A stretch of 64,000 nucleotides of DNA, taken from Thermoplasmata archaeon (lineage in GTDB: Archaea > Thermoplasmatota > Thermoplasmata > Lutacidiplasmatales > UBA184). Positions within the stretch are counted from its first letter, which is position 1. Each line of letters starts with the position of its first letter. Shown here one piece after another: positions 1-64,000 of this stretch. Below the pieces are notes generated by a model. That model made no database searches. It was not told the DNA's origin and saw only the letters and a program-made list of their open reading frames with translations. The position numbers and the translations under genes are program-made. The stretch lies in the NCBI GenBank assembly GCA_035622275.1, contig DASPVQ010000019.1, forward strand, positions 1 to 64,000, read 5' to 3'.

Positions 1-418
1 GATCGCACGGCTTGGTGATCTCGACCAACGCACCTCCGACCTCGAAGCTGCGCCCGACCGCATACTGCGCGTTCGGAATTCCCTTGGAAGTGATGTTCTC
101 GCCAAAGTCCCCGGGGCGGACCGGCCAGCCTTCTCGCCGGAACTCTTCGATGATCTCGAGCGGAAGGATCAGCACCGCCATCGCTGGGTCGTCGTGCTTC
201 TCCTCGTGGCGATATCGGTTGAAATCCCCCTCCAAACCCGTGTGCTTCAGCCGTACATGCTCGACGGACCGCTTCGGAAGGCCCCGCTCGCCCGGGGTCT
301 CAGGCTTGAGGCTCAGTTGCACGACCCTCCCGACGACGCTGGGGATCGGACCCCCCGGAAGATCTGGAGCAGGTTTCGTCTCGATTTCGTCGACCACGGA
401 ACGCTTCCCCGGGCCCAC
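1..418 (-). CDS. MOSC-domain protein, partial (3' end off window)
   Basis: The minus strand from a GTG at 418 is open to the window edge and reads as a MOSC domain, the sulfur-carrier domain of molybdenum-cofactor sulfurases and YiiM-like proteins. Visible family marks are the G-L-E-G-D-F...H segment, an acidic/histidine stretch (HEEKHDDPAMAV), the signature GDFGENITSKGI, and the conserved cysteine in the motif ITKPC near the edge (positions 5-7), which in the family carries the sulfur. The protein is cut at about residue 138, so its C-terminus is not seen. A TATA-like element lies at 452-463 on the minus strand, about 39 nt before the GTG, so a short leader is likely. The substrate cannot be told; MOSC proteins act in Moco or in detoxification of N-hydroxylated compounds. 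Confidence 0.8.
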   Translation of the reverse strand, partial: MGPGKRSVVDEIETKPAPDLPGGPIPSVVGRVVQLSLKPETPGERGLPKRSVEHVRLKHTGLEGDFNRYRHEEKHDDPAMAVLILPLEIIEEFRREGWPVRPGDFGENITSKGIPNAQYAVGRSFEVGGALVEITKPCD

Positions 419-451
419 CCTCCCGGCCGCGACCGTCGCTACGGTCGAACG

Positions 452-463
452 ACCCCTAAACGC
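452..463 (-). promoter_or_regulatory. TATA-like element for the MOSC gene
   Basis: Minus-strand GCGTTTAGGGG, an A/T island in GC-rich surroundings about 39 nt before the chosen GTG. Inferred promoter. Confidence 0.35.
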
Positions 464-531
464 CTTCCCCCGAGAGGGTGCCGAGGATTTCGCCGAAATG
501 CCTAAAGCCGAATCATCCTGCCGCTGTCGCA

Positions 532-606
532 GGGCCCATAGCTTAGGTTGGCTGGAGCACCCGGCTGATAACCGGGAGGTCGTCGGTTCAAATCCGACTG
601 GGCCCA
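532..606 (+). tRNA. tRNA-Ile (GAU)
   Basis: A complete 75-nt cloverleaf. The acceptor arms are GGGCCCA (532-538) and TGGGCCC (599-605), with discriminator A606 and no encoded CCA. The anticodon arm CCCGG/CCGGG holds loop CTGATAA with anticodon GAT. The T-arm is GTCGG, loop TTCAAAT, CCGAC. No intron. A possible TATA element, CCTAAA, lies at 501-506, 26 nt upstream. Confidence 0.96.
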
Positions 607-793
607 TCGATCGGGTGAGCCGTCCCCCCGGGCGGGACCTCGGAAGCTCGTTCGATGGCCCGGCCGCCGTCGCCCGGTCGGCCACATCGGCGCGGTGTGC
701 ACGGGGGCCTCGCTGCCCCTCCGGCGGTCACGAACCGTCGCCGTCCCCAAGCCCGGCTCTCTGGACCGACGCAGCAAGGAGGTCCTCGAACGC

Positions 794-1261
794 TTACAGG
801 GCGGCCCCGCAGCTCGCGCAGCGGGTGCGTCCGGCGGGGTTCAGGGTGCCGCAGTGGGTACAATGGAGGTAGACGGCCGGAGCGCTCGGGGACGGGGCCG
901 TGGCGCCCGCCGCCGGCGCCCGAGGGGCGGACAGTCGGGCCGATCGGGCACTCGTGATGGAATGCACCCAGGCCGCCGCGCTGCGCGTCTTGAACGTGAA
1001 GGCGTTGGCGCCCCGCTCCGTCTCGACGTTGAGGCGCGGGCGGCCGATGGCCGGATCGGTCATGACGACGTTGCTGACCTGCTCTAGATCGACGTCGAGC
1101 AGCGTGCGGGGCGTCCCGGGGCTGAGCAGGTTGCCGCCGACGGTCCCCTCGAAGACGAGCCGCAGGTTCGTGAGATAGAGCACCCCCGGCAGGTCCTCCC
1201 CGTCGTCGTCGGCGTCGACCACCTCGGTGGCGATGGCTCGCTCTCCCGGTCGCAGAAGCAT
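794..1261 (-). CDS. GRAM/PH-like domain protein with C-terminal zinc ribbon
   Basis: 155 residues. The first ~110 residues alternate strands and resemble small prokaryotic GRAM/PH-like domains (LYLTNLRLVFEGT is the typical 'translates to a ligand/lipid-binding sheet' motif, followed by a D-L-E-Q-V-S-N-V strand and a C-terminal helix F-K-T-R-S-A-A-A-W). A Pro/Ala linker leads to a zinc ribbon with Cys pairs at residues 134/137 and 148/151. No membrane segment, so it is probably cytosolic and possibly membrane- or protein-associated through the PH fold. It stands divergent to another PH-fold gene that starts at 1411. A TATA-like element is at 1301-1309. Function unknown beyond fold-level inference. 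Confidence 0.65.
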   Translation of the reverse strand: MLLRPGERAIATEVVDADDDGEDLPGVLYLTNLRLVFEGTVGGNLLSPGTPRTLLDVDLEQVSNVVMTDPAIGRPRLNVETERGANAFTFKTRSAAAWVHSITSARSARLSAPRAPAAGATAPSPSAPAVYLHCTHCGTLNPAGRTRCASCGAAL

Positions 1262-1410
1262 GGGCTCTTCCGGTATGCGAGTGGCGATTCGGTCCCCGAT
1301 TCTTTAGGCTGGCGGCCGCGCCCGCGGATGCGCTCCCTCGGCGAACGTCGCCTCCCGCGGCCCCCGCACGAACGCTTATGGCGCGGAGGACCATCCGAAC
1401 GCGATCGCCG

Positions 1411-2079
1411 ATGCCGTACCAGCTGGGCCAGGGCTCTCGGCTCGTCCGCCGCAAGATCCTGGGCGACCGGGAGGTGGTGCGGCGGGCCAGCCACGAGTCT
1501 CTGTGGGGCGTACTGCCGAAGCTGATCGTCTGGATCGCCGTCTTTGGGTTCGTCGACTACTGGCTGTGGACCGGGTTGACGACCGTGCTGGGGACGATCC
1601 CGTACCTGACGCCGGTCATGCGCACGCTCGTGAGCGCCGGCTCGGATGCGCGCCTGACGATCGCCACGATCGCGCTGCTCGTGCCCGTGGCGGCCGGCGT
1701 CTACGGATTCTTCGTCTTGTGGCGGTGGGCACGGTACGTCTTCGCCGTGACCAACTTCCGGGTCCTCCACCAATACGGGATCCTCGGCACGGAGTTCGAG
1801 GAGATCCCGCTGGTCCAGATCCGGGACGTTGAGGTCAAGCAGAGCATGGTCCAGCGAGCGCTGCGCATCGGCTTCGTGCGCCTCAACTCCCTGCAGTTTC
1901 CCGGCGCGGCACCGGTCGTGGCGTCCCAGCATCCCGGCCGGAGGCCCGACGAGCCCCCCGGGGTCGAGGAATGGCTCCTGGTCCCGGACCCCTACGGCAT
2001 CGAGAAGGACGTCGAGAGCCTCACCGAGGCCCTGGTGGCGAATCGCTCCGGGGGCCCGGCGCCGGTCGTGGGGACCTAG
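1411..2079 (+). CDS. Membrane protein with bPH2 (DUF304) domain
   Basis: 222 residues. Two membrane segments (about residues 35-57 and 78-106) precede a YdbS-like bPH2 domain with the hallmark W-A-R-Y-V-F-A-V-T-N-F-R-V-L and the later E-E-I-P-L-V-Q-I-R-D-V-E-V. I chose the ATG at 1411 rather than the in-frame ATG at 1378 because a TATA-like GCTTATGG covers 1374-1382, which places transcription start close to 1405. Role unknown; bPH2 membrane proteins are generally linked to envelope stress or secretion. The 3' end overlaps the convergent gene at 2021-2995 by 59 nt, so one of the two C-termini is coded on both strands. Confidence 0.75.
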   Translation: MPYQLGQGSRLVRRKILGDREVVRRASHESLWGVLPKLIVWIAVFGFVDYWLWTGLTTVLGTIPYLTPVMRTLVSAGSDARLTIATIALLVPVAAGVYGFFVLWRWARYVFAVTNFRVLHQYGILGTEFEEIPLVQIRDVEVKQSMVQRALRIGFVRLNSLQFPGAAPVVASQHPGRRPDEPPGVEEWLLVPDPYGIEKDVESLTEALVANRSGGPAPVVGT

Positions 2080-2995
2080 GCCGTCGCAGCGCCGAGCCGA
2101 GTCGTCGCACGAGGTCGAGGAGCGGCGCGTAGAAGACGACCGCGACCCAGGTCGGGTACAGCCAGTAGTTGCGCTTGAACACGAAGAACGAGAGCGGCCG
2201 GCTGGTGCAGGTCGATCCGGGGTCGCCGACGATCACGTGGCACCAGACCCCTGACGCGTCGAGGTAGAGGAACGGCGCCAGGATCGCGGCCGTGATCGCC
2301 ACGGCGGCGAGCGCCCGAACGTACTCACGGCGGGCCAGGTGGTAGAGCACGACCACCACGTTCGCGAGCTGCTTGAGCGCGAGGGCGAACACCTCGGCCG
2401 CCCAGCGCGCCCGTCCGAGGGGCCCCGTGAACGCAAGCGCCAGCGTGAGGGCGAACAGCGGAACGAAGTCGTTCTGTCCGTTGGCGGCGAGCAGCGGCAC
2501 CCAGGGGACCGCGAGGCCGGCGAGCGCTCGCCCGTTCCCCCGCAGCAGATAGAGCATGGCAGCCCAGGCGATCAGGGAGATCCAGCGGTAATCGACCCCC
2601 GGGATCTGAACGAAGGCGAGCAGCGGCAGGTAGACGTCGTAGGAGTTCTCGAGGTAGGTCTTGCCGTACTGGACGTAGTAGAACACGACCGGGTGGCTGT
2701 AGAGGTTCCAGCCGAGGGCGGCATAGGCCGGGGTGCTGTACGGCTCGTCCGAGAGCCCGTTGAGGACGCCGGTGAGCACCGACACGACGGCGATCCCGCC
2801 GCCCACGGCGAGCAGCGCCGGCACCGCCCACGGGACCGCGTCGGCGCGCCGGTCGAGCCCGCGGGCGACGAGCACGGTCACGAGGAAGATCGGGACGATG
2901 AGGAAGAGGAACCCGGGTACCGTCGTCCCTACCAGGAGCGGGACCGTCGACAGCGCGAGCAGGACGTAGAGGAGCGCCGTCCACCGCGGAGACAT
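2021..2995 (-). CDS. Polytopic membrane protein, GT-C/DUF2029-like
   Basis: 324 residues, nearly all membrane segments (eight to ten). The arrangement, a periplasm-side loop after the second segment with acidic/aromatic residues (the SYDVYLPLLAF region, the W-N-L-Y-S-H-P region) and the late Y-L-P-T-W pattern, resembles polyprenol-phosphate mannosyltransferases of the GT87/DUF2029 type, but I see no unambiguous catalytic motif and the assignment is weak. The C-terminal tail is Pro/Arg-rich. It lies 26 nt downstream of the S9 peptidase gene on the same strand and may be co-transcribed. Its 3' end overlaps the opposite gene by 59 nt. Confidence 0.6.
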   Translation of the reverse strand: MSPRWTALLYVLLALSTVPLLVGTTVPGFLFLIVPIFLVTVLVARGLDRRADAVPWAVPALLAVGGGIAVVSVLTGVLNGLSDEPYSTPAYAALGWNLYSHPVVFYYVQYGKTYLENSYDVYLPLLAFVQIPGVDYRWISLIAWAAMLYLLRGNGRALAGLAVPWVPLLAANGQNDFVPLFALTLALAFTGPLGRARWAAEVFALALKQLANVVVVLYHLARREYVRALAAVAITAAILAPFLYLDASGVWCHVIVGDPGSTCTSRPLSFFVFKRNYWLYPTWVAVVFYAPLLDLVRRLGSALRRPRSPRPAPGPRSDSPPGPR

Positions 2996-3021
2996 CGACG
3001 CAGCGCGGAGCCCCCGCCACC

Positions 3022-4839
3022 TCAGTCGGCGGCACGAGGCCCGCCCGCCGGCGCCCCGTTCCCCAGATAGCGGTCGAAGAAGTCGAGCATCGCACCGAAG
3101 CCCTCGACCCGATTCGCGCGCCGCACGAGTCCGTGGCCCTCGTCGTCGAAGCGCAGGAATTCGACCGGCCGACCTCGGGCGCGCAGGGCGGCCACGATCT
3201 GCTCCGCCTCCTCGATCGGCACCCGGGGATCGTTCGCGCCGTGGATCACGAGCAGCGGTGTCGTGATCCGGTCCACCCGATGGATCGGCGAGATCGCTTC
3301 GAGGAACTCTCGATCCGATTCCAGACTACCGTACTCCGCCTCCCGCAGCTTCCGTCGCCAGGGGCCCGTATTCTGGAGGAACGTGACCAGGTTCGAGATC
3401 CCGACCACGTCGACCGCCGCCCCCCAGCGCTCGGGATCGGCGGCGATCGACGCGAGGACCAGGAATCCCCCGTAGCTCGCGCCGTAGATCCCGAGGCGGC
3501 CGGGGCTCACCTTGCCGGAGGCGACGAGGTGATCCGCCAGATCGCGGAGGTCCCGGAGGGCGTCCGGCCGACGTCGGACGTCGTCCAGGTGCACGTACGT
3601 GCGACCGTAGCCGGTGCTCCCGCGGATGTTCGGGAAGACCACTCGCCAACCGCGGGCCGCGAGCATCAGATGGTGCGGCACGAACCGCGGTCGGGCCTGC
3701 GACTCCGGTCCGCCGTGCGCGACCACGATCGTCCCACGCGGGGCTCCGTCGCGCGGACCGAACTCCCAGTAGGGGATCGGAAGACCGTCGCTCGCCCGGT
3801 ACGAGACGAGCGACCAATCGCTCACCGTCCTTGGCAGCGGCGCGGGGCCATGGGTGAGCGGCGTCGTCGCGCCGGTGCCGCGGTCCCACTTCCAGAGCTC
3901 GACGCCGAGCTGGGGGGAGCTCAACTCGAAGACGAAGGCGCTCGCGTCGGGCCACCAGACCGGCGCCGACGGGACCACCCCGACGGCGGGGAGCGGGACG
4001 CGCCGGTCCTCGCCCGTCGCGAGGTCCACCAGATGCACCTCGCTCGCGCCGTCCCGGTTGACCACGACGGCCACGGTCTGCGCGACGGGGTCGGTCCGCA
4101 GCGCTTCGACGTCGCCCGGGTAGGCCCTCAGGAGCTCGGGAGTGCGTCCCTCGCGGTAGGCGAACAGGGCGGCGAACTCGCGCTCGGGGTTGGTCGCCAC
4201 CAGCACGCCGGTCGGGGTCAGATCGGCGCCGAAGACCGTCTGCTCCCCCGAGTGCGGCGTGAGCAGTCGCGGAGCTCCCTCGCTGATGAGGTAGAGGTCG
4301 TGATCGAGCGGGGTGTGCGCCTCGGCCTCGAGCACCCGACCGGCGTCGGCGGCGACCACGGCCAACCGGCTGTCGAGCTGGTGGATCCGGCGACGGCCGC
4401 CGGTGCGCACGTCGATCTCGTACGAGTCGAAGAACCGAGCGTCGCGCTCGTTGCTGGAGAAGGTGAAGCGGTGGTCGTCGCGCCAGGCCCCGGGAGAATG
4501 GATCACGCTGGGCGCGTCGGTGATCGCGCGGGCCCCGCCCACCCCGTCGCGGGACCAGAGGAGCAGCTGCCAGTGCTCGTTCGCCCCCCGATCCTGCGAA
4601 ACGATCACGGCGTCGCCGGACCGCGCGGCGAGTACGCTCCCCGCTCGTTCGAGGGCACGGGAGAGCCGCTCGGCCGGCCCGCCGCGGGCCGGCTGCCGCC
4701 AGGGCTGCGGAACGCCCTCCCGATCCGAGACGTAGTACAGCCACTGCCCATCCGCCGACAGGCTCGGGTCACTCGAGAGCGGGCGGTCCATCCAGACCCT
4801 GTCCGCCGGGTTCGCGGTGCTCTCCGGCCGGGCGTTCAC
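3022..4839 (-). CDS. S9-family serine peptidase (acylaminoacyl-peptidase/prolyl oligopeptidase type)
   Basis: 605 residues from a GTG at 4839. The N-terminal ~340 residues form the beta-propeller, with repeated motifs such as P-S-L-S-A-D-G-Q-W-L-Y-Y and short D-L-A-T-G-E blades; the C-terminal third is the alpha/beta-hydrolase domain. The catalytic triad is visible as Ser455 in GASYGG, Asp537 in NDPRVP and His569 in DEGHG. No signal peptide is seen, so a cytosolic peptidase that trims small or N-acylated peptides is likely. The open frame extends further upstream, but that part overlaps the next gene's conserved ferredoxin end and has a low-complexity arginine/proline composition. A CTTACG element at 4863-4868 is placed for a leaderless start at 4839; ATG at 4791 is the alternative. 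Confidence 0.88.
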   Translation of the reverse strand: MNARPESTANPADRVWMDRPLSSDPSLSADGQWLYYVSDREGVPQPWRQPARGGPAERLSRALERAGSVLAARSGDAVIVSQDRGANEHWQLLLWSRDGVGGARAITDAPSVIHSPGAWRDDHRFTFSSNERDARFFDSYEIDVRTGGRRRIHQLDSRLAVVAADAGRVLEAEAHTPLDHDLYLISEGAPRLLTPHSGEQTVFGADLTPTGVLVATNPEREFAALFAYREGRTPELLRAYPGDVEALRTDPVAQTVAVVVNRDGASEVHLVDLATGEDRRVPLPAVGVVPSAPVWWPDASAFVFELSSPQLGVELWKWDRGTGATTPLTHGPAPLPRTVSDWSLVSYRASDGLPIPYWEFGPRDGAPRGTIVVAHGGPESQARPRFVPHHLMLAARGWRVVFPNIRGSTGYGRTYVHLDDVRRRPDALRDLRDLADHLVASGKVSPGRLGIYGASYGGFLVLASIAADPERWGAAVDVVGISNLVTFLQNTGPWRRKLREAEYGSLESDREFLEAISPIHRVDRITTPLLVIHGANDPRVPIEEAEQIVAALRARGRPVEFLRFDDEGHGLVRRANRVEGFGAMLDFFDRYLGNGAPAGGPRAAD

Positions 4840-4888
4840 TGGCGACCGGAACGCGTCACGGGCGTAAGCGCTTCGGCCGGGAAGTGGC

Positions 4889-7033
4889 TCAGAGACGGCT
4901 GCGCGCGCTGGCCGCGGTCGCGGGCCCGACGCTGGCCGTGGACGCGGCGGCGGCGGGTCGCGAGGGGGCGGAGGGGCGGGCCATCGGTAGCATCGGCGAC
5001 GGCGACGGCCGGATCGGAAGCCCGAGCCGTTCGCGGATCCAGTGACGGATGTCGTAGATGTAGAGGTTGCCGTACGGGCAGGCCTCGACACAGTTGCCAA
5101 CGCCGCAGCACTTCGTGCTCCGGAACTCCCCGGTGCGACGGAAGTGGCCCGGCATGTCGGTGAGGCCGATGGGGCAGCCCTTCGCGCAGTCGACCGTCGT
5201 GCACGCCCGGCACACGTCCTTCGAGTGCACCTTCAGCTTGAACGGCCCGAGCTTCTGGAACGCTTGGGCGAACGTGCCGGTGTAGCACCACCCCATCGTG
5301 ACGCAGTTGTAGTTGCCGGTATACGGGATCGTCACGAACATCACATACCAGAGGACGCCGAAGTACAGGCTGAAGAGGAAGACCGTCGGGTCGACCGAGC
5401 CCGGCAGGTACCAGCTCGTGCGCCCGGTCGTGTTCAGGTAGCTGATCACGGACGCGATCGCGAGCGATCCCATCACCGCTCCGGTCGTCGCGGTGTAGGC
5501 GTTGGACAGGCGGCTCGAGAGGTACCTCCGGCCGATCGGGCTGTGCGCGTTGAACGACTTCATCGCGTCGATCGTCGTCCCCTGATACATCAGCGGCGCC
5601 GTGCAGAAGACGGAGCAGACGACGCGCCGGCCGAAGAGGAACGTGAGGATTCCGGTGACGGCGTAGGTGATCAACAGGACGCCGAAGACCCCGACCGCGA
5701 GCGGGGCCGACCCGATCCCCATGCTCCATCCGAGGACCGGCACGGTGGTCCCGCTCGGTGCGTTCGGGAAGGCGAGCCCGTAGTACAGGCTCGGGTAGAA
5801 CACCGCGAACGCCCCGTAGCAGCCGAGCATCAACCCGAGCCGGATCCGGGTCTCCCGGCTCTTCGTCTCCCGGTACTTGAACACCACGAGCGCTCCCATC
5901 TCGGCGCCCATCATCGCGAGGAACCAGGTGGAGCCGGTCACCGTGGCGATGAACCAGAACCCGTTCTGGAGCGCATTCCCCGTGGCGGTAGCGACGCCGC
6001 CCGCGACCGGCAGCGCCCCGAACGCTCCGACGTAGAGGCTCGGCTCGAGCGCGAGGTCGAGGACGGCGCCCATGAAGAGCTCCGCGACGAAGATCGCGGC
6101 CAGGACGCTGAACGCCCATCGCGCGTTGAGCTGCCAGGTGAGGCCGGGGCGCGCCGCGAGACGCTCGGGACGCACCACGGCCTCGTAGAACAGTACCATC
6201 TCGGCCGCGACCGAGAGGGCGAAGAGGCTCGCGTCGCCGTAGTACTGCCAGACGAAGATCCCGGCCATCATCAGGCCGTAGATCCCGAGGAGGGCGACGA
6301 GGTAGGTCGCGAAGCCGCCGGGGAGCTCCCGGTGGCGGTAGAGGAACTCCATCGCGTAGACGAACAGGACGATCATGAGCACGCTGGAGCCGTAGATCGC
6401 GAGCGATGTCCACCAGCCGGCGGTGAGCGCCGGCGGCGACAGGAACATGATACCGGCCTGGAAGAGCGCCGTGATGAACAGGGGTCGCGGCAGTTGGTCC
6501 CGGAGCAGGACGGCGGTGACGATCATCTCGCCGGACATCGTGAACAGGAACCAGGGCGAGTTGACTACCGCGATCAGCAGGCCGAACGTCCCGGCGAGCC
6601 CTGAGCCCGAGCTGCCGATCGCCGAGCCCGCCGCCGCCGAGAACGTCCAACCCATCAGCAGCTCGTTGACGAAGACGAGGGCGATGACCGAGGCGACGAA
6701 GCCGGCGGTGTGGCGCAGGCCCGGGGAGCTGTATCGCTCCCCTTCGGCGGCCTGCGCGCGCGCCTCCTGCAGGAACGCGACGAATACGGCGAGAACGCTC
6801 ACCGACATGAGCGCGCTCGCGACCCAGAAGCCTTCCACGAGTCCGGTCGCGCCCGGATGCAGGAAGTAGATCGCCGCGCCGATCAGCATCCCGGCCATCA
6901 TCATCAGCAGGAAGAGCACCGTGGCCGCCCGGAGGGCCGTGCGCGCCGTCGACGCCCACTTGACCAGACCCGCCGTGGTGAGGACCATGCCAGCGGCCAG
7001 GACCGACAGCACCAGCTCGCTCGAGATCGTCAT
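4889..7033 (-). CDS. Polytopic membrane protein with NapH-like ferredoxin C-terminus
   Basis: 714 residues with about 14 membrane segments followed by a cytosolic or membrane-bordering iron-sulfur domain. A NapH-type motif GRRVVCSVFCTAP sits in the membrane part. The C-terminal region has two 4Fe-4S clusters' worth of cysteines: C-x2-C-x4-C-x3-CP (CRACTTVDCAKGCP) and CC-x4-C-x3-CP (CCGVGNCVEACP). A Pro/Ala/Ser tail of about 45 residues ends it. The protein is expected to pass electrons across or along the membrane, for example from quinol to a cytosolic acceptor, but partner and donor are unknown. Much longer N-terminal membrane region than NapH/RdxA. It lies 31 nt downstream of another polytopic gene and a GGAGG 8 nt before the ATG supports this start. 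Confidence 0.75.
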   Translation of the reverse strand: MTISSELVLSVLAAGMVLTTAGLVKWASTARTALRAATVLFLLMMMAGMLIGAAIYFLHPGATGLVEGFWVASALMSVSVLAVFVAFLQEARAQAAEGERYSSPGLRHTAGFVASVIALVFVNELLMGWTFSAAAGSAIGSSGSGLAGTFGLLIAVVNSPWFLFTMSGEMIVTAVLLRDQLPRPLFITALFQAGIMFLSPPALTAGWWTSLAIYGSSVLMIVLFVYAMEFLYRHRELPGGFATYLVALLGIYGLMMAGIFVWQYYGDASLFALSVAAEMVLFYEAVVRPERLAARPGLTWQLNARWAFSVLAAIFVAELFMGAVLDLALEPSLYVGAFGALPVAGGVATATGNALQNGFWFIATVTGSTWFLAMMGAEMGALVVFKYRETKSRETRIRLGLMLGCYGAFAVFYPSLYYGLAFPNAPSGTTVPVLGWSMGIGSAPLAVGVFGVLLITYAVTGILTFLFGRRVVCSVFCTAPLMYQGTTIDAMKSFNAHSPIGRRYLSSRLSNAYTATTGAVMGSLAIASVISYLNTTGRTSWYLPGSVDPTVFLFSLYFGVLWYVMFVTIPYTGNYNCVTMGWCYTGTFAQAFQKLGPFKLKVHSKDVCRACTTVDCAKGCPIGLTDMPGHFRRTGEFRSTKCCGVGNCVEACPYGNLYIYDIRHWIRERLGLPIRPSPSPMLPMARPSAPSRPAAAASTASVGPATAASARSRL

Positions 7034-7064
7034 CCCGAGATCGAACCTCCGTTGGAACGCTGCT

Positions 7065-8402
7065 TTAGGGCGGCCGGCCCGCGCTCGCGGCCGGCGGGCT
7101 CACCGCACGAGTCCGGGCCGCGTTGGGGGCCGATGCCTCGCCCTCTCGCCAGCCCGGCGAGGGCCATTCGCGCCATGCGGAGCCTGGAGCCACCGTGGAG
7201 GGTTCGTAGAGTCCCCACTGAGTCGGGGCCAGCGCCAGGGACGGTCGGATCCCCGCCACCAAGGCGAACGTGCCGAGGAGCCCGTACTGGAAGCCCCATC
7301 GGAGATACAGGGCGACGCCCGGCGCAAACACCGGCGGGACCGCTCCCCACGCCGTCGGAAGGCCCAGCACCCCGAAAAGCTCGTTGACGAATCCGGGCGC
7401 GCCGGCCGCGGCGACCGCGGGCGGGGTCCACGCGACCAGCGAGATCCCTCCCACGATGAGGGCCACGCGCAGCACCCACGCGAGTGGCGACCGTCGTGTC
7501 GAACCGAGGAATCGCTGCACCGCGGTCGGCCGCAGTGCCACGGCGAGCGCGAAGACGCCGAGCAGCTGGTGCTGGACCAGCCACTGGAACCAGAGCGCGG
7601 CCGAAGCTCCCTGAGGGACGACGGTCGTCCACTGGGCGAACATCGCCAGCGACCAGGTGAGTCCGGCGACCAGCAGCGCGGCCCGCAACGCTCCTCCCGC
7701 GACGAGGCGGGATCGGGTCACGGGGGTCGAGGCCGGAGCCGATGCCGAGCCATCGCTCCCAGCGCGAAGTCCAATGAGCCCGCCGTAGACGCGGAGCACG
7801 AGCTCCTGAGCGAGCAGCGCCACGAACACGACGACCATCTGGAACACATCGAGGAACCAGTTGTTCACGAGGAGGTTGTTGAGCGTCGAGCCACTCGCCT
7901 GGGCCACCAGGCCCACGCCGGCCGTGGCGGCCGCTACGGTGGAGCAGCATGCCCCGAGCGTCACCAGCGCGACCATCGCCGGCGTCAAGCCCGCGATCGT
8001 GGAGACCCCCGCGCCCCGCGCTGCTCGGATCTGGCGGTCCCGGATCAGTCGCACGATGAGCAGGATCGCGACCGAGACTCCGAGCCCGACCCCGATGGAG
8101 ACAAAGACCATCGCGATCGTCGCGAGGAACGGTAGCGACAGGACACCCCATGGACCTACGATCAGAAGACCCGGGTAGTTCCAGGGCCCGATACCGAGCG
8201 CGTTCCACCACAGGATCTCGACCCCGTAGCCCCCCGACACGTGGGCGACGATCAGCATGCCCCCGAGCGCCATCGACCCGAGGGCGTACAGGATGGCGAA
8301 GAACGCCACCATCATCCGCGCGTGGGATCGGCGGAGGAGGGCCCGAGTCTCGCCGAGCGTCAGGACGGAGACCGCGCGGAGGAGCGGGTGTTCCTCTGAC
8401 AC
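7065..8402 (-). CDS. Polytopic membrane protein with paired intramembrane cysteines
   Basis: 445 residues, about 10 membrane segments; not recognised. A striking motif, TLGACCSTVAAATAGVG, places two adjacent cysteines inside a glycine/alanine-rich membrane helix; such pairs can bind a metal or haem, but this is inference. The C-terminal ~60 residues are soluble and low-complexity. I prefer the GTG at 8402 over the GTG at 8417 because a TATA box, GATATAAG, lies at 8424-8432, 26 nt from 8402 but only about 11 from 8417. It precedes the NapH-like ferredoxin gene by 31 nt, so the two are probably one electron-transfer or metal-handling unit. Confidence 0.7.
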   Translation of the reverse strand: MSEEHPLLRAVSVLTLGETRALLRRSHARMMVAFFAILYALGSMALGGMLIVAHVSGGYGVEILWWNALGIGPWNYPGLLIVGPWGVLSLPFLATIAMVFVSIGVGLGVSVAILLIVRLIRDRQIRAARGAGVSTIAGLTPAMVALVTLGACCSTVAAATAGVGLVAQASGSTLNNLLVNNWFLDVFQMVVVFVALLAQELVLRVYGGLIGLRAGSDGSASAPASTPVTRSRLVAGGALRAALLVAGLTWSLAMFAQWTTVVPQGASAALWFQWLVQHQLLGVFALAVALRPTAVQRFLGSTRRSPLAWVLRVALIVGGISLVAWTPPAVAAAGAPGFVNELFGVLGLPTAWGAVPPVFAPGVALYLRWGFQYGLLGTFALVAGIRPSLALAPTQWGLYEPSTVAPGSAWREWPSPGWREGEASAPNAARTRAVSPPAASAGRPP

Positions 8403-8423
8403 CGGGTAGTAGGTCACCCCCGA

Positions 8424-8432
8424 CCTTATATC
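8424..8432 (-). promoter_or_regulatory. TATA box, membrane-protein/ferredoxin pair
   Basis: Minus-strand GATATAAGG, centred 26 nt ahead of the GTG at 8402; it decides that start. It stands back to back with the divergent promoter at 8457-8464. Confidence 0.7.
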
Positions 8433-8456
8433 GCGTGGGTTCGGACCGTGCCGACC

Positions 8457-8464
8457 GCTTTAAC
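8457..8464 (+). promoter_or_regulatory. TATA box, GNAT gene
   Basis: GCTTTAAC, centred about 30 nt before the ATG at 8491, consistent with a leaderless transcript. Confidence 0.6.
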
Positions 8465-8490
8465 CCTCCGTCCGATTCTCGCCGGTCGGA

Positions 8491-9078
8491 ATGCCGCGCG
8501 TGCGGTCCCGGTCCCGCCCGGGTCGCCGCCCGATCGCGAGCCCACTGCGCGGCGGGGCGCTTCGACCGGTACGCCCCGCCGATCTGCCCTTCCTGCTCCG
8601 CCAGCGCTCGCTCCTTTACCACGACATCGGGGGCGTCCGAACTTCGACCCTCCGGCACTACCTGCCCCGGTTCCGCCGCTGGTTCCTCGAGGAGTTTCGG
8701 GCGGGCCGCCTCAGCGGCTACCTCGCCCTCGACGGGCGAGGACGACCGGTCGCGAGCGCGCTCGCCTGGCTGCGTCCTCGCCAGCCATCGCCCCGCTTTC
8801 CCCACACGTCCATCCCGTACGTTTTCTCCGTGGTGACCGCGCCGGCGTACCGGCGCCGGGGTCTGGCGAGTCGCCTCGTGGCGAGGCTCGTGTCGGACGC
8901 CCGGGCGTGCGGCTACCCGCGCGTGGAACTGCACGCGACCGAGGCGGGCCGGTCCATCTACGCCCGCCAAGGGTTCCGGGCGACCAATGAGATGCGACTC
9001 GACCTGCTTCCGCCGGCGCCCCGTCGAGCGCGGGACCGAGGCTTATCTACGCGCCGCGGGTCCGAGGCGCGTCGATGA
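8491..9078 (+). CDS. GNAT-family N-acetyltransferase
   Basis: 195 residues. The acetyl-CoA-binding motif A is clear: a beta strand Y-V-F-S-V-V-T-A-P followed by [11 protein letters not shown] (R/Q-x-x-G-x-A). The preceding strand and the C-terminal Y-A-R-Q-G-F (motif B, I-Y-A-R-Q-G-F) complete the fold. The first ~25 residues are arginine-rich and may be disordered. Substrate unknown; candidates include small molecules or the N-terminus of a ribosomal protein. The stop codon overlaps the ATG of a 19-codon frame (9075-9134) that lies before malate synthase. Confidence 0.85.
9043..9052 (+). promoter_or_regulatory. TATA-like element for the malate synthase leader
   Basis: CTTATCTACG, centred 27 nt before an ATG at 9075 and about 96 nt before the malate synthase ATG. 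Lies within the end of the GNAT gene. Confidence 0.45.
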
Positions 9079-9134
9079 CCGGCGCCGGCGGCGACGACCC
9101 CGATCACCCCCTTCGGGCGGGCGGCGCGCACTGA
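9075..9134 (+). CDS. Possible 19-codon leaderless upstream reading frame
   Basis: Begins ATG at 9075 (overlapping the GNAT stop as ATGA), 27 nt after a TATA-like element, and ends TGA at 9132-9134, nine nt before the malate synthase ATG. The peptide is Gly/Asp/His-containing with no recognisable feature. It may serve only to bring ribosomes to the next start. Whether it is translated is not known. Confidence 0.3.
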
Positions 9135-9143
9135 GGCCGACGC

Positions 9144-10750
<1,607 letters not shown>

Positions 10751-10754
<4 letters not shown>

Positions 10755-12088
10755 GCGAGGCGATCGGGACGGCCTGGAAGAGCGACGACCGCTGGGCCGG
10801 TGTCGTACGCCCGTACCGGCCCGAGGACGTTGAGCGGCTGCGCGGGTCGGTCCGGGTCGAGTACACGCTGGCGCAGCTCGGCTCGCGTCGACTCTGGCGC
10901 CTGCTAAGCTCCGAGCCGTTCGTGCCCAGCCTCGGGGCGATGACCGGCACGCAGGCCGTGCAGATGGTCGCCGCCGGTCTCCCCGCGATCTACGCGAGCG
11001 GCTGGCAGGTCGCGGCGGATGCGAACACCGCGGACCAGACCTATCCCGACCAGAGCCTGTATCCGGCCGACTCGATGCCGGCGCTCGTCCGTCGGATCAA
11101 CAACGCGCTGCGCCGCGAGGACGAGAAGCAGCACGCGGCGGGACGGGGCGACGTCTATTGGTACGCTCCGATCGTCGCCGACGCCGAGGCCGGATTCGGC
11201 GGGACGCTGAACGTATTCGAGCTGACCAAGGCGCTCATCGAGGAGGGCGCGGCCGGCCTCCACCTCGAGGACCAGCTCGCGTCGGTGAAGAAGTGCGGCC
11301 ACATGGGCGGCAAGGTCCTCGTCCCGGCGCGCGAGTTCAACCAGAAGCTATGGGCGGCCCGCCTGGCCGCGGACATCCTCGGGGTCCCGACGCTCGTCGT
11401 CGCGCGAACCGACGCGCTCAGCGCCAAGCTCCTGACGAGCGACATCGACCCGCGCGATGCGCCGTTCCTCACGGGGAAGCGGACCCCCGAGGGGTTCTAC
11501 GAGATCACCGGCGGCCTGGACATGGCGATCTCGCGCGCGATCGCCTACGCACCGTACGCCGACCTGTTGTGGTTCGAGACCTCGAGCCCCGATCTCGAGG
11601 ACGCGGAGCGGTTCGCGCGGGAGGTGCATCTCGAGCACCCGGGCAAGTTGCTCGCCTACAACTGCTCGCCGTCGTTCAACTGGCGCAAGAAGCTCGCCCC
11701 GGACGCGATCGCCGAGTTCCAGGGCGCGATCGCGAAGATGGGCTACAAGTTCCAGTTCGTCACCCTCGCCGGGTTCCACGCGCTGAACCTTTCGGTCTAT
11801 CGTCTCGCGCGGGGCTACGCGCAGCGCGGGATGACCGCCTACTCCGAGCTCCAGGAGGAGGAGTTCCGCGCGGAGGAGGAGGGATACGCCGCCGTCAAGC
11901 ACCAGTCGTTCGTCGGCACCGGCTACTTCGACGACGTCGCGCAGGTCCTCTCAGGAGGCCTCACCTCGACCCTCGCCATGAGCGGCTCGACCGAACGCGA
12001 GCAGTTCTCGGCGCCGCCACCGGCCGCGTCCCCGGACGTCGCCACGGAGCCCGGTCGCTCGCGCTCCGGTCGGCCCCGGGCGGGTTGA
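10751..12088 (+). CDS. aceA: Isocitrate lyase
   Basis: 445 residues. It cleaves isocitrate to glyoxylate and succinate, the first step of the glyoxylate bypass, and supplies the adjacent malate synthase. The signature [13 protein letters not shown] (KKCGH at residues 180-184, with the catalytic cysteine) is intact, as are A-D-A-E-A-G-F-G-G and the late NCSPSFNW motif. The C-terminal ~30 residues are Pro/Ser/Arg-rich and not conserved. The ATG overlaps the malate synthase stop by four nt. The gene order aceB-aceA with overlap indicates stoichiometric expression and growth on C2 compounds or fatty acids. Confidence 0.97.
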
Positions 12089-12110
12089 CGTCCGCCCGGG
12101 CGGCGATCGT

Positions 12111-15100
12111 CTATCCGGCGGGTGGGTCGCGGCGGGGCTCGGGCGGCCGACGTCGGCGGGTGGCGACCAGGGCGACCGCGAGCAACCCTATCGCGACGAG
12201 CGCCGCGATGGCCACGAGCTCGGCCAGCCCGAGGCCGAAGTACGTCGGGGCCGGCGGGGGCGCGGTCGCGTTCGCGCTGAAATTGATCGCGACGGTGACC
12301 GGCGCGCCCTCCACCGGGAACGAGCCGCTCGCCGGCGAGACCGTGAACCCGGCGGAGACGCCGGTGATAACGAAGTGGTGGGTGCCGTTGGGGAACTCGA
12401 GATAGCTCGTGACCGCCGGGCCGCTCTCGTAGATCTGCCCGTCCACCGACAGGTTCCAGTCGACGACCTCGCCGGCGGGGCCGAGGACGTGGAAGGTCAC
12501 GCCGAAGAGGACCAGGTGGAACGTGATCGGCACCCGGTTCGTGCCCACGGCGACGTCGACCGAGGCCACGTACTCCGGGGGGGCCCAGCTCGCGTTCCCG
12601 TCCGTGACGGTGAAGTCGTAGAGCCCGACCGTCAGCGTCTGCTCGATCTCGGTGCCCGAGCTCGAAAGCCGGGGACCGCCGGTGACGTTGATGAACCAGC
12701 TCGTCCCGGTCGGCAGGTCGCTCTCGACGAACAGCACCGTCCCCGTCGCGGGCGTGATCGCGAGATCGATGTAGACGGTAGCGCCGACGACGCGGAAGCT
12801 GCCGTTGTCCGGTGAGATCACGACGTTCGGGTCGCTCTCGCTCGCGGCGAACCCGTAGAGCCCCGCGACCAGGGTGGTCGAGATCGTGAGATCGGTCCCC
12901 GGGGCTTCGAGCGAGAGTCCGGTGCTGAGGTTGACGAACCAGCTCGTGTCGAGCGGGGCGCCGGTCTCGTTGAACTGGACGGTCTGGGTCTCGGGCACGA
13001 CGCCCTCGTACTGCGCGACCCCCTGCGTCGTGCTGCCGAGCCCGTACTGGAGCTGGTAGACATTCCCGCCGACCTGGGCGTAGGTGAGGTTGCTCGAGCT
13101 CTCCCCGGTCTGGGTGAAGGACGGCGTCACGAGCTCGGTGGCGGCGGCGAGGAACTGGCCGACGCCGCTCGGCTCGATCCAGGCGGACAGCGTTCCGCCG
13201 GTCGGCGGCAGGAAGTTGCCGATCCCGTAGCTGGGACCGCCGACCAACCCGAACTGAGGCGCCAGGAACCCGCTGAGGTTCGCGGGCACGCCGGCGTACG
13301 GCCCGTTCGTATACCACGTGCCTTCCCACGAGAACGTCGCGTTGAGGCTGCCGAGGATGTACGACGCGCCGGGAACGGGGAGCGAGAGCGCCGGCGTGCC
13401 CGGCGCGCCGAAGGAGAACGTGACGCTCTGGGTGTCAAAGCCGCCGGGATTCGACAGCGAGGTGGTGAGATTGAGGTCGAGCGGCAGCGGCTCGATCAGG
13501 CCCGAGACGGGGAAGTTGTACTCGTAGCCGGCGAGCGCCGGATAGATTCCCCAGAACGGATACACCACCCAGCCGCTGAAGTTCATCGCCCAGTCGCCCG
13601 GGGTCCCGCTGATGTAGATGACGTTCTGGATCCAATAGATCGGGGCGCCGAGGCTGTCGGCGACGAAGAAGTTCTGCTGCGTCGAGGCGTTGAAGTAGGT
13701 GTTGATCCCGCCGCCGACGAACGAGGGCAGCGTGGAGGTCACGGCCAGGCCGGTCAGGTCGAGTCGGTCCTGGAGGGCCGTGAGGTGGCCCTTCACGCCG
13801 TCGGAGCTGACGCTGAGCACGTAGATCGTGTAGTTGTAGGCGTCCAGCGACCCCCATCCGGTGACGAGGCTGTAGCCGGTCCGCGCGGCCTCGGCATAGT
13901 TCGAGCCGTAGAGGACGTCCTGGAAGGGGCGCGCGGGCAGGCTCGAGTTGTACTGCGGGACCGCGTAGTCCCCCGTGGTCGGCGTCGTCGGGATCGGCGT
14001 GTACTCGACGTTCGCGATGCGGTAGACGTTCGGATCGAGGAATCCCACCGCCGGGTCGTGGTGCACGAGCAGCGCCCGGTCGATCGTCGCGATCAATCCC
14101 GCCGCGAGGGGCGTCGCCACGCTGGTCCCGGCGGCGAAGTAGAACACCCCGCCGTGGGTGGCGTTCGTCGCATTGAACCGTTCGCCGTTGACGCTGAACG
14201 TCACGAGCGTGTCGTTGGCGAGGCCGGCGATGTCGGGGACGCCGCGACCGGCACCCCCGATCACGACGTTCGCCGACGTCGTCCGCTGCCAGGACGGCTC
14301 GGGAAAGACGGAGCTGATCCCGCCGGTCGAGCCGACCGGGTCGCCGTGAGTGTAGCCGACCGACTCGTTCCAGACGGTCTGATTCTGGAGCTCGAGGGTC
14401 GTGGCGTTGAGGGTGACTACCGTCCCACCGACGGCCGTCATCCCGAACGTGCTGTAGGCCATGGAGGCCGGGAACTCCGTCCAGTCGGGTCCTCCCACGT
14501 ACTTCGAGCTCGACTTGCTGTCATCGGAGTCACCGCTGGCGGCGAGCACCGTGATCCCGCGTGCCTGGGCTTGTTCGAGCGAGTCCATCCAGGCGGTGTC
14601 GTTGAGGTCCGGCTCCCCCCAGGAGTTCGAGATGACGGAGACGTTCTTCAGCCCCGACTCGGAGGCGTTCGGGCTGAGGGCGAAGGCGATGGCGTCATCG
14701 AAGTCGGCCTCGGTCCGCGCTGCATCGGGAACGTAGATGTTGTAGAGATGCGCGCCCGGCGCGGTGGATCCCGCCATCTCCAGGTCCAGGGTGTTCTCGA
14801 ACACCGCCCCGGTCGTGTCGCACGACGCCTGGGGGCTGGGGTACGGGGCGTCGTGGAGCGGCACCGGGAAGACCTCCGCGTGAGGCTCCCCGGCCGGGAG
14901 CGTCGCGTTGAAGAACGAGCCGATGTCGGACGGGTCGTACGGGCCGACCGCCTCGTTCAGCGAAAGCGAGGAGCAGACCGAAGAGTCGTTCGTCGCCCCG
15001 TACTCTCCGCTCCAGAGGATCGTCGCGATCGTCTGGTTCGTGGGGAATCCCGAGGTGTTGAACAGCGACTGCTCGTCGTAGGCGACCTGGAAGTCGGGCG

Positions 15101-15860
15101 CGTACTCGTACTGGATCGGACCGGCCTGAGCCGGCGCGAGGAACCCGTCCTGCACCAGCCGCGACGGGCTCGCGGCCGCGGGCGCCGTGGAGGAGCGCTC
15201 GAGCGAGAGCGTGGTCGCGAGCAGCGCGGTGCGGGTACCGAGTCCCGATACCTGGTCGACCGACGCCCCGAACGCCTCGGGCAGCGTAGGGCTGCCGGCC
15301 GGCGCGACGTAGCTCGACCCACCCGAGGCGTAGGTCCGGAGGGTCGTCCCGAAGATCTGGGCGAGCACGCTCGGGGCGGCCGTGAACCCGATGCCCGCGC
15401 GATCGCTGAACGTTTGCAGATCCTGCACCGGGAAGGACTCGAAGTACTCGAGCGCGGTCGCGTAGGCGGCGGGGGAGGGAGCGTACCTCGCCGAGTACTC
15501 GGGAGCCGTCAGGTACTCATGGTACTCCGGCGACGATGGGTCGCTGAGCGCGGCGAGGAAGACGCGCAGGGCCGACTGGTTCGATGGCGCGAAGGACACG
15601 AACACGCTCTGCGCTCCGCTCGGGGAGACGTCGGTCGGAACCGCGCCGAGCGTCGGACGGTCGCTCGGGAGCAGCGGCACGGCGGCTCGGGGCCCCTGCT
15701 CCAGCGCGGCGAGCGGTGGCACGAGGAGTCCATGAATCGGTTCGGTCGACGCGCCGACCGCGACGATCGCAGCCGAGCCGGCGGCGGTGCTCAGGACGAG
15801 GATCGCGAGCGCCAGAAGGGTCGAGACCCTCGCACGAACTCGACGCTCGGTTCCGATCAC
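12111..15860 (-). CDS. Secreted, membrane-anchored sedolisin (S53 peptidase) with surface repeats
   Basis: 1,249 residues. An N-terminal hydrophobic segment (about residues 12-36) is a signal peptide or anchor; a pro-kumamolisin-like activation domain follows to about residue 200. The S53 catalytic domain shows Glu355 and Asp359 in ENTLDLEM, the oxyanion aspartate in ASGDSDD and Ser580 in GTSVATP. After it come beta-rich regions and at least three degenerate repeats beginning with F-x-E-x-x-L-P-x-G-T-S-W-F-V-N-V, a repeat type frequent in Thermoplasmatota cell-surface proteins. A C-terminal membrane helix and an Arg/Pro tail anchor it. It likely degrades extracellular protein at acid pH. Start is a GTG about 57 nt after a TATA-like element. 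Confidence 0.92.
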   Translation of the reverse strand: MIGTERRVRARVSTLLALAILVLSTAAGSAAIVAVGASTEPIHGLLVPPLAALEQGPRAAVPLLPSDRPTLGAVPTDVSPSGAQSVFVSFAPSNQSALRVFLAALSDPSSPEYHEYLTAPEYSARYAPSPAAYATALEYFESFPVQDLQTFSDRAGIGFTAAPSVLAQIFGTTLRTYASGGSSYVAPAGSPTLPEAFGASVDQVSGLGTRTALLATTLSLERSSTAPAAASPSRLVQDGFLAPAQAGPIQYEYAPDFQVAYDEQSLFNTSGFPTNQTIATILWSGEYGATNDSSVCSSLSLNEAVGPYDPSDIGSFFNATLPAGEPHAEVFPVPLHDAPYPSPQASCDTTGAVFENTLDLEMAGSTAPGAHLYNIYVPDAARTEADFDDAIAFALSPNASESGLKNVSVISNSWGEPDLNDTAWMDSLEQAQARGITVLAASGDSDDSKSSSKYVGGPDWTEFPASMAYSTFGMTAVGGTVVTLNATTLELQNQTVWNESVGYTHGDPVGSTGGISSVFPEPSWQRTTSANVVIGGAGRGVPDIAGLANDTLVTFSVNGERFNATNATHGGVFYFAAGTSVATPLAAGLIATIDRALLVHHDPAVGFLDPNVYRIANVEYTPIPTTPTTGDYAVPQYNSSLPARPFQDVLYGSNYAEAARTGYSLVTGWGSLDAYNYTIYVLSVSSDGVKGHLTALQDRLDLTGLAVTSTLPSFVGGGINTYFNASTQQNFFVADSLGAPIYWIQNVIYISGTPGDWAMNFSGWVVYPFWGIYPALAGYEYNFPVSGLIEPLPLDLNLTTSLSNPGGFDTQSVTFSFGAPGTPALSLPVPGASYILGSLNATFSWEGTWYTNGPYAGVPANLSGFLAPQFGLVGGPSYGIGNFLPPTGGTLSAWIEPSGVGQFLAAATELVTPSFTQTGESSSNLTYAQVGGNVYQLQYGLGSTTQGVAQYEGVVPETQTVQFNETGAPLDTSWFVNLSTGLSLEAPGTDLTISTTLVAGLYGFAASESDPNVVISPDNGSFRVVGATVYIDLAITPATGTVLFVESDLPTGTSWFINVTGGPRLSSSGTEIEQTLTVGLYDFTVTDGNASWAPPEYVASVDVAVGTNRVPITFHLVLFGVTFHVLGPAGEVVDWNLSVDGQIYESGPAVTSYLEFPNGTHHFVITGVSAGFTVSPASGSFPVEGAPVTVAINFSANATAPPPAPTYFGLGLAELVAIAALVAIGLLAVALVATRRRRPPEPRRDPPAG

Positions 15861-15911
15861 GAGGTGGTCCGGAGCGCGGGCGTCGCGGCGCTCGACGCCC
15901 CGGGGGTTGGC

Positions 15912-15922
15912 CGAAGATAAGG
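15912..15922 (-). promoter_or_regulatory. TATA box, sedolisin gene
   Basis: Minus-strand CTTATCTTCGG in the 66-nt gap before the acyl-CoA dehydrogenase stop. It is about 57 nt from the GTG at 15860, so a leader of about 30 nt is expected; no closer in-frame start exists. Confidence 0.5.
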
Positions 15923-15926
15923 GTTG

Positions 15927-17072
15927 TCAGGGCCGCGGCTTGGGCCACAGATGGCGTGCCGCGACCAGATGCATCACCTCGGAGGGCCCGTGGGCGATCG
16001 CGCCGCTGCGCACGTCCCGCCAGCGCCGCTCGTGGGGAAGTCCACCGGAGTAGCCGCGGCCCCCGTGGAACTGGATCGCATGATCGAGCGTGCGCAGGGC
16101 GGCCTCGACCGCGAGCCACTTCGCCATCGCCGTGATCGCGTCCGCCGGCCGCCCCGCTTCCACGTTCTCGAGCGCCCGGTCGACGTACAACCGAGCGGCC
16201 TCGAGCGCCGCCCCGTCTTCGACCAGGGGGAACGCGACGGCCTCCTGTTCGCGGAGGGTTCGCCCGAAGGCGCGGCGTTCCTCGACGTAGAGCACCGTCT
16301 CGTCCCACGAGGCCCGCGCGACGCCCAGGTAGATCGACGCGAGGAGCGCCCGCTCGCGGACGAGCTCGGCGCGGGCGAGGTCGAGCCCCGCGCCCTCCGG
16401 CCCCAGCAGGTTCTCTCGGGGAACGGTCGCGCCAGCGTAGCGGACCGTGCCCCGTCGCTGCCAGCGCTCGCCGAGGTCCGGCGCCCCGAGCTCGCGCTCC
16501 ACGCGGGCTCGGTCCTGGGGGACGAGGTACGCCGAAATCCCCTTCGAAGCCGCATCGCATCGTCCGTAGACGATCGCGGCATCGGCCTCGGTGGCGAAGG
16601 CGACCTCGCTCTTGGTCCCCGTCAGGCGGTATCCCTCCGGGGTCCGCTCGGCCCTTAGACCGATCGCCGCGGCATCCGAGCCGGCCCCGGGCTCGGTCAT
16701 CTGGTTGCCGACGAGCCGCTCTCCGCGCATCATCGGCCGAAACCACTCGTCGACGATCTCGGGGGCGCCGTGGTCGGCGAGTACCGCGCAGAACTCGGGC
16801 TGCAGCGAGAGCTTCGCGAACGCCGTGCCGCCGTGATACGCGAGGTGGAAGAGGAGGGTCCCGACCCGCGGCAGCGGAAGACCGCGCCCCCCCAGGCGCG
16901 GCGGAACGTGAAGGCCCAGCATGCGCGCCTCGCCCAACGCGCGGAATTCCGTGCGCGGGAACTCCCGGTCCCGGTCGATCGCTCGGGCTCGCTCCCCGAG
17001 GCGGAGGCGCTCGGCGAGCCCACGCACTTCGTCTGCGAGCGGATCGGCGGGCAGCGGAGGAAGCTCGGCCAT
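15927..17072 (-). CDS. Acyl-CoA dehydrogenase family protein
   Basis: 381 residues, standard length. The FAD/acyl-CoA features include Q-M-T-E-P-G-A-G-S-D (the ACAD signature M-T-E-P-x-A-G-S-D), L-T-G-T-K-S-E-V-A-F-A-T-E-A-D-A, and the C-terminal F-H-G-G-R-G-Y. In the last motif, where medium-chain enzymes have the base as Glu-Gly-Thr, this protein reads IAHGPSEVMHL, so that glutamate is histidine; the base may come from another helix, as in isovaleryl-CoA dehydrogenase, or the reaction may differ. Its ATG begins on the base directly after the CaiB-like gene's stop, so they form one operon, reminiscent of caiB-caiA of carnitine metabolism. Confidence 0.88.
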   Translation of the reverse strand: MAELPPLPADPLADEVRGLAERLRLGERARAIDRDREFPRTEFRALGEARMLGLHVPPRLGGRGLPLPRVGTLLFHLAYHGGTAFAKLSLQPEFCAVLADHGAPEIVDEWFRPMMRGERLVGNQMTEPGAGSDAAAIGLRAERTPEGYRLTGTKSEVAFATEADAAIVYGRCDAASKGISAYLVPQDRARVERELGAPDLGERWQRRGTVRYAGATVPRENLLGPEGAGLDLARAELVRERALLASIYLGVARASWDETVLYVEERRAFGRTLREQEAVAFPLVEDGAALEAARLYVDRALENVEAGRPADAITAMAKWLAVEAALRTLDHAIQFHGGRGYSGGLPHERRWRDVRSGAIAHGPSEVMHLVAARHLWPKPRP

Positions 17073-18386
17073 CTACGACGAACCTCGTCGATAGAACGGC
17101 GCCGCGGAGGATGCCGGGCCCTTCGGAGGGTCCGCGCCGACCACTCCATCGCGCCGGAGTCGCTCGATCCGATCGGCGGAATAGCCGAGAACGCCACCGA
17201 GCACCCGGTCGTTGTCCTGGCCCAGCCACGGCGCGCCGCGCCAGACGCCCCCGGGCGTCGCGGAGAAGCGCGGCGCGACGCCGGCCCCCCGGACCCGGCC
17301 CGCGATGGGGTCGTCCCACTCGACGAACATCCCTCGGGCCCGGTAATGCGGATCCCGGGCCAGCTCGGCGATGTCGGGGACCCGGTTGATGGCGACGTCG
17401 TGCGCCCGCGCGAGCGCTTCCAGCTCGTCGCGAGAGCGCGACCCACAGAACTCGGCGATCGCGCGGTCGACCGGCTCGCGATGCGCTAGGCGAAAGTCCC
17501 GGTCGTCGTACCCGGCATCGGGGAAGCCGATCAGCGCGCGGAGCGCACGCCAGGATTCGGGGGTCGGAGCGGCGACCACGACCCACCCATCCGCCGCGCG
17601 GTGGACATCGTACGGGTGGAGACGGGGGTGCGCGGTCCCGTAGCGCCCCCGGACGACTCCTCGCATGAAGTAGTCCAGCGCGAGGTTCTCGAGCAAGATG
17701 AAGAACACCTCGTACTGCGCGACATCGACGGACTGCCCGCGGCCGGTCCGCTGCGCGCAGACGTAGCCCATCAGTCCCGCCGTCGCCGCCGCGAGACCCG
17801 TCACCGTGTCGTTGAGCGCCGTCCCGCTGCGCATCGGCGGCCGAGGATCCGGCTCGCCCTGTAGCGCGAGGAACCCGCTGAAGGCCTGGGCGGTCAAGTC
17901 GTAGGACGGCGCGTTGACCCGGCTCGGTTCGCCCGTCTGCCCGTGCCCGGAGACGTGCACGATGACGAGCCTCGGGTTCGCCTCCCAGACCGCCTCGTCG
18001 GAAAGGCCGAATTTCGCGTAGGTCCCTGGGCGCGACGACTCGATCCAGATGTCGGAGGCGCGCACCAGATCGAGGAAGACCGCCCGGCCCGCGGCGTCGC
18101 GGACATCGAGGCCCACCGAGAGCTTGTTCCGGGCATACTGCACCCACGACTCGGACACGCGGTCCGCTGGATCGTCGCCCGCGAGGAGCGGCCGGAGCGA
18201 CCGGGTGGCGTCGGCGTAGGGCGGGCCGAACGGCGGGCCCTCGATGTGGATCACCCTCGCCCCGAACTCGGCGAGGTAGGTCGCCGCCCAAGGGCCGGCG
18301 ACGAAGCGGGCCGATTCGAGAACGCGGAGCCCCTCGAGGGGCCCGAACGGCGGAGGGAACGGTGCCGAGCCGGTCGGGGACGACAT
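17073..18386 (-). CDS. Family III CoA-transferase (CaiB/BaiF/Frc type)
   Basis: 437 residues, slightly long. Opening motif PLEGLRVLESARFVAGP, then the ADP/CoA region G-A-R-V-I-H-I-E-G-P and the R-N-K-L-S-V-G-L-D motif, are typical of the formyl-CoA-transferase/CaiB family. The catalytic aspartate is expected in the S-Y-D-L-T-A-Q-A-F-S-G segment, the equivalent of the Frc catalytic Asp. It activates a carboxylic acid by moving CoA from another acyl-CoA. Its partner is the acyl-CoA dehydrogenase next to it, so the substrate is probably an acid that is then oxidised or reduced as the CoA thioester. A TATA box at 18408-18417 gives a leaderless ATG. Confidence 0.9.
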   Translation of the reverse strand: MSSPTGSAPFPPPFGPLEGLRVLESARFVAGPWAATYLAEFGARVIHIEGPPFGPPYADATRSLRPLLAGDDPADRVSESWVQYARNKLSVGLDVRDAAGRAVFLDLVRASDIWIESSRPGTYAKFGLSDEAVWEANPRLVIVHVSGHGQTGEPSRVNAPSYDLTAQAFSGFLALQGEPDPRPPMRSGTALNDTVTGLAAATAGLMGYVCAQRTGRGQSVDVAQYEVFFILLENLALDYFMRGVVRGRYGTAHPRLHPYDVHRAADGWVVVAAPTPESWRALRALIGFPDAGYDDRDFRLAHREPVDRAIAEFCGSRSRDELEALARAHDVAINRVPDIAELARDPHYRARGMFVEWDDPIAGRVRGAGVAPRFSATPGGVWRGAPWLGQDNDRVLGGVLGYSADRIERLRRDGVVGADPPKGPASSAAPFYRRGSS

Positions 18387-18407
18387 CGCCCTCGAGGTGC
18401 CGCGAGC

Positions 18408-18417
18408 GCGATAAATC
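18408..18417 (-). promoter_or_regulatory. TATA box, CoA-transferase operon
   Basis: Minus-strand GATTTATCGC centred 27 nt before the ATG at 18386. Confidence 0.7.
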
Positions 18418-18443
18418 CCGAGGTTCAGCCCGAAACCTCCCGT

Positions 18444-18452
18444 CCCAAATAC
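18444..18452 (+). promoter_or_regulatory. TATA box, haem-oxygenase-fold gene
   Basis: CCAAATACG centred 26 nt before the ATG at 18475. Confidence 0.55.
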
Positions 18453-18474
18453 GCCGCGCGGGTCCGGCGCGCGT

Positions 18475-19215
18475 ATGACGGGCGCGCCGTGGGAGATCTA
18501 CGAGGGCGAGCGGTTCCGGGACGAGCTGACGAAGTTCAAGATGGCGAACCACCCGTTCAAGACGCACCCGTTCTTCGCCCGCATCGAGCGCGGAGAGGTG
18601 CCGCGCCCGCTCCTCGCGGCCTGGGTCCAGCAGTTCTACCCGTGGCTCGCGTCGGTCCCCATCGCGATGGCCGAGCGGTTCTCGAACTGCTCGTGGGAGC
18701 CGGCGAACGACCGCTACCGTCGCATGATCCTCGACCAGCTCGTGGAGGAAGCCGGTGACCCGAAGGGCAAGGAACCCGGCCACCCGGAGCTCTGGCTCCG
18801 GTTCTGCGAGGGGCTCGGGGTACCACGCGCCGAGGTGCAGTCGGCACCGCTGCTGCCGAGCACCATGGTCGCGATCGACGACTTCCTCTACACGAACCGG
18901 ATCAATCCATTCTACGTCTCGGCGGCGGGCTCCTCCGAACCGCCGAACGTCGAACTGTGCGCTCGGCTGCTGCCCGCCTTCCGCCGGCACTACCAGGTCG
19001 ACGAGGACCACCTCGAGTACTACCGACTGCACGTCACGGCGGATGTGGAGCACAGCGAGTGGATCGGCCAGATCGTCGCCGGCTTCGCCTCCTCGACCCC
19101 CGTCCGCAAGCAGATGTGGGACCAGATGCTGCGCGGCTTCTCGATCCACGCACTGCTGGTCGACGGCGTCCTTGCGGCGGCGAACGGCCAGCCCGCCCGA
19201 GTGAAGCATAAATAA
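18475..19215 (+). CDS. Haem-oxygenase-fold diiron protein (PqqC/TenA/CADD-like)
   Basis: 246 residues, all alpha. Metal-ligand motifs of the haem-oxygenase-like diiron group are visible: E-E-A-G-D (about residue 91) with a later H-P-E-L-W, and toward the end Y-Y-R-L-H...D-V-E-H-S-E-W, i.e. H-x(n)-D-x2-H. The fold is shared by PqqC, TenA and CADD; CADD makes a para-aminobenzoate precursor from tyrosine. The last four codons overlap the TATA box of the downstream aromatic operon (19207-19217). Position next to the aromatic pathway suggests work on an aromatic amino acid or product, but this is only inference. Confidence 0.78.
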   Translation: MTGAPWEIYEGERFRDELTKFKMANHPFKTHPFFARIERGEVPRPLLAAWVQQFYPWLASVPIAMAERFSNCSWEPANDRYRRMILDQLVEEAGDPKGKEPGHPELWLRFCEGLGVPRAEVQSAPLLPSTMVAIDDFLYTNRINPFYVSAAGSSEPPNVELCARLLPAFRRHYQVDEDHLEYYRLHVTADVEHSEWIGQIVAGFASSTPVRKQMWDQMLRGFSIHALLVDGVLAAANGQPARVKHK

Positions 19216-19217
19216 TA
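19207..19217 (+). promoter_or_regulatory. TATA box of the aro/trp operon leader
   Basis: CATAAATAATA, the strongest A/T island in the region, at the end of the haem-oxygenase-fold gene. Its centre is 26 nt before an ATG at 19238, the spacing for a leaderless transcript that begins with the leader peptide and not with the first enzyme gene at 19412. Confidence 0.75.
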
Positions 19218-19237
19218 GGAACGGGCTCGAGGGAGCG

Positions 19238-19309
19238 ATGGCAGACCGGGGCGGCCGCTCGATCATGGCGCGGCCGGGCCTGCGGGCTGCCGGGGCCTGG
19301 CTCTGGTGA
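19238..19309 (+). CDS. Putative tryptophan leader peptide (23 codons)
   Basis: ATG at 19238, TGA at 19307-19309. The peptide is basic and Gly/Ala-rich and ends Ala-Trp-Leu-Trp-stop, so two of the last three codons are TGG. It starts where the TATA box at 19207-19217 predicts transcription to begin. It lies 102 nt upstream of a 15-gene operon whose only amino acid product is tryptophan, and is followed by GC-rich hairpins and a TTTT run. This is the layout of a bacterial trp leader; the role is inferred and not shown. Confidence 0.5.
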   Translation: MADRGGRSIMARPGLRAAGAWLW

Positions 19310-19311
19310 AC

Positions 19312-19356
19312 GGGAGGCGCCGGGAGGGCGCCCCCCAGCGTGCCCACCACGCTTTT
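19312..19356 (+). promoter_or_regulatory. Attenuator-like hairpins behind the leader peptide
   Basis: Hairpin A: GGCGCC (19316-19321) pairs with GGCGCC (19327-19332) round a five-base loop, extended past one mismatch by three more pairs (19312-19314 with 19334-19336). Hairpin B: AGCGTG (19337-19342) pairs with CACGCT (19348-19353) round CCCAC and runs straight into TTTT (19353-19356). The UGGUG of the last Trp codon and stop (19304-19308) could pair with CACCA (19345-19349), which would disturb hairpin B. The pairings are read from the sequence; function is inferred. Confidence 0.4.
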
Positions 19357-19377
19357 GGGTCGGCCCCTTTCGGTGAC

Positions 19378-19402
19378 CTCCCTTCGGAACGGAACGAAGG
19401 AG
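19378..19402 (+). promoter_or_regulatory. Hairpin covering the Shine-Dalgarno of the first aro gene
   Basis: CTCCCTTCG (19378-19386) can pair with CGAAGGAG (19395-19402), eight pairs with one bulged C and an eight-base loop. The 3' arm contains AAGGAG, the ribosome-binding site for the ATG at 19412. When folded it would hide that site. Confidence 0.45.
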
Positions 19403-19411
19403 AAGAAACCG

Positions 19412-20161
19412 ATGTACGGAAAGACGATCCGACTGCGCCGACTGTTCCCGCGGCCGGAATACCGGCTGTTCTCGGTCCCGCTGGACCACGCGCTGTCCAT
19501 GGGACCGATCGACGGCCTGGAGGAGCTCGCCCCCCTCGCGCGCGATCTGCAGGAAGGCGGCGCTGACCTGCTGATCGTGACCAAAGGGGCGGTCCGCGAG
19601 CTCGCCCCGGTCCTGCGACCGTCCACGCGGCTCGGGGTCCACGTCTCGGCCTCGACCAGTCTCGGGCCGAGCTCGAACCACAAGCGTCTCGTCGGCTCCG
19701 CTGAGGAAGCGGTCGCGCTCGGCGCCGACCTACTGTCGGTCCAGGTCAACTTCGGCGTGCCGGAGGAGGGCGACATGCTGACCGACCTCGGCCTCGCGGT
19801 CGACCAGTGCCGAGCGCTCGGCCTCCCGCTCCTGTGCATGGCCTACGTCAAGAAGCCGAGCGGCGGCACCCCGGAGGAGCTGCGCCACGCGGCCCGGGCC
19901 GCCGCGGACCTCGGCGCGGACATCGTCAAGACGAGCTACCCGGGCACGGCCGAGGAGTACGCGCGCCTGTGCCGGACCACCCCGGTGCCGGTGCTCATCG
20001 GCGGCGGCGTGCGGCTCGACGACGACGCCGCGTTCCTTCGGATCGTGGAGGACAGCGTGCGCGCCGGTGGCGCCGGTATCTGCATCGGCCGCAACCTGTT
20101 CCAGCGGCGTCCGGTCGTCCCCCTCGCCCGTCAGATCGCCGCTCTTCTCCACGGGGGATAG
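19412..20161 (+). CDS. aroA': 2-amino-3,7-dideoxy-D-threo-hept-6-ulosonate synthase (ADH synthase)
   Basis: 249 residues, FbaB/DeoC-type aldolase. In the archaeal shikimate route it joins aspartate semialdehyde to 6-deoxy-5-ketofructose 1-phosphate. Evidence: opening R-L-R-R-L-F...F-S-V-P-L-D-H-A-L-S-M-G-P-I-D-G-L, the segment VKTSYPG with the Schiff-base lysine at residue 173, and the C-terminal phosphate-binding pair VLIGGGVR and GGAGICIGRN. I chose ATG 19412 because AAGGAG lies at 19397-19402; the longer in-frame ATG at 19340 has no such site and falls inside the leader hairpins. It is the first gene of the aromatic operon. A fructose-bisphosphate aldolase is the main alternative, but the neighbour DHQ synthase II settles the call. 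Confidence 0.93.
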   Translation: MYGKTIRLRRLFPRPEYRLFSVPLDHALSMGPIDGLEELAPLARDLQEGGADLLIVTKGAVRELAPVLRPSTRLGVHVSASTSLGPSSNHKRLVGSAEEAVALGADLLSVQVNFGVPEEGDMLTDLGLAVDQCRALGLPLLCMAYVKKPSGGTPEELRHAARAAADLGADIVKTSYPGTAEEYARLCRTTPVPVLIGGGVRLDDDAAFLRIVEDSVRAGGAGICIGRNLFQRRPVVPLARQIAALLHGG

Positions 20162-20170
20162 GTCGAGACC

Positions 20171-21202
20171 GTGACGCGGGACCGGGTCACGATCGCGATC
20201 CGCGCCACGGAGCCGACGCTCCGGGCCGCGATCGTGGATCGGGCCCGACGCCGCGGCTTCTCCCGGTTCCACGACGCGCACGCGGAGCCGCTGCGCCCCG
20301 ATCCCGGCGAGGAGGTCGTATTGCGCCGGGGGGATCGCCTCTATCTCACCGGCGCGCCGGAGCCCGGACTCCCGGTGGTCACGGTCGGGGACGAGTCCGC
20401 GCTCGACGCCGCGACCCGTGGTGCCCCGGACCAGGGCGTCCTCGTGATCGAGTGGACGGGCGACCGGGTCATCCCGCTCGAGAACGCGATCGCCTCGCGC
20501 GGCCGCCGCTACGCGCTCTGGGTCTACGCGAGGGGACCGCTCGAGGTGCCCGGGGCGCTCGGTGCGCTCGAACACGGTGCCGACCGGGTGTTCGTGGAGG
20601 TCCGCAGTCCCGAGGAGGTCGACCTGCTCGAGTCCATCGTCGAGGGCCCGCTTCCTTCGCACCTCGACTGGGCGCGGGTGCCGGTCCGGGCGAGCCGACC
20701 CGTGGGGGTCGGAGACCGGGTCATCGTCGACACGACGTCGCTGCTGCGGCCGGCGGAAGGGCTCCTCGTGGGGAGCGCGGCCGCGTTCCTCTTCCACATC
20801 GCGAGCGAGGCCGTCGGCTCGCAGTTCAGCCGGCCCCGACCGTTCCGCGTGAACGCGGGCGCGGCCCACTCCTACGTGCTGATGGCTGACGGCTCGACAC
20901 GCTACCTCTCCGAGCTCGGCGCGGGCGACGCGGTGCTCGTCGCGGAGCCGACCGGCTCGAACCGATCGGTGCGCGTGGGCCGGATCAAGATCGAACGACG
21001 ACCTTTCGTCGTCGTGCACGCGGACGACGCGGGCACCGATCGCACGGTCTTTCTCCAGGAGGCCGAGACCGTCCGGCTCTCGACAGAGTCGGGGCGGATC
21101 GCGACGACCGACCTGCGGGCCGGCGCGGTCGTGCACGGCGTGAAGTTGCCCCCCGCCCGACATCTCGGCCGGGCGATCGAGGAGACGATCGAGGAGCGAT
21201 GA
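20171..21202 (+). CDS. aroB': 3-dehydroquinate synthase II
   Basis: 343 residues, archaeal-type enzyme that oxidatively deaminates and cyclises the ADH synthase product to 3-dehydroquinate; unrelated to bacterial AroB. Typical segments are IEWTGDRVIPLENAIA, the V-R-S-P-E-E-V-D-L-L-E region, VGVGDRVIVDT, GLLVGSAAAFLFH and RPFRVNAGAAHSYV, which matches the family's RPFRVNAGPVHAYV. Starts with GTG ten bases after the ADH synthase stop. Its own stop overlaps the AroDE ATG as ATGA. Confidence 0.96.
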   Translation: MTRDRVTIAIRATEPTLRAAIVDRARRRGFSRFHDAHAEPLRPDPGEEVVLRRGDRLYLTGAPEPGLPVVTVGDESALDAATRGAPDQGVLVIEWTGDRVIPLENAIASRGRRYALWVYARGPLEVPGALGALEHGADRVFVEVRSPEEVDLLESIVEGPLPSHLDWARVPVRASRPVGVGDRVIVDTTSLLRPAEGLLVGSAAAFLFHIASEAVGSQFSRPRPFRVNAGAAHSYVLMADGSTRYLSELGAGDAVLVAEPTGSNRSVRVGRIKIERRPFVVVHADDAGTDRTVFLQEAETVRLSTESGRIATTDLRAGAVVHGVKLPPARHLGRAIEETIEER

Positions 21203-22710
21203 TGGTGAACGCCCCCCGCCTCGTCGTCAGCCTGCCCGCACGGACCGCCGCGGATGCTCGCGCGGAAGCTCGCGAGGCGGCCGATGCGGGCGCGGACCTC
21301 GCCGAGGTCCGGCTCGATCGCTGGGACCCCCTCGAACGAGAGCGCGCCGCTGCCCTCTTCCCGTCCCCCTTGGCGCTGCTGGCGACGCTGCGCTCGCGCG
21401 CGGAGGGGGGCGAGGGCCCGGACGATCCGGCCGAGCGGGCCGCGGCGCTGCGAGCTCTCGCGGACCTCCCCTTCGAGGGGCTCGACCTCGAGGCCGCCCG
21501 GGACCTCGCCCTGCTGCCCACGCTCCCGACGCACCTCGCGGTGCGCATCGTTTCGTCGCACCTGCGGCCGGGGACGGCCGAGTCCGATGTGGTCGGGACG
21601 CTGCGCTCCGCGCTCGGGGGCGAGGCGATCCGCAAGGTCGTGGTTCCGGCCTCCGTCGGCACCTTCCTGCGCGTGCTCCTGCCCCGGATCCCTCCCTCGG
21701 GCGACGGCGCGCGGCTGCTGCTCACCACGGGCGCCTCCGGCGCGCTCTGTCGCGCGTGGGCCGCCCGTCTCGAGTACCCGATCGTGTTCACGAGCCTTCC
21801 CGAGAGGCCCGGAGGCGCTACCCGGCCGACCGTCGAGCCGAGCCAGATCCCGGTCGACCGACTGCGATGGTTCCTGTCCGGAGGCCGCGAGGCGCCGCTG
21901 TTCGGTATCCTCGGGCGACCGGTCGCGCATTCCCAGAGCCCGTACCTGCACGCGCGCTGGATGGAGCGATCCGCGCACCCGGGCCTCTACGTGCCCATCG
22001 AGATCGAGAGCGAGTCGGAGTTCGTGGACGCGCTGCCCGCGCTCGCCGCCGGCGGCTTCCGAGGCCTCAACGTCACCCACCCCTGGAAACCGGTCGCTCT
22101 CGCCGTCGCGAGCCGGGTCACCCGGGCGGCCGAGACGTGCGCGGTCGCCAATCTCCTCACCTTCCGCGAGGGGGAGATCGAGGCGGACAACACCGATCTC
22201 ATCGCGATCCTGCGCCGACTCGGTGAGCTTCGCTCCTCGGACGACTGGGACGGCGGCGAGCTCGCGGTCGTCGGCGCCGGCGGCGCCGCCGCGGCCACCC
22301 TGGCCGCGGCCCGCGAGCTGGGGGCCCGAGCGGGGGTCATCGCCCGCGACACCGCCCGCGCCGCGCCCGTGGCCGCCCAGTTCGGCGCCGAGCTGCTCGA
22401 CCCCGCCCGCCCCCGGCCGTTCCCATTGCTCGTGCACGCGACGCCGGTCGGCCGCCCCGACGACGCGGACCTCGGCGTCGCGATCGCGCCCTGGATCGAC
22501 GAGCGATCGCGGCTGATCGACTGGGTGTACACGCCGGCCCATCCGGTGCTGCGCGAGACGGCCCAACGCCGCGGCGCGGCGTACGAGGACGGCTGGCGGT
22601 TGCTCGTCTACCAGGCCGCTGCGAGCTTCGGCATCTGGTGGGGCGAGGAGCCGGACGAGGCCGAGGTCGCGGCGACGATCGAGGAGGGACCGTGCGCGGT
22701 GTCGGCGTGA
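21199..22710 (+). CDS. aroDE: Fused 3-dehydroquinate dehydratase (type I) - shikimate dehydrogenase
   Basis: 503 residues. Residues 1-~220 are the type I dehydratase; the catalytic His121 lies in SSHLRPG and the Schiff-base Lys146 in RKVVVP. Residues ~233-503 are shikimate dehydrogenase, with G-R-P-V-A-H-S-Q-S-P-Y-L-H for shikimate, NVTHPWK with the catalytic lysine, E-A-D-N-T-D, and the NADP-binding VVGAGGAAAATLAAA. The fusion channels dehydroquinate to shikimate. Such fusions are known from plants and some bacteria and archaea but with varied order; here dehydratase is N-terminal. Start ATG overlaps the previous stop; a second ATG follows directly. Confidence 0.95.
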   Translation: MMVNAPRLVVSLPARTAADARAEAREAADAGADLAEVRLDRWDPLERERAAALFPSPLALLATLRSRAEGGEGPDDPAERAAALRALADLPFEGLDLEAARDLALLPTLPTHLAVRIVSSHLRPGTAESDVVGTLRSALGGEAIRKVVVPASVGTFLRVLLPRIPPSGDGARLLLTTGASGALCRAWAARLEYPIVFTSLPERPGGATRPTVEPSQIPVDRLRWFLSGGREAPLFGILGRPVAHSQSPYLHARWMERSAHPGLYVPIEIESESEFVDALPALAAGGFRGLNVTHPWKPVALAVASRVTRAAETCAVANLLTFREGEIEADNTDLIAILRRLGELRSSDDWDGGELAVVGAGGAAAATLAAARELGARAGVIARDTARAAPVAAQFGAELLDPARPRPFPLLVHATPVGRPDDADLGVAIAPWIDERSRLIDWVYTPAHPVLRETAQRRGAAYEDGWRLLVYQAAASFGIWWGEEPDEAEVAATIEEGPCAVSA

Positions 22711-23567
22711 GCACGGGCGCCATCACGATCGTCAACGCGCTCCCGACCGGCATCGGCTCGGCCGCAGGCATCGAGCTCGCGGTCCGCGCAGAACTGGAGT
22801 TGCGGCCGTCCGGCTCGAGCGAGCGCTGGGACGTTCGGATCGAGCCCCCGACGCGGACACCCCTGGTGATCGAGTCGCTGTCGGAGTCGCTTCGGTGTTT
22901 CGCGCCCGGGAGCTCCGGCCAGGGGGAGCTCTCCCTGGCCTCCGAGGTGCCGGTCGCGCGGGGCCTGAAGAGCTCGAGCGCCGTCAGCTCGGCCGTCGCG
23001 CTCGCGGTCGCGCGGGCGACCGACGCGTCGGTCGGGCCGACCGACATCGCCGCGATCTCCGCCCGGGCGTCGATCGCCGCCGGGGTCAGCGCCACGGGCG
23101 CGTTCGACGACGCGCTCGCGGGCCTCACGAGCGGCATCGTCGTGACGGACAACGAGCGCCGAACTCGCCTCGCCGCCATCCCGCTCGATCCGGACCTTCG
23201 CGTCGCCGTGTACATTCCGGAGCAGACGCACGCCGCGGCGCCCGACCTGCACGCGCGCCTGGCACGGGAGCACGAGGCCGGCCGCCGGGCCGCCGCGGCC
23301 TCCCTGCGCGGCGATTGGGTCGAGGCGATGCGGCAGAACTCGGAGCTGGTCGAGCGCGCCCTGGGCTACGATTACGCGGCGGCGCGCGCGCGGCTGCTCG
23401 ACGCGGGCGCGCTCGCCTGCGGGGTCAGCGGCCTCGGCCCAGCCCTGGCCGCGATCGCACCCAGCGATCGGATCGCATCGGTCGAACGGATGCTTCCGGG
23501 CCCGACCTCGGCGCATCGGAGCCTTCGATTCTCCTCGGACGGCCCCTTCCCGCGGGAGGCACGATGA
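22692..23567 (+). CDS. aroK: Shikimate kinase, archaeal GHMP type
   Basis: 291 residues from the GTG at 22692; unrelated in fold to bacterial AroK. It phosphorylates shikimate with ATP. The GHMP phosphate loop is P-V-A-R-G-L-K-S-S-S-A-V-S-S-A, and the N-terminal I-V-N-A-L-P-T-G-I-G-S-A-A-G-I is typical of archaeal shikimate kinases. C-terminal G-V-S-G-L-G-P-A-L is the third GHMP motif. GAGGAGGG at 22681-22688 favours GTG 22692; GTG 22707, which overlaps the AroDE stop as GTGA, is the alternative. Either way the gene overlaps aroDE. Confidence 0.93.
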   Translation: MRGVGVSTGAITIVNALPTGIGSAAGIELAVRAELELRPSGSSERWDVRIEPPTRTPLVIESLSESLRCFAPGSSGQGELSLASEVPVARGLKSSSAVSSAVALAVARATDASVGPTDIAAISARASIAAGVSATGAFDDALAGLTSGIVVTDNERRTRLAAIPLDPDLRVAVYIPEQTHAAAPDLHARLAREHEAGRRAAAASLRGDWVEAMRQNSELVERALGYDYAAARARLLDAGALACGVSGLGPALAAIAPSDRIASVERMLPGPTSAHRSLRFSSDGPFPREAR

Positions 23568-24835
23568 GCCTGGCGACCGTCCGGCCCGGTCGGATCGAGG
23601 GTTCGATCCAGGCCCCTCCGTCGAAGAGCTACACGCACCGAGCGCTCGTCGTCGGCCACCTTACCCGGCGGCGGTTCTCGGTCGTGCGGCCGCTCGACGC
23701 CGACGATACCCGGGCCACGGCGCGGGCGATCGACGCGCTGGGCTCTCGGGTCTCGCGGGCCCGGGGGGTCTGGCGGATCGTTCCGGATCGAGGCACGGTT
23801 CCGCGACGTCGCTCGATCGACTGCGGCGAGTCCGGCACGACCCTACGGTTCATCGCGGCCCTCGCCGCGCGGAGCGGAACGCGGACCGTCCTGCGGGGGC
23901 GGGGCCGACTCCCCGAGCGACCCCTGGGCGAGCTCCTCGACGCCCTCGCCGCGCTGGGCGCGGAGGTGCGACGACCTGCCGGGCGTCGGACGCTTCCGCT
24001 CACGCTCGTCGGACCGATCCATGGGGGGTCCGTCCGGCTCGACGCCTCCCAGAGCTCGCAGTTCGCCTCCGCGCTCCTGCTCACCCTGCCGACGCTCGGC
24101 GAGGACTCCGAGCTCCGACTCACCGGCACGATCGTCTCGGAGCCGTATCTCGAGGCCACGATCGCGATCCTGCGCCGGCACGGGATACGCCTGCGCCGGT
24201 GGGGCCGGCACTTCTCGATCCCGGGACGGCAGCGCTACGAGGGCCAGCGCTCCCGGGTCCCGGGCGATGCCTCCTCCGCGGCCTACCTCTGGGCGGGCGC
24301 GGCGATCTCGGGGGGTCGCGTGCGAGTTCGCGGCATACCGCCGGACCTGCCGCAGGCGGATCTCGCGGTCCTCGGGCTCCTGCGAGCGCGCGGCGCGAGA
24401 GTGGAGGTACGCTCCGATGGCGCGATCGTCGCGTCGGGTGGGCCCTCGCCGTTCCGGGTCGACCTGACCGCCTGCCCCGACCTGTACCCGCTCGCGGCCG
24501 TCCTCGCGGCCACGGTCCCCGGCGCGAGCTCGCTTCTCGGCGCGGCCCACGTGATCCACAAGGAGTCCGATCGACGCGCCGAGGCGATCCGCCTCGCTGC
24601 CGCGCTCGGAGCGTCGGTCCGGCCGACTCGCAGCGGCCTGCGGATCCGCGGCACCTCCGCGCCCCGTGGATTCCGACTCACCGACCTCGACGACCACCGC
24701 GTGGTGATGAGCGCCGCGGTCGGAGCGCTCGCGGCGGGCACGCCGTCGCACATCGCCGACGCCGGGGCGGTGCGCAAGTCGTTCCCCGGTTTCTGGGACG
24801 CCCTTCGATCGCTCGGGGCGAGCGTGCGCACATGA
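23564..24835 (+). CDS. aroA: 3-phosphoshikimate 1-carboxyvinyltransferase (EPSP synthase)
   Basis: 423 residues, normal length. Adds enolpyruvate from PEP to shikimate 3-phosphate. Seen: the opening A-P-P-S-K-S-Y-T-H-R-A-L, the strongly conserved C-G-E-S-G-T-T-L-R-F, L-P-E-R-P-L-G-E-L, S-S-Q-F-A-S-A-L-L and the late K-E-S-D-R segment followed by D-D-H-R-V-V-M. Both inside-out domain halves are complete. Starts ATGA-overlapped with shikimate kinase and ends overlapping chorismate synthase. Confidence 0.97.
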   Translation: MSLATVRPGRIEGSIQAPPSKSYTHRALVVGHLTRRRFSVVRPLDADDTRATARAIDALGSRVSRARGVWRIVPDRGTVPRRRSIDCGESGTTLRFIAALAARSGTRTVLRGRGRLPERPLGELLDALAALGAEVRRPAGRRTLPLTLVGPIHGGSVRLDASQSSQFASALLLTLPTLGEDSELRLTGTIVSEPYLEATIAILRRHGIRLRRWGRHFSIPGRQRYEGQRSRVPGDASSAAYLWAGAAISGGRVRVRGIPPDLPQADLAVLGLLRARGARVEVRSDGAIVASGGPSPFRVDLTACPDLYPLAAVLAATVPGASSLLGAAHVIHKESDRRAEAIRLAAALGASVRPTRSGLRIRGTSAPRGFRLTDLDDHRVVMSAAVGALAAGTPSHIADAGAVRKSFPGFWDALRSLGASVRT

Positions 24836-25917
24836 TGGAGTTCGGCCGGGCGTTCCGGATCTCCATCTTCGGCACCAGCCACGGGCCCGAGGTTGGGGTG
24901 ACCGTCGACGGGGTGCCGCCCGGGACCGCGATCGATCTGAGCCGTATCCAGGCCGAGCTCGACCGGCGTCGACCGGTCGGCCGCCGGCTCGCCACGAAGC
25001 GCCAGGAAGAGGACCGGCTGATCGTCGACGCTGGGATCTCCGACGGGCGCGCGGACGGTGGCACGATCCGAGCGCACGTCGCGAACGAGGACGTCAAGCG
25101 CGAGCCGTACGATCGGCTACGGGACACGCCGAGACCGGGGCACGCCGACTATCCCGCGCGGGTACGCTACGGACCGGATGCGGACCTTTCGGGCGGCGGG
25201 ATCTTCTCCGGCCGCATGACGGTCGGACTCGTGATCGCCGGGGCGATCGCGCGCCAGCTGCTGGGGGCGCGGGGCATCGAGCTCGCGGGATACACCCGTT
25301 CGATCGGGCCGGTCGACGCGACGATCCCCTCGGATCTCGACCTCGGCTCCCTGCGCGCGCGGGCAGGAGCGAACGAGATGGCCAGCCCCGACGCGGGGGC
25401 GGCCGGCCGGATGGAGGCGGCGATCGCGGCGGCGCGTCGCGACGGCGACAGCCTGGGCGGCGTCGTGGAGGTACGCGTCGACGGGCTGCCGACCGGCCTC
25501 GGCGAACCGTTCTTCGATTCGATCGAAGGCGCAATCGCGCACGCGGTCTTCGCGGTGCCCGCGGTCAAGGGGATCGAGTTCGGGGCCGGATTCGCCGCGG
25601 CGCGGATGCGCGGCAGCGAGCACAACGATGCGTTCGCCCTCGTCGGCGGGCAGGTCCGCACGGCGACCAATCATGCGGGCGGGATTCTGGGCGGCCTCGC
25701 CACGGGCATGCCCGTGGTCTTCCGGGCCGTGGTCAAGCCGACCTCCTCGATCGCCCGCCCGCAGTCCACGGTGGACCTCGCCCGCCGCGAGCCGACGACG
25801 ATCGTGGTCGCGGGGCGCCACGACCCGTGCATCGTGCCGAGAGCGGTGGTGGTCCTCGAGTCCGTGGCCGCGATCGCGCTCGCCGACCTCGCGCTGCGGG
25901 GAGGATACCTGCGATGA
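24832..25917 (+). CDS. aroC: Chorismate synthase
   Basis: 361 residues. Converts EPSP to chorismate with reduced FMN. Signatures: FGTSHGPEVG with the first catalytic histidine (H-G), R-R-P-V-G-R-R-L-A-T-K-R, P-G-H-A-D-Y, S-G-G-G-I-F-S-G-R-M-T, the M-R-G-S-E-H-N-D segment with the second histidine, and T-N-H-A-G-G-I-L-G-G. Two in-frame ATG codons stand in tandem (24832 and 24835); the stop of aroA overlaps them. Last gene of the shikimate block; the next two genes supply its aspartate-derived starting material. Confidence 0.97.
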   Translation: MMEFGRAFRISIFGTSHGPEVGVTVDGVPPGTAIDLSRIQAELDRRRPVGRRLATKRQEEDRLIVDAGISDGRADGGTIRAHVANEDVKREPYDRLRDTPRPGHADYPARVRYGPDADLSGGGIFSGRMTVGLVIAGAIARQLLGARGIELAGYTRSIGPVDATIPSDLDLGSLRARAGANEMASPDAGAAGRMEAAIAAARRDGDSLGGVVEVRVDGLPTGLGEPFFDSIEGAIAHAVFAVPAVKGIEFGAGFAAARMRGSEHNDAFALVGGQVRTATNHAGGILGGLATGMPVVFRAVVKPTSSIARPQSTVDLARREPTTIVVAGRHDPCIVPRAVVVLESVAAIALADLALRGGYLR

Positions 25918-26996
25918 GCGAGCGTCGGTACCCGAGCGCCCTCCTGGGCGCGAGCGGCTACATCGGCCAGCACTTCGCCCGGCTGCTCGACGAGCATCCG
26001 ACGTTCGAGCTCGAAGTACTGGGCGCGGGCGAGCGCTCGGCCGGCCGGACCTTGGAGGACGTCTGGCAGCTGGCGGAACCGGCGCCGCCCGGGCTCTCGG
26101 AACAACGGCTCGACCGCGCGACGCCCGGGCGGCTCGCGCGCGCCGGGGTCCGCGTGGTCTTCTCGGCCCTGCCGTCCGGTACGGCGGCCGCGTTCGAGAC
26201 CGAGCTGGTCCGCCGGGGCGTGCATGTCTTCTCCAACGCAGCCGACCATCGGATGGACCCGCAGGTCCCTTTGCTGGTGCCCGAGGTGAACGCCGACCAT
26301 CTCGGTCTCGCCGCCCGGCGGCCGAAGGGCCGCGGCCTCCTCGTCACGAACCCGAACTGCTCGGCGGCGGGACTCGTGCTGGGGATCGCCCCCCTCCTCT
26401 CGCTCCTCGCGCCCCGATCCGTGCACGTGACCACGTACCAGTCGCTCTCGGGCGCGGGCTATCCCGGAGTCCCGTCGCTCGCGATCACCGACAACGTGGT
26501 GCCGCTCATCGCCCACGAGGAGGAGAAGATCGCGCGCGAGTCGGCGCGCATGCTCGGTCGCCGACGCGGCGCCCGGGTCGCGCCACTCCCGATCCCCTTC
26601 GTGACGCAGTGCGCGCGGGTGGCGACCCGGGAAGGCCACCTGGAGGCCGTCACGGTCCAGGCCGCCCGCCGGCCGTCGCTGCGCGAGATCCTGCGACGGC
26701 TTGGCGAGTACGATCCGCTCGCCGGGCGCGCGCTCGCGACGGCCCCCCACCCACCTCTCGAGGTCCGGCCCGAGGCCGATCGACCGCAGCCCCTACGCGA
26801 CCGGTGGGCCGGTCGCCCGACCCGAGCTCGTGGCATGGCCGTGACCGTCGGCCGTTTCCGATGGGAACCGCCCTACCTGCGGTTCTTCCTGCTGGTGCAC
26901 AACGCGGTGCGCGGAGGCGCCGGGGGCTCGATCCTCAACGCGGAGCTCGCGGACGACGGCGGCTGGCTCGCGGTCTCCGGAGGGACCGGCCCGTGA
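25914..26996 (+). CDS. asd: Aspartate-semialdehyde dehydrogenase (archaeal/fungal type)
   Basis: 360 residues. Reduces aspartyl phosphate to aspartate semialdehyde, here a substrate of ADH synthase as well as a threonine/lysine precursor. NADP-binding L-L-G-A-S-G-Y-I-G at the start, catalytic cysteine in NPNCSAAGL, substrate arginine/histidine in VTQCARVATREGH, and a terminal G-A-G-G-S-I-L-N-A-E-L. ATG overlaps the chorismate synthase stop; the stop overlaps the GTG of aspartate kinase. Confidence 0.96.
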   Translation: MSERRYPSALLGASGYIGQHFARLLDEHPTFELEVLGAGERSAGRTLEDVWQLAEPAPPGLSEQRLDRATPGRLARAGVRVVFSALPSGTAAAFETELVRRGVHVFSNAADHRMDPQVPLLVPEVNADHLGLAARRPKGRGLLVTNPNCSAAGLVLGIAPLLSLLAPRSVHVTTYQSLSGAGYPGVPSLAITDNVVPLIAHEEEKIARESARMLGRRRGARVAPLPIPFVTQCARVATREGHLEAVTVQAARRPSLREILRRLGEYDPLAGRALATAPHPPLEVRPEADRPQPLRDRWAGRPTRARGMAVTVGRFRWEPPYLRFFLLVHNAVRGGAGGSILNAELADDGGWLAVSGGTGP

Positions 26997-28309
26997 CGCG
27001 ACGCGCACCCGTGGTCCTCAAGTTTGGGGGCGCGTCTCTCGAGCACCCCGCCCAGGTCGGGAACGACGTGCGGCGCGCCCTCTCGGAGGGCGCGCCGCTC
27101 GTGGTCGTCGTTTCGGCGCGCGAGGGCGTGACCGACCGGCTCGCCGGCGGCCTCGCGCACCCCCGGGCCCGCGCGGAGCATCGCCGGCTCGTCGAGGAGC
27201 TCCGGGCCCGCCATCCCGGTCTGCCGGCCGCCGGGCGCCGCCACCTCGAGCGGCTCGATCGCCTCTTCCGGGAGGTCGAGGAGTCGTCCCAGCGCGACGC
27301 CCCCCTCGCCGATCGCATCCTGAGCCAGGGCGAGCGGCTCGCCGTGCACTGGCTCGCCCGCGAGCTGGCGGCCGACGGCCTGCACGCCGTGCCGATCGAG
27401 GCCGACCATCTCGGTCTGATCACCGACAACGCCTACGGAGCCTCCTGCATCCTGTTCGACCGCTCCGGCCCGGCCGTCCGGCGCGGTCTCGGCCGCCGGC
27501 TGTCGGCCGGGGAGATCCCCGTCGTGACCGGCTACTTCGGCCGGAGCCTCGAGGGTCGCGTCGCGACGCTCGGTCGGGGGGGCTCGGATTACGCCGCCGC
27601 GGGGATCGGCGCGCTCATCGGGGCCTCGCGCGTCGAGCTCGTGAAGCGGCACGTCGCTGTGCTATCGGCGGATCCGCGCGAGGTACCGCAGGCGCGTCCC
27701 ATCCCCGAGCTCTCGTACGAGGAGGCCGAGGAGCTCGCCCAGTTCGGCGCCCGAGTGCTGCATCCCCTCACGATCGAACCCGCCCGGGCGGCGGGCCTGA
27801 CCCTGCGCGTCCGTTCTCTGGAGGATCCGTCGGTCGTCACGACCATCGCCCCGCCCCGGGCGGATCGGCACAATCGGGCTCTGACGATCCTGCGGCCCCT
27901 TCGCCTGTTGCGGCTGCGCGTGCCCGGTGGTCGACAACGGCCCGGGATCGTCGCCGAGGTTTCGCGACGCCTTTCCGAGGCCGGCGTCAACCTCGTCCAG
28001 CTCTACACGTCGTCGGCGCTCCTCTGCCTCGTCCTCGGTCCCCGCGAGGTCGTTCCGGCGATCCGCGCCCTCGCGCCGATCACGCGCGAGGCCGCGGCGA
28101 TGCTGGACGGACCCTACCGCGTGGCCCTGGTGACCGCCATCGGCGACGGCGTGCTCGACGACCTCCATCGGCTGCCCGCGAGCGCGCTGCTCGGCGCGCA
28201 GGGGTTCAGCGCCACGCCCCGCGCCCTGTCGCTGGCGGTCCCACTCGGGCAGGGCGCCCGGATCCTGCGCGAGCTCCATCGGGCGCTCGTCGAGGAGGCG
28301 GCCGTGTGA
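26993..28309 (+). CDS. lysC: Aspartate kinase
   Basis: 438 residues with the N-terminal amino acid kinase domain (K-F-G-G-A-S, then GYFGRSLEGRVATLGRGGSDY) and two C-terminal ACT domains (about residues 300-430). It makes aspartyl phosphate for Asd. The usual T-D-V-D-G-V before ADPR reads V-K-R-H-V-A-V-L-S-ADPR, so the nucleotide-side aspartate is missing; the enzyme may have altered ATP binding, but the kinase core is otherwise intact. The ACT pair normally binds a feedback amino acid; which one here is unknown. GTG start overlaps the asd stop, and its stop overlaps the trpE GTG. Confidence 0.94.
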   Translation: MTRRAPVVLKFGGASLEHPAQVGNDVRRALSEGAPLVVVVSAREGVTDRLAGGLAHPRARAEHRRLVEELRARHPGLPAAGRRHLERLDRLFREVEESSQRDAPLADRILSQGERLAVHWLARELAADGLHAVPIEADHLGLITDNAYGASCILFDRSGPAVRRGLGRRLSAGEIPVVTGYFGRSLEGRVATLGRGGSDYAAAGIGALIGASRVELVKRHVAVLSADPREVPQARPIPELSYEEAEELAQFGARVLHPLTIEPARAAGLTLRVRSLEDPSVVTTIAPPRADRHNRALTILRPLRLLRLRVPGGRQRPGIVAEVSRRLSEAGVNLVQLYTSSALLCLVLGPREVVPAIRALAPITREAAAMLDGPYRVALVTAIGDGVLDDLHRLPASALLGAQGFSATPRALSLAVPLGQGARILRELHRALVEEAAV

Positions 28310-29502
28310 CCGATCCCTGGCGGACCTTCTCGACCGCGGCCGCCGACCGCGACGAGGCCGGCTACTTCGAGATCGGGCCCGCGCGTCGCGCGGGGACCGG
28401 CCGCGCGGTCTGGTTCACCCGGGCGCGCGAGGTGCTCCGCGTCTCGCCCGTTAGCTCGCCTCGAGCACTCGCGGCCCGGGTGGAGCGGCATCTCTCGAGC
28501 GCGCCGGGCCGGGCCGCGATGGGCTTCCTGGGCTTTGACGCGGTCGGATTGTTCGAGCCCTGCCTGCGTTCGTTCCCGAACGGCGATCCGTTCCCCCTCG
28601 GCGCAGTGGCGCTCGTGGACCGCCCGAGCCGGGGACTCGTGCCGCCGCGGCCGAGACTGCGCCCGGTCGCGACGGGGCCCCCGGCCCGGCCGATCTCCGA
28701 CTCGTTGCCGCTCCCCCGCTTCGGCCGAAGCGTCCGGCGACTCATCGAGGAGATCCGCGACGGAGAAGCGTACCAGGTGGTCCTGGCGCATCGTCGGGCC
28801 TGGCGACGGCCGGCGGACCTGCTGACGAGGGCCGGCGCGCTCCGGGCCGCTGAGCGGTACGCCTTCTTCTTCTACCTGCGGCTCGGCGACCTCGAGCTGG
28901 CCGGCGCCTCGCCGGAATCGGTGGTCGAGGTGGAGGGCCGCCGAGCCTACATCAACCCGATCGCGGGCACGATCCCACGCGGGGTTCGGGCGGGACGACG
29001 TCTGCCGCTCGCGATCGACCCGAAGGAGCTCGCCGAGCATCGCATGCTCGTCGACCTCGCACGGAACGACCTCGGGGCCGTGGCGTCGGCCGGCACGGTG
29101 CGGCTCGTCTCCCGGGAGCGGATCGAGCGGTTCGCCCGGCTCGAGCACATCGTCACCCGGGTCCGCGCCGACCTGCCCCGGGGCGTCGGTCCGTGGGAGG
29201 TGCTCGGCTCGACCTTCCCCGCGGGTACCGTCTCGGGCGCGCCCAAGATCCGCGCGACCGAGCTGCTGCGTCGCGAGGAGGCGAGCTGGCGAGGGCCGTA
29301 CGCCGGCACCGTCGGCCTGCTCGAGCCGGGTGGTCGGGCGACGTGGGCGCTCGCGATCCGGACCGGATTTGCGGTGCGCGATCGGCTCTACACCGCCGCC
29401 GGGGCCGGGATCGTACAGCATTCCGAGCCGCTCCGCGAGTTCCACGAAACGCTCACGAAGCTCGCGCTCGTCGAATCCGCGCTCGTGGGAGGGCCGTCGT
29501 GA
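28306..29502 (+). CDS. trpE: Anthranilate synthase component I
   Basis: 398 residues, shorter than bacterial TrpE (about 500) and near archaeal sizes. Uses chorismate and ammonia from TrpG to form anthranilate. Conserved core: R-D-G-E-A-Y-Q-V-V-L, L-A-G-A-S-P-E-S-V-V, N-P-I-A-G-T-I-P-R-G, the E-H-R-M-L-V-D-L-A-R-N-D-L-G motif and P-A-G-T-V-S-G-A-P-K-I-R-A. The LLES motif that binds feedback tryptophan is not obvious in the shortened N-terminus, so feedback may be weak or absent. GTG overlaps lysC; ends overlapping trpG. Confidence 0.96.
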   Translation: MTDPWRTFSTAAADRDEAGYFEIGPARRAGTGRAVWFTRAREVLRVSPVSSPRALAARVERHLSSAPGRAAMGFLGFDAVGLFEPCLRSFPNGDPFPLGAVALVDRPSRGLVPPRPRLRPVATGPPARPISDSLPLPRFGRSVRRLIEEIRDGEAYQVVLAHRRAWRRPADLLTRAGALRAAERYAFFFYLRLGDLELAGASPESVVEVEGRRAYINPIAGTIPRGVRAGRRLPLAIDPKELAEHRMLVDLARNDLGAVASAGTVRLVSRERIERFARLEHIVTRVRADLPRGVGPWEVLGSTFPAGTVSGAPKIRATELLRREEASWRGPYAGTVGLLEPGGRATWALAIRTGFAVRDRLYTAAGAGIVQHSEPLREFHETLTKLALVESALVGGPS

Positions 29503-30080
29503 GGATCCTGCTGATCGATCACGAGGACTCCTTCGTCCACAACGTGGAACAGGCGTTGCGCCGGGAGGGCGCGGACGTCCGGTGCCTGCGGGCGACGGCA
29601 CCGCTGCGCGCGGCCGTTCGCTTCGACCCCGACGCCGTGGTCCTCTCGCCGGGGCCCGGCCACCCCCGTGACCGGCGGATGACAGGGCTCGCGCGCGAAC
29701 TCTTGCGACGCTGGGACGAGGAGCGACCGTTCCTGGGAGTCTGCCTCGGTCACCAGCTCATCGCGGACTTCTACGGCGGCCGGGTCGTTCGGGCCGACGC
29801 GCCGGTCCACGGAGAGACCCGACGCATCCACCACGACGGGCGCGGCCTCTTCGACGGGGTCCCCAACCCCACGGAGGTCGCCCGCTACCACTCGCTCGTG
29901 GTCGATCCCCGCGCCGTGCCCGCGGCCCTCGAGGTGTCGGCCCGCTGCGACGGCACCGTGGTGATGGCCGCCCGGCACCGGCTGCGGCCGGTCGAGTCCG
30001 TGCAGTTCCACCCCGAGTCCTACCTTACCCCGTCCGGGCGGCGCATGTTCCGGAACTTCCTGCACCGGGTGCGCCGATGA
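29499..30080 (+). CDS. trpG: Anthranilate synthase component II (glutamine amidotransferase)
   Basis: 193 residues, class I amidotransferase that supplies ammonia to TrpE. The nucleophile is in FLGVCLGHQLIA, the oxyanion glycines in L-S-P-G-P-G-H-P, and the catalytic histidine/glutamate in SVQFHPESYLT. Opens with I-L-L-I-D-H-E-D-S-F-V-H-N, typical of TrpG/PabA (I-D-N-Y-D-S-F). GTG at 29499 overlaps the trpE stop. Confidence 0.96.
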   Translation: MRILLIDHEDSFVHNVEQALRREGADVRCLRATAPLRAAVRFDPDAVVLSPGPGHPRDRRMTGLARELLRRWDEERPFLGVCLGHQLIADFYGGRVVRADAPVHGETRRIHHDGRGLFDGVPNPTEVARYHSLVVDPRAVPAALEVSARCDGTVVMAARHRLRPVESVQFHPESYLTPSGRRMFRNFLHRVRR

Positions 30081-31108
30081 TCGCGGACCGGCTGCGCCGA
30101 CTGCTCGATCCGCGGCCGCTGAGCTCCGCGGAGGCTCGCGCGCTCTTCGATCGACTGGTCGACGATCGGACGAGCGATGCCGAGCGTGGCGAGATCCTGG
30201 TCGCCCTCGCGGCGCGACCGTCCCGCACCGAGGAGCTCGTGGCGTTCGCCCGGGCGATGCGACGACGTGCGAGGCCCTTCCCCGTGCCCGCCCGGGACCG
30301 CGCGATCGACCTCTGCGGGTCCGGCGGGGCCCGTCGGCCATCGTACAACGTCTCCACGGTGAGCGCCTTCGTGGTCCGCGCGGCGGGCCTCCCGGTCGCG
30401 AAGCACGGCAACCGGAGCCGGGGACTGTGCGGCTCGAGCGACCTGCTCGCCGCCCTCGGGCTGCCGGTCACGTCGACGCCCGAGTTCGCGAGCGCGAGCT
30501 ACCGACGTTACGGCATCGCCTTCCTGCACGCCCCGCTGTTCCATCCCGCGACCGCTGCCGTCGCCACGGCCCGCCGACAGCTCGGCATCCCGACGATCTT
30601 CAACCGGCTCGGTCCCCTCTCCAACCCGGCCGAGCTCCGATGCCAGGTCTCCGGAACGGTCGACGTGCCGGCTGCGATCGGCACGGCGGCCGCCCTGCGA
30701 GCGCTCGGGGTCCGGCGTGGCATCACGATGACCTCGGACGACGGCTGCGATGAGTTCTCGCCCCGCGCGCCGACCTCGATGGTGCACTGGGACGGCACCC
30801 GCGTGCGCCGCCTCCGGCTGGATCCCCAGCGATTCCTCCCGCCCGAGGATCGTCGTGGGAGCTGGGGCGCGCTGCCGCCCCCCGCCGCAGCGGAGCAGGC
30901 CGAACGGCTGCTGGCCGGGTCCGGTGGAGCCCGCCGCGGGGCCGTCCTCCTCACCAGCGGCGCCGCGTTGTGGGTCGCCGGTCGATCGCGCGACCTGGGA
31001 AGCGGCGTCGTGGCCGCGGAGCGGGCGCTCGACGGCGGCGGGGCCGAGCGAATCCTGGAGCAGCTGCGCGAGCTCGCCGGCCGATTCCCGAAACCCGAGG
31101 AGGCGTGA
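30077..31108 (+). CDS. trpD: Anthranilate phosphoribosyltransferase
   Basis: 343 residues. Transfers phosphoribosyl from PRPP to anthranilate. Glycine-rich PRPP site C-G-S-G-G-A-R-R-P-S-Y-N-V-S-T (family GTGGD...NIST, with Gly-Ala replacing Gly-Asp), K-H-G-N-R-S, and the G-P-L-S-N-P segment are present. The aspartate of the usual GTGGD is alanine here, a small departure. Overlaps trpG as ATGA and trpC as GTGA. Confidence 0.94.
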   Translation: MIADRLRRLLDPRPLSSAEARALFDRLVDDRTSDAERGEILVALAARPSRTEELVAFARAMRRRARPFPVPARDRAIDLCGSGGARRPSYNVSTVSAFVVRAAGLPVAKHGNRSRGLCGSSDLLAALGLPVTSTPEFASASYRRYGIAFLHAPLFHPATAAVATARRQLGIPTIFNRLGPLSNPAELRCQVSGTVDVPAAIGTAAALRALGVRRGITMTSDDGCDEFSPRAPTSMVHWDGTRVRRLRLDPQRFLPPEDRRGSWGALPPPAAAEQAERLLAGSGGARRGAVLLTSGAALWVAGRSRDLGSGVVAAERALDGGGAERILEQLRELAGRFPKPEEA

Positions 31109-31908
31109 GCGTGGGCTTCCTCAGCGAGATCGTGGCGGAGATCCGCCGGGACATCCTGCGCCCGGACTATGTGCCCGACGCTCCGATCTCCGACGGGGCT
31201 CCGCGGCCCAGCCTCCGGGGCGCGATCGAGGGCGCGGGGCCCGAGGGCGCGCTCCTGGTCGAGTACAAGCGGGTCTCCCCGGGGGCGACGGTCCCGCGTC
31301 TCCCGTCGCGCACCGTCGAGGCGTTCCTCGCGGCGACCCAGGGCGCGAACGTGACGGCCTACTCGTGCGTCGCGACGGGCCCCCGGTTCGAGGGTTCGCC
31401 GCGGGACGTCGCGACCGTCGCTCGTGCCACTCCCCGGCCGGTGCTCTTCAAGGATTTCGTCGTCGATCCCGTCCAGCTCGACGCGGCCCAGCTCGCCGGC
31501 GCGAGCGCGGTCCTGCTCATCGCTCGACTCGAATCGGAAGGGCTGCTGGAGCGCCCCCTCGCCGAGCTCGCGAAGATGGCCCACACGCGCGGGCTCGAGG
31601 TGCTGCTGGAACTTCACGCGCGCGGCGAGGTGAAGGGCGCGGGCGACATCGGTGCCGACGCCTACGGGGTGAACGTCCGTGATCTCGACACGCTCCAGAT
31701 GACCCCGGAGGTGACCGCCAAGACCCTGCGCGCCGCCGCCGAGCTGCGACCCTTGCTCGGCCTAAGCGGCGTGGCGTCCCCCGACGACGCGCGTCGCCTC
31801 TGGTCCCAGGGGGTCGACGGGATCCTGGTCGGGAGCGCCGTGGCCCGGGCGAGCGATCCGGCGGCGTTCCTGCGCTCGTTGCGGCGGCCTCGCCGAGGTG
31901 CCCGATGA
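31105..31908 (+). CDS. trpC: Indole-3-glycerol-phosphate synthase
   Basis: 267 residues (265 if the second GTG is used). Ring closure of the anthranilate deoxyribulotide. Active-site segments: V-E-Y-K-R-V-S-P (lysine, normally EIKxxSPS), L-F-K-D-F (second lysine), LLELHA (glutamate), GVNVRDLDT (asparagine of GINNRDL). The usual second Asn is Val. Two GTG starts compete: 31105, overlapping the trpD stop as GTGA, and 31111, which has GGAGG (31099-31103) seven nt upstream; spacing favours 31111. Confidence 0.94.
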   Translation: MSVGFLSEIVAEIRRDILRPDYVPDAPISDGAPRPSLRGAIEGAGPEGALLVEYKRVSPGATVPRLPSRTVEAFLAATQGANVTAYSCVATGPRFEGSPRDVATVARATPRPVLFKDFVVDPVQLDAAQLAGASAVLLIARLESEGLLERPLAELAKMAHTRGLEVLLELHARGEVKGAGDIGADAYGVNVRDLDTLQMTPEVTAKTLRAAAELRPLLGLSGVASPDDARRLWSQGVDGILVGSAVARASDPAAFLRSLRRPRRGAR

Positions 31909-32552
31909 AGACCTTCGTCAAGTTCTGCGGGCTGAAGGACGCCGCCGCGGTGCACGAAGTGCCGGCGGGAGGGGCCGCCGGGTTCGTCGTCGAGGTGCCC
32001 GCCTCCCCGCGGAACCTCTCGCTCGACGCCACGGCGCGACTCATCGACGAGGTCCCCACGGAGGCGGAGGCCTGGGCGGTGGTGGTGCAGCCGGACGCGG
32101 CGCTCATCCACCGTCTCTTCGACGAGGTCGGCGTCGATCGCATCCAGGTCTACGGCCCGGTCCCGGAGGGGTTGGAGTTCCTGGAGGTGCATCACCTCGT
32201 CCCGTCGATGCCGATCCCGCCCCCCGGGAGCGGTGCGCCGGCTCCCGCGGTCCCGGCGGCCGAGGACTATCCCCGGGTCCACCTGGACGCGGCGGGGCAG
32301 CCGCTCCCCGGCGGTAGCGGCACGCGGCCCGACTGGGAGATGTGCGCGACGATCGTCGACGCCCACCCGGGCCGCAAGTTCGTCCTCGCCGGCGGTCTCA
32401 CCGCCGAGAACGTCGCCGAGGCGCTGGAGGTCGTGCGGCCGTGGGGCGTCGACGTCTCCTCGGGGATCGAGAGCGCACCGGGAGAGAAGGACCCCGCCCG
32501 CATGCGAGGGTTCATCGCCGCGGTCGCGGCCTACGAGGCGAGCCATGCCTAG
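31905..32552 (+). CDS. trpF: Phosphoribosylanthranilate isomerase
   Basis: 215 residues. Amadori rearrangement of phosphoribosylanthranilate. The N-terminal VKFCGLKD carries the catalytic cysteine and the C-terminal V-D-V-S-S-G-I-E the catalytic aspartate and phosphate site; [13 protein letters not shown] precedes it. The middle region holds a Pro/Ala insert (about residues 107-125). Overlaps trpC as ATGA, and the trpB ATG lies eight nt inside its end. Confidence 0.93.
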
Positions 32553-33705
32553 ACGGTTCGGCCCCTTCGGTGGCGCCTACGTCCCCGAGACGCTCGTCCC
32601 CGCGCTCGTCCAGCTCGAGGCGACGTGGCGCTCGGCCCGACGCGATCCCGAGTTCCGGCGGCGGCATCGCCGCCTCCAATCCACCCTCGCCGGCCGGCCG
32701 ACGCCGCTCTACTTCGCGGAGAACCTTACCCGGCGGGCCGGCGGCGCCGAGATCTGGCTGAAGCGCGAGGACCTCGTGCACGGCGGCGCGCACAAGTTCA
32801 ACAACGCCCTCGGCCAGGGTCTCCTCGCGGTGCGCATGGGCAAGCCGCGGCTGATCGCCGAGACCGGCGCTGGCCAGCACGGCGTCGCGACCGCGATGAT
32901 CGGCGCGGCCCTCGGTCTCGAGACCGAGGTCTACATGGGGACGCTCGACATGGCCCGACAGCGTCCGAACGTCGAGCGGATGCGCCTGCTCGGCGCGAAG
33001 GTCGTGCCGGTCCGGGACGGGAGCCGAACCCTCAAGGACGCGATCAACGCCGCGCTCCGGGACTGGATCGAGAACGTCCGGACGACCCACTACCTGCTCG
33101 GCTCGGCGGTGGGGCCCCACCCGTTCCCCTCGATCGTCGCGGACTTCCAGAGCGTGATCGGCCGCGAGATCCGGCAGCAGTCCCGTCGCGCGTTCGGCCG
33201 GTTGCCGGACCTCGCGGTCGCGTGCGTCGGCGGGGGATCGAACGCGATCGGGACGTTCCACCCGCTCCGCGCGACGTCGGTCGACCTCCTCGGAGTGGAG
33301 GCCGGCGGCCCGAAGGGCCATCGCACCGGGGCGGCCTCCCTCGCGCGCGGCCGGCCCGGCGTGCTGCACGGCAGCTTCTCCTACGTCCTCCAGGACCGGG
33401 ACGGCCAGGTGGCCGAGACCGCGAGCATCAGCGCCGGCCTCGACTACCCCGGCGTCGGCCCCGAGCATGCGCAGCTCAAGGAGTCCGGCCGCGCCCGCTA
33501 CCTCGCCGTCCACGACGAGGAAGCCCTGAGGGCGTTCCACTGGCTCGCCCGGGACGAGGGGATCCTGCCGGCGCTCGAGCCGGCGCACGCGATCTTCGCC
33601 GCGGTGCGCGAGGCCCGCCGGCGACCGCGCCGCCACAAGATCGTGGTCACGCTCTCCGGTCGGGGCGACAAGGACCTCGAGGTGGTCCTCGGTGCGGCTC
33701 GCTAG
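32545..33705 (+). CDS. trpB: Tryptophan synthase beta chain
   Basis: 386 residues, TrpB1 type. Joins indole and serine on PLP. Opening [12 protein letters not shown]; the PLP lysine lies in [25 protein letters not shown] follows; the phosphate loop is [18 protein letters not shown] and S-G-R-G-D-K-D close. All catalytic positions look intact. ATG overlaps the trpF stop; trpA overlaps the end by 14 nt. Confidence 0.97.
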
Positions 33706-34480
33706 CGCCCTCGCCCGGGCGCGAGCCCGGGGAGCCCCGATCCTCGTCCCGTACCTCCTCGTCGACCGGGCCCGCGGCGCTCGAGTCGCCCGCATCGTCC
33801 GGGACCTGGCGGCCGCGGGAGCGACCGGCCTCGAGCTCGGCTTCCCGTTCTCCGAACCGATCGCGGACGGACCGGTGCTGGCCGCCGCTCACGCGCGATC
33901 CCTCCGGAACGGGACGACCTGGACCGACCTCCTGGCGGCGGCGCGCGTCGCGAGCCGCGCGCTCCCCACGGCGGTGATGACCTATGCGAACCCGCTGTGG
34001 CACCGGGGGCTGGATGCGGCGATGGGCAGCCTCGCCCGCGCCGGCGTCAGCGGCCTCATCGTTCCGGACCTCTCCCTCGAGGAGTCGGGCCCCTACCGTT
34101 CCGCCGCGCGTCGGCAGGGGCTCGCCCTGGTCCTGCTCGCCGCGCCCGGCGTGACCCGCGAGCGGATCGCCCGGATCGCGCGCCGGTCCCGCGGCTTCCT
34201 CTACGTCGTCGGGCACTACGGGACGACGGGCGGCGCGGCGCCGGGGGCGAGCGTCGACCTCGGGCCGGCGATCGCCGCCGCGCACCGGGCGGCGCCTCAC
34301 CTGCCGGTGCTCCTCGGCTTCGGGATCCGCGATCGGGCGAGCGCCCGGCGGGCGATGGCGACGGGCGCCGACGGGGTCGTGGTGGGCACGGCGATCGAGG
34401 AACGGCTCCGCGGACGTCCCGTGTCCGGGGCGCTCACCGAGTTCCTGCTAGGTCTCGGGCTGGGCGCACCGGCGGCGTAG
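33692..34480 (+). CDS. trpA: Tryptophan synthase alpha chain
   Basis: 262 residues. Releases indole from indole-3-glycerol phosphate and channels it to TrpB. Catalytic glutamate in [15 protein letters not shown] and aspartate in the same motif (I-A-D-G-P), then [15 protein letters not shown] and [10 protein letters not shown]. Start is a GTG inside trpB. It is the last gene of the aromatic operon; 52 nt separate it from the convergent endA stop. Confidence 0.96.
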
Positions 34481-34532
34481 CGACCGCCGACGGCGAGTCC
34501 GTCCCCGTTGAGGGGGTCGCCGGTCGCGCGCC

Positions 34533-35597
34533 CTACGGCCGCACGCGATCGAGCGCGAGGAAGCGGATCCGGCCGTCGTCGCCCACGCCCGCGATCACGA
34601 ACTCCTTGCGCACGCCCTGGGCGACGCGCACGCCCCCGGCGATCTCGGGCCAGGCGGCCCGGTGCGTCGCGGGCACCGCCTGGACGAGGTAGCGGGCGTG
34701 GGCGTGCTCGGGGTTGCGCGGGTAGGCCCGAAAGTGCGCGCCGTACTTGAATCCGGTCTTGACCACCAGCTTGCGTCCCCGCAGGTCCCGGTAGGCCGCC
34801 CGTCGCTCCACGAAGCGAGGATCGAGCCGCCGCGCCCGTCGCTCGAGGCGCTCGCGGCTCACGGCGCGGCCGGTCTTCGCGTCCCGGAGCGCGAGCTGCC
34901 CCGTGTCGACCAGGTAGGCGGCCTCGATCAGCGAGAGCTCGAGGCGCGAGCCGACGCGACTCCCGTAGGCGAGGGCGCGCCCGAGCCCCTCCACGGCCGT
35001 CGGCTCGTGGACGGTCACCCGGTCGTCGCTCAGCCATCCGACGGTCGCCCGGGCGAGCGGCACGGGCACGAGGGCGCCGGACGGCGCGGAGCGGCGCACC
35101 CGATAGTACGTCAGGTCCGACTCCTCGTCGACGAGCGCGAGCAGCAGGAGCTTCTTCGCGCTCTGGGCCCGGTCGGCGAGCTCGAACAGCGCGGCCAGGT
35201 CGAACGGGACCCGTTCGCTCAGCGCTTCGACCCAGTAGCGGGACGGCGTCTTGTGGAGGACCCCTCCCCGTGGGAGGACCGCGAAGTCGACCGGCGGCGG
35301 GGTCGCCCGCACGACGTAGCCGCGCTGGCGCAGGTCCCGGTAGACGAGGTAGCGCACCGGGAACCCGCGGTCCGCTCGGACCGCGCGTCGGAAGACGCTC
35401 GGCCACTCCACCCGGCGGCCCCCGCGTCCCGCGATCTCCGCCCGTCCCATCTCGGCGAGATAGACCGCCTCGTACCGGTCGAGGCGGATCCCCCCCTCGT
35501 CCGCGACGGTCCCGAAGTAGCCCTTGGCGTAGATCGCGCTCGACTCCGCCGGGTCGGTGAACCGGGCCGTCCCGTCGCGCGCGAGCTCGCCCGTCAC
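34533..35597 (-). CDS. endA: tRNA-splicing endonuclease, fused dimeric (alpha2) type
   Basis: 354 residues, about twice the single-domain enzyme; residues 1-~175 are a degenerate copy and ~180-354 the catalytic copy. Catalytic triad by comparison with the family: Tyr292 (F-R-A-Y), His300 (HARYLV) and Lys331 (VRKEFV). It cuts the bulge-helix-bulge of tRNA introns. The window contains a tRNA-Glu with an intron at an unusual site (50042-50145). Last gene of the lipid operon; GTG start overlaps the pyrE stop. Confidence 0.93.
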   Translation of the reverse strand: MTGELARDGTARFTDPAESSAIYAKGYFGTVADEGGIRLDRYEAVYLAEMGRAEIAGRGGRRVEWPSVFRRAVRADRGFPVRYLVYRDLRQRGYVVRATPPPVDFAVLPRGGVLHKTPSRYWVEALSERVPFDLAALFELADRAQSAKKLLLLALVDEESDLTYYRVRRSAPSGALVPVPLARATVGWLSDDRVTVHEPTAVEGLGRALAYGSRVGSRLELSLIEAAYLVDTGQLALRDAKTGRAVSRERLERRARRLDPRFVERRAAYRDLRGRKLVVKTGFKYGAHFRAYPRNPEHAHARYLVQAVPATHRAAWPEIAGGVRVAQGVRKEFVIAGVGDDGRIRFLALDRVRP

Positions 35598-36145
35598 GTG
35601 GCGGCGCTCCGCAGCTCGCTCAGCGTGACGAGGGCCTCCAGCCGCACCCCCGCCGCGGCGAGGCGCTCGGTCGCGCCGGCTTCGCGGTCAACGACCGTGA
35701 CCGTCCGGTCGACGAGGGCGCCGGCGGCGCGGATGATCTCGATCGATCGCATCGTCGTGCCCCCGGTCGTGGTCGCGTCCTCGAGGAGCAACACGCGCTC
35801 GCCGGCCGGCAGCTCGCCCTCGAACGCTTGCCGCGTCCCGTGCTCCTTCGGCGCCTTGCGCAGGACGACGTACGGCCGGCCGGTCTCGAGCGCGACGGCG
35901 ACCACGAGCGGCACGGCCCCCAGCTCCATCCCGGCGAGCCGGGGCTCGGAGCCGGCGCGGGCGACGAGCGCGCCCGCGAGCCGGGCCAAGCGGGCCGGGT
36001 CCGTCCACGCGCGCTTCACGTCGATGTAGACGTCGCTCCTCTCGCCCGAGGTGAGCGTGAACTCCCCGAAGCGGACGGCGCCCGAGTCGATCAGCAGGCG
36101 TACGAGCTCGCCCCGACTCGGGGGCGCAGCGGTGGTCGCGGTCAC
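35594..36145 (-). CDS. pyrE: Orotate phosphoribosyltransferase
   Basis: 183 residues. Makes OMP from orotate and PRPP. Motifs: F-G-E-F-T-L-T-S-G-E-R-S-D-V-Y-I-D, the L-R-K-A-P-K-E-H-G-T flexible loop and the PRPP site V-L-L-L-E-D-A-T-T-T-G-G-T-T. The GTG start is read out of the carS stop region (TGGTGA) and its stop overlaps the endA GTG, so translation of the three is coupled. Confidence 0.96.
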   Translation of the reverse strand: MTATTAAPPSRGELVRLLIDSGAVRFGEFTLTSGERSDVYIDVKRAWTDPARLARLAGALVARAGSEPRLAGMELGAVPLVVAVALETGRPYVVLRKAPKEHGTRQAFEGELPAGERVLLLEDATTTGGTTMRSIEIIRAAGALVDRTVTVVDREAGATERLAAAGVRLEALVTLSELRSAAT

Positions 36146-36720
36146 CACGGCACCTTCTTCAGGCCGACCCAGTAGCCGACGTAGTTGAACGCGGCGTGCA
36201 GCCCGAGCGTGTAGACGAGGAGCCATAAGACCGCTTCCCAGCTCGCGAACACGCTGACGAACAGCGCCGGATAGAAGGCGAGCCCGAGTGCGATCGGCAC
36301 GAGCACGAACGGGAGCTGATCGAGCAGGAGGGTGCGGCGCCCGCTCTCGCGACCCAGCCGGCGCTTGACGAAGGAGCCGAGCGCGTCGCCCGTCATCGCC
36401 CCGAAGGTGAGGAGCGCGACGACCGGCACGGCCGCGAGCACGCTCGGCCCGAGCTGGGGCACGATCGCCAGGCTCGGCGGCGCGAGCAGGATGAGCCAGG
36501 CCTCCAGCAGGCCGACCGGCATCGCCGCGAGCGAACCGACGAGGAACCCGGACCAGGTCTTGGACGGACCGAGGACCCGTCGGCCGTCGCGCCGTACGAC
36601 GCGGCCGAAGTCCATCGGCGGCCCCCAGCCGCGGGGGAGCGTGGCCAGCGCGTTGGCGACGTACGCGGGCAACAGGACCCAGAGGACCGCGAGCGCGGAC
36701 GACTCGAGCGCGTTCAGCAC
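36142..36720 (-). CDS. carS: CDP-archaeol synthase
   Basis: 192 residues, about five membrane helices. Activates unsaturated archaeol phosphate with CTP. The family signature is clear: L-P-A-Y-V-A-N-A-L-A-T...G-W-G-P-P-M-D-F-G-R, then R-R-V-L-G-P-S-K-T-W-S-G-F, G-A-M-T-G-D-A-L-G-S-F-V-K-R-R and L-L-L-D-Q-L-P-F. It stands with the GGGP and DGGGP synthase genes of the same pathway in this operon. Confidence 0.95.
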   Translation of the reverse strand: MLNALESSALAVLWVLLPAYVANALATLPRGWGPPMDFGRVVRRDGRRVLGPSKTWSGFLVGSLAAMPVGLLEAWLILLAPPSLAIVPQLGPSVLAAVPVVALLTFGAMTGDALGSFVKRRLGRESGRRTLLLDQLPFVLVPIALGLAFYPALFVSVFASWEAVLWLLVYTLGLHAAFNYVGYWVGLKKVPW

Positions 36721-36732
36721 GGCGAGCTCCGG

Positions 36733-38280
36733 CTACGGCTCGCGGACAAACCGCTCGATCGCGCGAGCGACCCCGGCGATCTTGGCCGGATCCGCGCTCT
36801 CCTCCGCCTCGTGGATGTGGGACTCCGGCTCCATGCAACCGAAGACGAGGGCCGGCAGCGGCCGGCCGCGGGGCGTGAGCAGCCCGCGCAGTGCACTGGC
36901 ATCCGTGCCGCCGTACTCGCCGCGAACCCCGTGGACGCCAAAGATCTCCGCCAGGATCGCCTCGAGCTTGATCGCGTTCGGGTCGTCGGGCGCCAACGCG
37001 TATCCGGCACGGCTCCGGGAGGCCGGAGCGTCGATGCGCGCGGTCGGCGCGTGAACCTTCGCCCAGGACCGGACGAACTCGAGGGCGGCGGGCAGCCCGC
37101 TCTCGAGCTCCATCTCGGGGGGGAGTCGCAGGTCCACGACGAACGTCGCCCGACCGGTCGCCCGGCCGTCCAGCCAGGCCCGGTCGATCGCGGCGCGCAG
37201 CAGCGTCAGCACGATCGGCACCGGGTTGTGCGCCCGATGCGGGTAGCCGCCGTGGCCGGACTCGCCGACCAGCTGCAGTGCGTGGGCGCCCGGCGGGATC
37301 GCGAGCGCGGTCGCGCCGGCGGGCTCGAGGCGGTACGGCGGCGGCACGAGCGGCCCGAGGCGGTCGCGCAGGATCGCGATCTCCTCTTCGGGCCCGGAGA
37401 GCGCGAGCGTGACCGCGCGGGCGATCTGGTTCGCCGCGTCGTTCTCGGCGTGGGCGGCAAGGAGGCGGATGTGGCCGGGATCCGGCGCCACGCCGGTCAG
37501 ATCGAAACGGGTCACGGTCGCCCGGCCGGTGAGGACCGGCTCGGGCGCGTGACGGTCGGGCCAGTCGGGCGAGGCGTAGACCGACTTCCAGGTCCGCGCG
37601 AGCTCGTGCAGCCCCACGAGCGTGGCGCCGAACGCGACCGCGTCCCGAAGCGGTACCGCGTCGGAGAAGCTGCCGTCGAGCACGGCGATCCCGCTCGAGC
37701 CCGCGATGGTTTCCGGGCTCCCGTCCGGGATCAGCGCGACGTCCCCCGAGACGATGCGTTCCGGGTCGTCCGCTGCGAGGAGGTGGTCGTGCTCGCGCAG
37801 GGCGTCGATGCCGCCCGTGCCTCCTGTCTCCTCGTCGCAGCAGGCGAGCAGGCGCACGTTCCGGGGCGACGGCGCGCCGCCCTCTGCGAGTCGCTTCATT
37901 GCCAGCAGCGACGCGACCACGCCGCTCCCGAGGTCGTCGGCCGCCCCGCGCCCGTAGAGGCGCCCGTCGGCACGGTAGGTCAGCGTGTGCGGCGGGCTCT
38001 TCCAGCGCGCCAGCTGTTCGGCTGGCACCGGCACCACGTCGAAGTGCGCCAGCACCAGCACGCGCTCCTGCGCGCCGACGTCGAGGTCGACGATCACGTT
38101 CGGCCGCGGGATCCCGTGGAGGTCGGTCCGGCCGTCGCCGGCGGTCAGCGCGTCGAACACGCGCGTCGCGAGGCCCAGCGAGCGGGCCGCCCGAACGATC
38201 ACGTCGGCCGTCCGTAGGTAGTTCGGCTTCTCCCAGCGCTGGCGCGGCGCGTCCTCCACGTTGGTCGGGGCGCTCGCCAC
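36733..38280 (-). CDS. M20-family metallopeptidase/deacylase
   Basis: 515 residues from a GTG at 38280. Metal ligands are visible in L-A-H-F-D-V-V-P (His/Asp), G-R-G-A-A-D-D-L-G-S-G (bridging Asp), C-D-E-E-T-G-G-T-G-G (catalytic Glu pair), I-P-D-G-S-P-E and the C-terminal H-I-H-E-A-E-E-S. A dimerisation domain fills the middle. Substrate could be a dipeptide or an N-acyl amino acid. The reading frame is open and coding-like for 30 codons upstream of the GTG but holds no ATG, GTG or TTG there until the TAG that ends the preceding gene in the same frame; see findings. Confidence 0.88.
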   Translation of the reverse strand: MASAPTNVEDAPRQRWEKPNYLRTADVIVRAARSLGLATRVFDALTAGDGRTDLHGIPRPNVIVDLDVGAQERVLVLAHFDVVPVPAEQLARWKSPPHTLTYRADGRLYGRGAADDLGSGVVASLLAMKRLAEGGAPSPRNVRLLACCDEETGGTGGIDALREHDHLLAADDPERIVSGDVALIPDGSPETIAGSSGIAVLDGSFSDAVPLRDAVAFGATLVGLHELARTWKSVYASPDWPDRHAPEPVLTGRATVTRFDLTGVAPDPGHIRLLAAHAENDAANQIARAVTLALSGPEEEIAILRDRLGPLVPPPYRLEPAGATALAIPPGAHALQLVGESGHGGYPHRAHNPVPIVLTLLRAAIDRAWLDGRATGRATFVVDLRLPPEMELESGLPAALEFVRSWAKVHAPTARIDAPASRSRAGYALAPDDPNAIKLEAILAEIFGVHGVRGEYGGTDASALRGLLTPRGRPLPALVFGCMEPESHIHEAEESADPAKIAGVARAIERFVREP

Positions 38281-38370
38281 GAGCTGCGCGAGCAGCCGCA
38301 GCGAGGCGTCGTCGCCGAGCGCGCGCGCGGCCCCGACGAGCTCCGGCTCCGCCGACGCGACGACCGCCCC

Positions 38371-40197
38371 CTACCGCAACGCGAACGTGACGACGAGCGA
38401 GCTCGTGAGCAGCAGCAGGAACGTCGCGACCGACATGTTGGTGAACATCGACAGGGTGTCGCCCAGCGAGGTCAAAAGCCGAGCGGTGAACCCTGCCCCG
38501 AGGACCTTGACCCCCGGGACGTCGCGCTCGGCGAAGCGCAGGTCGGCCGGCGCGAGATCCCGCACGGCCCGCTGCATGAGGGCGACCGCATCGCGGCACA
38601 GGGCCTCGAGCGGGCGGCGCTCGCCGACGGGATTGAGGCCCCCATCGACCTCGTGCACCACGTGGTTGTCGGTCGTGCACACCTCGGCGACGTCGACCAC
38701 GGACTCGAGCGCTCGCACGATCGGGTCGCGCATGCCGACCAGGAGGTTGTTGCCATCGATCAGGACGTAGCCGGTCGTGCGGCCGGCCGCCCGGATCGCG
38801 AGCGCGGCGATGCCCTGAGGCCCGATCCCGTCGCGCGCGGTCTCGTATGCACGGGAGACGGCGACCCCGACCTCGATCGGGCCGTCGTGCGCGGCGGCGC
38901 GCGCCGCCTCCACGGCCGCGCGCGCGTCCTGGACGAGTTTTTCGGCGGCGCTCGTCCCGTACGTGATGTCGCCGTGGCCCTCGACGTAGGAGTTGTGCGC
39001 GTCGACGAGGGCGAGTCGGGGCCCTCCGCTGCGGGGGCCGACCTCCCGCTCGATCCGGTCCGCGACGCTGAAGGCGATGTCATCGGTGGGCGCCGGTGCC
39101 TGCGAGAGGACGACCAGGGCGCAGTCGCCCAGCCACTGCGCCCGCGCAAAGCTGCCGGAGTACGGGCGGACAAGCTCGCTCGCGCGGCCCGGCAGCACCG
39201 GGCCGGGCGAGGCGAGCGCCTCGCGGGCGGCGGAGGCCAGCTTCTCGACGTCCGCCCCGGTCGGAAGGTCGAGGTCGTGGTCCGACGGGGTGTGGGGCAC
39301 GAGCACCGTGCCCGCCGATGGCCCGAGCGCCTCCGCGAGCTTGCGCGGCAGGTCGCTCGCCCCGAGCGCCGCGAACGGGCCGGGGTGGGCCGTCGGGAGG
39401 GCGAGCGTGACGGGGCCGTGCTCGCCTCGCGCCACGGAGACGATCGTGACGCGCAGATCGCTCGGCAGCGAGAACTTCTCGAAGAACGCTTCGAGCGCGC
39501 GGGTCGAGGCCGGGTCGCGCAGCCCGACGTGGTCGAGCATCGGCCGGATGAGCGAGATCCCCGACGTCTGGAACTCCCGCCGCATCGGCCGGTCAGCGGC
39601 CCTCAGGAGGACGACGCCGCAGGCAAACCCGAGGAGGACGTAGGCGATCGCCGCGATCCCCACCGCGAGCGTCGGCGGCATCATGACGAAGAGGCCCGCG
39701 ATCGACAGGACCGGCTGGAGGAGGGCGGGCGGCAGCGAGCGCGCGTGGCTGGGCCGCGAGATCCCGAAGAGGCTGATCTCGCGCAGAAAGATCGCCGGAC
39801 CGGCGAGGAAGGCCCCCAGATACAGCACGCCCGGCGTCTGGGTCGGCCACGCGAAGAGCGCGCCGCGCCAGATCGCGGCGAGCGGCAGCTGGATCAACAG
39901 GACCGTCAGGGCGAGGAAGATCGCGCGCCGCGTCTCAAAGCGGCCGGCGAGGGCGTTCGCGAGCGGGCCGGTGGCGAGTCCCGCGATCAGCGCCGGGGCC
40001 GCGAACACGAGAAGGAAGCCCTCCGAGAACGGCACGAGGGCCGTCCCCCAGAGGACGAGCGCGAGCAACGCGCTCAGCGCGACGATCCCGGCGAGCGCGA
40101 CCGGAGGGCTCGGCGCCCGGAAGAGCATCGAGGTCCGCCGGGGGCCGCTCCCCGGGCCGGTCGGCGGAGCGCTGATCTCAGCGCTCACGCGCCGCAC
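38371..40197 (-). CDS. DUF2070 membrane protein
   Basis: 608 residues. Six or seven membrane segments (to about residue 200), a large soluble domain and a final membrane helix. Family motifs: T-A-H-P-G-P-F-A-A-L-G-A-S-D-L-P, L-V-D-A-H-N-S-Y, Y-G-T-S-A-A-E-K-L and C-T-T-D-N-H-V-V-H. These His/Asp-rich motifs look like a metal-dependent hydrolase centre. DUF2070 is archaeal and its biochemical role is not established; placing in a lipid-synthesis operon suggests an envelope or lipid function. GTG start overlaps the GGGP synthase end by 20 nt. Confidence 0.9.
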   Translation of the reverse strand: MRRVSAEISAPPTGPGSGPRRTSMLFRAPSPPVALAGIVALSALLALVLWGTALVPFSEGFLLVFAAPALIAGLATGPLANALAGRFETRRAIFLALTVLLIQLPLAAIWRGALFAWPTQTPGVLYLGAFLAGPAIFLREISLFGISRPSHARSLPPALLQPVLSIAGLFVMMPPTLAVGIAAIAYVLLGFACGVVLLRAADRPMRREFQTSGISLIRPMLDHVGLRDPASTRALEAFFEKFSLPSDLRVTIVSVARGEHGPVTLALPTAHPGPFAALGASDLPRKLAEALGPSAGTVLVPHTPSDHDLDLPTGADVEKLASAAREALASPGPVLPGRASELVRPYSGSFARAQWLGDCALVVLSQAPAPTDDIAFSVADRIEREVGPRSGGPRLALVDAHNSYVEGHGDITYGTSAAEKLVQDARAAVEAARAAAHDGPIEVGVAVSRAYETARDGIGPQGIAALAIRAAGRTTGYVLIDGNNLLVGMRDPIVRALESVVDVAEVCTTDNHVVHEVDGGLNPVGERRPLEALCRDAVALMQRAVRDLAPADLRFAERDVPGVKVLGAGFTARLLTSLGDTLSMFTNMSVATFLLLLTSSLVVTFALR

Positions 40198-40945
40198 GCA
40201 CCTCCTGCAGGATTCCCCGGAAGCCGGCCCCCAGGCCCTGCTCTTCGGTGATCGTGCCGGTCACGAGGATCTGCGCGCCCGCCTCAAGGAGGGTCCGCGC
40301 ATCGGGCCCCGAGCGAATTCCGCCACCGACGATCAGTGGGATGGCGAGGACCCCGTGCGCCGCGCGGACAATCGGTGCCGGCACCGGCGCCGGCGCGCCC
40401 GAGCCGGCCTCGAGGTAGACGAACCGCATTCCCAGCATCTCGGCCGCGAGCGCGTAGCCGGCCGCCGCGTCCGGGTCGTCGCGCGGCACCGGGTCGACCT
40501 GGCCGACCTCGCCGACCCGCATGCCGGGTGCGATCACGAGGTAGCCGAGCGGGATCGCCTCGAGGTGCATCGCCCGGATCGCCCGGGCCGCCCGGGCGTG
40601 CGCCCGGATCACGAGTTCGAGACTCCGCGAGTTGAGAAGGCTCATGAACAGAACCGCGTCGGCCTGCGGCGTCAGCGAACTGGGCCCCTCCGGAAAGATG
40701 ATCACCGGCACCTGAGCGGCCGCCTTGATCGCGCGGGCGGCCTCGCCCATGACGTCCGGAGAGATCCCGGTCGAGCCCCCGAGCAGGATCGCGTCGCTCC
40801 CGAGCTCGACCGCGCCCCGCGCGATCGCGGCCGCCCGATCGCCCGGCGACTTGTCCGGATCGATCAGCGTGAGGTGGAGCGGGCCGCGTCGGAGGTGTTC
40901 GGCGAGGTAGCCCTCGACCCGGCCCGGCGGCGGAGCGACGGTCAC
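40178..40945 (-). CDS. Geranylgeranylglyceryl phosphate synthase
   Basis: 255 residues, TIM barrel. Makes the first ether bond of archaeal lipids from sn-glycerol 1-phosphate and geranylgeranyl diphosphate. Motifs: L-T-L-I-D-P-D-K-S, A-I-L-L-G-G-S-T-G-I, F-P-E-G-P-S-S-L, F-V-Y-L-E-A-G-S-G-A and the phosphate loop I-V-G-G-G-I-R-S. GTG overlaps the UbiA-type gene's stop; the next enzyme of the pathway is that same neighbour. Confidence 0.95.
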   Translation of the reverse strand: MTVAPPPGRVEGYLAEHLRRGPLHLTLIDPDKSPGDRAAAIARGAVELGSDAILLGGSTGISPDVMGEAARAIKAAAQVPVIIFPEGPSSLTPQADAVLFMSLLNSRSLELVIRAHARAARAIRAMHLEAIPLGYLVIAPGMRVGEVGQVDPVPRDDPDAAAGYALAAEMLGMRFVYLEAGSGAPAPVPAPIVRAAHGVLAIPLIVGGGIRSGPDARTLLEAGAQILVTGTITEEQGLGAGFRGILQEVRAARER

Positions 40946-41790
40946 CGGAACGCCACCGCCAGGAACGCCAGCAGCGCGATGGTCATCGCGACCTTGCTCA
41001 TCGTCTGCTCCCAGTGCAGCCGGTTCGGCAGGTAGGCGATCGAGATCCCGAAGACCCCGTCCGCGGCGAGCACCAGCGCGAGGTACATAATCCCCGCGAG
41101 CGACGCCGGCGGGAGGAACCAGACCAGCGGTACGAAGCTCAGCGCCACGGCCGCGACCACGGCGCCCCGGGCGACGCCCGAGGCGATCGGGACCCCGTGG
41201 GTCTTGGGCAGGGTCCGCCGGTCGACGTCGCCCCGGACGTCCTCGAGGTCCTTGATCACCTCCCGACTCAGCGTCGCCAGGAACGCCATGAGGGCGAACG
41301 GTACGAGGAGGAGTGCGTCACCGGCGGCCGCACCGCCGTACAGGAACACGAGACCGGTCAGTGCCGCGACGGCCGCGTTTCCCGATAGCCCGAGCGCCTT
41401 GAGCGAGTACTCGTACGACAGTATCAGCGCGAGGGCCGCCGCCAGGATCACGCCGAGCAGCGGGTAGACCAGAATCACCGGTATCGCGAGCTCGATCCCA
41501 CCGACGAACAGACCGATGGTCAACATCCGCGCGCTCCCGACGGACACCGCGCCGGTGACCAGCGGCCGCGACGGGTGGTTCACCCGGTCCCCCTCGATGT
41601 CGTCGAGGTCGTTGAGTACGTTCCCGCCCGCGGTGACCAGCGCCGTCGAGCCGGCCGCGAGGAGCAGGTATAGCCAGAAGCTCGGCGGCACCCCGATCCC
41701 GGCCCCTCGGGCGGCGAGGCCCCCGACGATCGTTCCGACGAACGAAACGGCCAGGTTCCCGGCCCGCACCAGCCGCAGGGCAGGGTGCAT
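40942..41790 (-). CDS. Digeranylgeranylglyceryl phosphate synthase (UbiA family)
   Basis: 282 residues, about eight membrane helices. Adds the second geranylgeranyl chain. The two aspartate-rich sites are N-V-L-N-D-L-D-D-I-E-G-D and K-D-L-E-D-V-R-G-D. A TATA box at 41813-41821 gives a leaderless ATG at 41790. First gene of the operon UbiA-GGGPS-DUF2070-M20-carS-pyrE-endA. Confidence 0.94.
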   Translation of the reverse strand: MHPALRLVRAGNLAVSFVGTIVGGLAARGAGIGVPPSFWLYLLLAAGSTALVTAGGNVLNDLDDIEGDRVNHPSRPLVTGAVSVGSARMLTIGLFVGGIELAIPVILVYPLLGVILAAALALILSYEYSLKALGLSGNAAVAALTGLVFLYGGAAAGDALLLVPFALMAFLATLSREVIKDLEDVRGDVDRRTLPKTHGVPIASGVARGAVVAAVALSFVPLVWFLPPASLAGIMYLALVLAADGVFGISIAYLPNRLHWEQTMSKVAMTIALLAFLAVAFR

Positions 41791-41812
41791 GTCGGCCGAT
41801 GGCGGGAGCGCT

Positions 41813-41821
41813 CGCTTAACC
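41813..41821 (-). promoter_or_regulatory. TATA box, ether-lipid operon
   Basis: Minus-strand GGTTAAGCG centred 27 nt before the ATG at 41790. Confidence 0.65.
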
Positions 41822-41874
41822 GTTGTGCTGGAGGCGGGCGCGGTTCGGCGCGCTCACCGCGGTTTCGGCGGCGA

Positions 41875-41882
41875 GTTATATG
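41875..41882 (+). promoter_or_regulatory. TATA box, M16 peptidase pair
   Basis: GTTATATG centred about 27 nt before the ATG at 41906; it decides that start over longer in-frame options. Confidence 0.75.
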
Positions 41883-41905
41883 GGCGGCCGCCTGAGGAGC
41901 GACGG

Positions 41906-43225
41906 ATGGTCCGTCGAGTCACCGCCCGGCCGCCGCTGCGTCGGTTCCGGCTCCGCAACGGACTCCACGTCGTGCTCGCGCCGCAGCCGGCGAGCCCCAC
42001 CGCGAGCGTCTGGGTGTGGTACCGGGTCGGGTCGAAGAACGAGTGGCCAGGAGTCACCGGTGCCTCGCACTGGATCGAGCACATGGTCTTCGAAGGGTCG
42101 CCCCGCTACGGCAAGGGCGAGATGGACCGCGCGATCGTTCGGGTCGGCGGCAGCCTCAACGCCTTTACCGACACTGACTACACGGTCTACTTCTCGACCG
42201 TGCCCCGCGAGCACCTCGCGGTGCCGCTCGACATCGAGTCCGACCGTATGACGCGCGCGCTCCTCCTGGACGGCGAGGTCGAGCGCGAGCGGACCATCAT
42301 CCACTCGGAGCGGGAGGGCAACGAGAACTGGCCGGAGTTCCGCGTGGAGGAGGAGCTGCTGCAGCTCGGATTCCGCGTACACCCGTACCGCTGGGACGCG
42401 CTCGGCTCGCGCGCGGACATCGAGCGGCTGACGCCGCAAGAGCTGCGGGACTACTATCATCGCTTCTACGGGCCTCGCAACGCCGTGCTCGTGGTCGCCG
42501 GGGGCTTCGCACCCGTCGCGGCCGAGCGCACGATCCGCGGGCGGTTCTCGCGGCTCGCGTCCGCCGGTGACGACGTCACGGTCCACGTCCGCGAGCCCGA
42601 GCCTCACGGGGAGCGTCGGGCCGAACTCGGCGGGCCCGGAACGACGCCGTACCTTCAGGTCGCCTGGCGGGGGCCGGCCCTTCGCGATCCCGGGACCCCC
42701 TCCACCCTCGTGCTCGACGCCGTGCTGGGCGGTGCGGTCCCGCTCTTCGCTCCAGGGTTCCGCTCGCGGGGCCCCGGCGAGCACCCGAGCTCGCGACTCC
42801 ACCGAGCCCTCATCGATCCCGGGCTCGCGGTCCGGGCAGGAACCTCCTGGCAACCTCGGGAGTACCCGAGCTTGTTCGGAATCTACGCGTTAGCGGCCCC
42901 GGGGACAAGGCTCGACCGACTCGAGGAACGCATCGACTCGGTGGTCGCGGGGCTCTGCCGCGCCGGACCGACACCCACCGAGATCGAGGATGTTCGCGCC
43001 CGGATCCGGCGCGGCGCCGCGCTCGTCTACGAAGGAGCGTCCCACACGGGATACCGCCTGGGGTACTTCGCGACGGTCGCCCGCCCCGAGTACGAGGACG
43101 AGCTCCTGCGCGCGCTGCTTCGGGTGCGGGCCGCCGACGTCCGGGAACGCGCGCGCGCGCTGTTCCGCAACGACGCGCGGCTCGTGGTTCGCTACACTCC
43201 CACGGACGGCGGGGTCGATGGGTAG
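41906..43225 (+). CDS. M16-family zinc peptidase, active subunit
   Basis: 439 residues. The inverted zinc motif H-x2-E-H is present as His55-Trp-Ile-Glu58-His59, with the downstream E-R-E-R-T-I-I-H-S-E. Single-repeat M16B protein, comparable to the beta-type subunit of the mitochondrial processing peptidase and to bacterial PqqF/YmxG. It overlaps the next M16 gene by eight nt, and the two probably form an active/inactive heterodimer that digests short peptides. Confidence 0.92.
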   Translation: MVRRVTARPPLRRFRLRNGLHVVLAPQPASPTASVWVWYRVGSKNEWPGVTGASHWIEHMVFEGSPRYGKGEMDRAIVRVGGSLNAFTDTDYTVYFSTVPREHLAVPLDIESDRMTRALLLDGEVERERTIIHSEREGNENWPEFRVEEELLQLGFRVHPYRWDALGSRADIERLTPQELRDYYHRFYGPRNAVLVVAGGFAPVAAERTIRGRFSRLASAGDDVTVHVREPEPHGERRAELGGPGTTPYLQVAWRGPALRDPGTPSTLVLDAVLGGAVPLFAPGFRSRGPGEHPSSRLHRALIDPGLAVRAGTSWQPREYPSLFGIYALAAPGTRLDRLEERIDSVVAGLCRAGPTPTEIEDVRARIRRGAALVYEGASHTGYRLGYFATVARPEYEDELLRALLRVRAADVRERARALFRNDARLVVRYTPTDGGVDG

Positions 43226-44489
43226 TCCGCTCGATCCCCTCCGGCTCGAGTACTCGAACGCGCTACCGCCCCTGCAGCTGGTCCGTCAGCTCGCACCGGC
43301 CGGAGCGGCCACGTTCGCCGCGACCTTCGTCGGTCCGGCCGGCTGGGCGCGGGACCCCGAGCGCCGGGAGGGGACCGCGCGCCTGGTCGCCCAACTGCTG
43401 CCGACGGCGGCGGGGACCCTGCGGCGCGTCGCGCTGGCGCGGCGGCTCGATCGAATCGGCGCGACGCTCACGAGTCGGTCGAGCCCGGAGTCCGGCGAGG
43501 TCACGGTCTGGGGCTCGGAGGCCGACCGCAAGAAGCTCCTCGGACTGCTCGCCGAGGCGGTCCTGCGGCCACGGTTCGATCCGGACGACATCGAGCGGAT
43601 CCGGCGCTCGCTGTCGGAACGCCAGCTGCGCGAGCTCCGCCAGCCGGCCGGCCGGGCGGATCGCGAGCTGCTCGCTGCGGTGTTTCCGCGCGCCCATCCG
43701 TACCGCTCGACCGGCCTCGGGACCCGGGCGTCGCTCGACCGCATCTCCCGCAGCGATCTGATCCGGTTCCACCGGCGCCACTACGTCGCCGACGGCGGCC
43801 TGCTCGTCGTGACGACCGGCTCCCGAAGCGACCGTGTCGAGCGCGACGCACGTCGCGTGTTCCGCGGGCTTTCCGATCGAGGCCCGGACCCGCTCGTGGT
43901 GCCGGCCCTTCCGCGACGTGCGCCGCGGAACGTCCGGGTCCACCTGCCCGGCCGCGCCCAGGTCGAGGTGCGCGTCGGCGGCCCCTCGATCACGCAGGAC
44001 TCCCCGCGCTACCCCGCCGCCTACCTGGCGAACCAGCTGCTTGGCGGGCGACCGCTCCTCAACCGCCTCTTCCAGCGAGTGCGCGAGCGCGGGGGGCTCG
44101 CCTACGGCACGTCGAGCCACCTGGAGACGATGCGCTGGGGCGGGTTCTGGACCGCGTCGGCCGGCACCGGACCCGAACGCTGGCCGACGGTCGTTCGGAT
44201 GCTCGAGCGCGAGATCGACCGCGTCCGTGACCGGCCGGTGCCGGGCCCGGAGCTCGACGTCATTCGGGAGAGCGCGATCGGCGAGATCCCGCTCTCGCTC
44301 GAAGAGACGTCCGACGCGCACGAACTCGCGGTCGATGCGGCCTATCACGGGATGCCGGCCGACTTCTGGCTGACCTGGCCGGCGCGCCTGCGCGCCGTCC
44401 GACCCCGGGAGGTGCGGGAGGCGGCCGAGCTCGCGTTCGACCGGAACGCCTCGGCGACCGTCGTCGCGGGGCCGCTCCGACGCGCCTAG
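43218..44489 (+). CDS. M16-family protein, non-catalytic partner
   Basis: 423 residues. The place of the zinc motif reads E-G-T-A-R-L-V-A-Q-L, without H-x2-E-H, so it should not bind zinc. The R/Y pair that closes the active site of the partner is kept in R-E-R-G-G-L-A-Y-G-T-S. This is the alpha-subunit pattern of M16 heterodimers. ATG 43218 lies within the end of the active subunit gene. Confidence 0.9.
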   Translation: MGSPLDPLRLEYSNALPPLQLVRQLAPAGAATFAATFVGPAGWARDPERREGTARLVAQLLPTAAGTLRRVALARRLDRIGATLTSRSSPESGEVTVWGSEADRKKLLGLLAEAVLRPRFDPDDIERIRRSLSERQLRELRQPAGRADRELLAAVFPRAHPYRSTGLGTRASLDRISRSDLIRFHRRHYVADGGLLVVTTGSRSDRVERDARRVFRGLSDRGPDPLVVPALPRRAPRNVRVHLPGRAQVEVRVGGPSITQDSPRYPAAYLANQLLGGRPLLNRLFQRVRERGGLAYGTSSHLETMRWGGFWTASAGTGPERWPTVVRMLEREIDRVRDRPVPGPELDVIRESAIGEIPLSLEETSDAHELAVDAAYHGMPADFWLTWPARLRAVRPREVREAAELAFDRNASATVVAGPLRRA

Positions 44490-44518
44490 ACCGCGCGCGC
44501 TGCCGCTCCACCAATACA

Positions 44519-44528
44519 CACTTATACG
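44519..44528 (+). promoter_or_regulatory. TATA box, small RHH-like gene
   Basis: CACTTATACG centred about 25 nt before the ATG at 44549, supporting the leaderless start. Confidence 0.75.
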
Positions 44529-44548
44529 TCTAGTTCATCCCGAGGCGC

Positions 44549-44806
44549 ATGCGGCCCCAGGCCCGACCGGAGCCCTCGAACCAGGGGATGCTCCGAAAGA
44601 ACATCACCATCACGCCCGAGGAAGAGGAGTTCCTCCGGCGGCACCCGGAGATCAATCAGAGCGCGCTCTTCCGCCAGATCGTGGAGAGCCTGATGCTCGC
44701 GGAGCGCAGTCCGTCGGTCGCGTCGACCCAGCAGGTTCGCCTCGGCAAGGCGGTCTACCGATCCGGCGCGATCATGTTCCAGAAGCCGGTCGAGAAGCGG
44801 CCGTAG
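44549..44806 (+). CDS. Small ribbon-helix-helix-like protein
   Basis: 85 residues. The segment I-T-I-T-P-E-E-E-E-F-L-R-R-H-P-E-I-N followed by Q-S-A-L-F-R-Q-I-V-E resembles a CopG/MetJ-type ribbon-helix-helix with one strand and two helices, so a small DNA-binding regulator is likely. It has its own TATA box. Its last 35 nt overlap the 3' end of the convergent dtdA gene. No toxin partner is seen nearby. Target unknown. Confidence 0.6.
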   Translation: MRPQARPEPSNQGMLRKNITITPEEEEFLRRHPEINQSALFRQIVESLMLAERSPSVASTQQVRLGKAVYRSGAIMFQKPVEKRP

Positions 44807-45632
44807 GCGCGCCCCGCGCGTCGCGGAGCGGCGCCTCCCCGTCCCGGAGCCTCCGGGCGAGACCCTGGAGCGCGGGGTGGCTCGCGTCCTCCGCCCGCGC
44901 GTAGAGGATCCCGTCGGCTCCCGGCGTGCGGTCCCAGGCGCTGCGTGCGGTCGCGGCATCGAGCTCGGCGAGCGCGTGGCGCGAGAGCAGGTGGCCGAAC
45001 GCCCAGCGACGCTTCGTCGTGAGCTCCGTGAAGTGGGGAGCGTAGTGACCCCCGCCGACCCCGAGCGCGATCCGGTCGCCCGGCGCGGGCTCGAGGGCGG
45101 GCAGGACGTCCGCGAGGAGGCGGACGGCCGCGGCGGGGGGTGATTCGCTCTCCCCGTAGCCGATCTCGACGAAGAACGCGGGCAGGGCCAGCTCCGGCCC
45201 GTGGTGCGTCGCCTCGAACGTCACGGGAAGGCCGACCCTCCCGGCACCCTCCTGGAGGCGGCGCAGCGCGTCGGCCATCCGCGCCGGATCGGTGGGATCG
45301 AGCGTGCGGGGGCGTCCTCCGACCTCCGCGGTCGGACCCGGATTGCCCAGCGGATGCACGGTCAGCGACGGGACCCCCTTCTCGCTGCGATGGATCGAGG
45401 GGAAGACGAGGGTGGGCCGATCGGCGAGCAGATCGGGGGGCAGCCGGGCATCGAGTCGTTCGTCGTGGACGTGGGGACCCGGCCGCCGCAGCATCGAGAT
45501 CCGGGGGCGGAGCGCGCGGACCGGGGTCCCGTCGACGAAGGCGCCGGTTGCGGCGGGGGTCCCCCAGCGGCCGACGACGCGAGCGGCGACGGGATCGGAC
45601 TCGGCGACCACAAGGAGGACCTCGGTCGTCAC
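44772..45632 (-). CDS. dtdA: D-aminoacyl-tRNA deacylase (archaeal DtdA type)
   Basis: 286 residues from a GTG at 45632. Removes D-amino acids from tRNA. Family motifs: F-P-S-I-H-R-S-E-K-G-V-P-S-L-T-V-H, L-G-N-P-G-P, F-E-A-T-H-H-G-P and G-V-G-G-G-H-Y-A-P-H-F-T-E, whose histidines are thought to form the metal/catalytic site. The frame is open further upstream, but that part is the anti-sense of the Kelch gene region and is not family-like. The 3' end overlaps the RHH-like gene by 35 nt. Confidence 0.93.
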   Translation of the reverse strand: MTTEVLLVVAESDPVAARVVGRWGTPAATGAFVDGTPVRALRPRISMLRRPGPHVHDERLDARLPPDLLADRPTLVFPSIHRSEKGVPSLTVHPLGNPGPTAEVGGRPRTLDPTDPARMADALRRLQEGAGRVGLPVTFEATHHGPELALPAFFVEIGYGESESPPAAAVRLLADVLPALEPAPGDRIALGVGGGHYAPHFTELTTKRRWAFGHLLSRHALAELDAATARSAWDRTPGADGILYARAEDASHPALQGLARRLRDGEAPLRDARGAPTAASRPASGT

Positions 45633-45688
45633 GGGGGGCCCTCGGCGTGCGGGCTCTTGAGAGCTCCGCGAGGGCCCCGGGGAGCGGA

Positions 45689-47788
45689 TCAGCCGCTCGG
45701 CGGTTCGCGGGCCCGCCCCGGTCCGGAGCGCCGGCGCGCGTGGTGGCGGGCGAGGCGGTAGAGCGATCGGCCGGACAGCGTCAGGAAGACGCCGAGGAAC
45801 GCCCCGACCCCGGCGAGGGCGACGATCCCGGCCGCGAGACCGAGGCTCGGCCCCGCGGACGGGCTCGCGATCGGCGAGAGGACCGGGCTGGGGGACGGGT
45901 TCGAGCCGGATCCTCCGCCACTCCCCCCCGAGCCCGCGCCGGAGCCCGAGCCGGATCCCGAGCTCCCTCCCGGGTTGGTGGGTGGCGAGGACGGGCTCGC
46001 CACGACGTGGATCGTCTCGTTGGAGTCGCACGCGACGCCGACGGCGTCGGTCACCTCCAGCGCGACGGTGTAGTTCCCGGCGCTCGCATAGGCGTGGACG
46101 ACCTCCGCGCCGGTCGCGGTCGACCCGTCGCCCAGCGTCCAAGAGAAGGTGAAGGGCGCCGTCCCGCCCGAGACCAGCGCGGCGAGCGATACCGTGGCGC
46201 CCGCCGTCGGCTGGGTGGTGTTCGCCGAGACGATCGCGCTCGGCAGCGCATGTACCTCGACCGAGGTCGAGGCCTCACCGCTGAGGCCGGCGAAGCTCGT
46301 GACGGACAGGGCCGCGGTGAAGTCGCCGGGACTCGCATACGCGTGGGCGGCGGTCTGTCCGATCCCGAACGAGCCGTCGCCGAACGTCCAGCGGGAGCGA
46401 TCGGGATCGGATCCGAACGCGACGGAACCGTCGAAGGCAATGGGTCGGCCGACGTCGGTGGCGTTCGGGAGCGCCGCGACCGAGACCTCGGGCGGTGCCG
46501 AGAGGATCCAGGTCTCGTTGCTCGTGAAGCCCCAGTAGATGTTGAAGCCGCCGAAGACGACCAGTGTGCTGTCGACCGCGTCCGCGGCCCCCGCGGGGTA
46601 CTGCATGTTCTGGTCGGAGGCGCTCGCGGCGCCCGTGAGGTTCGTCCAGAGGCCGTTCGCGAACGCCCAGGTCTGGGCGAAGAAGACCCCGTTCTCGTTC
46701 TTCTCGAACGTGACCGAGAGGAACATGAAGACCGCGGCGGCGTCCGGCAGATATCCGATCACCGGGGCGTAAGAGCCGAACGTGAGCGGAGCGGCCCAGT
46801 TCGCCGACGTGAGGTTCTCCCAGGCGCCGCCGGTGAACAGGAACGTGGCCGGATGCAGCGGCGTCGAGTACCGGGTCGAGTTGCTCGCCGACGCGGTCAG
46901 CAGGAGGCCGCCCGCGGCCGGGTCGTCGCAGACGGTCGGGTCCTCGATCGTCGCGCGCAGCGGCGCGGACGCCGTGAGGTTCGTCCACGAACCGTCGCGG
47001 AAGGCCCACGTATCATTCGCGAGCGGGTCGCGGGGAACGTCGCCGCCGACCAGGACGACCTCGCCGGCCGCAGAGTCGGTCGCCATCGCCACCTCCGAAC
47101 GGGGCGAGGGGGCCCGACCCGCCGTCGCCGTGATGTTGGTCCAGGCGCCGGCCTGGTAGGTCCACGTGACGTTGGTCGGTCGGTTGATCGCGACGTCCCA
47201 TCCGCCGAACAGAACGATCTTCTGCGAGCTCGGGTCGTAGGCGAGCCCGCCGAACTCGATCGGCGGCGGGTGGCCCGAGGTCGAGGACGTGAGGTTCGAC
47301 CACGTCCCGTTCTGGTAGGCCCACGTTCCCGTCATGATCCCAACGGTCGTGGGCGGCACCCCGCCGAAGAGCAGGACGTATCCCTCGACCGGGTCCCACG
47401 CCATCATCGGCAGGAATCCGGCGAGGGAGGTCGGCGCCTCACCGGTCGCGTTGAACCATCGGTAGCCCTCGCCCGACGGAGCGAAGACGGGCGAACGGAC
47501 CTCCGCTGCCCCCCATCGCGGCGAAGGAGCGGCCGGCCCGAGTCGCTCGGCGAGTGACTGCTGCGCTGCGGCGAGCTCGAGCGAGCCGAGCGAGGGGCCA
47601 CCGCTCTCCGGCCGGGGCGCCGTCCCCGTGGGAGGGGCCGGGCTCGGGACGAGCAGGAGGGCGACGAGGGCGACGGCAACGGCCACGGCGAGAGGCGCAA
47701 CGAAGCGGGGGTGGCGGATCGTCGTTCCCGTTGCGGTCGGGAGCTGCGGACGAGCGCTCACGCTGTCGATCTCCGCGGGTGTCGGCAT
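45689..47788 (-). CDS. Surface protein: Kelch-like propeller, two PKD domains, C-terminal anchor
   Basis: 699 residues. An N-terminal membrane segment (about residues 30-48), then six Kelch-like blades recognised by G-Y-V-L-L-F-G-G, K-I-V-L-F-G-G, E-V-V-L-V-G-G and T-L-V-V-F-G-G with repeated T-W-x-N-L-T; two PKD domains (W-T-F-G-D-G-S and W-T-L-G-D-G-S); a Gly/Ser linker; and a C-terminal helix with basic tail. Many N-x-S/T sites fit an exported glycoprotein. Paralogue of the gene at 48008. A 51-codon frame ends nine nt before its ATG. Adhesion or envelope role is inferred. Confidence 0.85.
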   Translation of the reverse strand: MPTPAEIDSVSARPQLPTATGTTIRHPRFVAPLAVAVAVALVALLLVPSPAPPTGTAPRPESGGPSLGSLELAAAQQSLAERLGPAAPSPRWGAAEVRSPVFAPSGEGYRWFNATGEAPTSLAGFLPMMAWDPVEGYVLLFGGVPPTTVGIMTGTWAYQNGTWSNLTSSTSGHPPPIEFGGLAYDPSSQKIVLFGGWDVAINRPTNVTWTYQAGAWTNITATAGRAPSPRSEVAMATDSAAGEVVLVGGDVPRDPLANDTWAFRDGSWTNLTASAPLRATIEDPTVCDDPAAGGLLLTASASNSTRYSTPLHPATFLFTGGAWENLTSANWAAPLTFGSYAPVIGYLPDAAAVFMFLSVTFEKNENGVFFAQTWAFANGLWTNLTGAASASDQNMQYPAGAADAVDSTLVVFGGFNIYWGFTSNETWILSAPPEVSVAALPNATDVGRPIAFDGSVAFGSDPDRSRWTFGDGSFGIGQTAAHAYASPGDFTAALSVTSFAGLSGEASTSVEVHALPSAIVSANTTQPTAGATVSLAALVSGGTAPFTFSWTLGDGSTATGAEVVHAYASAGNYTVALEVTDAVGVACDSNETIHVVASPSSPPTNPGGSSGSGSGSGAGSGGSGGGSGSNPSPSPVLSPIASPSAGPSLGLAAGIVALAGVGAFLGVFLTLSGRSLYRLARHHARRRSGPGRAREPPSG

Positions 47789-47797
47789 GACATGAAG

Positions 47798-47950
47798 CTA
47801 TGGGGCGGGGGCGCGGGCAACTCGACGCTCGATGCGAACCATCCCCGGGGAAGCCGCGCGGCCCGAACGCGCGGTCCGCTGGGGGGACGCCCCCCGACCC
47901 GCCCGAAGGGTCGAGGGCCTTACGTCTCGCCAGAGGACGGTCCCAAACAT
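47798..47950 (-). CDS. Possible leaderless upstream reading frame before the Kelch gene
   Basis: Fifty codons plus TAG on the minus strand, starting with an ATG at 47950 placed 29 nt after a TATA-like element (47975-47983) and ending nine nt before the Kelch ATG. Arg/Ala/Pro-rich; codon use is not strongly coding-like, so it may be only leader RNA. The 219-nt intergenic region holds nothing else I can name. Confidence 0.25.
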   Translation of the reverse strand: MFGTVLWRDVRPSTLRAGRGASPQRTARSGRAASPGMVRIERRVARAPAP

Positions 47951-47974
47951 CCCGTATCCATGCTTCGAGGGGGT

Positions 47975-47983
47975 AGATAAAGC
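47975..47983 (-). promoter_or_regulatory. TATA box upstream of the Kelch gene
   Basis: Minus-strand CTTTATCT with flanking G/C; 29 nt from the ATG at 47950 and 191 nt from the Kelch start, so it predicts a long leader or an upstream frame. Confidence 0.5.
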
Positions 47984-48007
47984 CGTACGGCGGCGCCCGC
48001 CGCCCGC

Positions 48008-49969
48008 CTATACGGGCGGAGCGCCGGGCGGCGGCGGGCCCTCGGACCACGGCGGAGGCGGTCCGCCGCCGACGGGCCCGACCGGACCGCGCGCCCCGGG
48101 GGGCGGCGTCGCGGCGCCCGCGGAGGGAGCGTACGGTGCCGGAGGCGGGCGCTCGCGGCGTCGTCCGCGGGCGTAGAGCAGCGCGAGGACCGCGGCGATC
48201 GCCGCGAAGACGATGACGAGCGCGAGGAGCGCGAGCCCCGGACCCGAGGTGTAGCTGAACGGCGTCACCGCCGCGCCGACGCTCACGGTCAGGTTCGCGT
48301 GGACGCTCTCGCCGGCGGCGTCGACCACCGTCACCGTGACGGCGTAGCTGCCCGAGCTCGCGTAGCTGTGGGCGACCGACATCGACGAGGCGGTCGCGCC
48401 GTCGCCCAGGGACCAGGTGTAAGTGAACGGAGCCGTGCCGCCACTGACGGTGGCGACGAACTCCGCGGCCGAACCGGCGGTCGGGGAGGCCGGGCCCACG
48501 GTGATCGACACGGCCGGGCTCGGATTGACGTAGACCGCCGTCGCGGCGGTCCCGCTCTCTCCGACGAGGTCGCTGATCGTCAGGTTGACCGAGTAGATTC
48601 CGGCCTGGTGGAAGGTGTGGGTGGGCGACAGCACGCTCGAGGAGCCGCCGTCGCCGAACGACCAGTCCGGAGCGTTCGGTCCTGCTCCGGCGCTCACGTC
48701 CCCGGTGAAGCTGACCGTCTGCCCGGCGTCGATCACGGAGCGCGAAGCGCTGGCACGCACGACCGGGGGCGCGGACAGCAGCCACGTGTCGTTGACGGTG
48801 ACGCCGGCGACCACCCGCTCGCCGCTGAAGAGCACGAGCGTGCTGTCCAGGGGGTCGGCGGCGGACGGCGCCAGGACGATGCCCCCCGGGGTCGTCCGCT
48901 GACCCGTGATGTTCGTCCATACCGAGTTCGAAAACGTCCACTCGACCGGGTACAGGACGAGGTCGCCGTTCGTGGTGATGACGGCCGCGCTGAACAGCTC
49001 GACGTCCTGTCCGTAGGGCAGGAAACCGATCGCGGGGGGCAGCTCGCCGAAGGTCATCGGCGCGAGCGCGTTCGTCGCGCTGAGGTTGTGCCAGGTGGAC
49101 CCGGAGTAAACGAAGGTGATCGGGAGCGCGGGGACCTCATGGGTGGACAGGTTGGTCGCGACACCCGTGAGCAGCACCCCGCCGGCGGCGGGGTCGTCGC
49201 AGAGGGTCGGCAGCACGGCGAAGGCGTTGAAGCCGGAGGTCGCGGTGACGTTGGTCCACGCGTCATCGTGGAACGTCCAGGTGTCCGTGAGCAAGGCGCC
49301 GTCGGGCGAGACCCCGCCGAACAGGAGGAGCTCATCGTCCGTGGAGTCCGTCGCCGCCGAGGCGAACGCGCGTGCGGAGGGCGCCGGCCCGACCGTCGCG
49401 GTGAGGTTGGTCCAGGTGAGATCGTGGTAGGCCCACGTGTAGTTCTCCCCGCTGAGCACGCTATTCTCCCCGCCGAACAGGATGACGCTCTGCGTCGACG
49501 GGTCGTAGGCCATCCCGGCCGCGATGAGGGCGGGGGGCGTCCCGGTGACGGTGCCCGTGAGATTCGTCCAGGTGCCGTTGAGGTAGCTCCAGGTCTGGTT
49601 GAGCAGCTGGCCGGTCGTGAGCTCGCCCCCGAAGAGCAGGACGTAGCCGTCGGCGGCGTCCCAGGTCATCTGCGCGTAGAGCACGGGCGGCGGAGCCGTC
49701 CGGCCGATCGCGCCGGAGATGTTCGTCCAGAAGTACGGGTTCAGGCCCGCGGCGGCCCCCGAGGCGGAGGGTCCCCGCAGCACCGATGGAGCGCTCCCGG
49801 ACTCGAGGGCCCACCGGGCCGCGCCCAGGTTGGCCGTCGCGAGCGACGGAAGGTGGGCGGTGGAGACGGACGGGGGCGCGACGGGAGCGACCAGCGTGGC
49901 CGCGATCAGGGCCGCCGCGAGCAGGGTCACGGCGACCGGCGCGCGGCCCCGGATGCCCGGCACGGTCAT
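48008..49969 (-). CDS. Surface protein: Kelch-like propeller, two PKD domains, C-terminal anchor (paralogue)
   Basis: 653 residues with the same plan as its neighbour: signal/membrane segment (about residues 11-30), Kelch-like blades (G-Y-V-L-L-F-G-G, S-V-I-L-F-G-G, E-L-L-L-F-G-G, T-L-V-L-F-S-G), the shared L-C-D-D-P-A-A-G-G segment, two PKD domains (W-S-F-G-D-G, W-S-L-G-D-G), a membrane helix and a long Pro/Gly-rich tail. The two genes are tandem copies that have diverged. TATA box at 49992-50001 gives a leaderless ATG. Confidence 0.87.
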   Translation of the reverse strand: MTVPGIRGRAPVAVTLLAAALIAATLVAPVAPPSVSTAHLPSLATANLGAARWALESGSAPSVLRGPSASGAAAGLNPYFWTNISGAIGRTAPPPVLYAQMTWDAADGYVLLFGGELTTGQLLNQTWSYLNGTWTNLTGTVTGTPPALIAAGMAYDPSTQSVILFGGENSVLSGENYTWAYHDLTWTNLTATVGPAPSARAFASAATDSTDDELLLFGGVSPDGALLTDTWTFHDDAWTNVTATSGFNAFAVLPTLCDDPAAGGVLLTGVATNLSTHEVPALPITFVYSGSTWHNLSATNALAPMTFGELPPAIGFLPYGQDVELFSAAVITTNGDLVLYPVEWTFSNSVWTNITGQRTTPGGIVLAPSAADPLDSTLVLFSGERVVAGVTVNDTWLLSAPPVVRASASRSVIDAGQTVSFTGDVSAGAGPNAPDWSFGDGGSSSVLSPTHTFHQAGIYSVNLTISDLVGESGTAATAVYVNPSPAVSITVGPASPTAGSAAEFVATVSGGTAPFTYTWSLGDGATASSMSVAHSYASSGSYAVTVTVVDAAGESVHANLTVSVGAAVTPFSYTSGPGLALLALVIVFAAIAAVLALLYARGRRRERPPPAPYAPSAGAATPPPGARGPVGPVGGGPPPPWSEGPPPPGAPPV

Positions 49970-49991
49970 CGCGCTAGTTTCGCGAGCCCCT

Positions 49992-50001
49992 GAGATATAA
50001 G
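49992..50001 (-). promoter_or_regulatory. TATA box, second Kelch/PKD gene
   Basis: Minus-strand CTTATATCTC centred about 28 nt before the ATG at 49969. Confidence 0.8.
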
Positions 50002-50041
50002 GGTGGATGCTCGAGGGGGGACGCCGCCGGTGTCGGGGAGG

Positions 50042-50145
50042 TGCTCCCGGCGGGAGTTTCCCGGCCCGGCCCAGCCGCCCGGCCGATTTGAACCCGCGTC
50101 AGAGGCTCGAGAGGCCTCTATCCTTGACCACTAGACTACGGGAGC
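50042..50145 (-). tRNA. tRNA-Glu (CUC) with a 31-nt intron in the T-loop
   Basis: On the minus strand the acceptor arms are GCTCCCG (50145-50139) and CGGGAGC (50049-50043) with discriminator A50042. The anticodon arm GAGGC/GCCTC (50118-50102) holds loop CTCTCGA, anticodon CTC. The T-stem is GCGGG (50097-50093) and CCCGC (50054-50050), but the loop TTCAAAT (50092-50086) is followed by 31 extra bases before CCCGC. Removing them gives a normal 73-nt tRNA. The insertion can fold (CGGCC with GGCCG) and could form a bulge-helix-bulge. Splice position is 59/60 or 60/61 because a T occurs at both ends. Confidence 0.85.
50055..50085 (-). other. Intron of tRNA-Glu
   Basis: Thirty-one GC-rich bases between T-loop position 60 and T-stem position 61; may equally be placed one base over (50056-50086). 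Inner helix from CGGCC at the 5' side and GGCCG toward the 3' side. No coding content. Confidence 0.7.
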
Positions 50146-50257
50146 GCCCGGGCTCCGTAGAGGGCCGCGTCCTTGAGCCTTTCTCGGCCCGCGCCCCCGG
50201 GGCCGTCGCCGGCCTCGGCCGAACAGTTGAAGAAGCCGGGCTTCCTCTCATCGCGCG

Positions 50258-50713
50258 GTGACCCCTCCGGTCAAGGCGCGCAGCGGCCACATCCTGCTGG
50301 ACGTGAAGCGGTCGTACAAGGACCTCGTTCGCGTCTATCCCGAGATCCACCGCCGCGTGGCCGAGATGAACCGCCCGTTCGTCAAGGAGACCGACCCGCT
50401 GCTCCCCGAGGTGCTCCTCGACGAGAACCTGCGCGACCTGAAAGGGGACCGCAAGCCCGCCGGCTACAACCGGCAGGACGCCTTCGGCCTGCGCCTGATC
50501 TTCCCGCTCGCGGACGAGAAGCGCGCCGAGTTCTACTTCACCAAGCCGGCCCGCTGCCAGGAGGTCGTGCAGATCACCGAGCAGGTGTCGGTCCTCCTCA
50601 AGCGCCGCGGCATCAAGCACACGGTCGAGTACGACCGCCTGCCGCTGGGGCCTCCCCGCGGACCCCCGGGTCTTCCGCCCATCGGCGCCGCGACCATGTT
50701 CGGATCGAGCTAG
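50258..50713 (+). CDS. Conserved-looking hypothetical protein
   Basis: 151 residues from a GTG; not recognised. Contains charged alternating segments (G-H-I-L-L-D-V-K-R-S-Y-K-D-L-V, F-G-L-R-L-I-F-P-L-A-D-E-K-R) and a Pro/Gly-rich end. Composition and codon use are coding-like. It is convergent with the helical-repeat gene; their stop codons share one CTAG (50710-50713). Confidence 0.6.
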   Translation: MTPPVKARSGHILLDVKRSYKDLVRVYPEIHRRVAEMNRPFVKETDPLLPEVLLDENLRDLKGDRKPAGYNRQDAFGLRLIFPLADEKRAEFYFTKPARCQEVVQITEQVSVLLKRRGIKHTVEYDRLPLGPPRGPPGLPPIGAATMFGSS

Positions 50714-53700
50714 GACGACTTGGTCTCGGCGGGGGGCCGCCGGAACGGCCAGAAGCTCGGCGAGACCGGCGGGGTACCCGCCGCCGTCGCGGCCCCACCG
50801 CTGCCGGTCCCCGCCGAGGCCGGTGGCTCCTCCTGCAGCAGGCGCAGCGCCTCGCGCGCCCGCTCGAGCGCCGCGGCGTAGTCGGTCTCCCGCAGGCGGA
50901 TCGACTCGGCGAGGAGCTGACGGGCCCGGCTCGTGTCCAGGTGGCTCTGCTGGGCGCGCGCGAGCGCCGCGTCGATCAGGTAGTGCAGGTTCAGCAGCTC
51001 GCGGTGGAGCGACTTCCGCAGGTTCAGCTCCTCCTCGACGGCGAGCAGCATCCGCGCCGCGTCGAGGAGCCGACCGGTCCGGTCGAGGACCTCGACCTCG
51101 CGCATGCGCTCCTGGACGGGGCCGACGCTCACGTGGAGGCCCTCCTGGGCGAAGTTGAGCTCGGTCTGGACGTCCTTCTGGCGCCGCACGAACGGTTCGC
51201 GGACCGCGCGCTCGAGCGCGGGCATCGCGGTCCCGAGGAGGCGCTCGGCCTCCTCGAGCTTGCCCGCATCGGCGGCGCTGCGCGCCTCGCTGAACGTCTG
51301 CATGACGGGCGTCGTGTCGAAGCCGAGGCGCTCGCCGACCCACAGCTGGTTCTTGAGCTCGGCGATCCGCGTCTCGACGAGCTCGCGGCGCCGGCGGCGC
51401 ACGATCTCGAGCTCGGTGCGGACGAGGTCGAGGGCGGCGGCAAACTCGCGGCGGCCGCGCAGCTCGAACAGGCGCTGCCGCACCTCGTCGCGCCGGGCGG
51501 ACTCGCCGGCGGCGACCGGCCCGCCGCGCAGCACCTCGGTCTCGACCTCGCGCCAGCGCGAATCGATGACCGTCTCGAAGGCGCGGCGGCCCGCGAGCTC
51601 GGCGCGGTCGATCGCCTCGCTCACGTGCTTCCACTCCCGGGCGCGCAGCGCGCCCTCGGCCTCGGCGACGATCGCTTCGAGCAGATCGACCTCGCCCGCG
51701 AGCTTCTCCCGTCGCGCCTGCTCCACCAGCCGACGCAGCTCGCCGAGCGGGGCCGCGAAGAGCCGTTCGATGGCCCAGCGGGCCATCTCGGTGGCCTCGC
51801 GGGCGGCCCGCATCGACTCCGGATACTGGCCGAGATCGGCGAGGCGCTTCGCGTCCTCCAGGCGGGCCGAGGCCTCCTGGGCCTCGGCGTCGAGCGACGC
51901 GGCCTCGGCCAGCTGGCGCTCGGCGGCGGCGAGGGCGTCCTTCGCGCGGCGATGGTTCTCCCGCAGCAGACCGAGCGCGTCGGAGACCGCCAGGGTCCGC
52001 TCGAGCACGCCGGGATAATCGTGGTCCTGGAACGCGGCCTTCGCGCGGGCGAGCTCGTCGGAAGGTCCGGTGGCGACGAGCCCGTCCGAGATCGCGCGGG
52101 CCAGCGAGCGCTCGGTCGCCTGCAGCGAGCCCTCCGCGATCCGCCGCTGCAGCTCCGCGCGCTCGAGCTCGGACTCGCTGCGCGCCGCGAGCTGCAGGGC
52201 CTCGACGGCCCGTCCGTCGTCGAGCGCCATCCGGGCCTGGTGGAGGAGGTTCTCGGCGACGGTCGTGTCACTGCCCTCGCGCTTGAGGCGCGTCAGCATC
52301 GCCTGGAAACCGGCGAGCGTCTTCGACACGTGCTGATAGGTCGACTGGAGCAGGTCGCGTTCGAGGGGGCCCCCGAGCTCGATGACCCGTCCGTAGTGGC
52401 GGCGGGCGAGCTCGGCCTCGAGCCGCTCCATCGCGGCGCGCAGGGCGGGCGTCTCGACGTGCAGCAGCTCGGCCTCGGCGAGCGCGTCGCGGGCGCGCTT
52501 GGCCACCCGCTGCGCGTGCTCGACGAAGCCGCGGGTGTCGACGAACTCCGCGCGGGCCTCGTCGAGCAAGGCCGCGGCGCCGGAGGGCACGGGCAGCGTG
52601 ATGCGGCGCCGGGCTTCCACCAGCGGCGCCAGGATCTTGTCGACGTCCACGCCGGCCCCCCGGGCGATGTCGAGGTCCCGCTCGAGACCGCGCAGGTTCT
52701 CCTCGAGCACCGGCCGCAGGATCGCGACGAGGTCGTCGTGCACGAGCTGGGCGGCGGTCTGGGTCGCGCCCGGGGGCGCGGTCGCCTGCTCGGTCTTGAG
52801 CTGGGCCAGCCGGGCCGCGAACGGCTCCATCGGGACCGCCAGCCGTCGCCCGTCCTCGATCAGGCGCTCGAGGTCCGCGAGGAGGCGGTTCGTCTCGGCC
52901 CGCGCGCCCTCGTCGGCGAGACCGCCCAGCGCCTTTTCCAGGTGGGCACGGGCCCCCTCGAAGTCGAGCGCCTGGAAGGCGAGGCGCGACTCGCGCAACG
53001 CCTCGTAGAACGGGCCGGGGTCCGCGCCGCTCTCGCGGAGGTGGCCGAGGAGCTCCTGGGCGCGGGCCAGCCCCTCGACGATCTCCAGCGCCTGTGCCGA
53101 GGTGCGGGCGGCGCTCTCCTCGAGCCGGCTCGCCGCCTTGTAGGCGCCGGCGTACTCGCCGGCGCGCGCCGACGCCTGGGCCTCCTCGAGCTGCGCGCGG
53201 AACTTGGCGAGGTCGAGGCCCATCGTCTCGAGTTCGACGAGCGCGAGCTTCGCGTGCGATACCGCCTCCTCGCTGCGCAGGAGCTGCTGCTGGCGCGCGC
53301 GCGTGCGGATCTCCTGGCTCGCCCGCGAGGCCTGGACGAAGTCGCCCATGTTGAAGATCTGCTGGACCTCGTCGATCTGGCGCTGGATCTCGTCGCCGGC
53401 CCCGCCCATCTCCTCGAGGACGCGGTTCTCGGCCTCCAGCTCCTCGACGAGCGCGCTCGCGTGGGCCGCGAACACCGCCGAGAAGTCGCGCTCCGCCCGT
53501 CGCAGGCTCTCGATCGAGGCGATCAGGTCCTGCTTGACGCGCAGCGTGACATCGGCGTCCGCGAGCAACCGTCGGATCGGCGCGGCGAGCGCCTCGTCCG
53601 GGATGTCCGCGAAGCCCTTCTCCATCTCTTCGATGCGTCGGGCCACGAACGGCTCGGCGGCGGTGCGCAGGGCGACCTCCACCGCGGCCAACCGCTCGAC

Positions 53701-54912
53701 GCCCTCGGCGAGCTGCCCCGCGTCCAGGAGCCCGCGGACCTCGGTGAGCTCGCGGTCGACGTTCTCGGGCAGGAACCCGCGATCGCGGGCGTAGGCTCGC
53801 ACCGCATCGAGCTCCGTCCACCGCTGCAGGAAGTACTTCAGCGCCTCCCGCCCGACCTGCAGGATCGCCTGCTGGAGCCCGGCGCGCGCGCCGTCGGTGT
53901 CGGCGCGCTCGAGCTGCGCGCGTACGCGCTGGAGGGCGGGGTCGAACGGCTCGGTCGAGAAGCCGGCCCGGCGCAGCCGGCCGAACATCTCCTCGACCGC
54001 CGCGAGCTCCTCGCGGACCGACTCCAGGTCCTCGGTGATCTGGGCGATGCGGTCGACGGCCTCCTGGCTCGCGGCGAGCGCCTCGGAGTAGATCTTGAGG
54101 CGGAGCGCCTCGCGCGCCCGATTCATGGCCGTGAACACCTCCGTGGGGTCGCGGCCGAGCCGCCGCGCCTCGGCGATGCGCGGTCGCACCTCGTCGAGCA
54201 GCCCGGCGACCACGGAGACGATCGGCTCCTCCGCGACGCGGCGGGCCTCGGCGAGCAGCGGCGCGATCTCGAGGGGCGAGGCGGTCGAGATGCGGGCGGC
54301 CGCCTCCTCGACCGCCTGCTGAGCGGTCGTCGGATCGACACCGTACTCCCGGGTCGCGGCGAGCGCGATCTTCAGCGCATCCAGCGCCTGGGATCCGCGC
54401 TCGCGCAGCGTCTCCCCCGTCTCCACGATCGCGTCCTCGATCCCTCGGACGGTCTCGGGCCAACGCTCGGGCGGCGCCTCCTGGTCCGCGCGCATCGCGG
54501 CCTCCAGCGCGCCGGTGCCGGTCGTGAACTCGGTGGCGATGGCGACCAGCTTCCGCGCGATCTCCCGGGTCTCCTCGCGACGCCGCCCCGCCTCGGGCAG
54601 GCCGTCGCGCAGGGTCCGGCGGATCCCGTCGATCGCCTCGGCGACGCGACCCTCGCCGGCGGGCGCGGCCGCGGCCTCGAGGCGCTTGGAGAACTCGGCC
54701 CGGCGGGCGGCGGACAGCTCGGCCCAGCCGGCGACCGCGAGCGCGCGCTGGCGCTCGACGTCGACGTACGAGCGCTGGAGCTCGCCGAGACCATCCTCGA
54801 CGCGCTTCAGTCGGCCGACCGTGTCGGCCCAGGGCACCCCCGACGGCGGATGCTCGAGGCTATCGAGCTCGGCCTTGAGCACGGGGGAGATCTGGATCCC
54901 GACGCCGGCCAA
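50710..54912 (-). CDS. Giant alpha-helical repeat protein
   Basis: At least 1,400 residues, nearly all amphipathic helix, rich in Ala, Glu, Arg and Leu, no membrane segment. Helical hairpins recur with a pattern of about 45 residues: helix, a turn such as R-x-x-G-F-S-T-E-P-F, R-L-G-F-D-T-T-P or R-E-S-G-A-D-P-G-P-F, then A-R-x-x-x-x-x-G-x-x-x-E-A. It resembles spectrin/TPR-like scaffolds but no family is certain. The first usable start here is TTG at 54912, yet the same frame is clearly coding for at least 110 codons further upstream (to about 55250) with no ATG, GTG or TTG; see the extension entry. C-terminus ends in a Pro/Gly/Ser tail. Confidence 0.8.
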   Translation of the reverse strand: MAGVGIQISPVLKAELDSLEHPPSGVPWADTVGRLKRVEDGLGELQRSYVDVERQRALAVAGWAELSAARRAEFSKRLEAAAAPAGEGRVAEAIDGIRRTLRDGLPEAGRRREETREIARKLVAIATEFTTGTGALEAAMRADQEAPPERWPETVRGIEDAIVETGETLRERGSQALDALKIALAATREYGVDPTTAQQAVEEAAARISTASPLEIAPLLAEARRVAEEPIVSVVAGLLDEVRPRIAEARRLGRDPTEVFTAMNRAREALRLKIYSEALAASQEAVDRIAQITEDLESVREELAAVEEMFGRLRRAGFSTEPFDPALQRVRAQLERADTDGARAGLQQAILQVGREALKYFLQRWTELDAVRAYARDRGFLPENVDRELTEVRGLLDAGQLAEGVERLAAVEVALRTAAEPFVARRIEEMEKGFADIPDEALAAPIRRLLADADVTLRVKQDLIASIESLRRAERDFSAVFAAHASALVEELEAENRVLEEMGGAGDEIQRQIDEVQQIFNMGDFVQASRASQEIRTRARQQQLLRSEEAVSHAKLALVELETMGLDLAKFRAQLEEAQASARAGEYAGAYKAASRLEESAARTSAQALEIVEGLARAQELLGHLRESGADPGPFYEALRESRLAFQALDFEGARAHLEKALGGLADEGARAETNRLLADLERLIEDGRRLAVPMEPFAARLAQLKTEQATAPPGATQTAAQLVHDDLVAILRPVLEENLRGLERDLDIARGAGVDVDKILAPLVEARRRITLPVPSGAAALLDEARAEFVDTRGFVEHAQRVAKRARDALAEAELLHVETPALRAAMERLEAELARRHYGRVIELGGPLERDLLQSTYQHVSKTLAGFQAMLTRLKREGSDTTVAENLLHQARMALDDGRAVEALQLAARSESELERAELQRRIAEGSLQATERSLARAISDGLVATGPSDELARAKAAFQDHDYPGVLERTLAVSDALGLLRENHRRAKDALAAAERQLAEAASLDAEAQEASARLEDAKRLADLGQYPESMRAAREATEMARWAIERLFAAPLGELRRLVEQARREKLAGEVDLLEAIVAEAEGALRAREWKHVSEAIDRAELAGRRAFETVIDSRWREVETEVLRGGPVAAGESARRDEVRQRLFELRGRREFAAALDLVRTELEIVRRRRRELVETRIAELKNQLWVGERLGFDTTPVMQTFSEARSAADAGKLEEAERLLGTAMPALERAVREPFVRRQKDVQTELNFAQEGLHVSVGPVQERMREVEVLDRTGRLLDAARMLLAVEEELNLRKSLHRELLNLHYLIDAALARAQQSHLDTSRARQLLAESIRLRETDYAAALERAREALRLLQEEPPASAGTGSGGAATAAGTPPVSPSFWPFRRPPAETKSS

Positions 54913-55250
54913 GCTCTGCGCGACATCGACCGTGCGACGGCGCCGGCTCTCGATCGAGGCCGGAACGGTCTGCCCGAGGTACTCGTTGAGCGCCTTCGCC
55001 TGCAGCTCGACGCCGTCCCAGTCCGAGCGGCGGCCGAGCTCGTGCAGCTGCTGGAGCCGCTCGGGAGCCTCGAACGGGGCGATCGCCAGCTCCTCGAGTA
55101 CCTTGACCTGGTCGTCGGCCTCCTTGAGCAGGGCCTCGCCGGTCTGGCGACGCTTCTTGAGCGTCTCGGCCTTCTCCTGGAGGATCCGGGCGAGTCGGGA
55201 CGACGGGACGCCGCCCCCTCCGCCACCTCCCGACGTGGACCTCCCCCCTA
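54913..55250 (-). other. Coding-like 5' extension of the helical-repeat gene without a start codon
   Basis: The frame of the repeat protein continues upstream as helical sequence (ILQEKAETLKKRRQTGE, EAPERLQQLHELGRR, TVPASIESRRRRTVDVAQSL) with G or C at most third positions, after a Ser/Gly start region. No ATG, GTG or TTG is in frame. A GTG at 55226 is one base out of frame: one extra G in the run at about 55219-55223 would join it to the gene. Either a sequencing indel, a real frameshift or a non-standard start. Confidence 0.6.
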
Positions 55251-55310
55251 GACCCCCCGGACGGTAGAAAGGCGATCCGCTTCCCGGGGCAGTCGTTTCA
55301 TGCCCGGGCC

Positions 55311-55320
55311 CCCTTATAAA
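55311..55320 (-). promoter_or_regulatory. TATA box, helical-repeat gene
   Basis: Minus-strand TTTATAAGGG just after the aIF5A stop; predicts transcription start near 55288, ahead of the coding-like extension. Confidence 0.65.
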
Positions 55321-55379
55321 CCAACCGAGAGCGCCGGCGCGCCCCGGTCGCCGGCCGGAGCGCCCGATCCACGGCCGGG

Positions 55380-55766
55380 CTACTTGCGCGTGATCCGGCG
55401 CTTGCCCATCGCGTCGACGTACGCGACCTCGCTACCGGGCGACAGCTGGCCCTGGAGGTCCGCCTCGACCGGCATCGAGAACATCGCATAGGTCTCGAGG
55501 TCCATCAACTGTACCTCGGAGCCGCTCAGCGAGACGACCTGCGCCTGGCGCTTGCCGATCATCGGCACCTGCACCTTGTGGGTGACGGGGAAGACGACGG
55601 ACCGCTTGCGCTCGTCGAACAGGCCGACCGCATCGATGCGCGCCTTCGCCTCACCGTGCTTTCCCGGTTTGGACATCTGGATGCTCAGGATCCGGCAGGG
55701 TTCGTCATCGATGATCATGTAGCGGCCCTCCTTGAGCTCGCGGACCTCCTGCTGCGTCCAGGCCAT
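55380..55766 (-). CDS. Translation initiation factor aIF5A
   Basis: 128 residues; two beta-barrel domains. The hypusination lysine is Lys36 in S-K-P-G-K-H-G-E-A-K, the diagnostic eIF5A motif. It rescues stalled ribosomes, for example at polyproline, which is relevant because several proteins in this window are proline-rich. ATG 55766 is preceded by GAGAGG; a TATA-like GAGTTATGG lies near 55803-55812. Divergent from the large synthetase-like gene. Confidence 0.97.
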   Translation of the reverse strand: MAWTQQEVRELKEGRYMIIDDEPCRILSIQMSKPGKHGEAKARIDAVGLFDERKRSVVFPVTHKVQVPMIGKRQAQVVSLSGSEVQLMDLETYAMFSMPVEADLQGQLSPGSEVAYVDAMGKRRITRK

Positions 55767-55849
55767 GCGGGTGCCTCTCGGTCCGGCGGGGAGGGTCCCT
55801 CCGCCATAACTCTTGGGGTGGAGCCGTGCGCCCCGGGCCTGAGCAAGCC

Positions 55850-55864
55850 GAGGATTTAATCCTC
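55850..55864. promoter_or_regulatory. Perfect inverted repeat between aIF5A and the synthetase-like gene
   Basis: GAGGAT-TTA-ATCCTC, six-base arms about a three-base centre, in a GC-rich region. Its A/T core may be the TATA element for the gene at 55902 (about 45 nt away), and the arms could be an operator. Inference only. Confidence 0.4.
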
Positions 55865-55901
55865 GACCGCACCATCGTTTCCGACGACCTGGGCTATCTC
55901 G

Positions 55902-58900
55902 ATGCTCCCGTCCTCTGTGCGATCGGATCCCACCGCGGTCCGCGAGGCGCGCGCGCTCTGGCAGCGCGAGCACTTCCCACCGGCCAACGCGATCCTGGGC
56001 GGGACCGACGGCCCGATCGTCCACGGGCTCGAGGGCGCGTTCGCCCCACAGGAAGCGGGCGTGCTCGCCGTGCAGCGGGCCCTCGCGAGCGACGTCGACG
56101 CCAGAGCGCTCGCGCTGCTCGGCCGACGGGCCCGGGGGCTCCTGCGCCGGGAGGACTCGGGACCTCCACGAGCGGACCTGCCGCTCGAATCCCTGCTCGA
56201 GCGGCTCGGGGTCTGGGTCGGTGGATCGGACGGCCGGCCGTTCGACGCGGCGCCGCGCACGGCCGGCATCCAGGCGATCGCGGGCCGGCTCGCTCGCCTC
56301 GGTGCGCTCGCGGTGCGCGACGTGGCGCTGCGGGTCTGCCCGGCGTGCGCCCTGGTCCGGGACCCGGAGCGGATCGTGTACGAGGAGGAGGCCGGCGACA
56401 CCCTGCTCGTTCGGTTCCCGTTCACCTCGGGGGATCGGACCGTCAACGCGCTGGTGTGGGCCGACTCGGCCTGGCGGCTCCTCGGCACGAGCGCGCTGCT
56501 CGTCCACCCCGATCGTCCGTACGTGATCGCCCGCTTTCGCCGGCGGGGCGACGAGGAGCTGATCTTCGCCGCCCGTTCGTCCCTCGATCGTATCCGCGCC
56601 TGGCTCCCCGGCGCCGAGATCGAGGTCCTGGACGAGCAGCCCGGTCGTCACTGGGAGGGCACCCCGTACGTTCACCCGCTCCGGCACGAGTTCCCGCTCG
56701 GCGGGGGCCTCGAGCCGCCGGCGGGAACGATCCTATCGATCGCCGAGGTGACCGACACGGGCACGGGAGTGGTGCCCCTCGTGCCGGGTCACGGCGGGAC
56801 CGACGCGGGCATCGCGGAGCGGCTCGGAGTCCCCGGCTGGCCCCTGATCACGCCGAAGGGCCGCTTCGACATCATGCTCGTCCACAAGTACGCGGGACTC
56901 GAGCTCGAGAGCGGCGACGAGTTCGTCGCGCGGGACCTCGCCGAGGACGGATCGATCTTCGCGCGGCTTCGGGTGCGACGGGGGGTCCCGCACTGCGCGC
57001 GCTGCGGCACCGGGCTCGTGTGGGCGCCGGGCCGTGCGTGGTGCCTCGAGCCCTCGCGGCTGCCCGCCGCCTCCCGCGCCCTCTACCGCAGCCTGCTGCC
57101 GAACGACCGGCCGATCGAGCGGATCGAGACCGTGCCCTGGCCCGTCAGCGAACCGGCGCGTTCGGAGGATCCCGCGGCGATCCGACTGCTCGAGTGCGGC
57201 TCGTGCGACCGGCTCGACGCCCCGGACGGCGCCGGGGAGCGCTGCGTCTGTGGGGGACGCCGACGCCCCGTCGCGCGCCGCCTGCTGCCGGCGTTCGAGG
57301 CCGCCGCCGCCGCGTGGAGCGCGCTCGACCCGCTCCCCCGCTCCGATTCGGTCCGCCTGTATCTCAACGATCGTCGCCGGGCACCGGCGCTCGTGCACCA
57401 GTTGGCGGCGATGAGCGGCACGTCCGCCCCGGTCACCGAGATGCGCCTGACGGTCCTGCCGACCCTTCCCGAGATCGACCTGGCCGCCGAGATCGACGAA
57501 CTGGGGCCGGACGCGGTGCGCGCGGCCCTCGTCCGGAGCGAGGCCGCCGAGGGTCGCACCGCCCGCTTCCGACCGCGCTGTCGGCAGGAGCGCGAACGGC
57601 TCGCCCGATTCGCCCGGACCTCGGAGGAGATCGTGGGCGCCATCGACCCGAGCCTGCTGCCCAGCTACGGGGCACCGATCGCCGGCGCGCTCGCCGAGCT
57701 CGAACCGGAGGATCGCGCCCTGCTCGCGCGGTTCGAGCGCATGCGCGCCCAGGCCGTCGCGGAGTACGATCGCGGCACGCCCGCGCTCGCGCATCGCCGG
57801 CTGTTCCGGTTCCTCGAGAACGATCTCGACGTCTACCGCGAGTGGACCGCCGGCCGCCTCGCGCCATCGGCGACCGCCCTGTCCAAGCGGGGTGCGCAGC
57901 GGACCCTCCTCTACATCGTCGCGCAGTCGAGCCTGCTGCTCGCGCCGATCGCCCCCCACACGGCGGAGTCGATCCACGCGCGGCTCGCTCCCCGGCGGGC
58001 GAGCGTCTTCGCCGAGACCGTGGCCCCGGCGGACCGCGCGCTGCTGGACGAGGAGCGGGCGAAGGCGTGGGACCGGTGGCGATCAGTCCTCGGGGCGCTC
58101 GATCGCTTCCGGCGCGCGCACGGGATCGCCCCGGAGGCGCTCCTCCCGTCCGCCGTCCTCGTGCTTCCCACCGACCCCATCGCCGAGGCGTATCGGGCCG
58201 AGGCGCCGATCCTCGAGCGGATGGGCCGGCTCGGCAAGATCGAGGTCGCCTCCCCCTCCTCACCGTGGACCGGCCGGCGTCGGTTGCTCAAGCCGGTCGA
58301 ATCGGAGATCCAGCGCGTGTACGGTGCGCGGGGGGCGCAGCTGATCCACCTGCTCCGGCGGATGCCCGAGCGCAAGTGGACCGATGGCAGCGCCTCGGGT
58401 TTCTCGGTCCAGATCAGCGGCCAGCCCACGCAGGTCCTTCCCTCGATGGTCGACTGGGTCGACGTGCTGCCCGAGCACGTGCGGCCGGTGCGCTGGAACG
58501 ACGGCGAGCTCTACGTCGAGGCTCCCACGACCACCCCGCTGCCCGCACCGGGTCCCCCCCCGCTGTCATCCGACGCGTTCCGGCTGGTGGAGCGCCTCGC
58601 AGGCCGCGCCCGGGCGTCCCGGGCCGAGCGCTCGACACCCCCCGTGGCCCTCGTCGTGGCACGCGAGCCGTTGTCGAAGGAGCTCGCGGCAGAGGCGGTC
58701 ACGATCGCGGGCTACCTGGGTCTGGCCGAGCTGCGGTTGGTCGCCTCCGATCGCGAGTTCCCGCCCGGACGCCGGGAGTCCGGCCGCGACAGCGAGGGAG
58801 TGGGGTGGTCGTTCCATCTCTCGGGCGACGCGGCGCGACCCCGCGCGCGCCGGCGCGCGCCGTCGGGGGAGAAGGGCGCCCGCGTCCGACCGGCGTTCCT

Positions 58901-60536
58901 TCCGAGCTCGTTCGCTCCCGCGGCGATCGACTACTCGAGCGAGGAGTTCCTCGCCCAGGAGGCGGCGATCCGGGCGTTCGGCGCGGAAGTCGACCAGATC
59001 ATGGGCGGAGCCCTGATCGGACCCTCGAAGCTGCGCGGCGCCTGGCAGGCCGGGCTGCACGGCGTCGAGGATCTCCGCCACGCCCCGTGGGAGACCCTGG
59101 TGGGGCTGCCCGGCTTCGGCGAGCCGGTCGCCGCGAGCCTGGTCGAGCACCTCGGGGGCACCGTGCCTCCGCGCGCGCCGCGCGCCCGTCGCGCCGCCGT
59201 TGCTCGGACCCGACCCGAGCTCCCTACCGACGTTCCGCTCGCCTCTCCCGATCCGGCCCGGAACGCTCCTCCACCGCTACCAGAACGAGAGCCACCCATG
59301 GTCCCGTTCGGCTCCGTCGCCGTGGCGCCGCCGGCGATCGTGACCCCGGCGCCGAAGGTACCGGAGCGGATCGAGCCCCGCCCGCCCGCGCTTTCGGCAC
59401 CGCCGCCGGAGGCCGCGCTGCCGGCCGGACCGGCCGACGCTTCGCTGGAGTTCGCTCTGCCACCCCCGGAGGAGGTGGCCGCCCTACCCGGTCCCGAGGA
59501 GATCTCGGGGCGGCCGGCCGGCGATACCGGAGCAGTACCTCTCGGGCCCGCGTCGCCTCCGGAGGGGTGGCCGGCGACTCCACCTCCCGCGCCCGCCGAC
59601 GCGCTGGCGCCCGTCACGGCGACCGGATCCGATATCTCCGTGGCGCCAGAGCCCGAAGCCTCGCCTGTGGAGCTCGCCCCGGGAACGAGCGCGGTCGTGC
59701 CGGGGTCAGAACCGATGCCCGAGCCGTCGTCCGATGGGCTAGCACCGGCGGGAGAGGCCGTGACGCCGTCCGAACCGACGGGCCCGCCGCTCTCGCCCGG
59801 GGCTGGGCCGACGGGCTCCCCCGACCACGACGCAGACCCCGAGGCGGCTCCGGAACCGCCGAGCCCGGTGCCCGTCACCGGGGCACCGGAGCCGTTGCCC
59901 GTCGCGGCCGCGCCCGAGGTGACGGTCCCTTCCGCGCCCCCGCCCCTGTCGCCCGGCCCGAGCCCGGAGCCGCGAACCGGCCCGATCCCTCCGCCGCCAC
60001 CCGTGCCGACCGGCGAGGCGACCCTGCCGCCGGACATCTTCGACACCGGTTCGGTCCCCCTCGCGCCCGTGGTCCCCACGCCGACGGGGGGTGTCGAGCT
60101 CGATGTCGGCGTGAGCTACTTCCCGTCGCTGGAGCGATTCCTCGACGCGTCCGCGGCCGGGCACCTCGGGATCTGCGTGGTCCGGGACTCTCCGGAGCGC
60201 GTGCGGGCCTACGCCGGCTCGCGCCCGGTCGAGATCCGCTGGCTGACGAACATCGGGCGCGGGGCGACGCTGAAGCCGACCGACCTCGAGGGGTTCTCGG
60301 CCTTCCTCTCCCACGCGGTCAGCCAGGGCCGGGCGACCGTGTTCTTCCTGGAGGGCGTCGAGTACCTGGTGCGATTGCATGGCCTCGAGCGCGTGGTCGC
60401 GGTGCTCACCGCGTTCGACGCGCTCGCGCGCGAGCACGCCGCCCGCGTCTGGGTCCACCTGAATCCCCGCTTGCTCTCGGCCGCGGAGCTGGAGCGGTTC
60501 ACCGTGGCGCTCTCCCCGACCGGTGCGTCCGGTTAG
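55902..60536 (+). CDS. Degenerate class I aminoacyl-tRNA synthetase (IleRS-like) fused to HhH and DUF835 domains
   Basis: 1,544 residues. Residues 1-~700 follow the isoleucyl/valyl synthetase plan: CP1-like region with C-P-A-C...A-L-V-W-A-D-S-A-W-R-L-L-G (where active enzymes read WTTTPWTLP), V-T-D-T-G-T-G-V-V-P-L-V-P-G-H-G at about 283-298, P-H-C-A-R-C at 363-368, a zinc-like C-G-S-C...C-V-C near 431, and the anticodon-domain L-L-A-P-I-A-P-H-T-A-E-S-I-H near 680. HIGH and KMSKS are absent, so it should not aminoacylate. A helix-hairpin-helix region (about 1040-1086) follows, then a ~300-residue Pro/Ala/Glu linker and a C-terminal DUF835 domain (about 1400-1544). Function unknown; a tRNA- or amino-acid-sensing regulator is inferred. 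Confidence 0.82.
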   Translation: MLPSSVRSDPTAVREARALWQREHFPPANAILGGTDGPIVHGLEGAFAPQEAGVLAVQRALASDVDARALALLGRRARGLLRREDSGPPRADLPLESLLERLGVWVGGSDGRPFDAAPRTAGIQAIAGRLARLGALAVRDVALRVCPACALVRDPERIVYEEEAGDTLLVRFPFTSGDRTVNALVWADSAWRLLGTSALLVHPDRPYVIARFRRRGDEELIFAARSSLDRIRAWLPGAEIEVLDEQPGRHWEGTPYVHPLRHEFPLGGGLEPPAGTILSIAEVTDTGTGVVPLVPGHGGTDAGIAERLGVPGWPLITPKGRFDIMLVHKYAGLELESGDEFVARDLAEDGSIFARLRVRRGVPHCARCGTGLVWAPGRAWCLEPSRLPAASRALYRSLLPNDRPIERIETVPWPVSEPARSEDPAAIRLLECGSCDRLDAPDGAGERCVCGGRRRPVARRLLPAFEAAAAAWSALDPLPRSDSVRLYLNDRRRAPALVHQLAAMSGTSAPVTEMRLTVLPTLPEIDLAAEIDELGPDAVRAALVRSEAAEGRTARFRPRCRQERERLARFARTSEEIVGAIDPSLLPSYGAPIAGALAELEPEDRALLARFERMRAQAVAEYDRGTPALAHRRLFRFLENDLDVYREWTAGRLAPSATALSKRGAQRTLLYIVAQSSLLLAPIAPHTAESIHARLAPRRASVFAETVAPADRALLDEERAKAWDRWRSVLGALDRFRRAHGIAPEALLPSAVLVLPTDPIAEAYRAEAPILERMGRLGKIEVASPSSPWTGRRRLLKPVESEIQRVYGARGAQLIHLLRRMPERKWTDGSASGFSVQISGQPTQVLPSMVDWVDVLPEHVRPVRWNDGELYVEAPTTTPLPAPGPPPLSSDAFRLVERLAGRARASRAERSTPPVALVVAREPLSKELAAEAVTIAGYLGLAELRLVASDREFPPGRRESGRDSEGVGWSFHLSGDAARPRARRRAPSGEKGARVRPAFLPSSFAPAAIDYSSEEFLAQEAAIRAFGAEVDQIMGGALIGPSKLRGAWQAGLHGVEDLRHAPWETLVGLPGFGEPVAASLVEHLGGTVPPRAPRARRAAVARTRPELPTDVPLASPDPARNAPPPLPEREPPMVPFGSVAVAPPAIVTPAPKVPERIEPRPPALSAPPPEAALPAGPADASLEFALPPPEEVAALPGPEEISGRPAGDTGAVPLGPASPPEGWPATPPPAPADALAPVTATGSDISVAPEPEASPVELAPGTSAVVPGSEPMPEPSSDGLAPAGEAVTPSEPTGPPLSPGAGPTGSPDHDADPEAAPEPPSPVPVTGAPEPLPVAAAPEVTVPSAPPPLSPGPSPEPRTGPIPPPPPVPTGEATLPPDIFDTGSVPLAPVVPTPTGGVELDVGVSYFPSLERFLDASAAGHLGICVVRDSPERVRAYAGSRPVEIRWLTNIGRGATLKPTDLEGFSAFLSHAVSQGRATVFFLEGVEYLVRLHGLERVVAVLTAFDALAREHAARVWVHLNPRLLSAAELERFTVALSPTGASG

Positions 60537-60575
60537 ACGGGCGGGCCGCGGAGGACTGGGCCTCCGCTGGCAAAG

Positions 60576-60585
60576 GTAGATATCC
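60576..60585 (+). promoter_or_regulatory. TATA-like element
   Basis: GTAGATATCC centred 27 nt before the ATG at 60608. Confidence 0.6.
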
Positions 60586-60607
60586 CACAACACGGGTGGC
60601 GCGCGCC

Positions 60608-61348
60608 ATGGCGGAGCCCTCGGGGCGTCGGCGCTGGCCCGGTGGCCGCATCGCGCTCGCCAGCGCCCTGGTCGCGCTGCTGGCCGTGTCGATCGTGCTT
60701 CCGGCCGCGAGCGTCGCGGCCCCCGCCCGCGCGCCGGTCGCGGTCGCCCGACCTTACGCGGACCCGGCGATCACCGCGCGGGTAACCTGGAACGGGGCCG
60801 ACGTCGCGAACTACTCCGCGCCGACGGCCGCTGCGAGCATCTCCTTCGGACAGACCGTCGACGTGCACTACACCTGGAGCTCGTCGGCGCTGGCGGGCGC
60901 GCCGATGTACGAGATCACGGACGCCCGGCTGCAGATCTACTACTTCGGCTTCGCGCTCGCCACCCGCGACATCCTCGACTCGGTCGCCGTTCCCGCGACG
61001 TCCGGTTCGTTCGACATGAACTGGTCGACCGGCTCGCTCCAGTACATCCTGGAGGGGAGCTACGAGCTCACGGCGAGCCTGCTCGCCTCGAACGGTACGA
61101 CCATGTTCAGCGAGTCGTTCTGGGTGCTGGTCGCGGCGCCGTTCTACGTCGGCGCCCTGCTACCGATCGTTCTGATCCTGATCATCATCTACGAGATCTA
61201 CGGCATCGCGACGGTCGGCAAGCAGGCCGCGCTCGGTCGCCCTCCGAAGGGTCCTGCCGAGGCGCCCGCTCCGGCCGAGCCCGCCCCGGCGCCCGAGGAG
61301 GCTCCGCCGCCGACCGACGTTAGCCCGCCACCCACCGGGGGCCCGTGA
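60608..61348 (+). CDS. Exported single-anchor membrane protein
   Basis: 246 residues; not recognised. Signal-like helix at about residues 14-36, an extracytoplasmic beta-rich domain (residues ~45-175; V-D-V-H-Y-T-W-S-S, T-D-A-R-L-Q-I-Y-Y-F-G-F), a strong membrane helix A-L-L-P-I-V-L-I-L-I-I-I-Y at about 182-205, then a Pro/Ala-rich cytosolic tail. TATA-like element gives a leaderless ATG. The next small gene overlaps its stop as GTGA. Confidence 0.75.
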   Translation: MAEPSGRRRWPGGRIALASALVALLAVSIVLPAASVAAPARAPVAVARPYADPAITARVTWNGADVANYSAPTAAASISFGQTVDVHYTWSSSALAGAPMYEITDARLQIYYFGFALATRDILDSVAVPATSGSFDMNWSTGSLQYILEGSYELTASLLASNGTTMFSESFWVLVAAPFYVGALLPIVLILIIIYEIYGIATVGKQAALGRPPKGPAEAPAPAEPAPAPEEAPPPTDVSPPPTGGP

Positions 61349-61560
61349 GCGCGACCGGCTCGGGTGCGGCCGCGGGCGTCGTCCTCGGCATCTGCTCGGT
61401 CCTGCTCGCCCAGCAGCTCGGGCTGCTCGGCCTCAGCGTGCTCCTGACGGCGATTCTGTACCTGGTCATCGCCGGTGTGATCGGCGGCGTCATCTTCGCC
61501 GGCCTGGGATGGGCGCTGGGACGCCGCTACCTGGAGCGTCACCCGGCCGGCCCGGACTGA
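61345..61560 (+). CDS. Small two-helix membrane protein
   Basis: 71 residues, GTG start overlapping the previous stop. Two hydrophobic helices separated by a short turn (residues ~9-32 and ~35-58), then a charged tail (R-R-Y-L-E-R-H). Likely a partner subunit of the preceding anchored protein. Family not recognised. Confidence 0.65.
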   Translation: MSATGSGAAAGVVLGICSVLLAQQLGLLGLSVLLTAILYLVIAGVIGGVIFAGLGWALGRRYLERHPAGPD

Positions 61561-61645
61561 CTCGGTCCGACGAGTCGCCCGCGGGGTGGCCGCCGCACGC
61601 AACGCACGTTTCGCCCCGCGGGGCCCCGAGGATTCCGAGGGTGAC

Positions 61646-61653
61646 CTTTAAAC
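61646..61653 (+). promoter_or_regulatory. TATA box before the 30-codon upstream frame
   Basis: CTTTAAAC centred 29 nt before a GTG at 61678 and about 124 nt before the ATG at 61774. Confidence 0.55.
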
Positions 61654-61677
61654 GGGGGTGCCGCCACTCAAATACGC

Positions 61678-61770
61678 GTGAGCGAGGTCCTTCGGGGCCC
61701 CCCGCCGGTTCCGCGGCCCGATCGCCGCGCGCGGTGCGCGCGGCGGTGGCACCGCCGAGGCTCGGCCTGA
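61678..61770 (+). CDS. Possible 30-codon leaderless upstream reading frame
   Basis: GTG at 61678, TGA at 61768-61770, three nt before the ATG of the zinc-ribbon membrane protein. Arg-rich peptide with no known family. The TATA box position and the tight junction suggest translation coupled to the next gene; unproven. Confidence 0.3.
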   Translation: MSEVLRGPPPVPRPDRRARCARRWHRRGSA

Positions 61771-61773
61771 ACC

Positions 61774-62862
61774 ATGGCGTCCTCGGATCCGGGTCCCTTC
61801 GGTGGGCCGCTCGGCGCAACGCCAACCGAGGCGCCCCCGCCCCCTCCGCCTCCACCGCCGCCGCCGGCGGAGGTCCCCCCCGCGCCCCCGACGCTGTCCG
61901 TCCCGCTCGGGCCCCGGTGGTGGACGCAGGCGACGCGGATGGATCGCCTCATCCTGCTCGGATTTCTCGCGGCGGTCGCGCTCGGGATCGCCGCCCTGGC
62001 CCTCCCCTGGTGGCAGTTCGCGGCCTCGCAGGGCGGCCACACCGACACCTGGCTGTTCCCGCTCGGCGGATCGTACTCGATCAACTGCATGGGCGCCTCC
62101 TGCGGCGGCTTCACCAGTGGCGCGAACCCCTACTCCGCGCTCGGCGGGGCGATCGCGCCCCTCTACGATCTGGTCGCCGGGGTGGCGATCATCGCCGTCA
62201 TCCTCAGCGGTCTCGCGGCGCTTCTGGTCGCCTTCGCCGTCTTCGGCCGCCGCGACGGGGCGGTCTTCTATTCGCGCTGGGTGCCCCGGTTCGGCCTCCT
62301 CGCGGCGATCCTGCTGATCGGCATCACCGCCACCCTCGCGGTGGTCCAGCCGGCCGCGTTCGGCAGCGGGGATTCGTTCGTCGGCACGACGGCCGGCGGC
62401 TCGAGCCCCGCGACCTCGTTCTGGGGTGCGGGTCCGTCGTCCCTGTGGGGACCCAGCGCCGGTTGGTACTGCGGGCTCGTCGGAGGCGGTGCGGTCGCGC
62501 TGTTCACGTTCATCGTGCGCCCGCTCGCCCGGAGCGCGCCGGCGACCGGGCGGCCGCGGCGCGCCCGCGCGGTGGTGCCGTCGCGGGGCCGGGCGACCCT
62601 GACGCCGCCGGTCTACGCTCCCACGATCCGGACGAGCGCCTCCTCCTCGTCGAACGGCAACGGCTACACCGCCCCGCCGTCGCCGAACCCCGCGGCACGC
62701 GCCCCGGTCCCGGTGCCGGTCGTGAAGACCCAGACGAGCGCGTCCGTCGCCTGTCCGTCGTGCGGCTTCCAGAACTCCGCCCGCGCGAAGATCTGCTCGT
62801 ACTGCCAGCGACCGATGCACGAGGCGAGCGTGCCGGTCGCGCCGAGTTCCACCGGCGGCTAG
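61774..62862 (+). CDS. Four-helix membrane protein with C-terminal zinc ribbon
   Basis: 362 residues. Begins with a polyproline stretch (about residues 20-31), then four membrane helices (about 59-80, 126-155, 169-190, 232-250) with an exposed Cys-containing loop (Y-S-I-N-C-M-G-A-S-C), a Ser/Pro-rich linker and a zinc ribbon C-P-S-C-G-F-Q-N...K-I-C-S-Y-C near the end. Such zinc-ribbon membrane proteins are common in this lineage; function unknown. The polyproline would need aIF5A, encoded nearby. Confidence 0.78.
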   Translation: MASSDPGPFGGPLGATPTEAPPPPPPPPPPPAEVPPAPPTLSVPLGPRWWTQATRMDRLILLGFLAAVALGIAALALPWWQFAASQGGHTDTWLFPLGGSYSINCMGASCGGFTSGANPYSALGGAIAPLYDLVAGVAIIAVILSGLAALLVAFAVFGRRDGAVFYSRWVPRFGLLAAILLIGITATLAVVQPAAFGSGDSFVGTTAGGSSPATSFWGAGPSSLWGPSAGWYCGLVGGGAVALFTFIVRPLARSAPATGRPRRARAVVPSRGRATLTPPVYAPTIRTSASSSSNGNGYTAPPSPNPAARAPVPVPVVKTQTSASVACPSCGFQNSARAKICSYCQRPMHEASVPVAPSSTGG

Positions 62863-64000
62863 CGCCCCGGCTCGGCGCTCCGCCCCCGTCGATCGATCCA
62901 CGCGCGCACGTGCGCCTCGAGCTCGCCGAGCGGGACTGCCCCGCTGAGCAGTACCACGTCGTGGAACGCCCGCTCGTCGAACGCCGGGCCGAGGGCCCGT
63001 TCCGCGAGCGTGCGCAGCTCGCGGATCTTGAGCTGGCCGATCTTGTAGGCGAGCGCCTGGCCGGGGATCACGATGTAGCGGTCGACCTCGACCTGGACGT
63101 CGAGGTCGGCCATGCCCGTGTTCTCGCGGAAGAAGTCGATCGCCCGCTCGCGGCTCCAGCCGAGCGCGTGCATCCCCGTGTCGACGACCAGTCGGATCGA
63201 GCGCCACATGTCGAAGTCGAGCGACCCGAAGCGGGAGTACGGGTCCTGGTAGAGACCGAGCTCGCTCCCGAGGCTCTCGGCGTAGAGCCCCCACCCCTCG
63301 ACGAACGCCGTCTCGCCGGAGTGCTTGCGAAACTCCGGGACGTTCTCGAGCTCCGCGGCGAGCGCGATCTGCAGGTGATGTCCCGGGACCGCCTCGTGGA
63401 GCGTCAGCGCCTCCATCCGCCAGGTCTGCCGCGAAGGGAGATCGTAGGTGTTCGCGTAGAACATGCCGGCGCGTCCCGACTCGGGCGCGCCCGGTTGGTA
63501 GTAGGCCCCGGGACTGCTGGGGGCCGAGAAGTCCGGGATCGCTGCCACGCCGTAGGGCAGGCGCGGCAGCCGGCCGAAGTGCGGCGCGAGCTCGGGATCG
63601 ATCCGCTTGGCGACCACGCGGAACCGATCGAGGAGATCCCCCGCGCTGGACGCGTGGAACCGGACGTCCGTCCGCAGGAATCGGTAGAACTCGCCGAAGC
63701 TCCCGGGGAACCCCGTCGACTGGATCAGCGCCTCCATCTCGGCGCGCACCCGCCGCACCTCCCGCAGGCCGATCTCGTGGATCTGCTCGGGCGTGAGCTC
63801 CGTGGTCGTGGTCCAGCGGACGTGGTGCTCGTACATCGCCCTCCCGTTCGGCAACGCGGACAGCCCCACCGTCTCGCGCGCCGCCGGGACATAGTCGCGA
63901 ACGAGGTACTCGTGGAGCCGCACGAACGCAGGACGGACGCCCTCGGCGTACGCCCGACGCGCCTCCTCGGTTAGGCGGCGCTGCTCGGCGTCGGGCACTC
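62859..64000 (-). CDS. DUF885 metallopeptidase-like protein, partial (5' end off window)
   Basis: At least 379 C-terminal residues; full members are about 550-600. The zinc motif appears as T-L-H-E-A-V-P-G-H-H-L-Q (HExxxGHH type), followed by F-V-E-G-W-G-L-Y-A-E, Y-R-F-L-R and P-G-Q-A-L-A-Y-K-I-G. DUF885 proteins are thought to be dipeptidyl or carboxy peptidases, many exported; this C-terminal part shows no anchor. Overlaps the convergent zinc-ribbon gene stop by four nt. Confidence 0.9.
   Translation of the reverse strand, partial: VPDAEQRRLTEEARRAYAEGVRPAFVRLHEYLVRDYVPAARETVGLSALPNGRAMYEHHVRWTTTTELTPEQIHEIGLREVRRVRAEMEALIQSTGFPGSFGEFYRFLRTDVRFHASSAGDLLDRFRVVAKRIDPELAPHFGRLPRLPYGVAAIPDFSAPSSPGAYYQPGAPESGRAGMFYANTYDLPSRQTWRMEALTLHEAVPGHHLQIALAAELENVPEFRKHSGETAFVEGWGLYAESLGSELGLYQDPYSRFGSLDFDMWRSIRLVVDTGMHALGWSRERAIDFFRENTGMADLDVQVEVDRYIVIPGQALAYKIGQLKIRELRTLAERALGPAFDERAFHDVVLLSGAVPLGELEAHVRAWIDRRGRSAEPGR

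Follow-up and report, generated by a model that had tools for sequence, protein, structure and literature searches.

The aro-trp operon of a Thermoplasmata archaeon is preceded by a short leader frame and a set of RNA helices which probably work together as a ribosome-mediated attenuator that responds to tryptophan and controls how the first gene of the operon is translated. The element lies in a window of 64,000 nucleotides (contig DASPVQ010000019.1), which is the whole stretch of DNA analysed. Comparative sequence and folding support the leader open reading frame (ORF), its Trp codons, the helices that follow and the mutual exclusivity predicted for these helices; tryptophan is probably sensed by the site at which the ribosome stops on the leader. 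Leader-peptide attenuation had already been proposed in a sequence-only reading of this DNA. The comparison supports its leader geometry, Trp codons, GC hairpin and SD-hiding hairpin; the terminator that it included is not supported, and control is more likely to be exerted on translation.

The source genome (~1.73 Mb) belongs to the order Lutacidiplasmatales (described in PMC9287336); its relatives are Thermoplasmata MAGs, including Candidatus Lutacidiplasma. The family that carries the Trp leader consists of soil archaea. The aro-trp cluster comprises 15 genes on the same strand, from dhnA to trpA (19412-34480; Table 1). Several of the operon gene calls fall below the curated NCBIfam cut-offs; the top match is always to the named function. 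Prephenate dehydratase (PF00800) was not found in the source genome (G000) or in four relatives (G001, G018, G110 and G029); consequently, Trp is the likely amino-acid output of the operon, as the sequence-only reading had claimed. In these five genomes phenylalanine synthesis is either missing or proceeds by an unknown route. The CADD/PqqC-like gene that precedes the leader has a counterpart upstream of dhnA in relatives which do not have the leader.

Table 1. Features of the window in and around the putative attenuator
Feature	Position	Strand	Basis or remark
ORF of 1249 aa, resembles large secreted protease	12111-15860	-	Translation only
CADD/PqqC-like gene	18475-19215	+	NCBIfam TIGR04305, under cut-off; 3' end inside the TATA box of the leader
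TATA box ATAAATA	19208-19214	+	Sequence; ~30 nt upstream of the leader ATG
Leader ORF, 23 codons, MADRGGRSIMARPGLRAAGAWLW*, probably leaderless	19238-19309	+	ORF call; conserved in 61 loci
Leader-internal hairpin beside the leader AUG (19240-19244 with 19287-19291; 19246-19248 with 19283-19285)	19240-19291	+	z = -8.4
Sensor codons TGG-CTC-TGG and stop TGA	19298-19309	+	Trp codons fixed, middle codon varies
Segment A (GGGAGGCGCC), begins 2 nt past the stop; partner is B or segment 3	19312-19321	+	A:3 and A:B covary
Segment B, 3' arm of the local GC hairpin A:B (19312-19335)	19327-19335	+	z = -4.6; compensatory change in L242/L243
Long hairpin H1 (antisequestor, ~70 nt), base formed by A and segment 3 (19372-19382)	19312-19382	+	Predicted fold; A:3 z = -5.0
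Hairpin leading into TTTT	~19337-19355	+	Sequence
Sequestor hairpin H2, segment 3 and next bases with the Shine-Dalgarno region (SD AAGGAG, 19397-19402)	19379-19403	+	3:4 z = -4.5
First operon gene, dhnA-type ADH synthase (2-amino-3,7-dideoxy-D-threo-hept-6-ulosonate synthase)	19412-20161	+	NCBIfam PRK07226 and TIGR01949, scores slightly below cut-offs
DHQ synthase II, AroD/AroE fusion, archaeal shikimate kinase, EPSP synthase, chorismate synthase, asd (aspartate-semialdehyde dehydrogenase), aspartate kinase	20171-28309	+	Profile matches
trpE, trpG, trpD, trpC, trpF, trpB, trpA	28306-34480	+	Profile matches

ADH-synthase loci were gathered from GTDB genomes and their upstream regions compared; a covariance model, R1, was then built. 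A search with R1 matched 60 of 400 Thermoplasmata genomes, all of them in the family of the window and distributed over six genera; strict filters were applied to the 400 genomes of the class, and weak matches may be lost. The leader frame recurs in 60 loci besides the window, so that it can be read in 61 loci in all. Its ATG is in frame in every one of them, and insertions and deletions occur only in multiples of three. Most leaders (51) are 23 codons long; lengths of 22, 24 and 21 codons are found in five, three and two loci respectively. This recurrence is far from chance. The sequence-only reading had made its case depend on a short Trp-ending frame being conserved in relatives; the frame is conserved before the operon throughout the family, and in one genus (g24, locus L237) the element is directly upstream of trpE rather than of the ADH-synthase gene dhnA.

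At least two Trp codons are found at the leader end in 60 of the 61 loci, and Trp does not occur elsewhere in any of the 61 frames. The ending is WLW in 44 loci, WSW in six, WAW in three, and WPW and WWW in two each; WW, WSWW, WGW and a single W (L086) occur once each. The codon between the fixed Trp codons can be Leu, Ser, Pro, Ala or Gly, or it can be absent. Both Trp codons persist when the middle codon changes or is lost, a pattern not expected from RNA pairing alone. Upstream of the Trp end, the residues of the leader peptide are not conserved between genera. In L086, the first leader Trp codon (-114 from the dhnA start) is GGG instead of TGG and the remainder is intact; this is either a natural loss or a sequencing error. 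The start position of dhnA in another locus (L077:5001-5003) is ACG, not ATG, which is likewise an error or an unusual start.

The claimed TATA box is present in the window, as is the claimed 23-codon frame. The distance from TATA box to ATG is 28-32 nt wherever it is measurable in relatives, leaving little space for a 5' UTR; this spacing suggests that the leader transcript is leaderless.

The spacer between stop and segment A is 2 nt long in 58 of 62 loci, constant in spacing and variable in sequence. The middle part and the SD region do not align well, so that RNAalifold on a MAFFT alignment yielded little; helix support was instead obtained by a permutation in which each strand was paired with its own or with foreign partners. 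Own strands pair better than foreign ones for A:3, A:B and 3:4 (Table 1) and for B:3 (z = -4.5), and for the control pairings A:4 and B:4 the own strand is no better than foreign. For A:3, the covariation score and the number of paired cells are higher than in any of 500 column shuffles or any slid version. Compensatory changes are seen in L242/L243, where GGGAGGCACC occurs with GGUGCC (B) and GUGCCUCCC (segment 3); in g27, where GGAGGUG occurs with CACCUCC; and in the sequestor of L237 (CCCGUGC/GCACGGG). The helix 3:4, which covers the SD, is found in nearly all loci. The helices after the leader ORF share strands and are, as predicted from folding and covariation, mutually exclusive. Both the GC hairpin and the SD-hiding hairpin of the sequence-only reading are present and conserved; the long alternative hairpin, whose base competes with the SD hairpin, was absent from it.

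The fate of the remaining hairpin bears on the level at which control is exerted. In classical transcription attenuation, ribosome position would set termination by RNA polymerase in the leader, either at a U tract or by a factor acting on untranslated RNA. The window does contain a hairpin trailed by TTTT, which had been read as part of the attenuator, and untranslated operon RNA could terminate secondarily to SD hiding. However, TTTT follows the leader in only five of 53 sequences and at differing positions, and the last conserved hairpin covers the SD with no T tract behind it. The hairpin is present in the window, but its role as a terminator is not supported by the relatives. Since the TTTT 'terminator' is not conserved, translational attenuation is more likely than transcriptional attenuation, and the latter is an unlikely explanation of the element.

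Under translational attenuation, transcription would start at or beside the leader AUG, and a ribosome would enter the 23-codon leader without a 5' UTR. When charged tRNA-Trp is scarce, the ribosome would pause on the first Trp codon and leave segment A, just past the stop, free. Free A could then close the base of the long hairpin and lock segment 3 away, so that the SD of dhnA remains accessible and translation of the operon proceeds. When Trp is plentiful, the ribosome would reach the stop and cover A, and segment 3 would be free; it would pair with the SD site and shut the operon.

A ribosome is assumed to hide ~12 nt past its A-site codon, the value for bacteria. With this footprint, a ribosome at the first Trp codon would leave A free and would cover it only on reaching the second Trp codon or the stop; the expected result is ON under Trp starvation and OFF under plenty. 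The RNA was folded from successive 5' ends, mimicking a ribosome that hides all upstream RNA. The mean predicted probability that the SD is unpaired is ~0.54 with the RNA free from +1 after the stop and ~0.18-0.20 with the first 7-10 nt hidden. Shuffling A or the whole region removes this step (differences of 0.06 and 0.01 versus 0.35). A strong SD switch is predicted for 33 of the 53 sequences, whereas several distant sequences, L234, L236 and L243 among them, show a weak one or none; the detailed course of the switch is accordingly less certain than the general type of mechanism. In addition, the local hairpin A:B would leave segment 3 available for SD hiding, and a ribosome stalled on the first Trp codon would not give a purely ON state.

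A further helix, absent from the sequence-only reading, lies within the leader itself. The start region of the leader pairs with a segment 7-16 nt upstream of the first Trp codon; here own strands pair 2.8 kcal/mol better than foreign ones (z in Table 1), and shifted-window controls were negative. This helix would hide the leader AUG once the pre-Trp segment has been made, and we infer that the leader is read chiefly by the ribosome that loads first on the nascent RNA. It is quite possible, at a little below even chances, that the attenuator is decided during transcription: the leaderless AUG would be open only until the pre-Trp segment folds back, and the Trp level would be read chiefly by this first ribosome. 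If so, control would depend on the coupling of transcription and translation in archaea.

The leader-internal helix can also explain the weakly conserved residues before the Trp codons without a function of the peptide. This bears on the alternative that the leader is an arrest peptide like TnaC, which would sense free tryptophan in the ribosome tunnel. The Trp residues stand immediately before the UGA stop in all loci, a point in favour of such a peptide, but the lack of conservation of its other residues between genera and the RNA helix behind their weak similarities make this highly improbable. Moreover, arrest at the stop under Trp excess would hide A, and would fit shutdown of the operon only together with the same RNA switch. 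An RNA element that senses a protein or ligand, with the small frame incidental, is scarcely credible: the highly conserved GC-rich 5' strand speaks for it, but the ATG is in frame in all 61 loci, indels occur only in threes and the Trp codons persist amid changing RNA, and 19100-19500 gave no match to any Rfam family at E values up to 1.

The presence of the putative attenuator follows that of tryptophan genes. Among family genomes at least 90% complete, 23 have both the leader and trpB1, three have trpB1 only and ten lack both; in no genome is the leader present without trpB1 (Fisher p ~1e-6, relatedness of the genomes being ignored). The three genomes with trpB1 in which no leader was found all belong to g24, and their trpE lies downstream of another gene. 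G018 (L094) has kept the ADH-synthase gene and has neither trpB nor trpE; such leader-less family genomes, with ADH synthase but without trpB and trpE, suggest that some members have lost Trp synthesis and kept chorismate synthesis. In the ADH-synthase tree, the midpoint root has leader-bearing rows on either side, and a minimum of four gains or losses is required.

Near trpE and trpB of other Thermoplasmata families, no Trp leader was found within flanks of ~1.5 kb, a range that does not reach distant operon starts. A scan of G001 (1.6 Mb, all but <1 kb) returned 13 ATG frames of 6-45 codons at a leader-like distance from a TATA-like box, of which the Trp leader alone has a Trp-rich end upstream of biosynthetic genes. 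Leaders for His, Leu, Ile, Phe or similar amino acids were not found in this near-complete scan of TATA-linked short ORFs, which would pass over any leader that has no such box. A second match, with WW near its end (AWWSSVPS), overlaps out of frame the start of a large secreted-protein ORF and was taken as chance. The TATA-to-ATG histogram of G001 is too sparse to give a frequency of leaderless genes.

Leader-peptide attenuation is a textbook bacterial mechanism. No case of an archaeal amino-acid leader peptide or attenuator was found in the titles and abstracts of the open-licence literature searched; as far as this literature shows, Trp sensing by ribosome position is described only in bacteria. 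If the proposed mechanism is true, the element is a family-wide archaeal case which joins leaderless initiation to SD hiding, and control by ribosome sensing has arisen or survived beyond the bacteria. It would also be a natural reporter for whether archaeal ribosomes track RNA polymerase closely, a question on which 'nearly nothing is known' (PMC8576121).

The element resembles several known systems in part. Translational attenuators of the ermC and cat type work by SD hiding and respond to ribosome-stalling antibiotics. They share with the element the proposed role of a stalled leader ribosome in keeping the downstream ribosome site open; in contrast, the codons in the window indicate an amino acid as the signal, and the first hairpin would be kept intact, not melted, by the stalled ribosome.

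Bacterial trp leader attenuators, such as E. coli trpL and those of Corynebacterium and Streptomyces (PMC1262725), also have a short ORF that carries Trp codons and precedes trp genes, RNA helices that exclude one another, and a sensor presumed to be the position of the ribosome; such bacterial analogues appear in a survey of Actinobacteria (PMC1262725). Unlike these, the element in the window is archaeal, its leader is apparently leaderless and its Trp codons abut the stop; it ends in SD hiding without a conserved terminator, its sequences are different and it has no Rfam match. The LEU element of actinobacterial leuA likewise combines a leader frame rich in codons for the product with a structure that involves the SD, but it is a bacterial pseudoknot in which Leu codons pair with the SD, and its mechanism is unsettled (PMC1262725).

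Trp control in archaea has been described as little known beyond the TrpY repressor, to which Tar has been added (PMC6737238). TrpY of Methanothermobacter and Tar (TK0271) of Thermococcus control archaeal trp or aromatic genes, as the element is proposed to do (PMC6737238). In contrast to the element, both are DNA-binding proteins which act on transcription; the element would be an RNA that is read by ribosomes.

Follow-up and report, generated by a model that had tools for sequence, protein, structure and literature searches.

An isoleucyl-tRNA synthetase-like protein that lacks catalytic motifs and carries a DUF835 tail in Lutacidiplasmatales, and its relatives in Thermoplasmata

Aminoacyl-tRNA synthetases that moonlight or have become pseudoenzymes have been described before, though for the most part each as an isolated end point. 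The 64,000-nucleotide stretch of archaeal DNA analyzed here (the window) encodes a protein that raises a wider question: what becomes of an isoleucyl-tRNA synthetase (IleRS) that has lost its catalytic motifs, and which of its parts are retained? The initial annotation described this protein as a catalytically dead IleRS relative fused to a helix-hairpin-helix (HhH) domain, a Pro-rich linker, and DUF835. It called for superposition of a predicted structure on an IleRS, a search for a complete IleRS elsewhere in the genome, and a check of whether the fusion is conserved in relatives; the results of all three are given below.

Synthetase shell and KaiC-like tail

The open reading frame (ORF) lies where it had been placed, with an ATG at 55902 and a stop codon ending at 60536, and homologues hold the frame at 36-69% identity, in full-length open frames of 1374-2074 codons. 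Comparison of these genes gives dN of 0.23-0.65 and dS of 0.71-1.12, and the resulting dN/dS of ~0.3-0.6, in which dS is probably too low at such GC content, indicates that the gene is under purifying selection. A random ORF is ruled out by the conserved full-length frames and the dN/dS values, and a frame-overlap artefact by the fact that homology backs only the 55902-60536 frame; long out-of-frame ORFs (e.g., 55826-61348) are there because of the high GC content. The gene and its parts are as follows.

55902..60536 (+), pseudo-IleRS-HhH-DUF835 gene, 1544 aa (ORF; full length kept in relatives)
55929..56321 (+), N-terminal half of the class I Rossmann domain, residues 10-140, with HIGH replaced and the WDxHG segment deleted (motif alignment, model)
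56322..57056 (+), CP1 (editing) domain, residues 141-385 (ileS profile, E 1e-26; Z 24.6 to 1ue0)
56457..56486 (+), former Thr-rich editing motif, now W186-A-D188-S-A-W191-R-L-L-G (alignment to E. coli IleRS)
57057..57701 (+), C-terminal half of the Rossmann domain, with a Cys-rich zinc element and the KMSKS loop deleted (alignment)
57702..58136 (+), anticodon-binding domain, residues 601-745 (Pfam Anticodon_1, E 7e-15; model)
58137..58841 (+), IleRS C-terminal domain(s), residues 746-980, the DUF5915 region of relatives (structure match, relatives' profiles)
58941..59156 (+), HhH-like domain, residues 1014-1085 (weak HHH_5 and L32e matches, helices in the model)
59187..60101 (+), Pro-rich acidic linker, residues 1096-1400, ~300 aa (composition)
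60117..60509 (+), DUF835 domain, residues 1406-1536 (Pfam E 2e-12, model)

Profile searches of the pseudo-IleRS return ileS at residues 160-383 (E 1e-26), valS at residues 531-788, and Pfam Anticodon_1 at residues 604-746 (E 7e-15). There is no match to tRNA-synt_1, the Pfam profile of the catalytic domain, and the protein's score with the curated NCBIfam ileS model (93 bits) falls below the cut-off of 621. Residues 1-1091 were modeled with AlphaFold from an alignment of 45 family members (mean pLDDT 87), and residues 5-876 of the model superpose on whole IleRS structures with Z of ~21-25 (maximum 24.7). The top structural matches are IleRS. The CP1 domain by itself fits the editing domain of Thermus thermophilus IleRS at 1.7-1.9 Å (1ue0: 1.7 Å over 175 residues, Z 24.6). 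The whole synthetase shell is thus predicted to persist, with the Rossmann fold present and the catalytic motifs missing. None of the findings named as refuting the initial annotation applies, be it an intact catalytic core, a genome lacking another IleRS, or closest similarity to proteins other than class I synthetases.

The absence of HIGH and KMSKS that the initial annotation reported is borne out by alignment to E. coli IleRS: H65-I-G-H68 corresponds to G53-V-L-A56, and residues 602-608, which hold the KMSKS loop, fall into a gap shared by every aligned member of the window's genus. The WDxHG segment is deleted as well, and the editing motif TTTPWTLP is replaced, exactly as had been read, by A-D-S-A-W-R-L-L-G, with T241-T242-T243 of E. 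coli becoming A187-D188-S189. E. coli D342 is kept as D301, and the active-site H333 is P292. The zinc cysteines of CP1 (C146/C149 and C365/C368) and those of the Rossmann zinc element (C432, C435, C448, and C450) are invariant among the aligned homologues (A3), as are W186, D188, W191, and D301 in 45/45 sequences; a conserved R491-R492-R493 patch occupies the former DQTRGWF position. Judged by these alignments, the protein is almost certainly derived from IleRS and devoid of aminoacylation motifs. An enzyme with rebuilt chemistry, one that might, for example, load a protein or a metabolite with a different amino acid, would account for the preserved shell and the arginine patch, but with HIGH and KMSKS missing and WDxHG deleted we regard it as very unlikely.

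The tail that follows the shell is supported by profiles, composition, and the model, in agreement with the proposed fusion. The HHH_5 match is weak in the window protein (residues 1039-1084, E 0.006, 17.5 bits, cut-off 27), exceeds the cut-off in two relatives (L031 and L041), and is accompanied by L32e matches over the same domain (E 0.06) and by an HhH-like set of helices at residues 1014-1083 of the AlphaFold model. The linker, 29% Pro with a net charge of -27, is the least conserved part of the protein. DUF835 (PF05763) matches residues 1418-1532 with E 2e-12 (47.6 bits versus a gathering cut-off of 33.1), and its model (pLDDT 94) has a KaiC/RecA-like fold, with Z of 13.5 to KaiC and 13.1 to FlaH. 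No Walker A (P-loop) motif GxxxxGK[ST] is found in residues 1398-1544. A KaiC-like fold without a P-loop agrees with a published account of archaeal response regulators, in which DUF835 is described as a KaiC domain that has become inactive (PMC5847659).

Locus and distribution in Lutacidiplasmatales

Named relatives of the window's organism, UBA184 and “Candidatus Lutacidiplasma silvani,” belong to the Lutacidiplasmatales, an order of soil archaea (PMC9287336). The pseudo-IleRS is found in most genomes sampled from the window's genus, and another genus of the family has it too. Several near-complete genomes of relatives lack it (G001, G002, G013, G019, and G162, and the family members G048, G068, G083, G124, and G137), so that it is dispensable in some lineages. 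Such patchy loss, together with fast evolution, is what a functionless relic in decay would show, but a relic is made highly improbable by full-length frames (1374-2074 codons), zinc cysteines that do not vary, and dN/dS of ~0.3-0.6.

Two genes on the opposite strand accompany the pseudo-IleRS throughout the family.

50710..54912 (-), 1400-aa protein, helical/coiled-coil-like and with no confident Pfam match, next to aIF5A and the pseudo-IleRS in 24/24 family loci
55380..55766 (-), aIF5A, divergent neighbor in 24/24 family loci and in 0/26 loci of other families

Loci of other families do not share these neighbor genes. At 50231-50710 (+), an open frame of ~160 aa, ~86% identical across the family and without a Pfam match, is present in 22/24 loci. 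A palindrome, GAGGATTTAATCCTC, lies at 55850-55864, between the divergent aIF5A and pseudo-IleRS genes; a simple pattern search found no equivalent of it in 17 relatives.

Five Lutacidiplasmatales genomes, all of the window's genus, have few DUF835 proteins, 2 each versus 5-30 in 11 genomes of other families, and in all 5 genomes one of the two is the pseudo-IleRS. In the window's genome, the sole other DUF835-like protein (L186, G000:C1:21904-22086) is a partial match within a 423-codon frame. The genome also encodes full KaiC-family ATPase domains, which are possible partners of DUF835.

Intact and decayed fusions across Thermoplasmata

The window's genome does encode a complete IleRS (L002), which carries HLGH, WDCHGLP, TTTPWTLP, and KMSKS. 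Among the compared sequences, it groups in a tree with the IleRS of Rhodococcus and Prevotella, away from E. coli IleRS1, and in a plasmid search with a protein of this type from the genus, Rhodococcus IleRS and MupA are the top matches. A scan of 150 genomes of the class, with motifs tabulated for ~110 IleRS-like ORFs, shows that the IleRS proteins of Thermoplasmata fall into two lineages. The archaeal one, type A, has the motifs HxGT...DMHGLP...M-S-K-S and, in most families, an HhH-linker-DUF835 end. Type B, to which L002 belongs, is ~1000 aa long, and none of the type B proteins examined has DUF835.

The fusion is conserved far beyond the window's genus, in about a dozen families with intact motifs (f4, f5, f7, f11, f14, f16, f17, f20, f21, f22, f25, and f28). 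In 52 genomes we checked every IleRS encoded. A motif-intact fused type A protein is the only IleRS in 18 of them (G028, G031, G035, G038, G040, G047, G058, G062, G063, G065, G067, G086, G096, G102, G104, G114, G127, and G133), its motifs having been read directly for at least one member of each family. Six more genomes, five of f5 and G052 of f20, combine an intact fused type A with a type B protein whose motifs are damaged (e.g., KISRASEN, KIEAEGEA, and AMHRSKGN). A decayed fused type A is encoded in 21, where the second IleRS is a complete type B with good motifs in 17 genomes, a type B fragment at a contig end in 3, and an intact type A in 1 (G092). The remaining genomes have an unfused type A (4) or only type B (3). 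Thus, every sampled genome with a decayed fusion has another IleRS (21/21) and every genome with an intact fusion lacks an intact second one (24/24), a concordance that is not repeated independent evidence, since the decayed proteins form one side of a branch in a tree of type A alone; for the same reason, an independent-pairs test relating decay to the presence of a second IleRS has no power. The fusion architecture is not particular to the pseudoenzyme; to judge from motifs, many related families apparently have it in a working enzyme that is their only IleRS.

Decay of the fused copy is seen in eight families, including the window's own (f1, Lutacidiplasmatales), and it differs in degree: most motifs remain in f2 and f13, nearly all are gone from f3, f6, and f9, and f1 has deleted them. 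Within f6, L032 has no DUF835 and L077 has a weak one. The mirror case is seen in f5 (L075, L187-L190) and f20 (L096, L202, and L203), where the unfused type B has decayed beside an intact fused type A; KMSKS is missing or changed in these type B proteins, and so, in some of them, are letters of HIGH and of the editing motif, yet they retain near full length. The genome G092 (74% complete) has one intact and one decayed type A protein, L196 (G092:C277) and L112 (G092:C336); the presence of both may reflect duplication or contamination, and it is the intact copy that may be the contaminant.

This coexistence of live and dead copies in both directions (decayed A with live B in most of the eight families, decayed B with live fused A in f5 and f20) would fit a dead copy that serves the genuine IleRS, or translation, as an accessory subunit and tunes its activity by binding to the type B IleRS or to the ribosome. 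The aIF5A gene next door in 24/24 family loci points the same way, and mitochondrial SLIMP, a SerRS relative, and HisZ, which acts with HisG, are precedents (PMC9437257). However, the tail needs no partner copy, as the 18 genomes with only an intact fusion lack one, and the window's family can drop the pseudo-copy yet retain type B. We therefore consider an accessory subunit rather improbable.

Outside the class, profile searches detected no DUF835 in 11 loci examined, and the matches listed for the phylum's other classes stop short of the tail. A phage search gave weak IleRS-like matches only. The initial annotation knew of no described fusion of a synthetase pseudoenzyme to DUF835; likewise, we found no report of an IleRS-DUF835 fusion in the open-access literature on DUF835, Thermoplasmata IleRS, and IleRS with KaiC.

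Descent, proposed role, and comparison with known systems

In trees, the decayed fused proteins group with archaeal type A (SH-aLRT 95), and the shared DUF835 tail and archaeal C-terminal domain further support descent from a fused enzyme. The order among the decayed branches is unreliable because of their length, and their grouping is possibly due to long-branch attraction, so that decay may have one or several origins. Since the same architecture is found in intact sole IleRS, the DUF835 fusion very probably preceded decay; a fusion made by the dead protein is ruled out, as intact enzymes carry it too.

Constraint has shifted among the parts of the decayed proteins. In f2, f13, f18/24, f9, and f3, DUF835 is 47-59% identical to that of intact fusions, which share 54% among themselves, and for the first C-terminal domain the corresponding values are 34-42% and 43%. 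Both parts are thus about as well conserved as in intact enzymes, whereas the Rossmann halves are at 17-48%, compared with 57-58% among intact fusions. In the window's genus all parts have drifted far, and DUF835, only 23% identical to intact fusions, may have an altered function. There, CP1 is the best-conserved part in four genomes (53.9% versus 33-39% for the Rossmann halves), whereas both parts of the genuine IleRS stand at 67-69% in those genomes. CP1 may have gained a ligand-binding role in this genus. The same contrast, along with the 1.7-Å fit to 1ue0 and the four residues invariant in 45 sequences, could mark the protein as centered on CP1, either a freestanding trans-editing factor or a sensor of amino acids or aminoacyl-tRNA that uses the old editing pocket. 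Such a role seems unlikely to us, as the Thr residues and the active-site His are gone (A187-D188-S189 and P292) and the pocket letters vary between other decayed lineages, which argues against a shared editing chemistry.

The explanation that we favor, with about an even chance of being right as a whole, is that a decayed fused IleRS has been retained as a noncatalytic adaptor. Its descent from the archaeal-type IleRS of Thermoplasmata, which carries the HhH-linker-DUF835 tail in many families of the class, is well supported. In the window's lineage, a second, IleRS2-like enzyme would have taken over aminoacylation, and because of this takeover the old enzyme would have lost its catalytic motifs while retaining the synthetase shell and the tail. 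We infer that the shell, through its anticodon and C-terminal domains, binds tRNA or an aminoacyl ligand, with the CP1 pocket probably adding to ligand binding in the window's genus, and that the flexible linker presents the inactive KaiC-like DUF835 to a signaling or scaffolding partner. This second role was probably present already in the active fused enzymes, which would explain how the pseudo-IleRS could survive the loss of catalysis. In IleRS structures, the first C-terminal domain belongs to the tRNA-binding end. Its retention with DUF835 across most decayed lineages favors an adaptor that links the state of tRNA or translation to a DUF835 partner. The suggestion of the initial annotation, that the protein may read the state of tRNA or of branched-chain amino acids, is a hypothesis. 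More tentatively, the housekeeping IleRS of Thermoplasmata may carry a built-in KaiC-like sensor of translation state, and sensing may persist after catalysis has been handed over; if so, the class holds a natural series from a bifunctional enzyme to a pure sensor.

The closest counterparts of the window protein are the intact IleRS-HhH-DUF835 proteins of Thermoplasmata (e.g., in G029 and G040), which share its domain order, archaeal C-terminal domain, and DUF835 tail but keep HxGT, DMHGLP, TTTPWT, and M-S-K-S. Except in f5 and part of f20, no other IleRS accompanies them in the genomes checked. LeuRS-I of Sulfolobaceae and LeuRS2 of Halobacteria are likewise duplicated archaeal class I synthetases, with aminoacylation lost or reduced and tRNA affinity kept; unlike the pseudo-IleRS, they derive from LeuRS and have no described DUF835 or HhH tail, and LeuRS-I still makes adenylate (PMC9437257). 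HisZ, a HisRS paralog without aminoacylation, is a regulatory subunit, but it is a bacterial class II protein that acts on HisG, and SLIMP, a regulatory SerRS paralog that pairs with the live enzyme, is a class II protein of insect mitochondria (PMC9437257). The REC-DUF835 and REC-PAS-DUF835 regulators of Methanomicrobia and Thermoplasmata have DUF835 at the C terminus as well, with a receiver domain, not a synthetase, as input (PMC5847659). Through the fusion described here, DUF835, a widespread archaeal domain of unknown function, gains a concrete physical link to translation. A single class holds the same fusion in apparently working, half-decayed, and fully dead copies, and with such a graded series one can ask which part of a synthetase selection keeps once catalysis is redundant.
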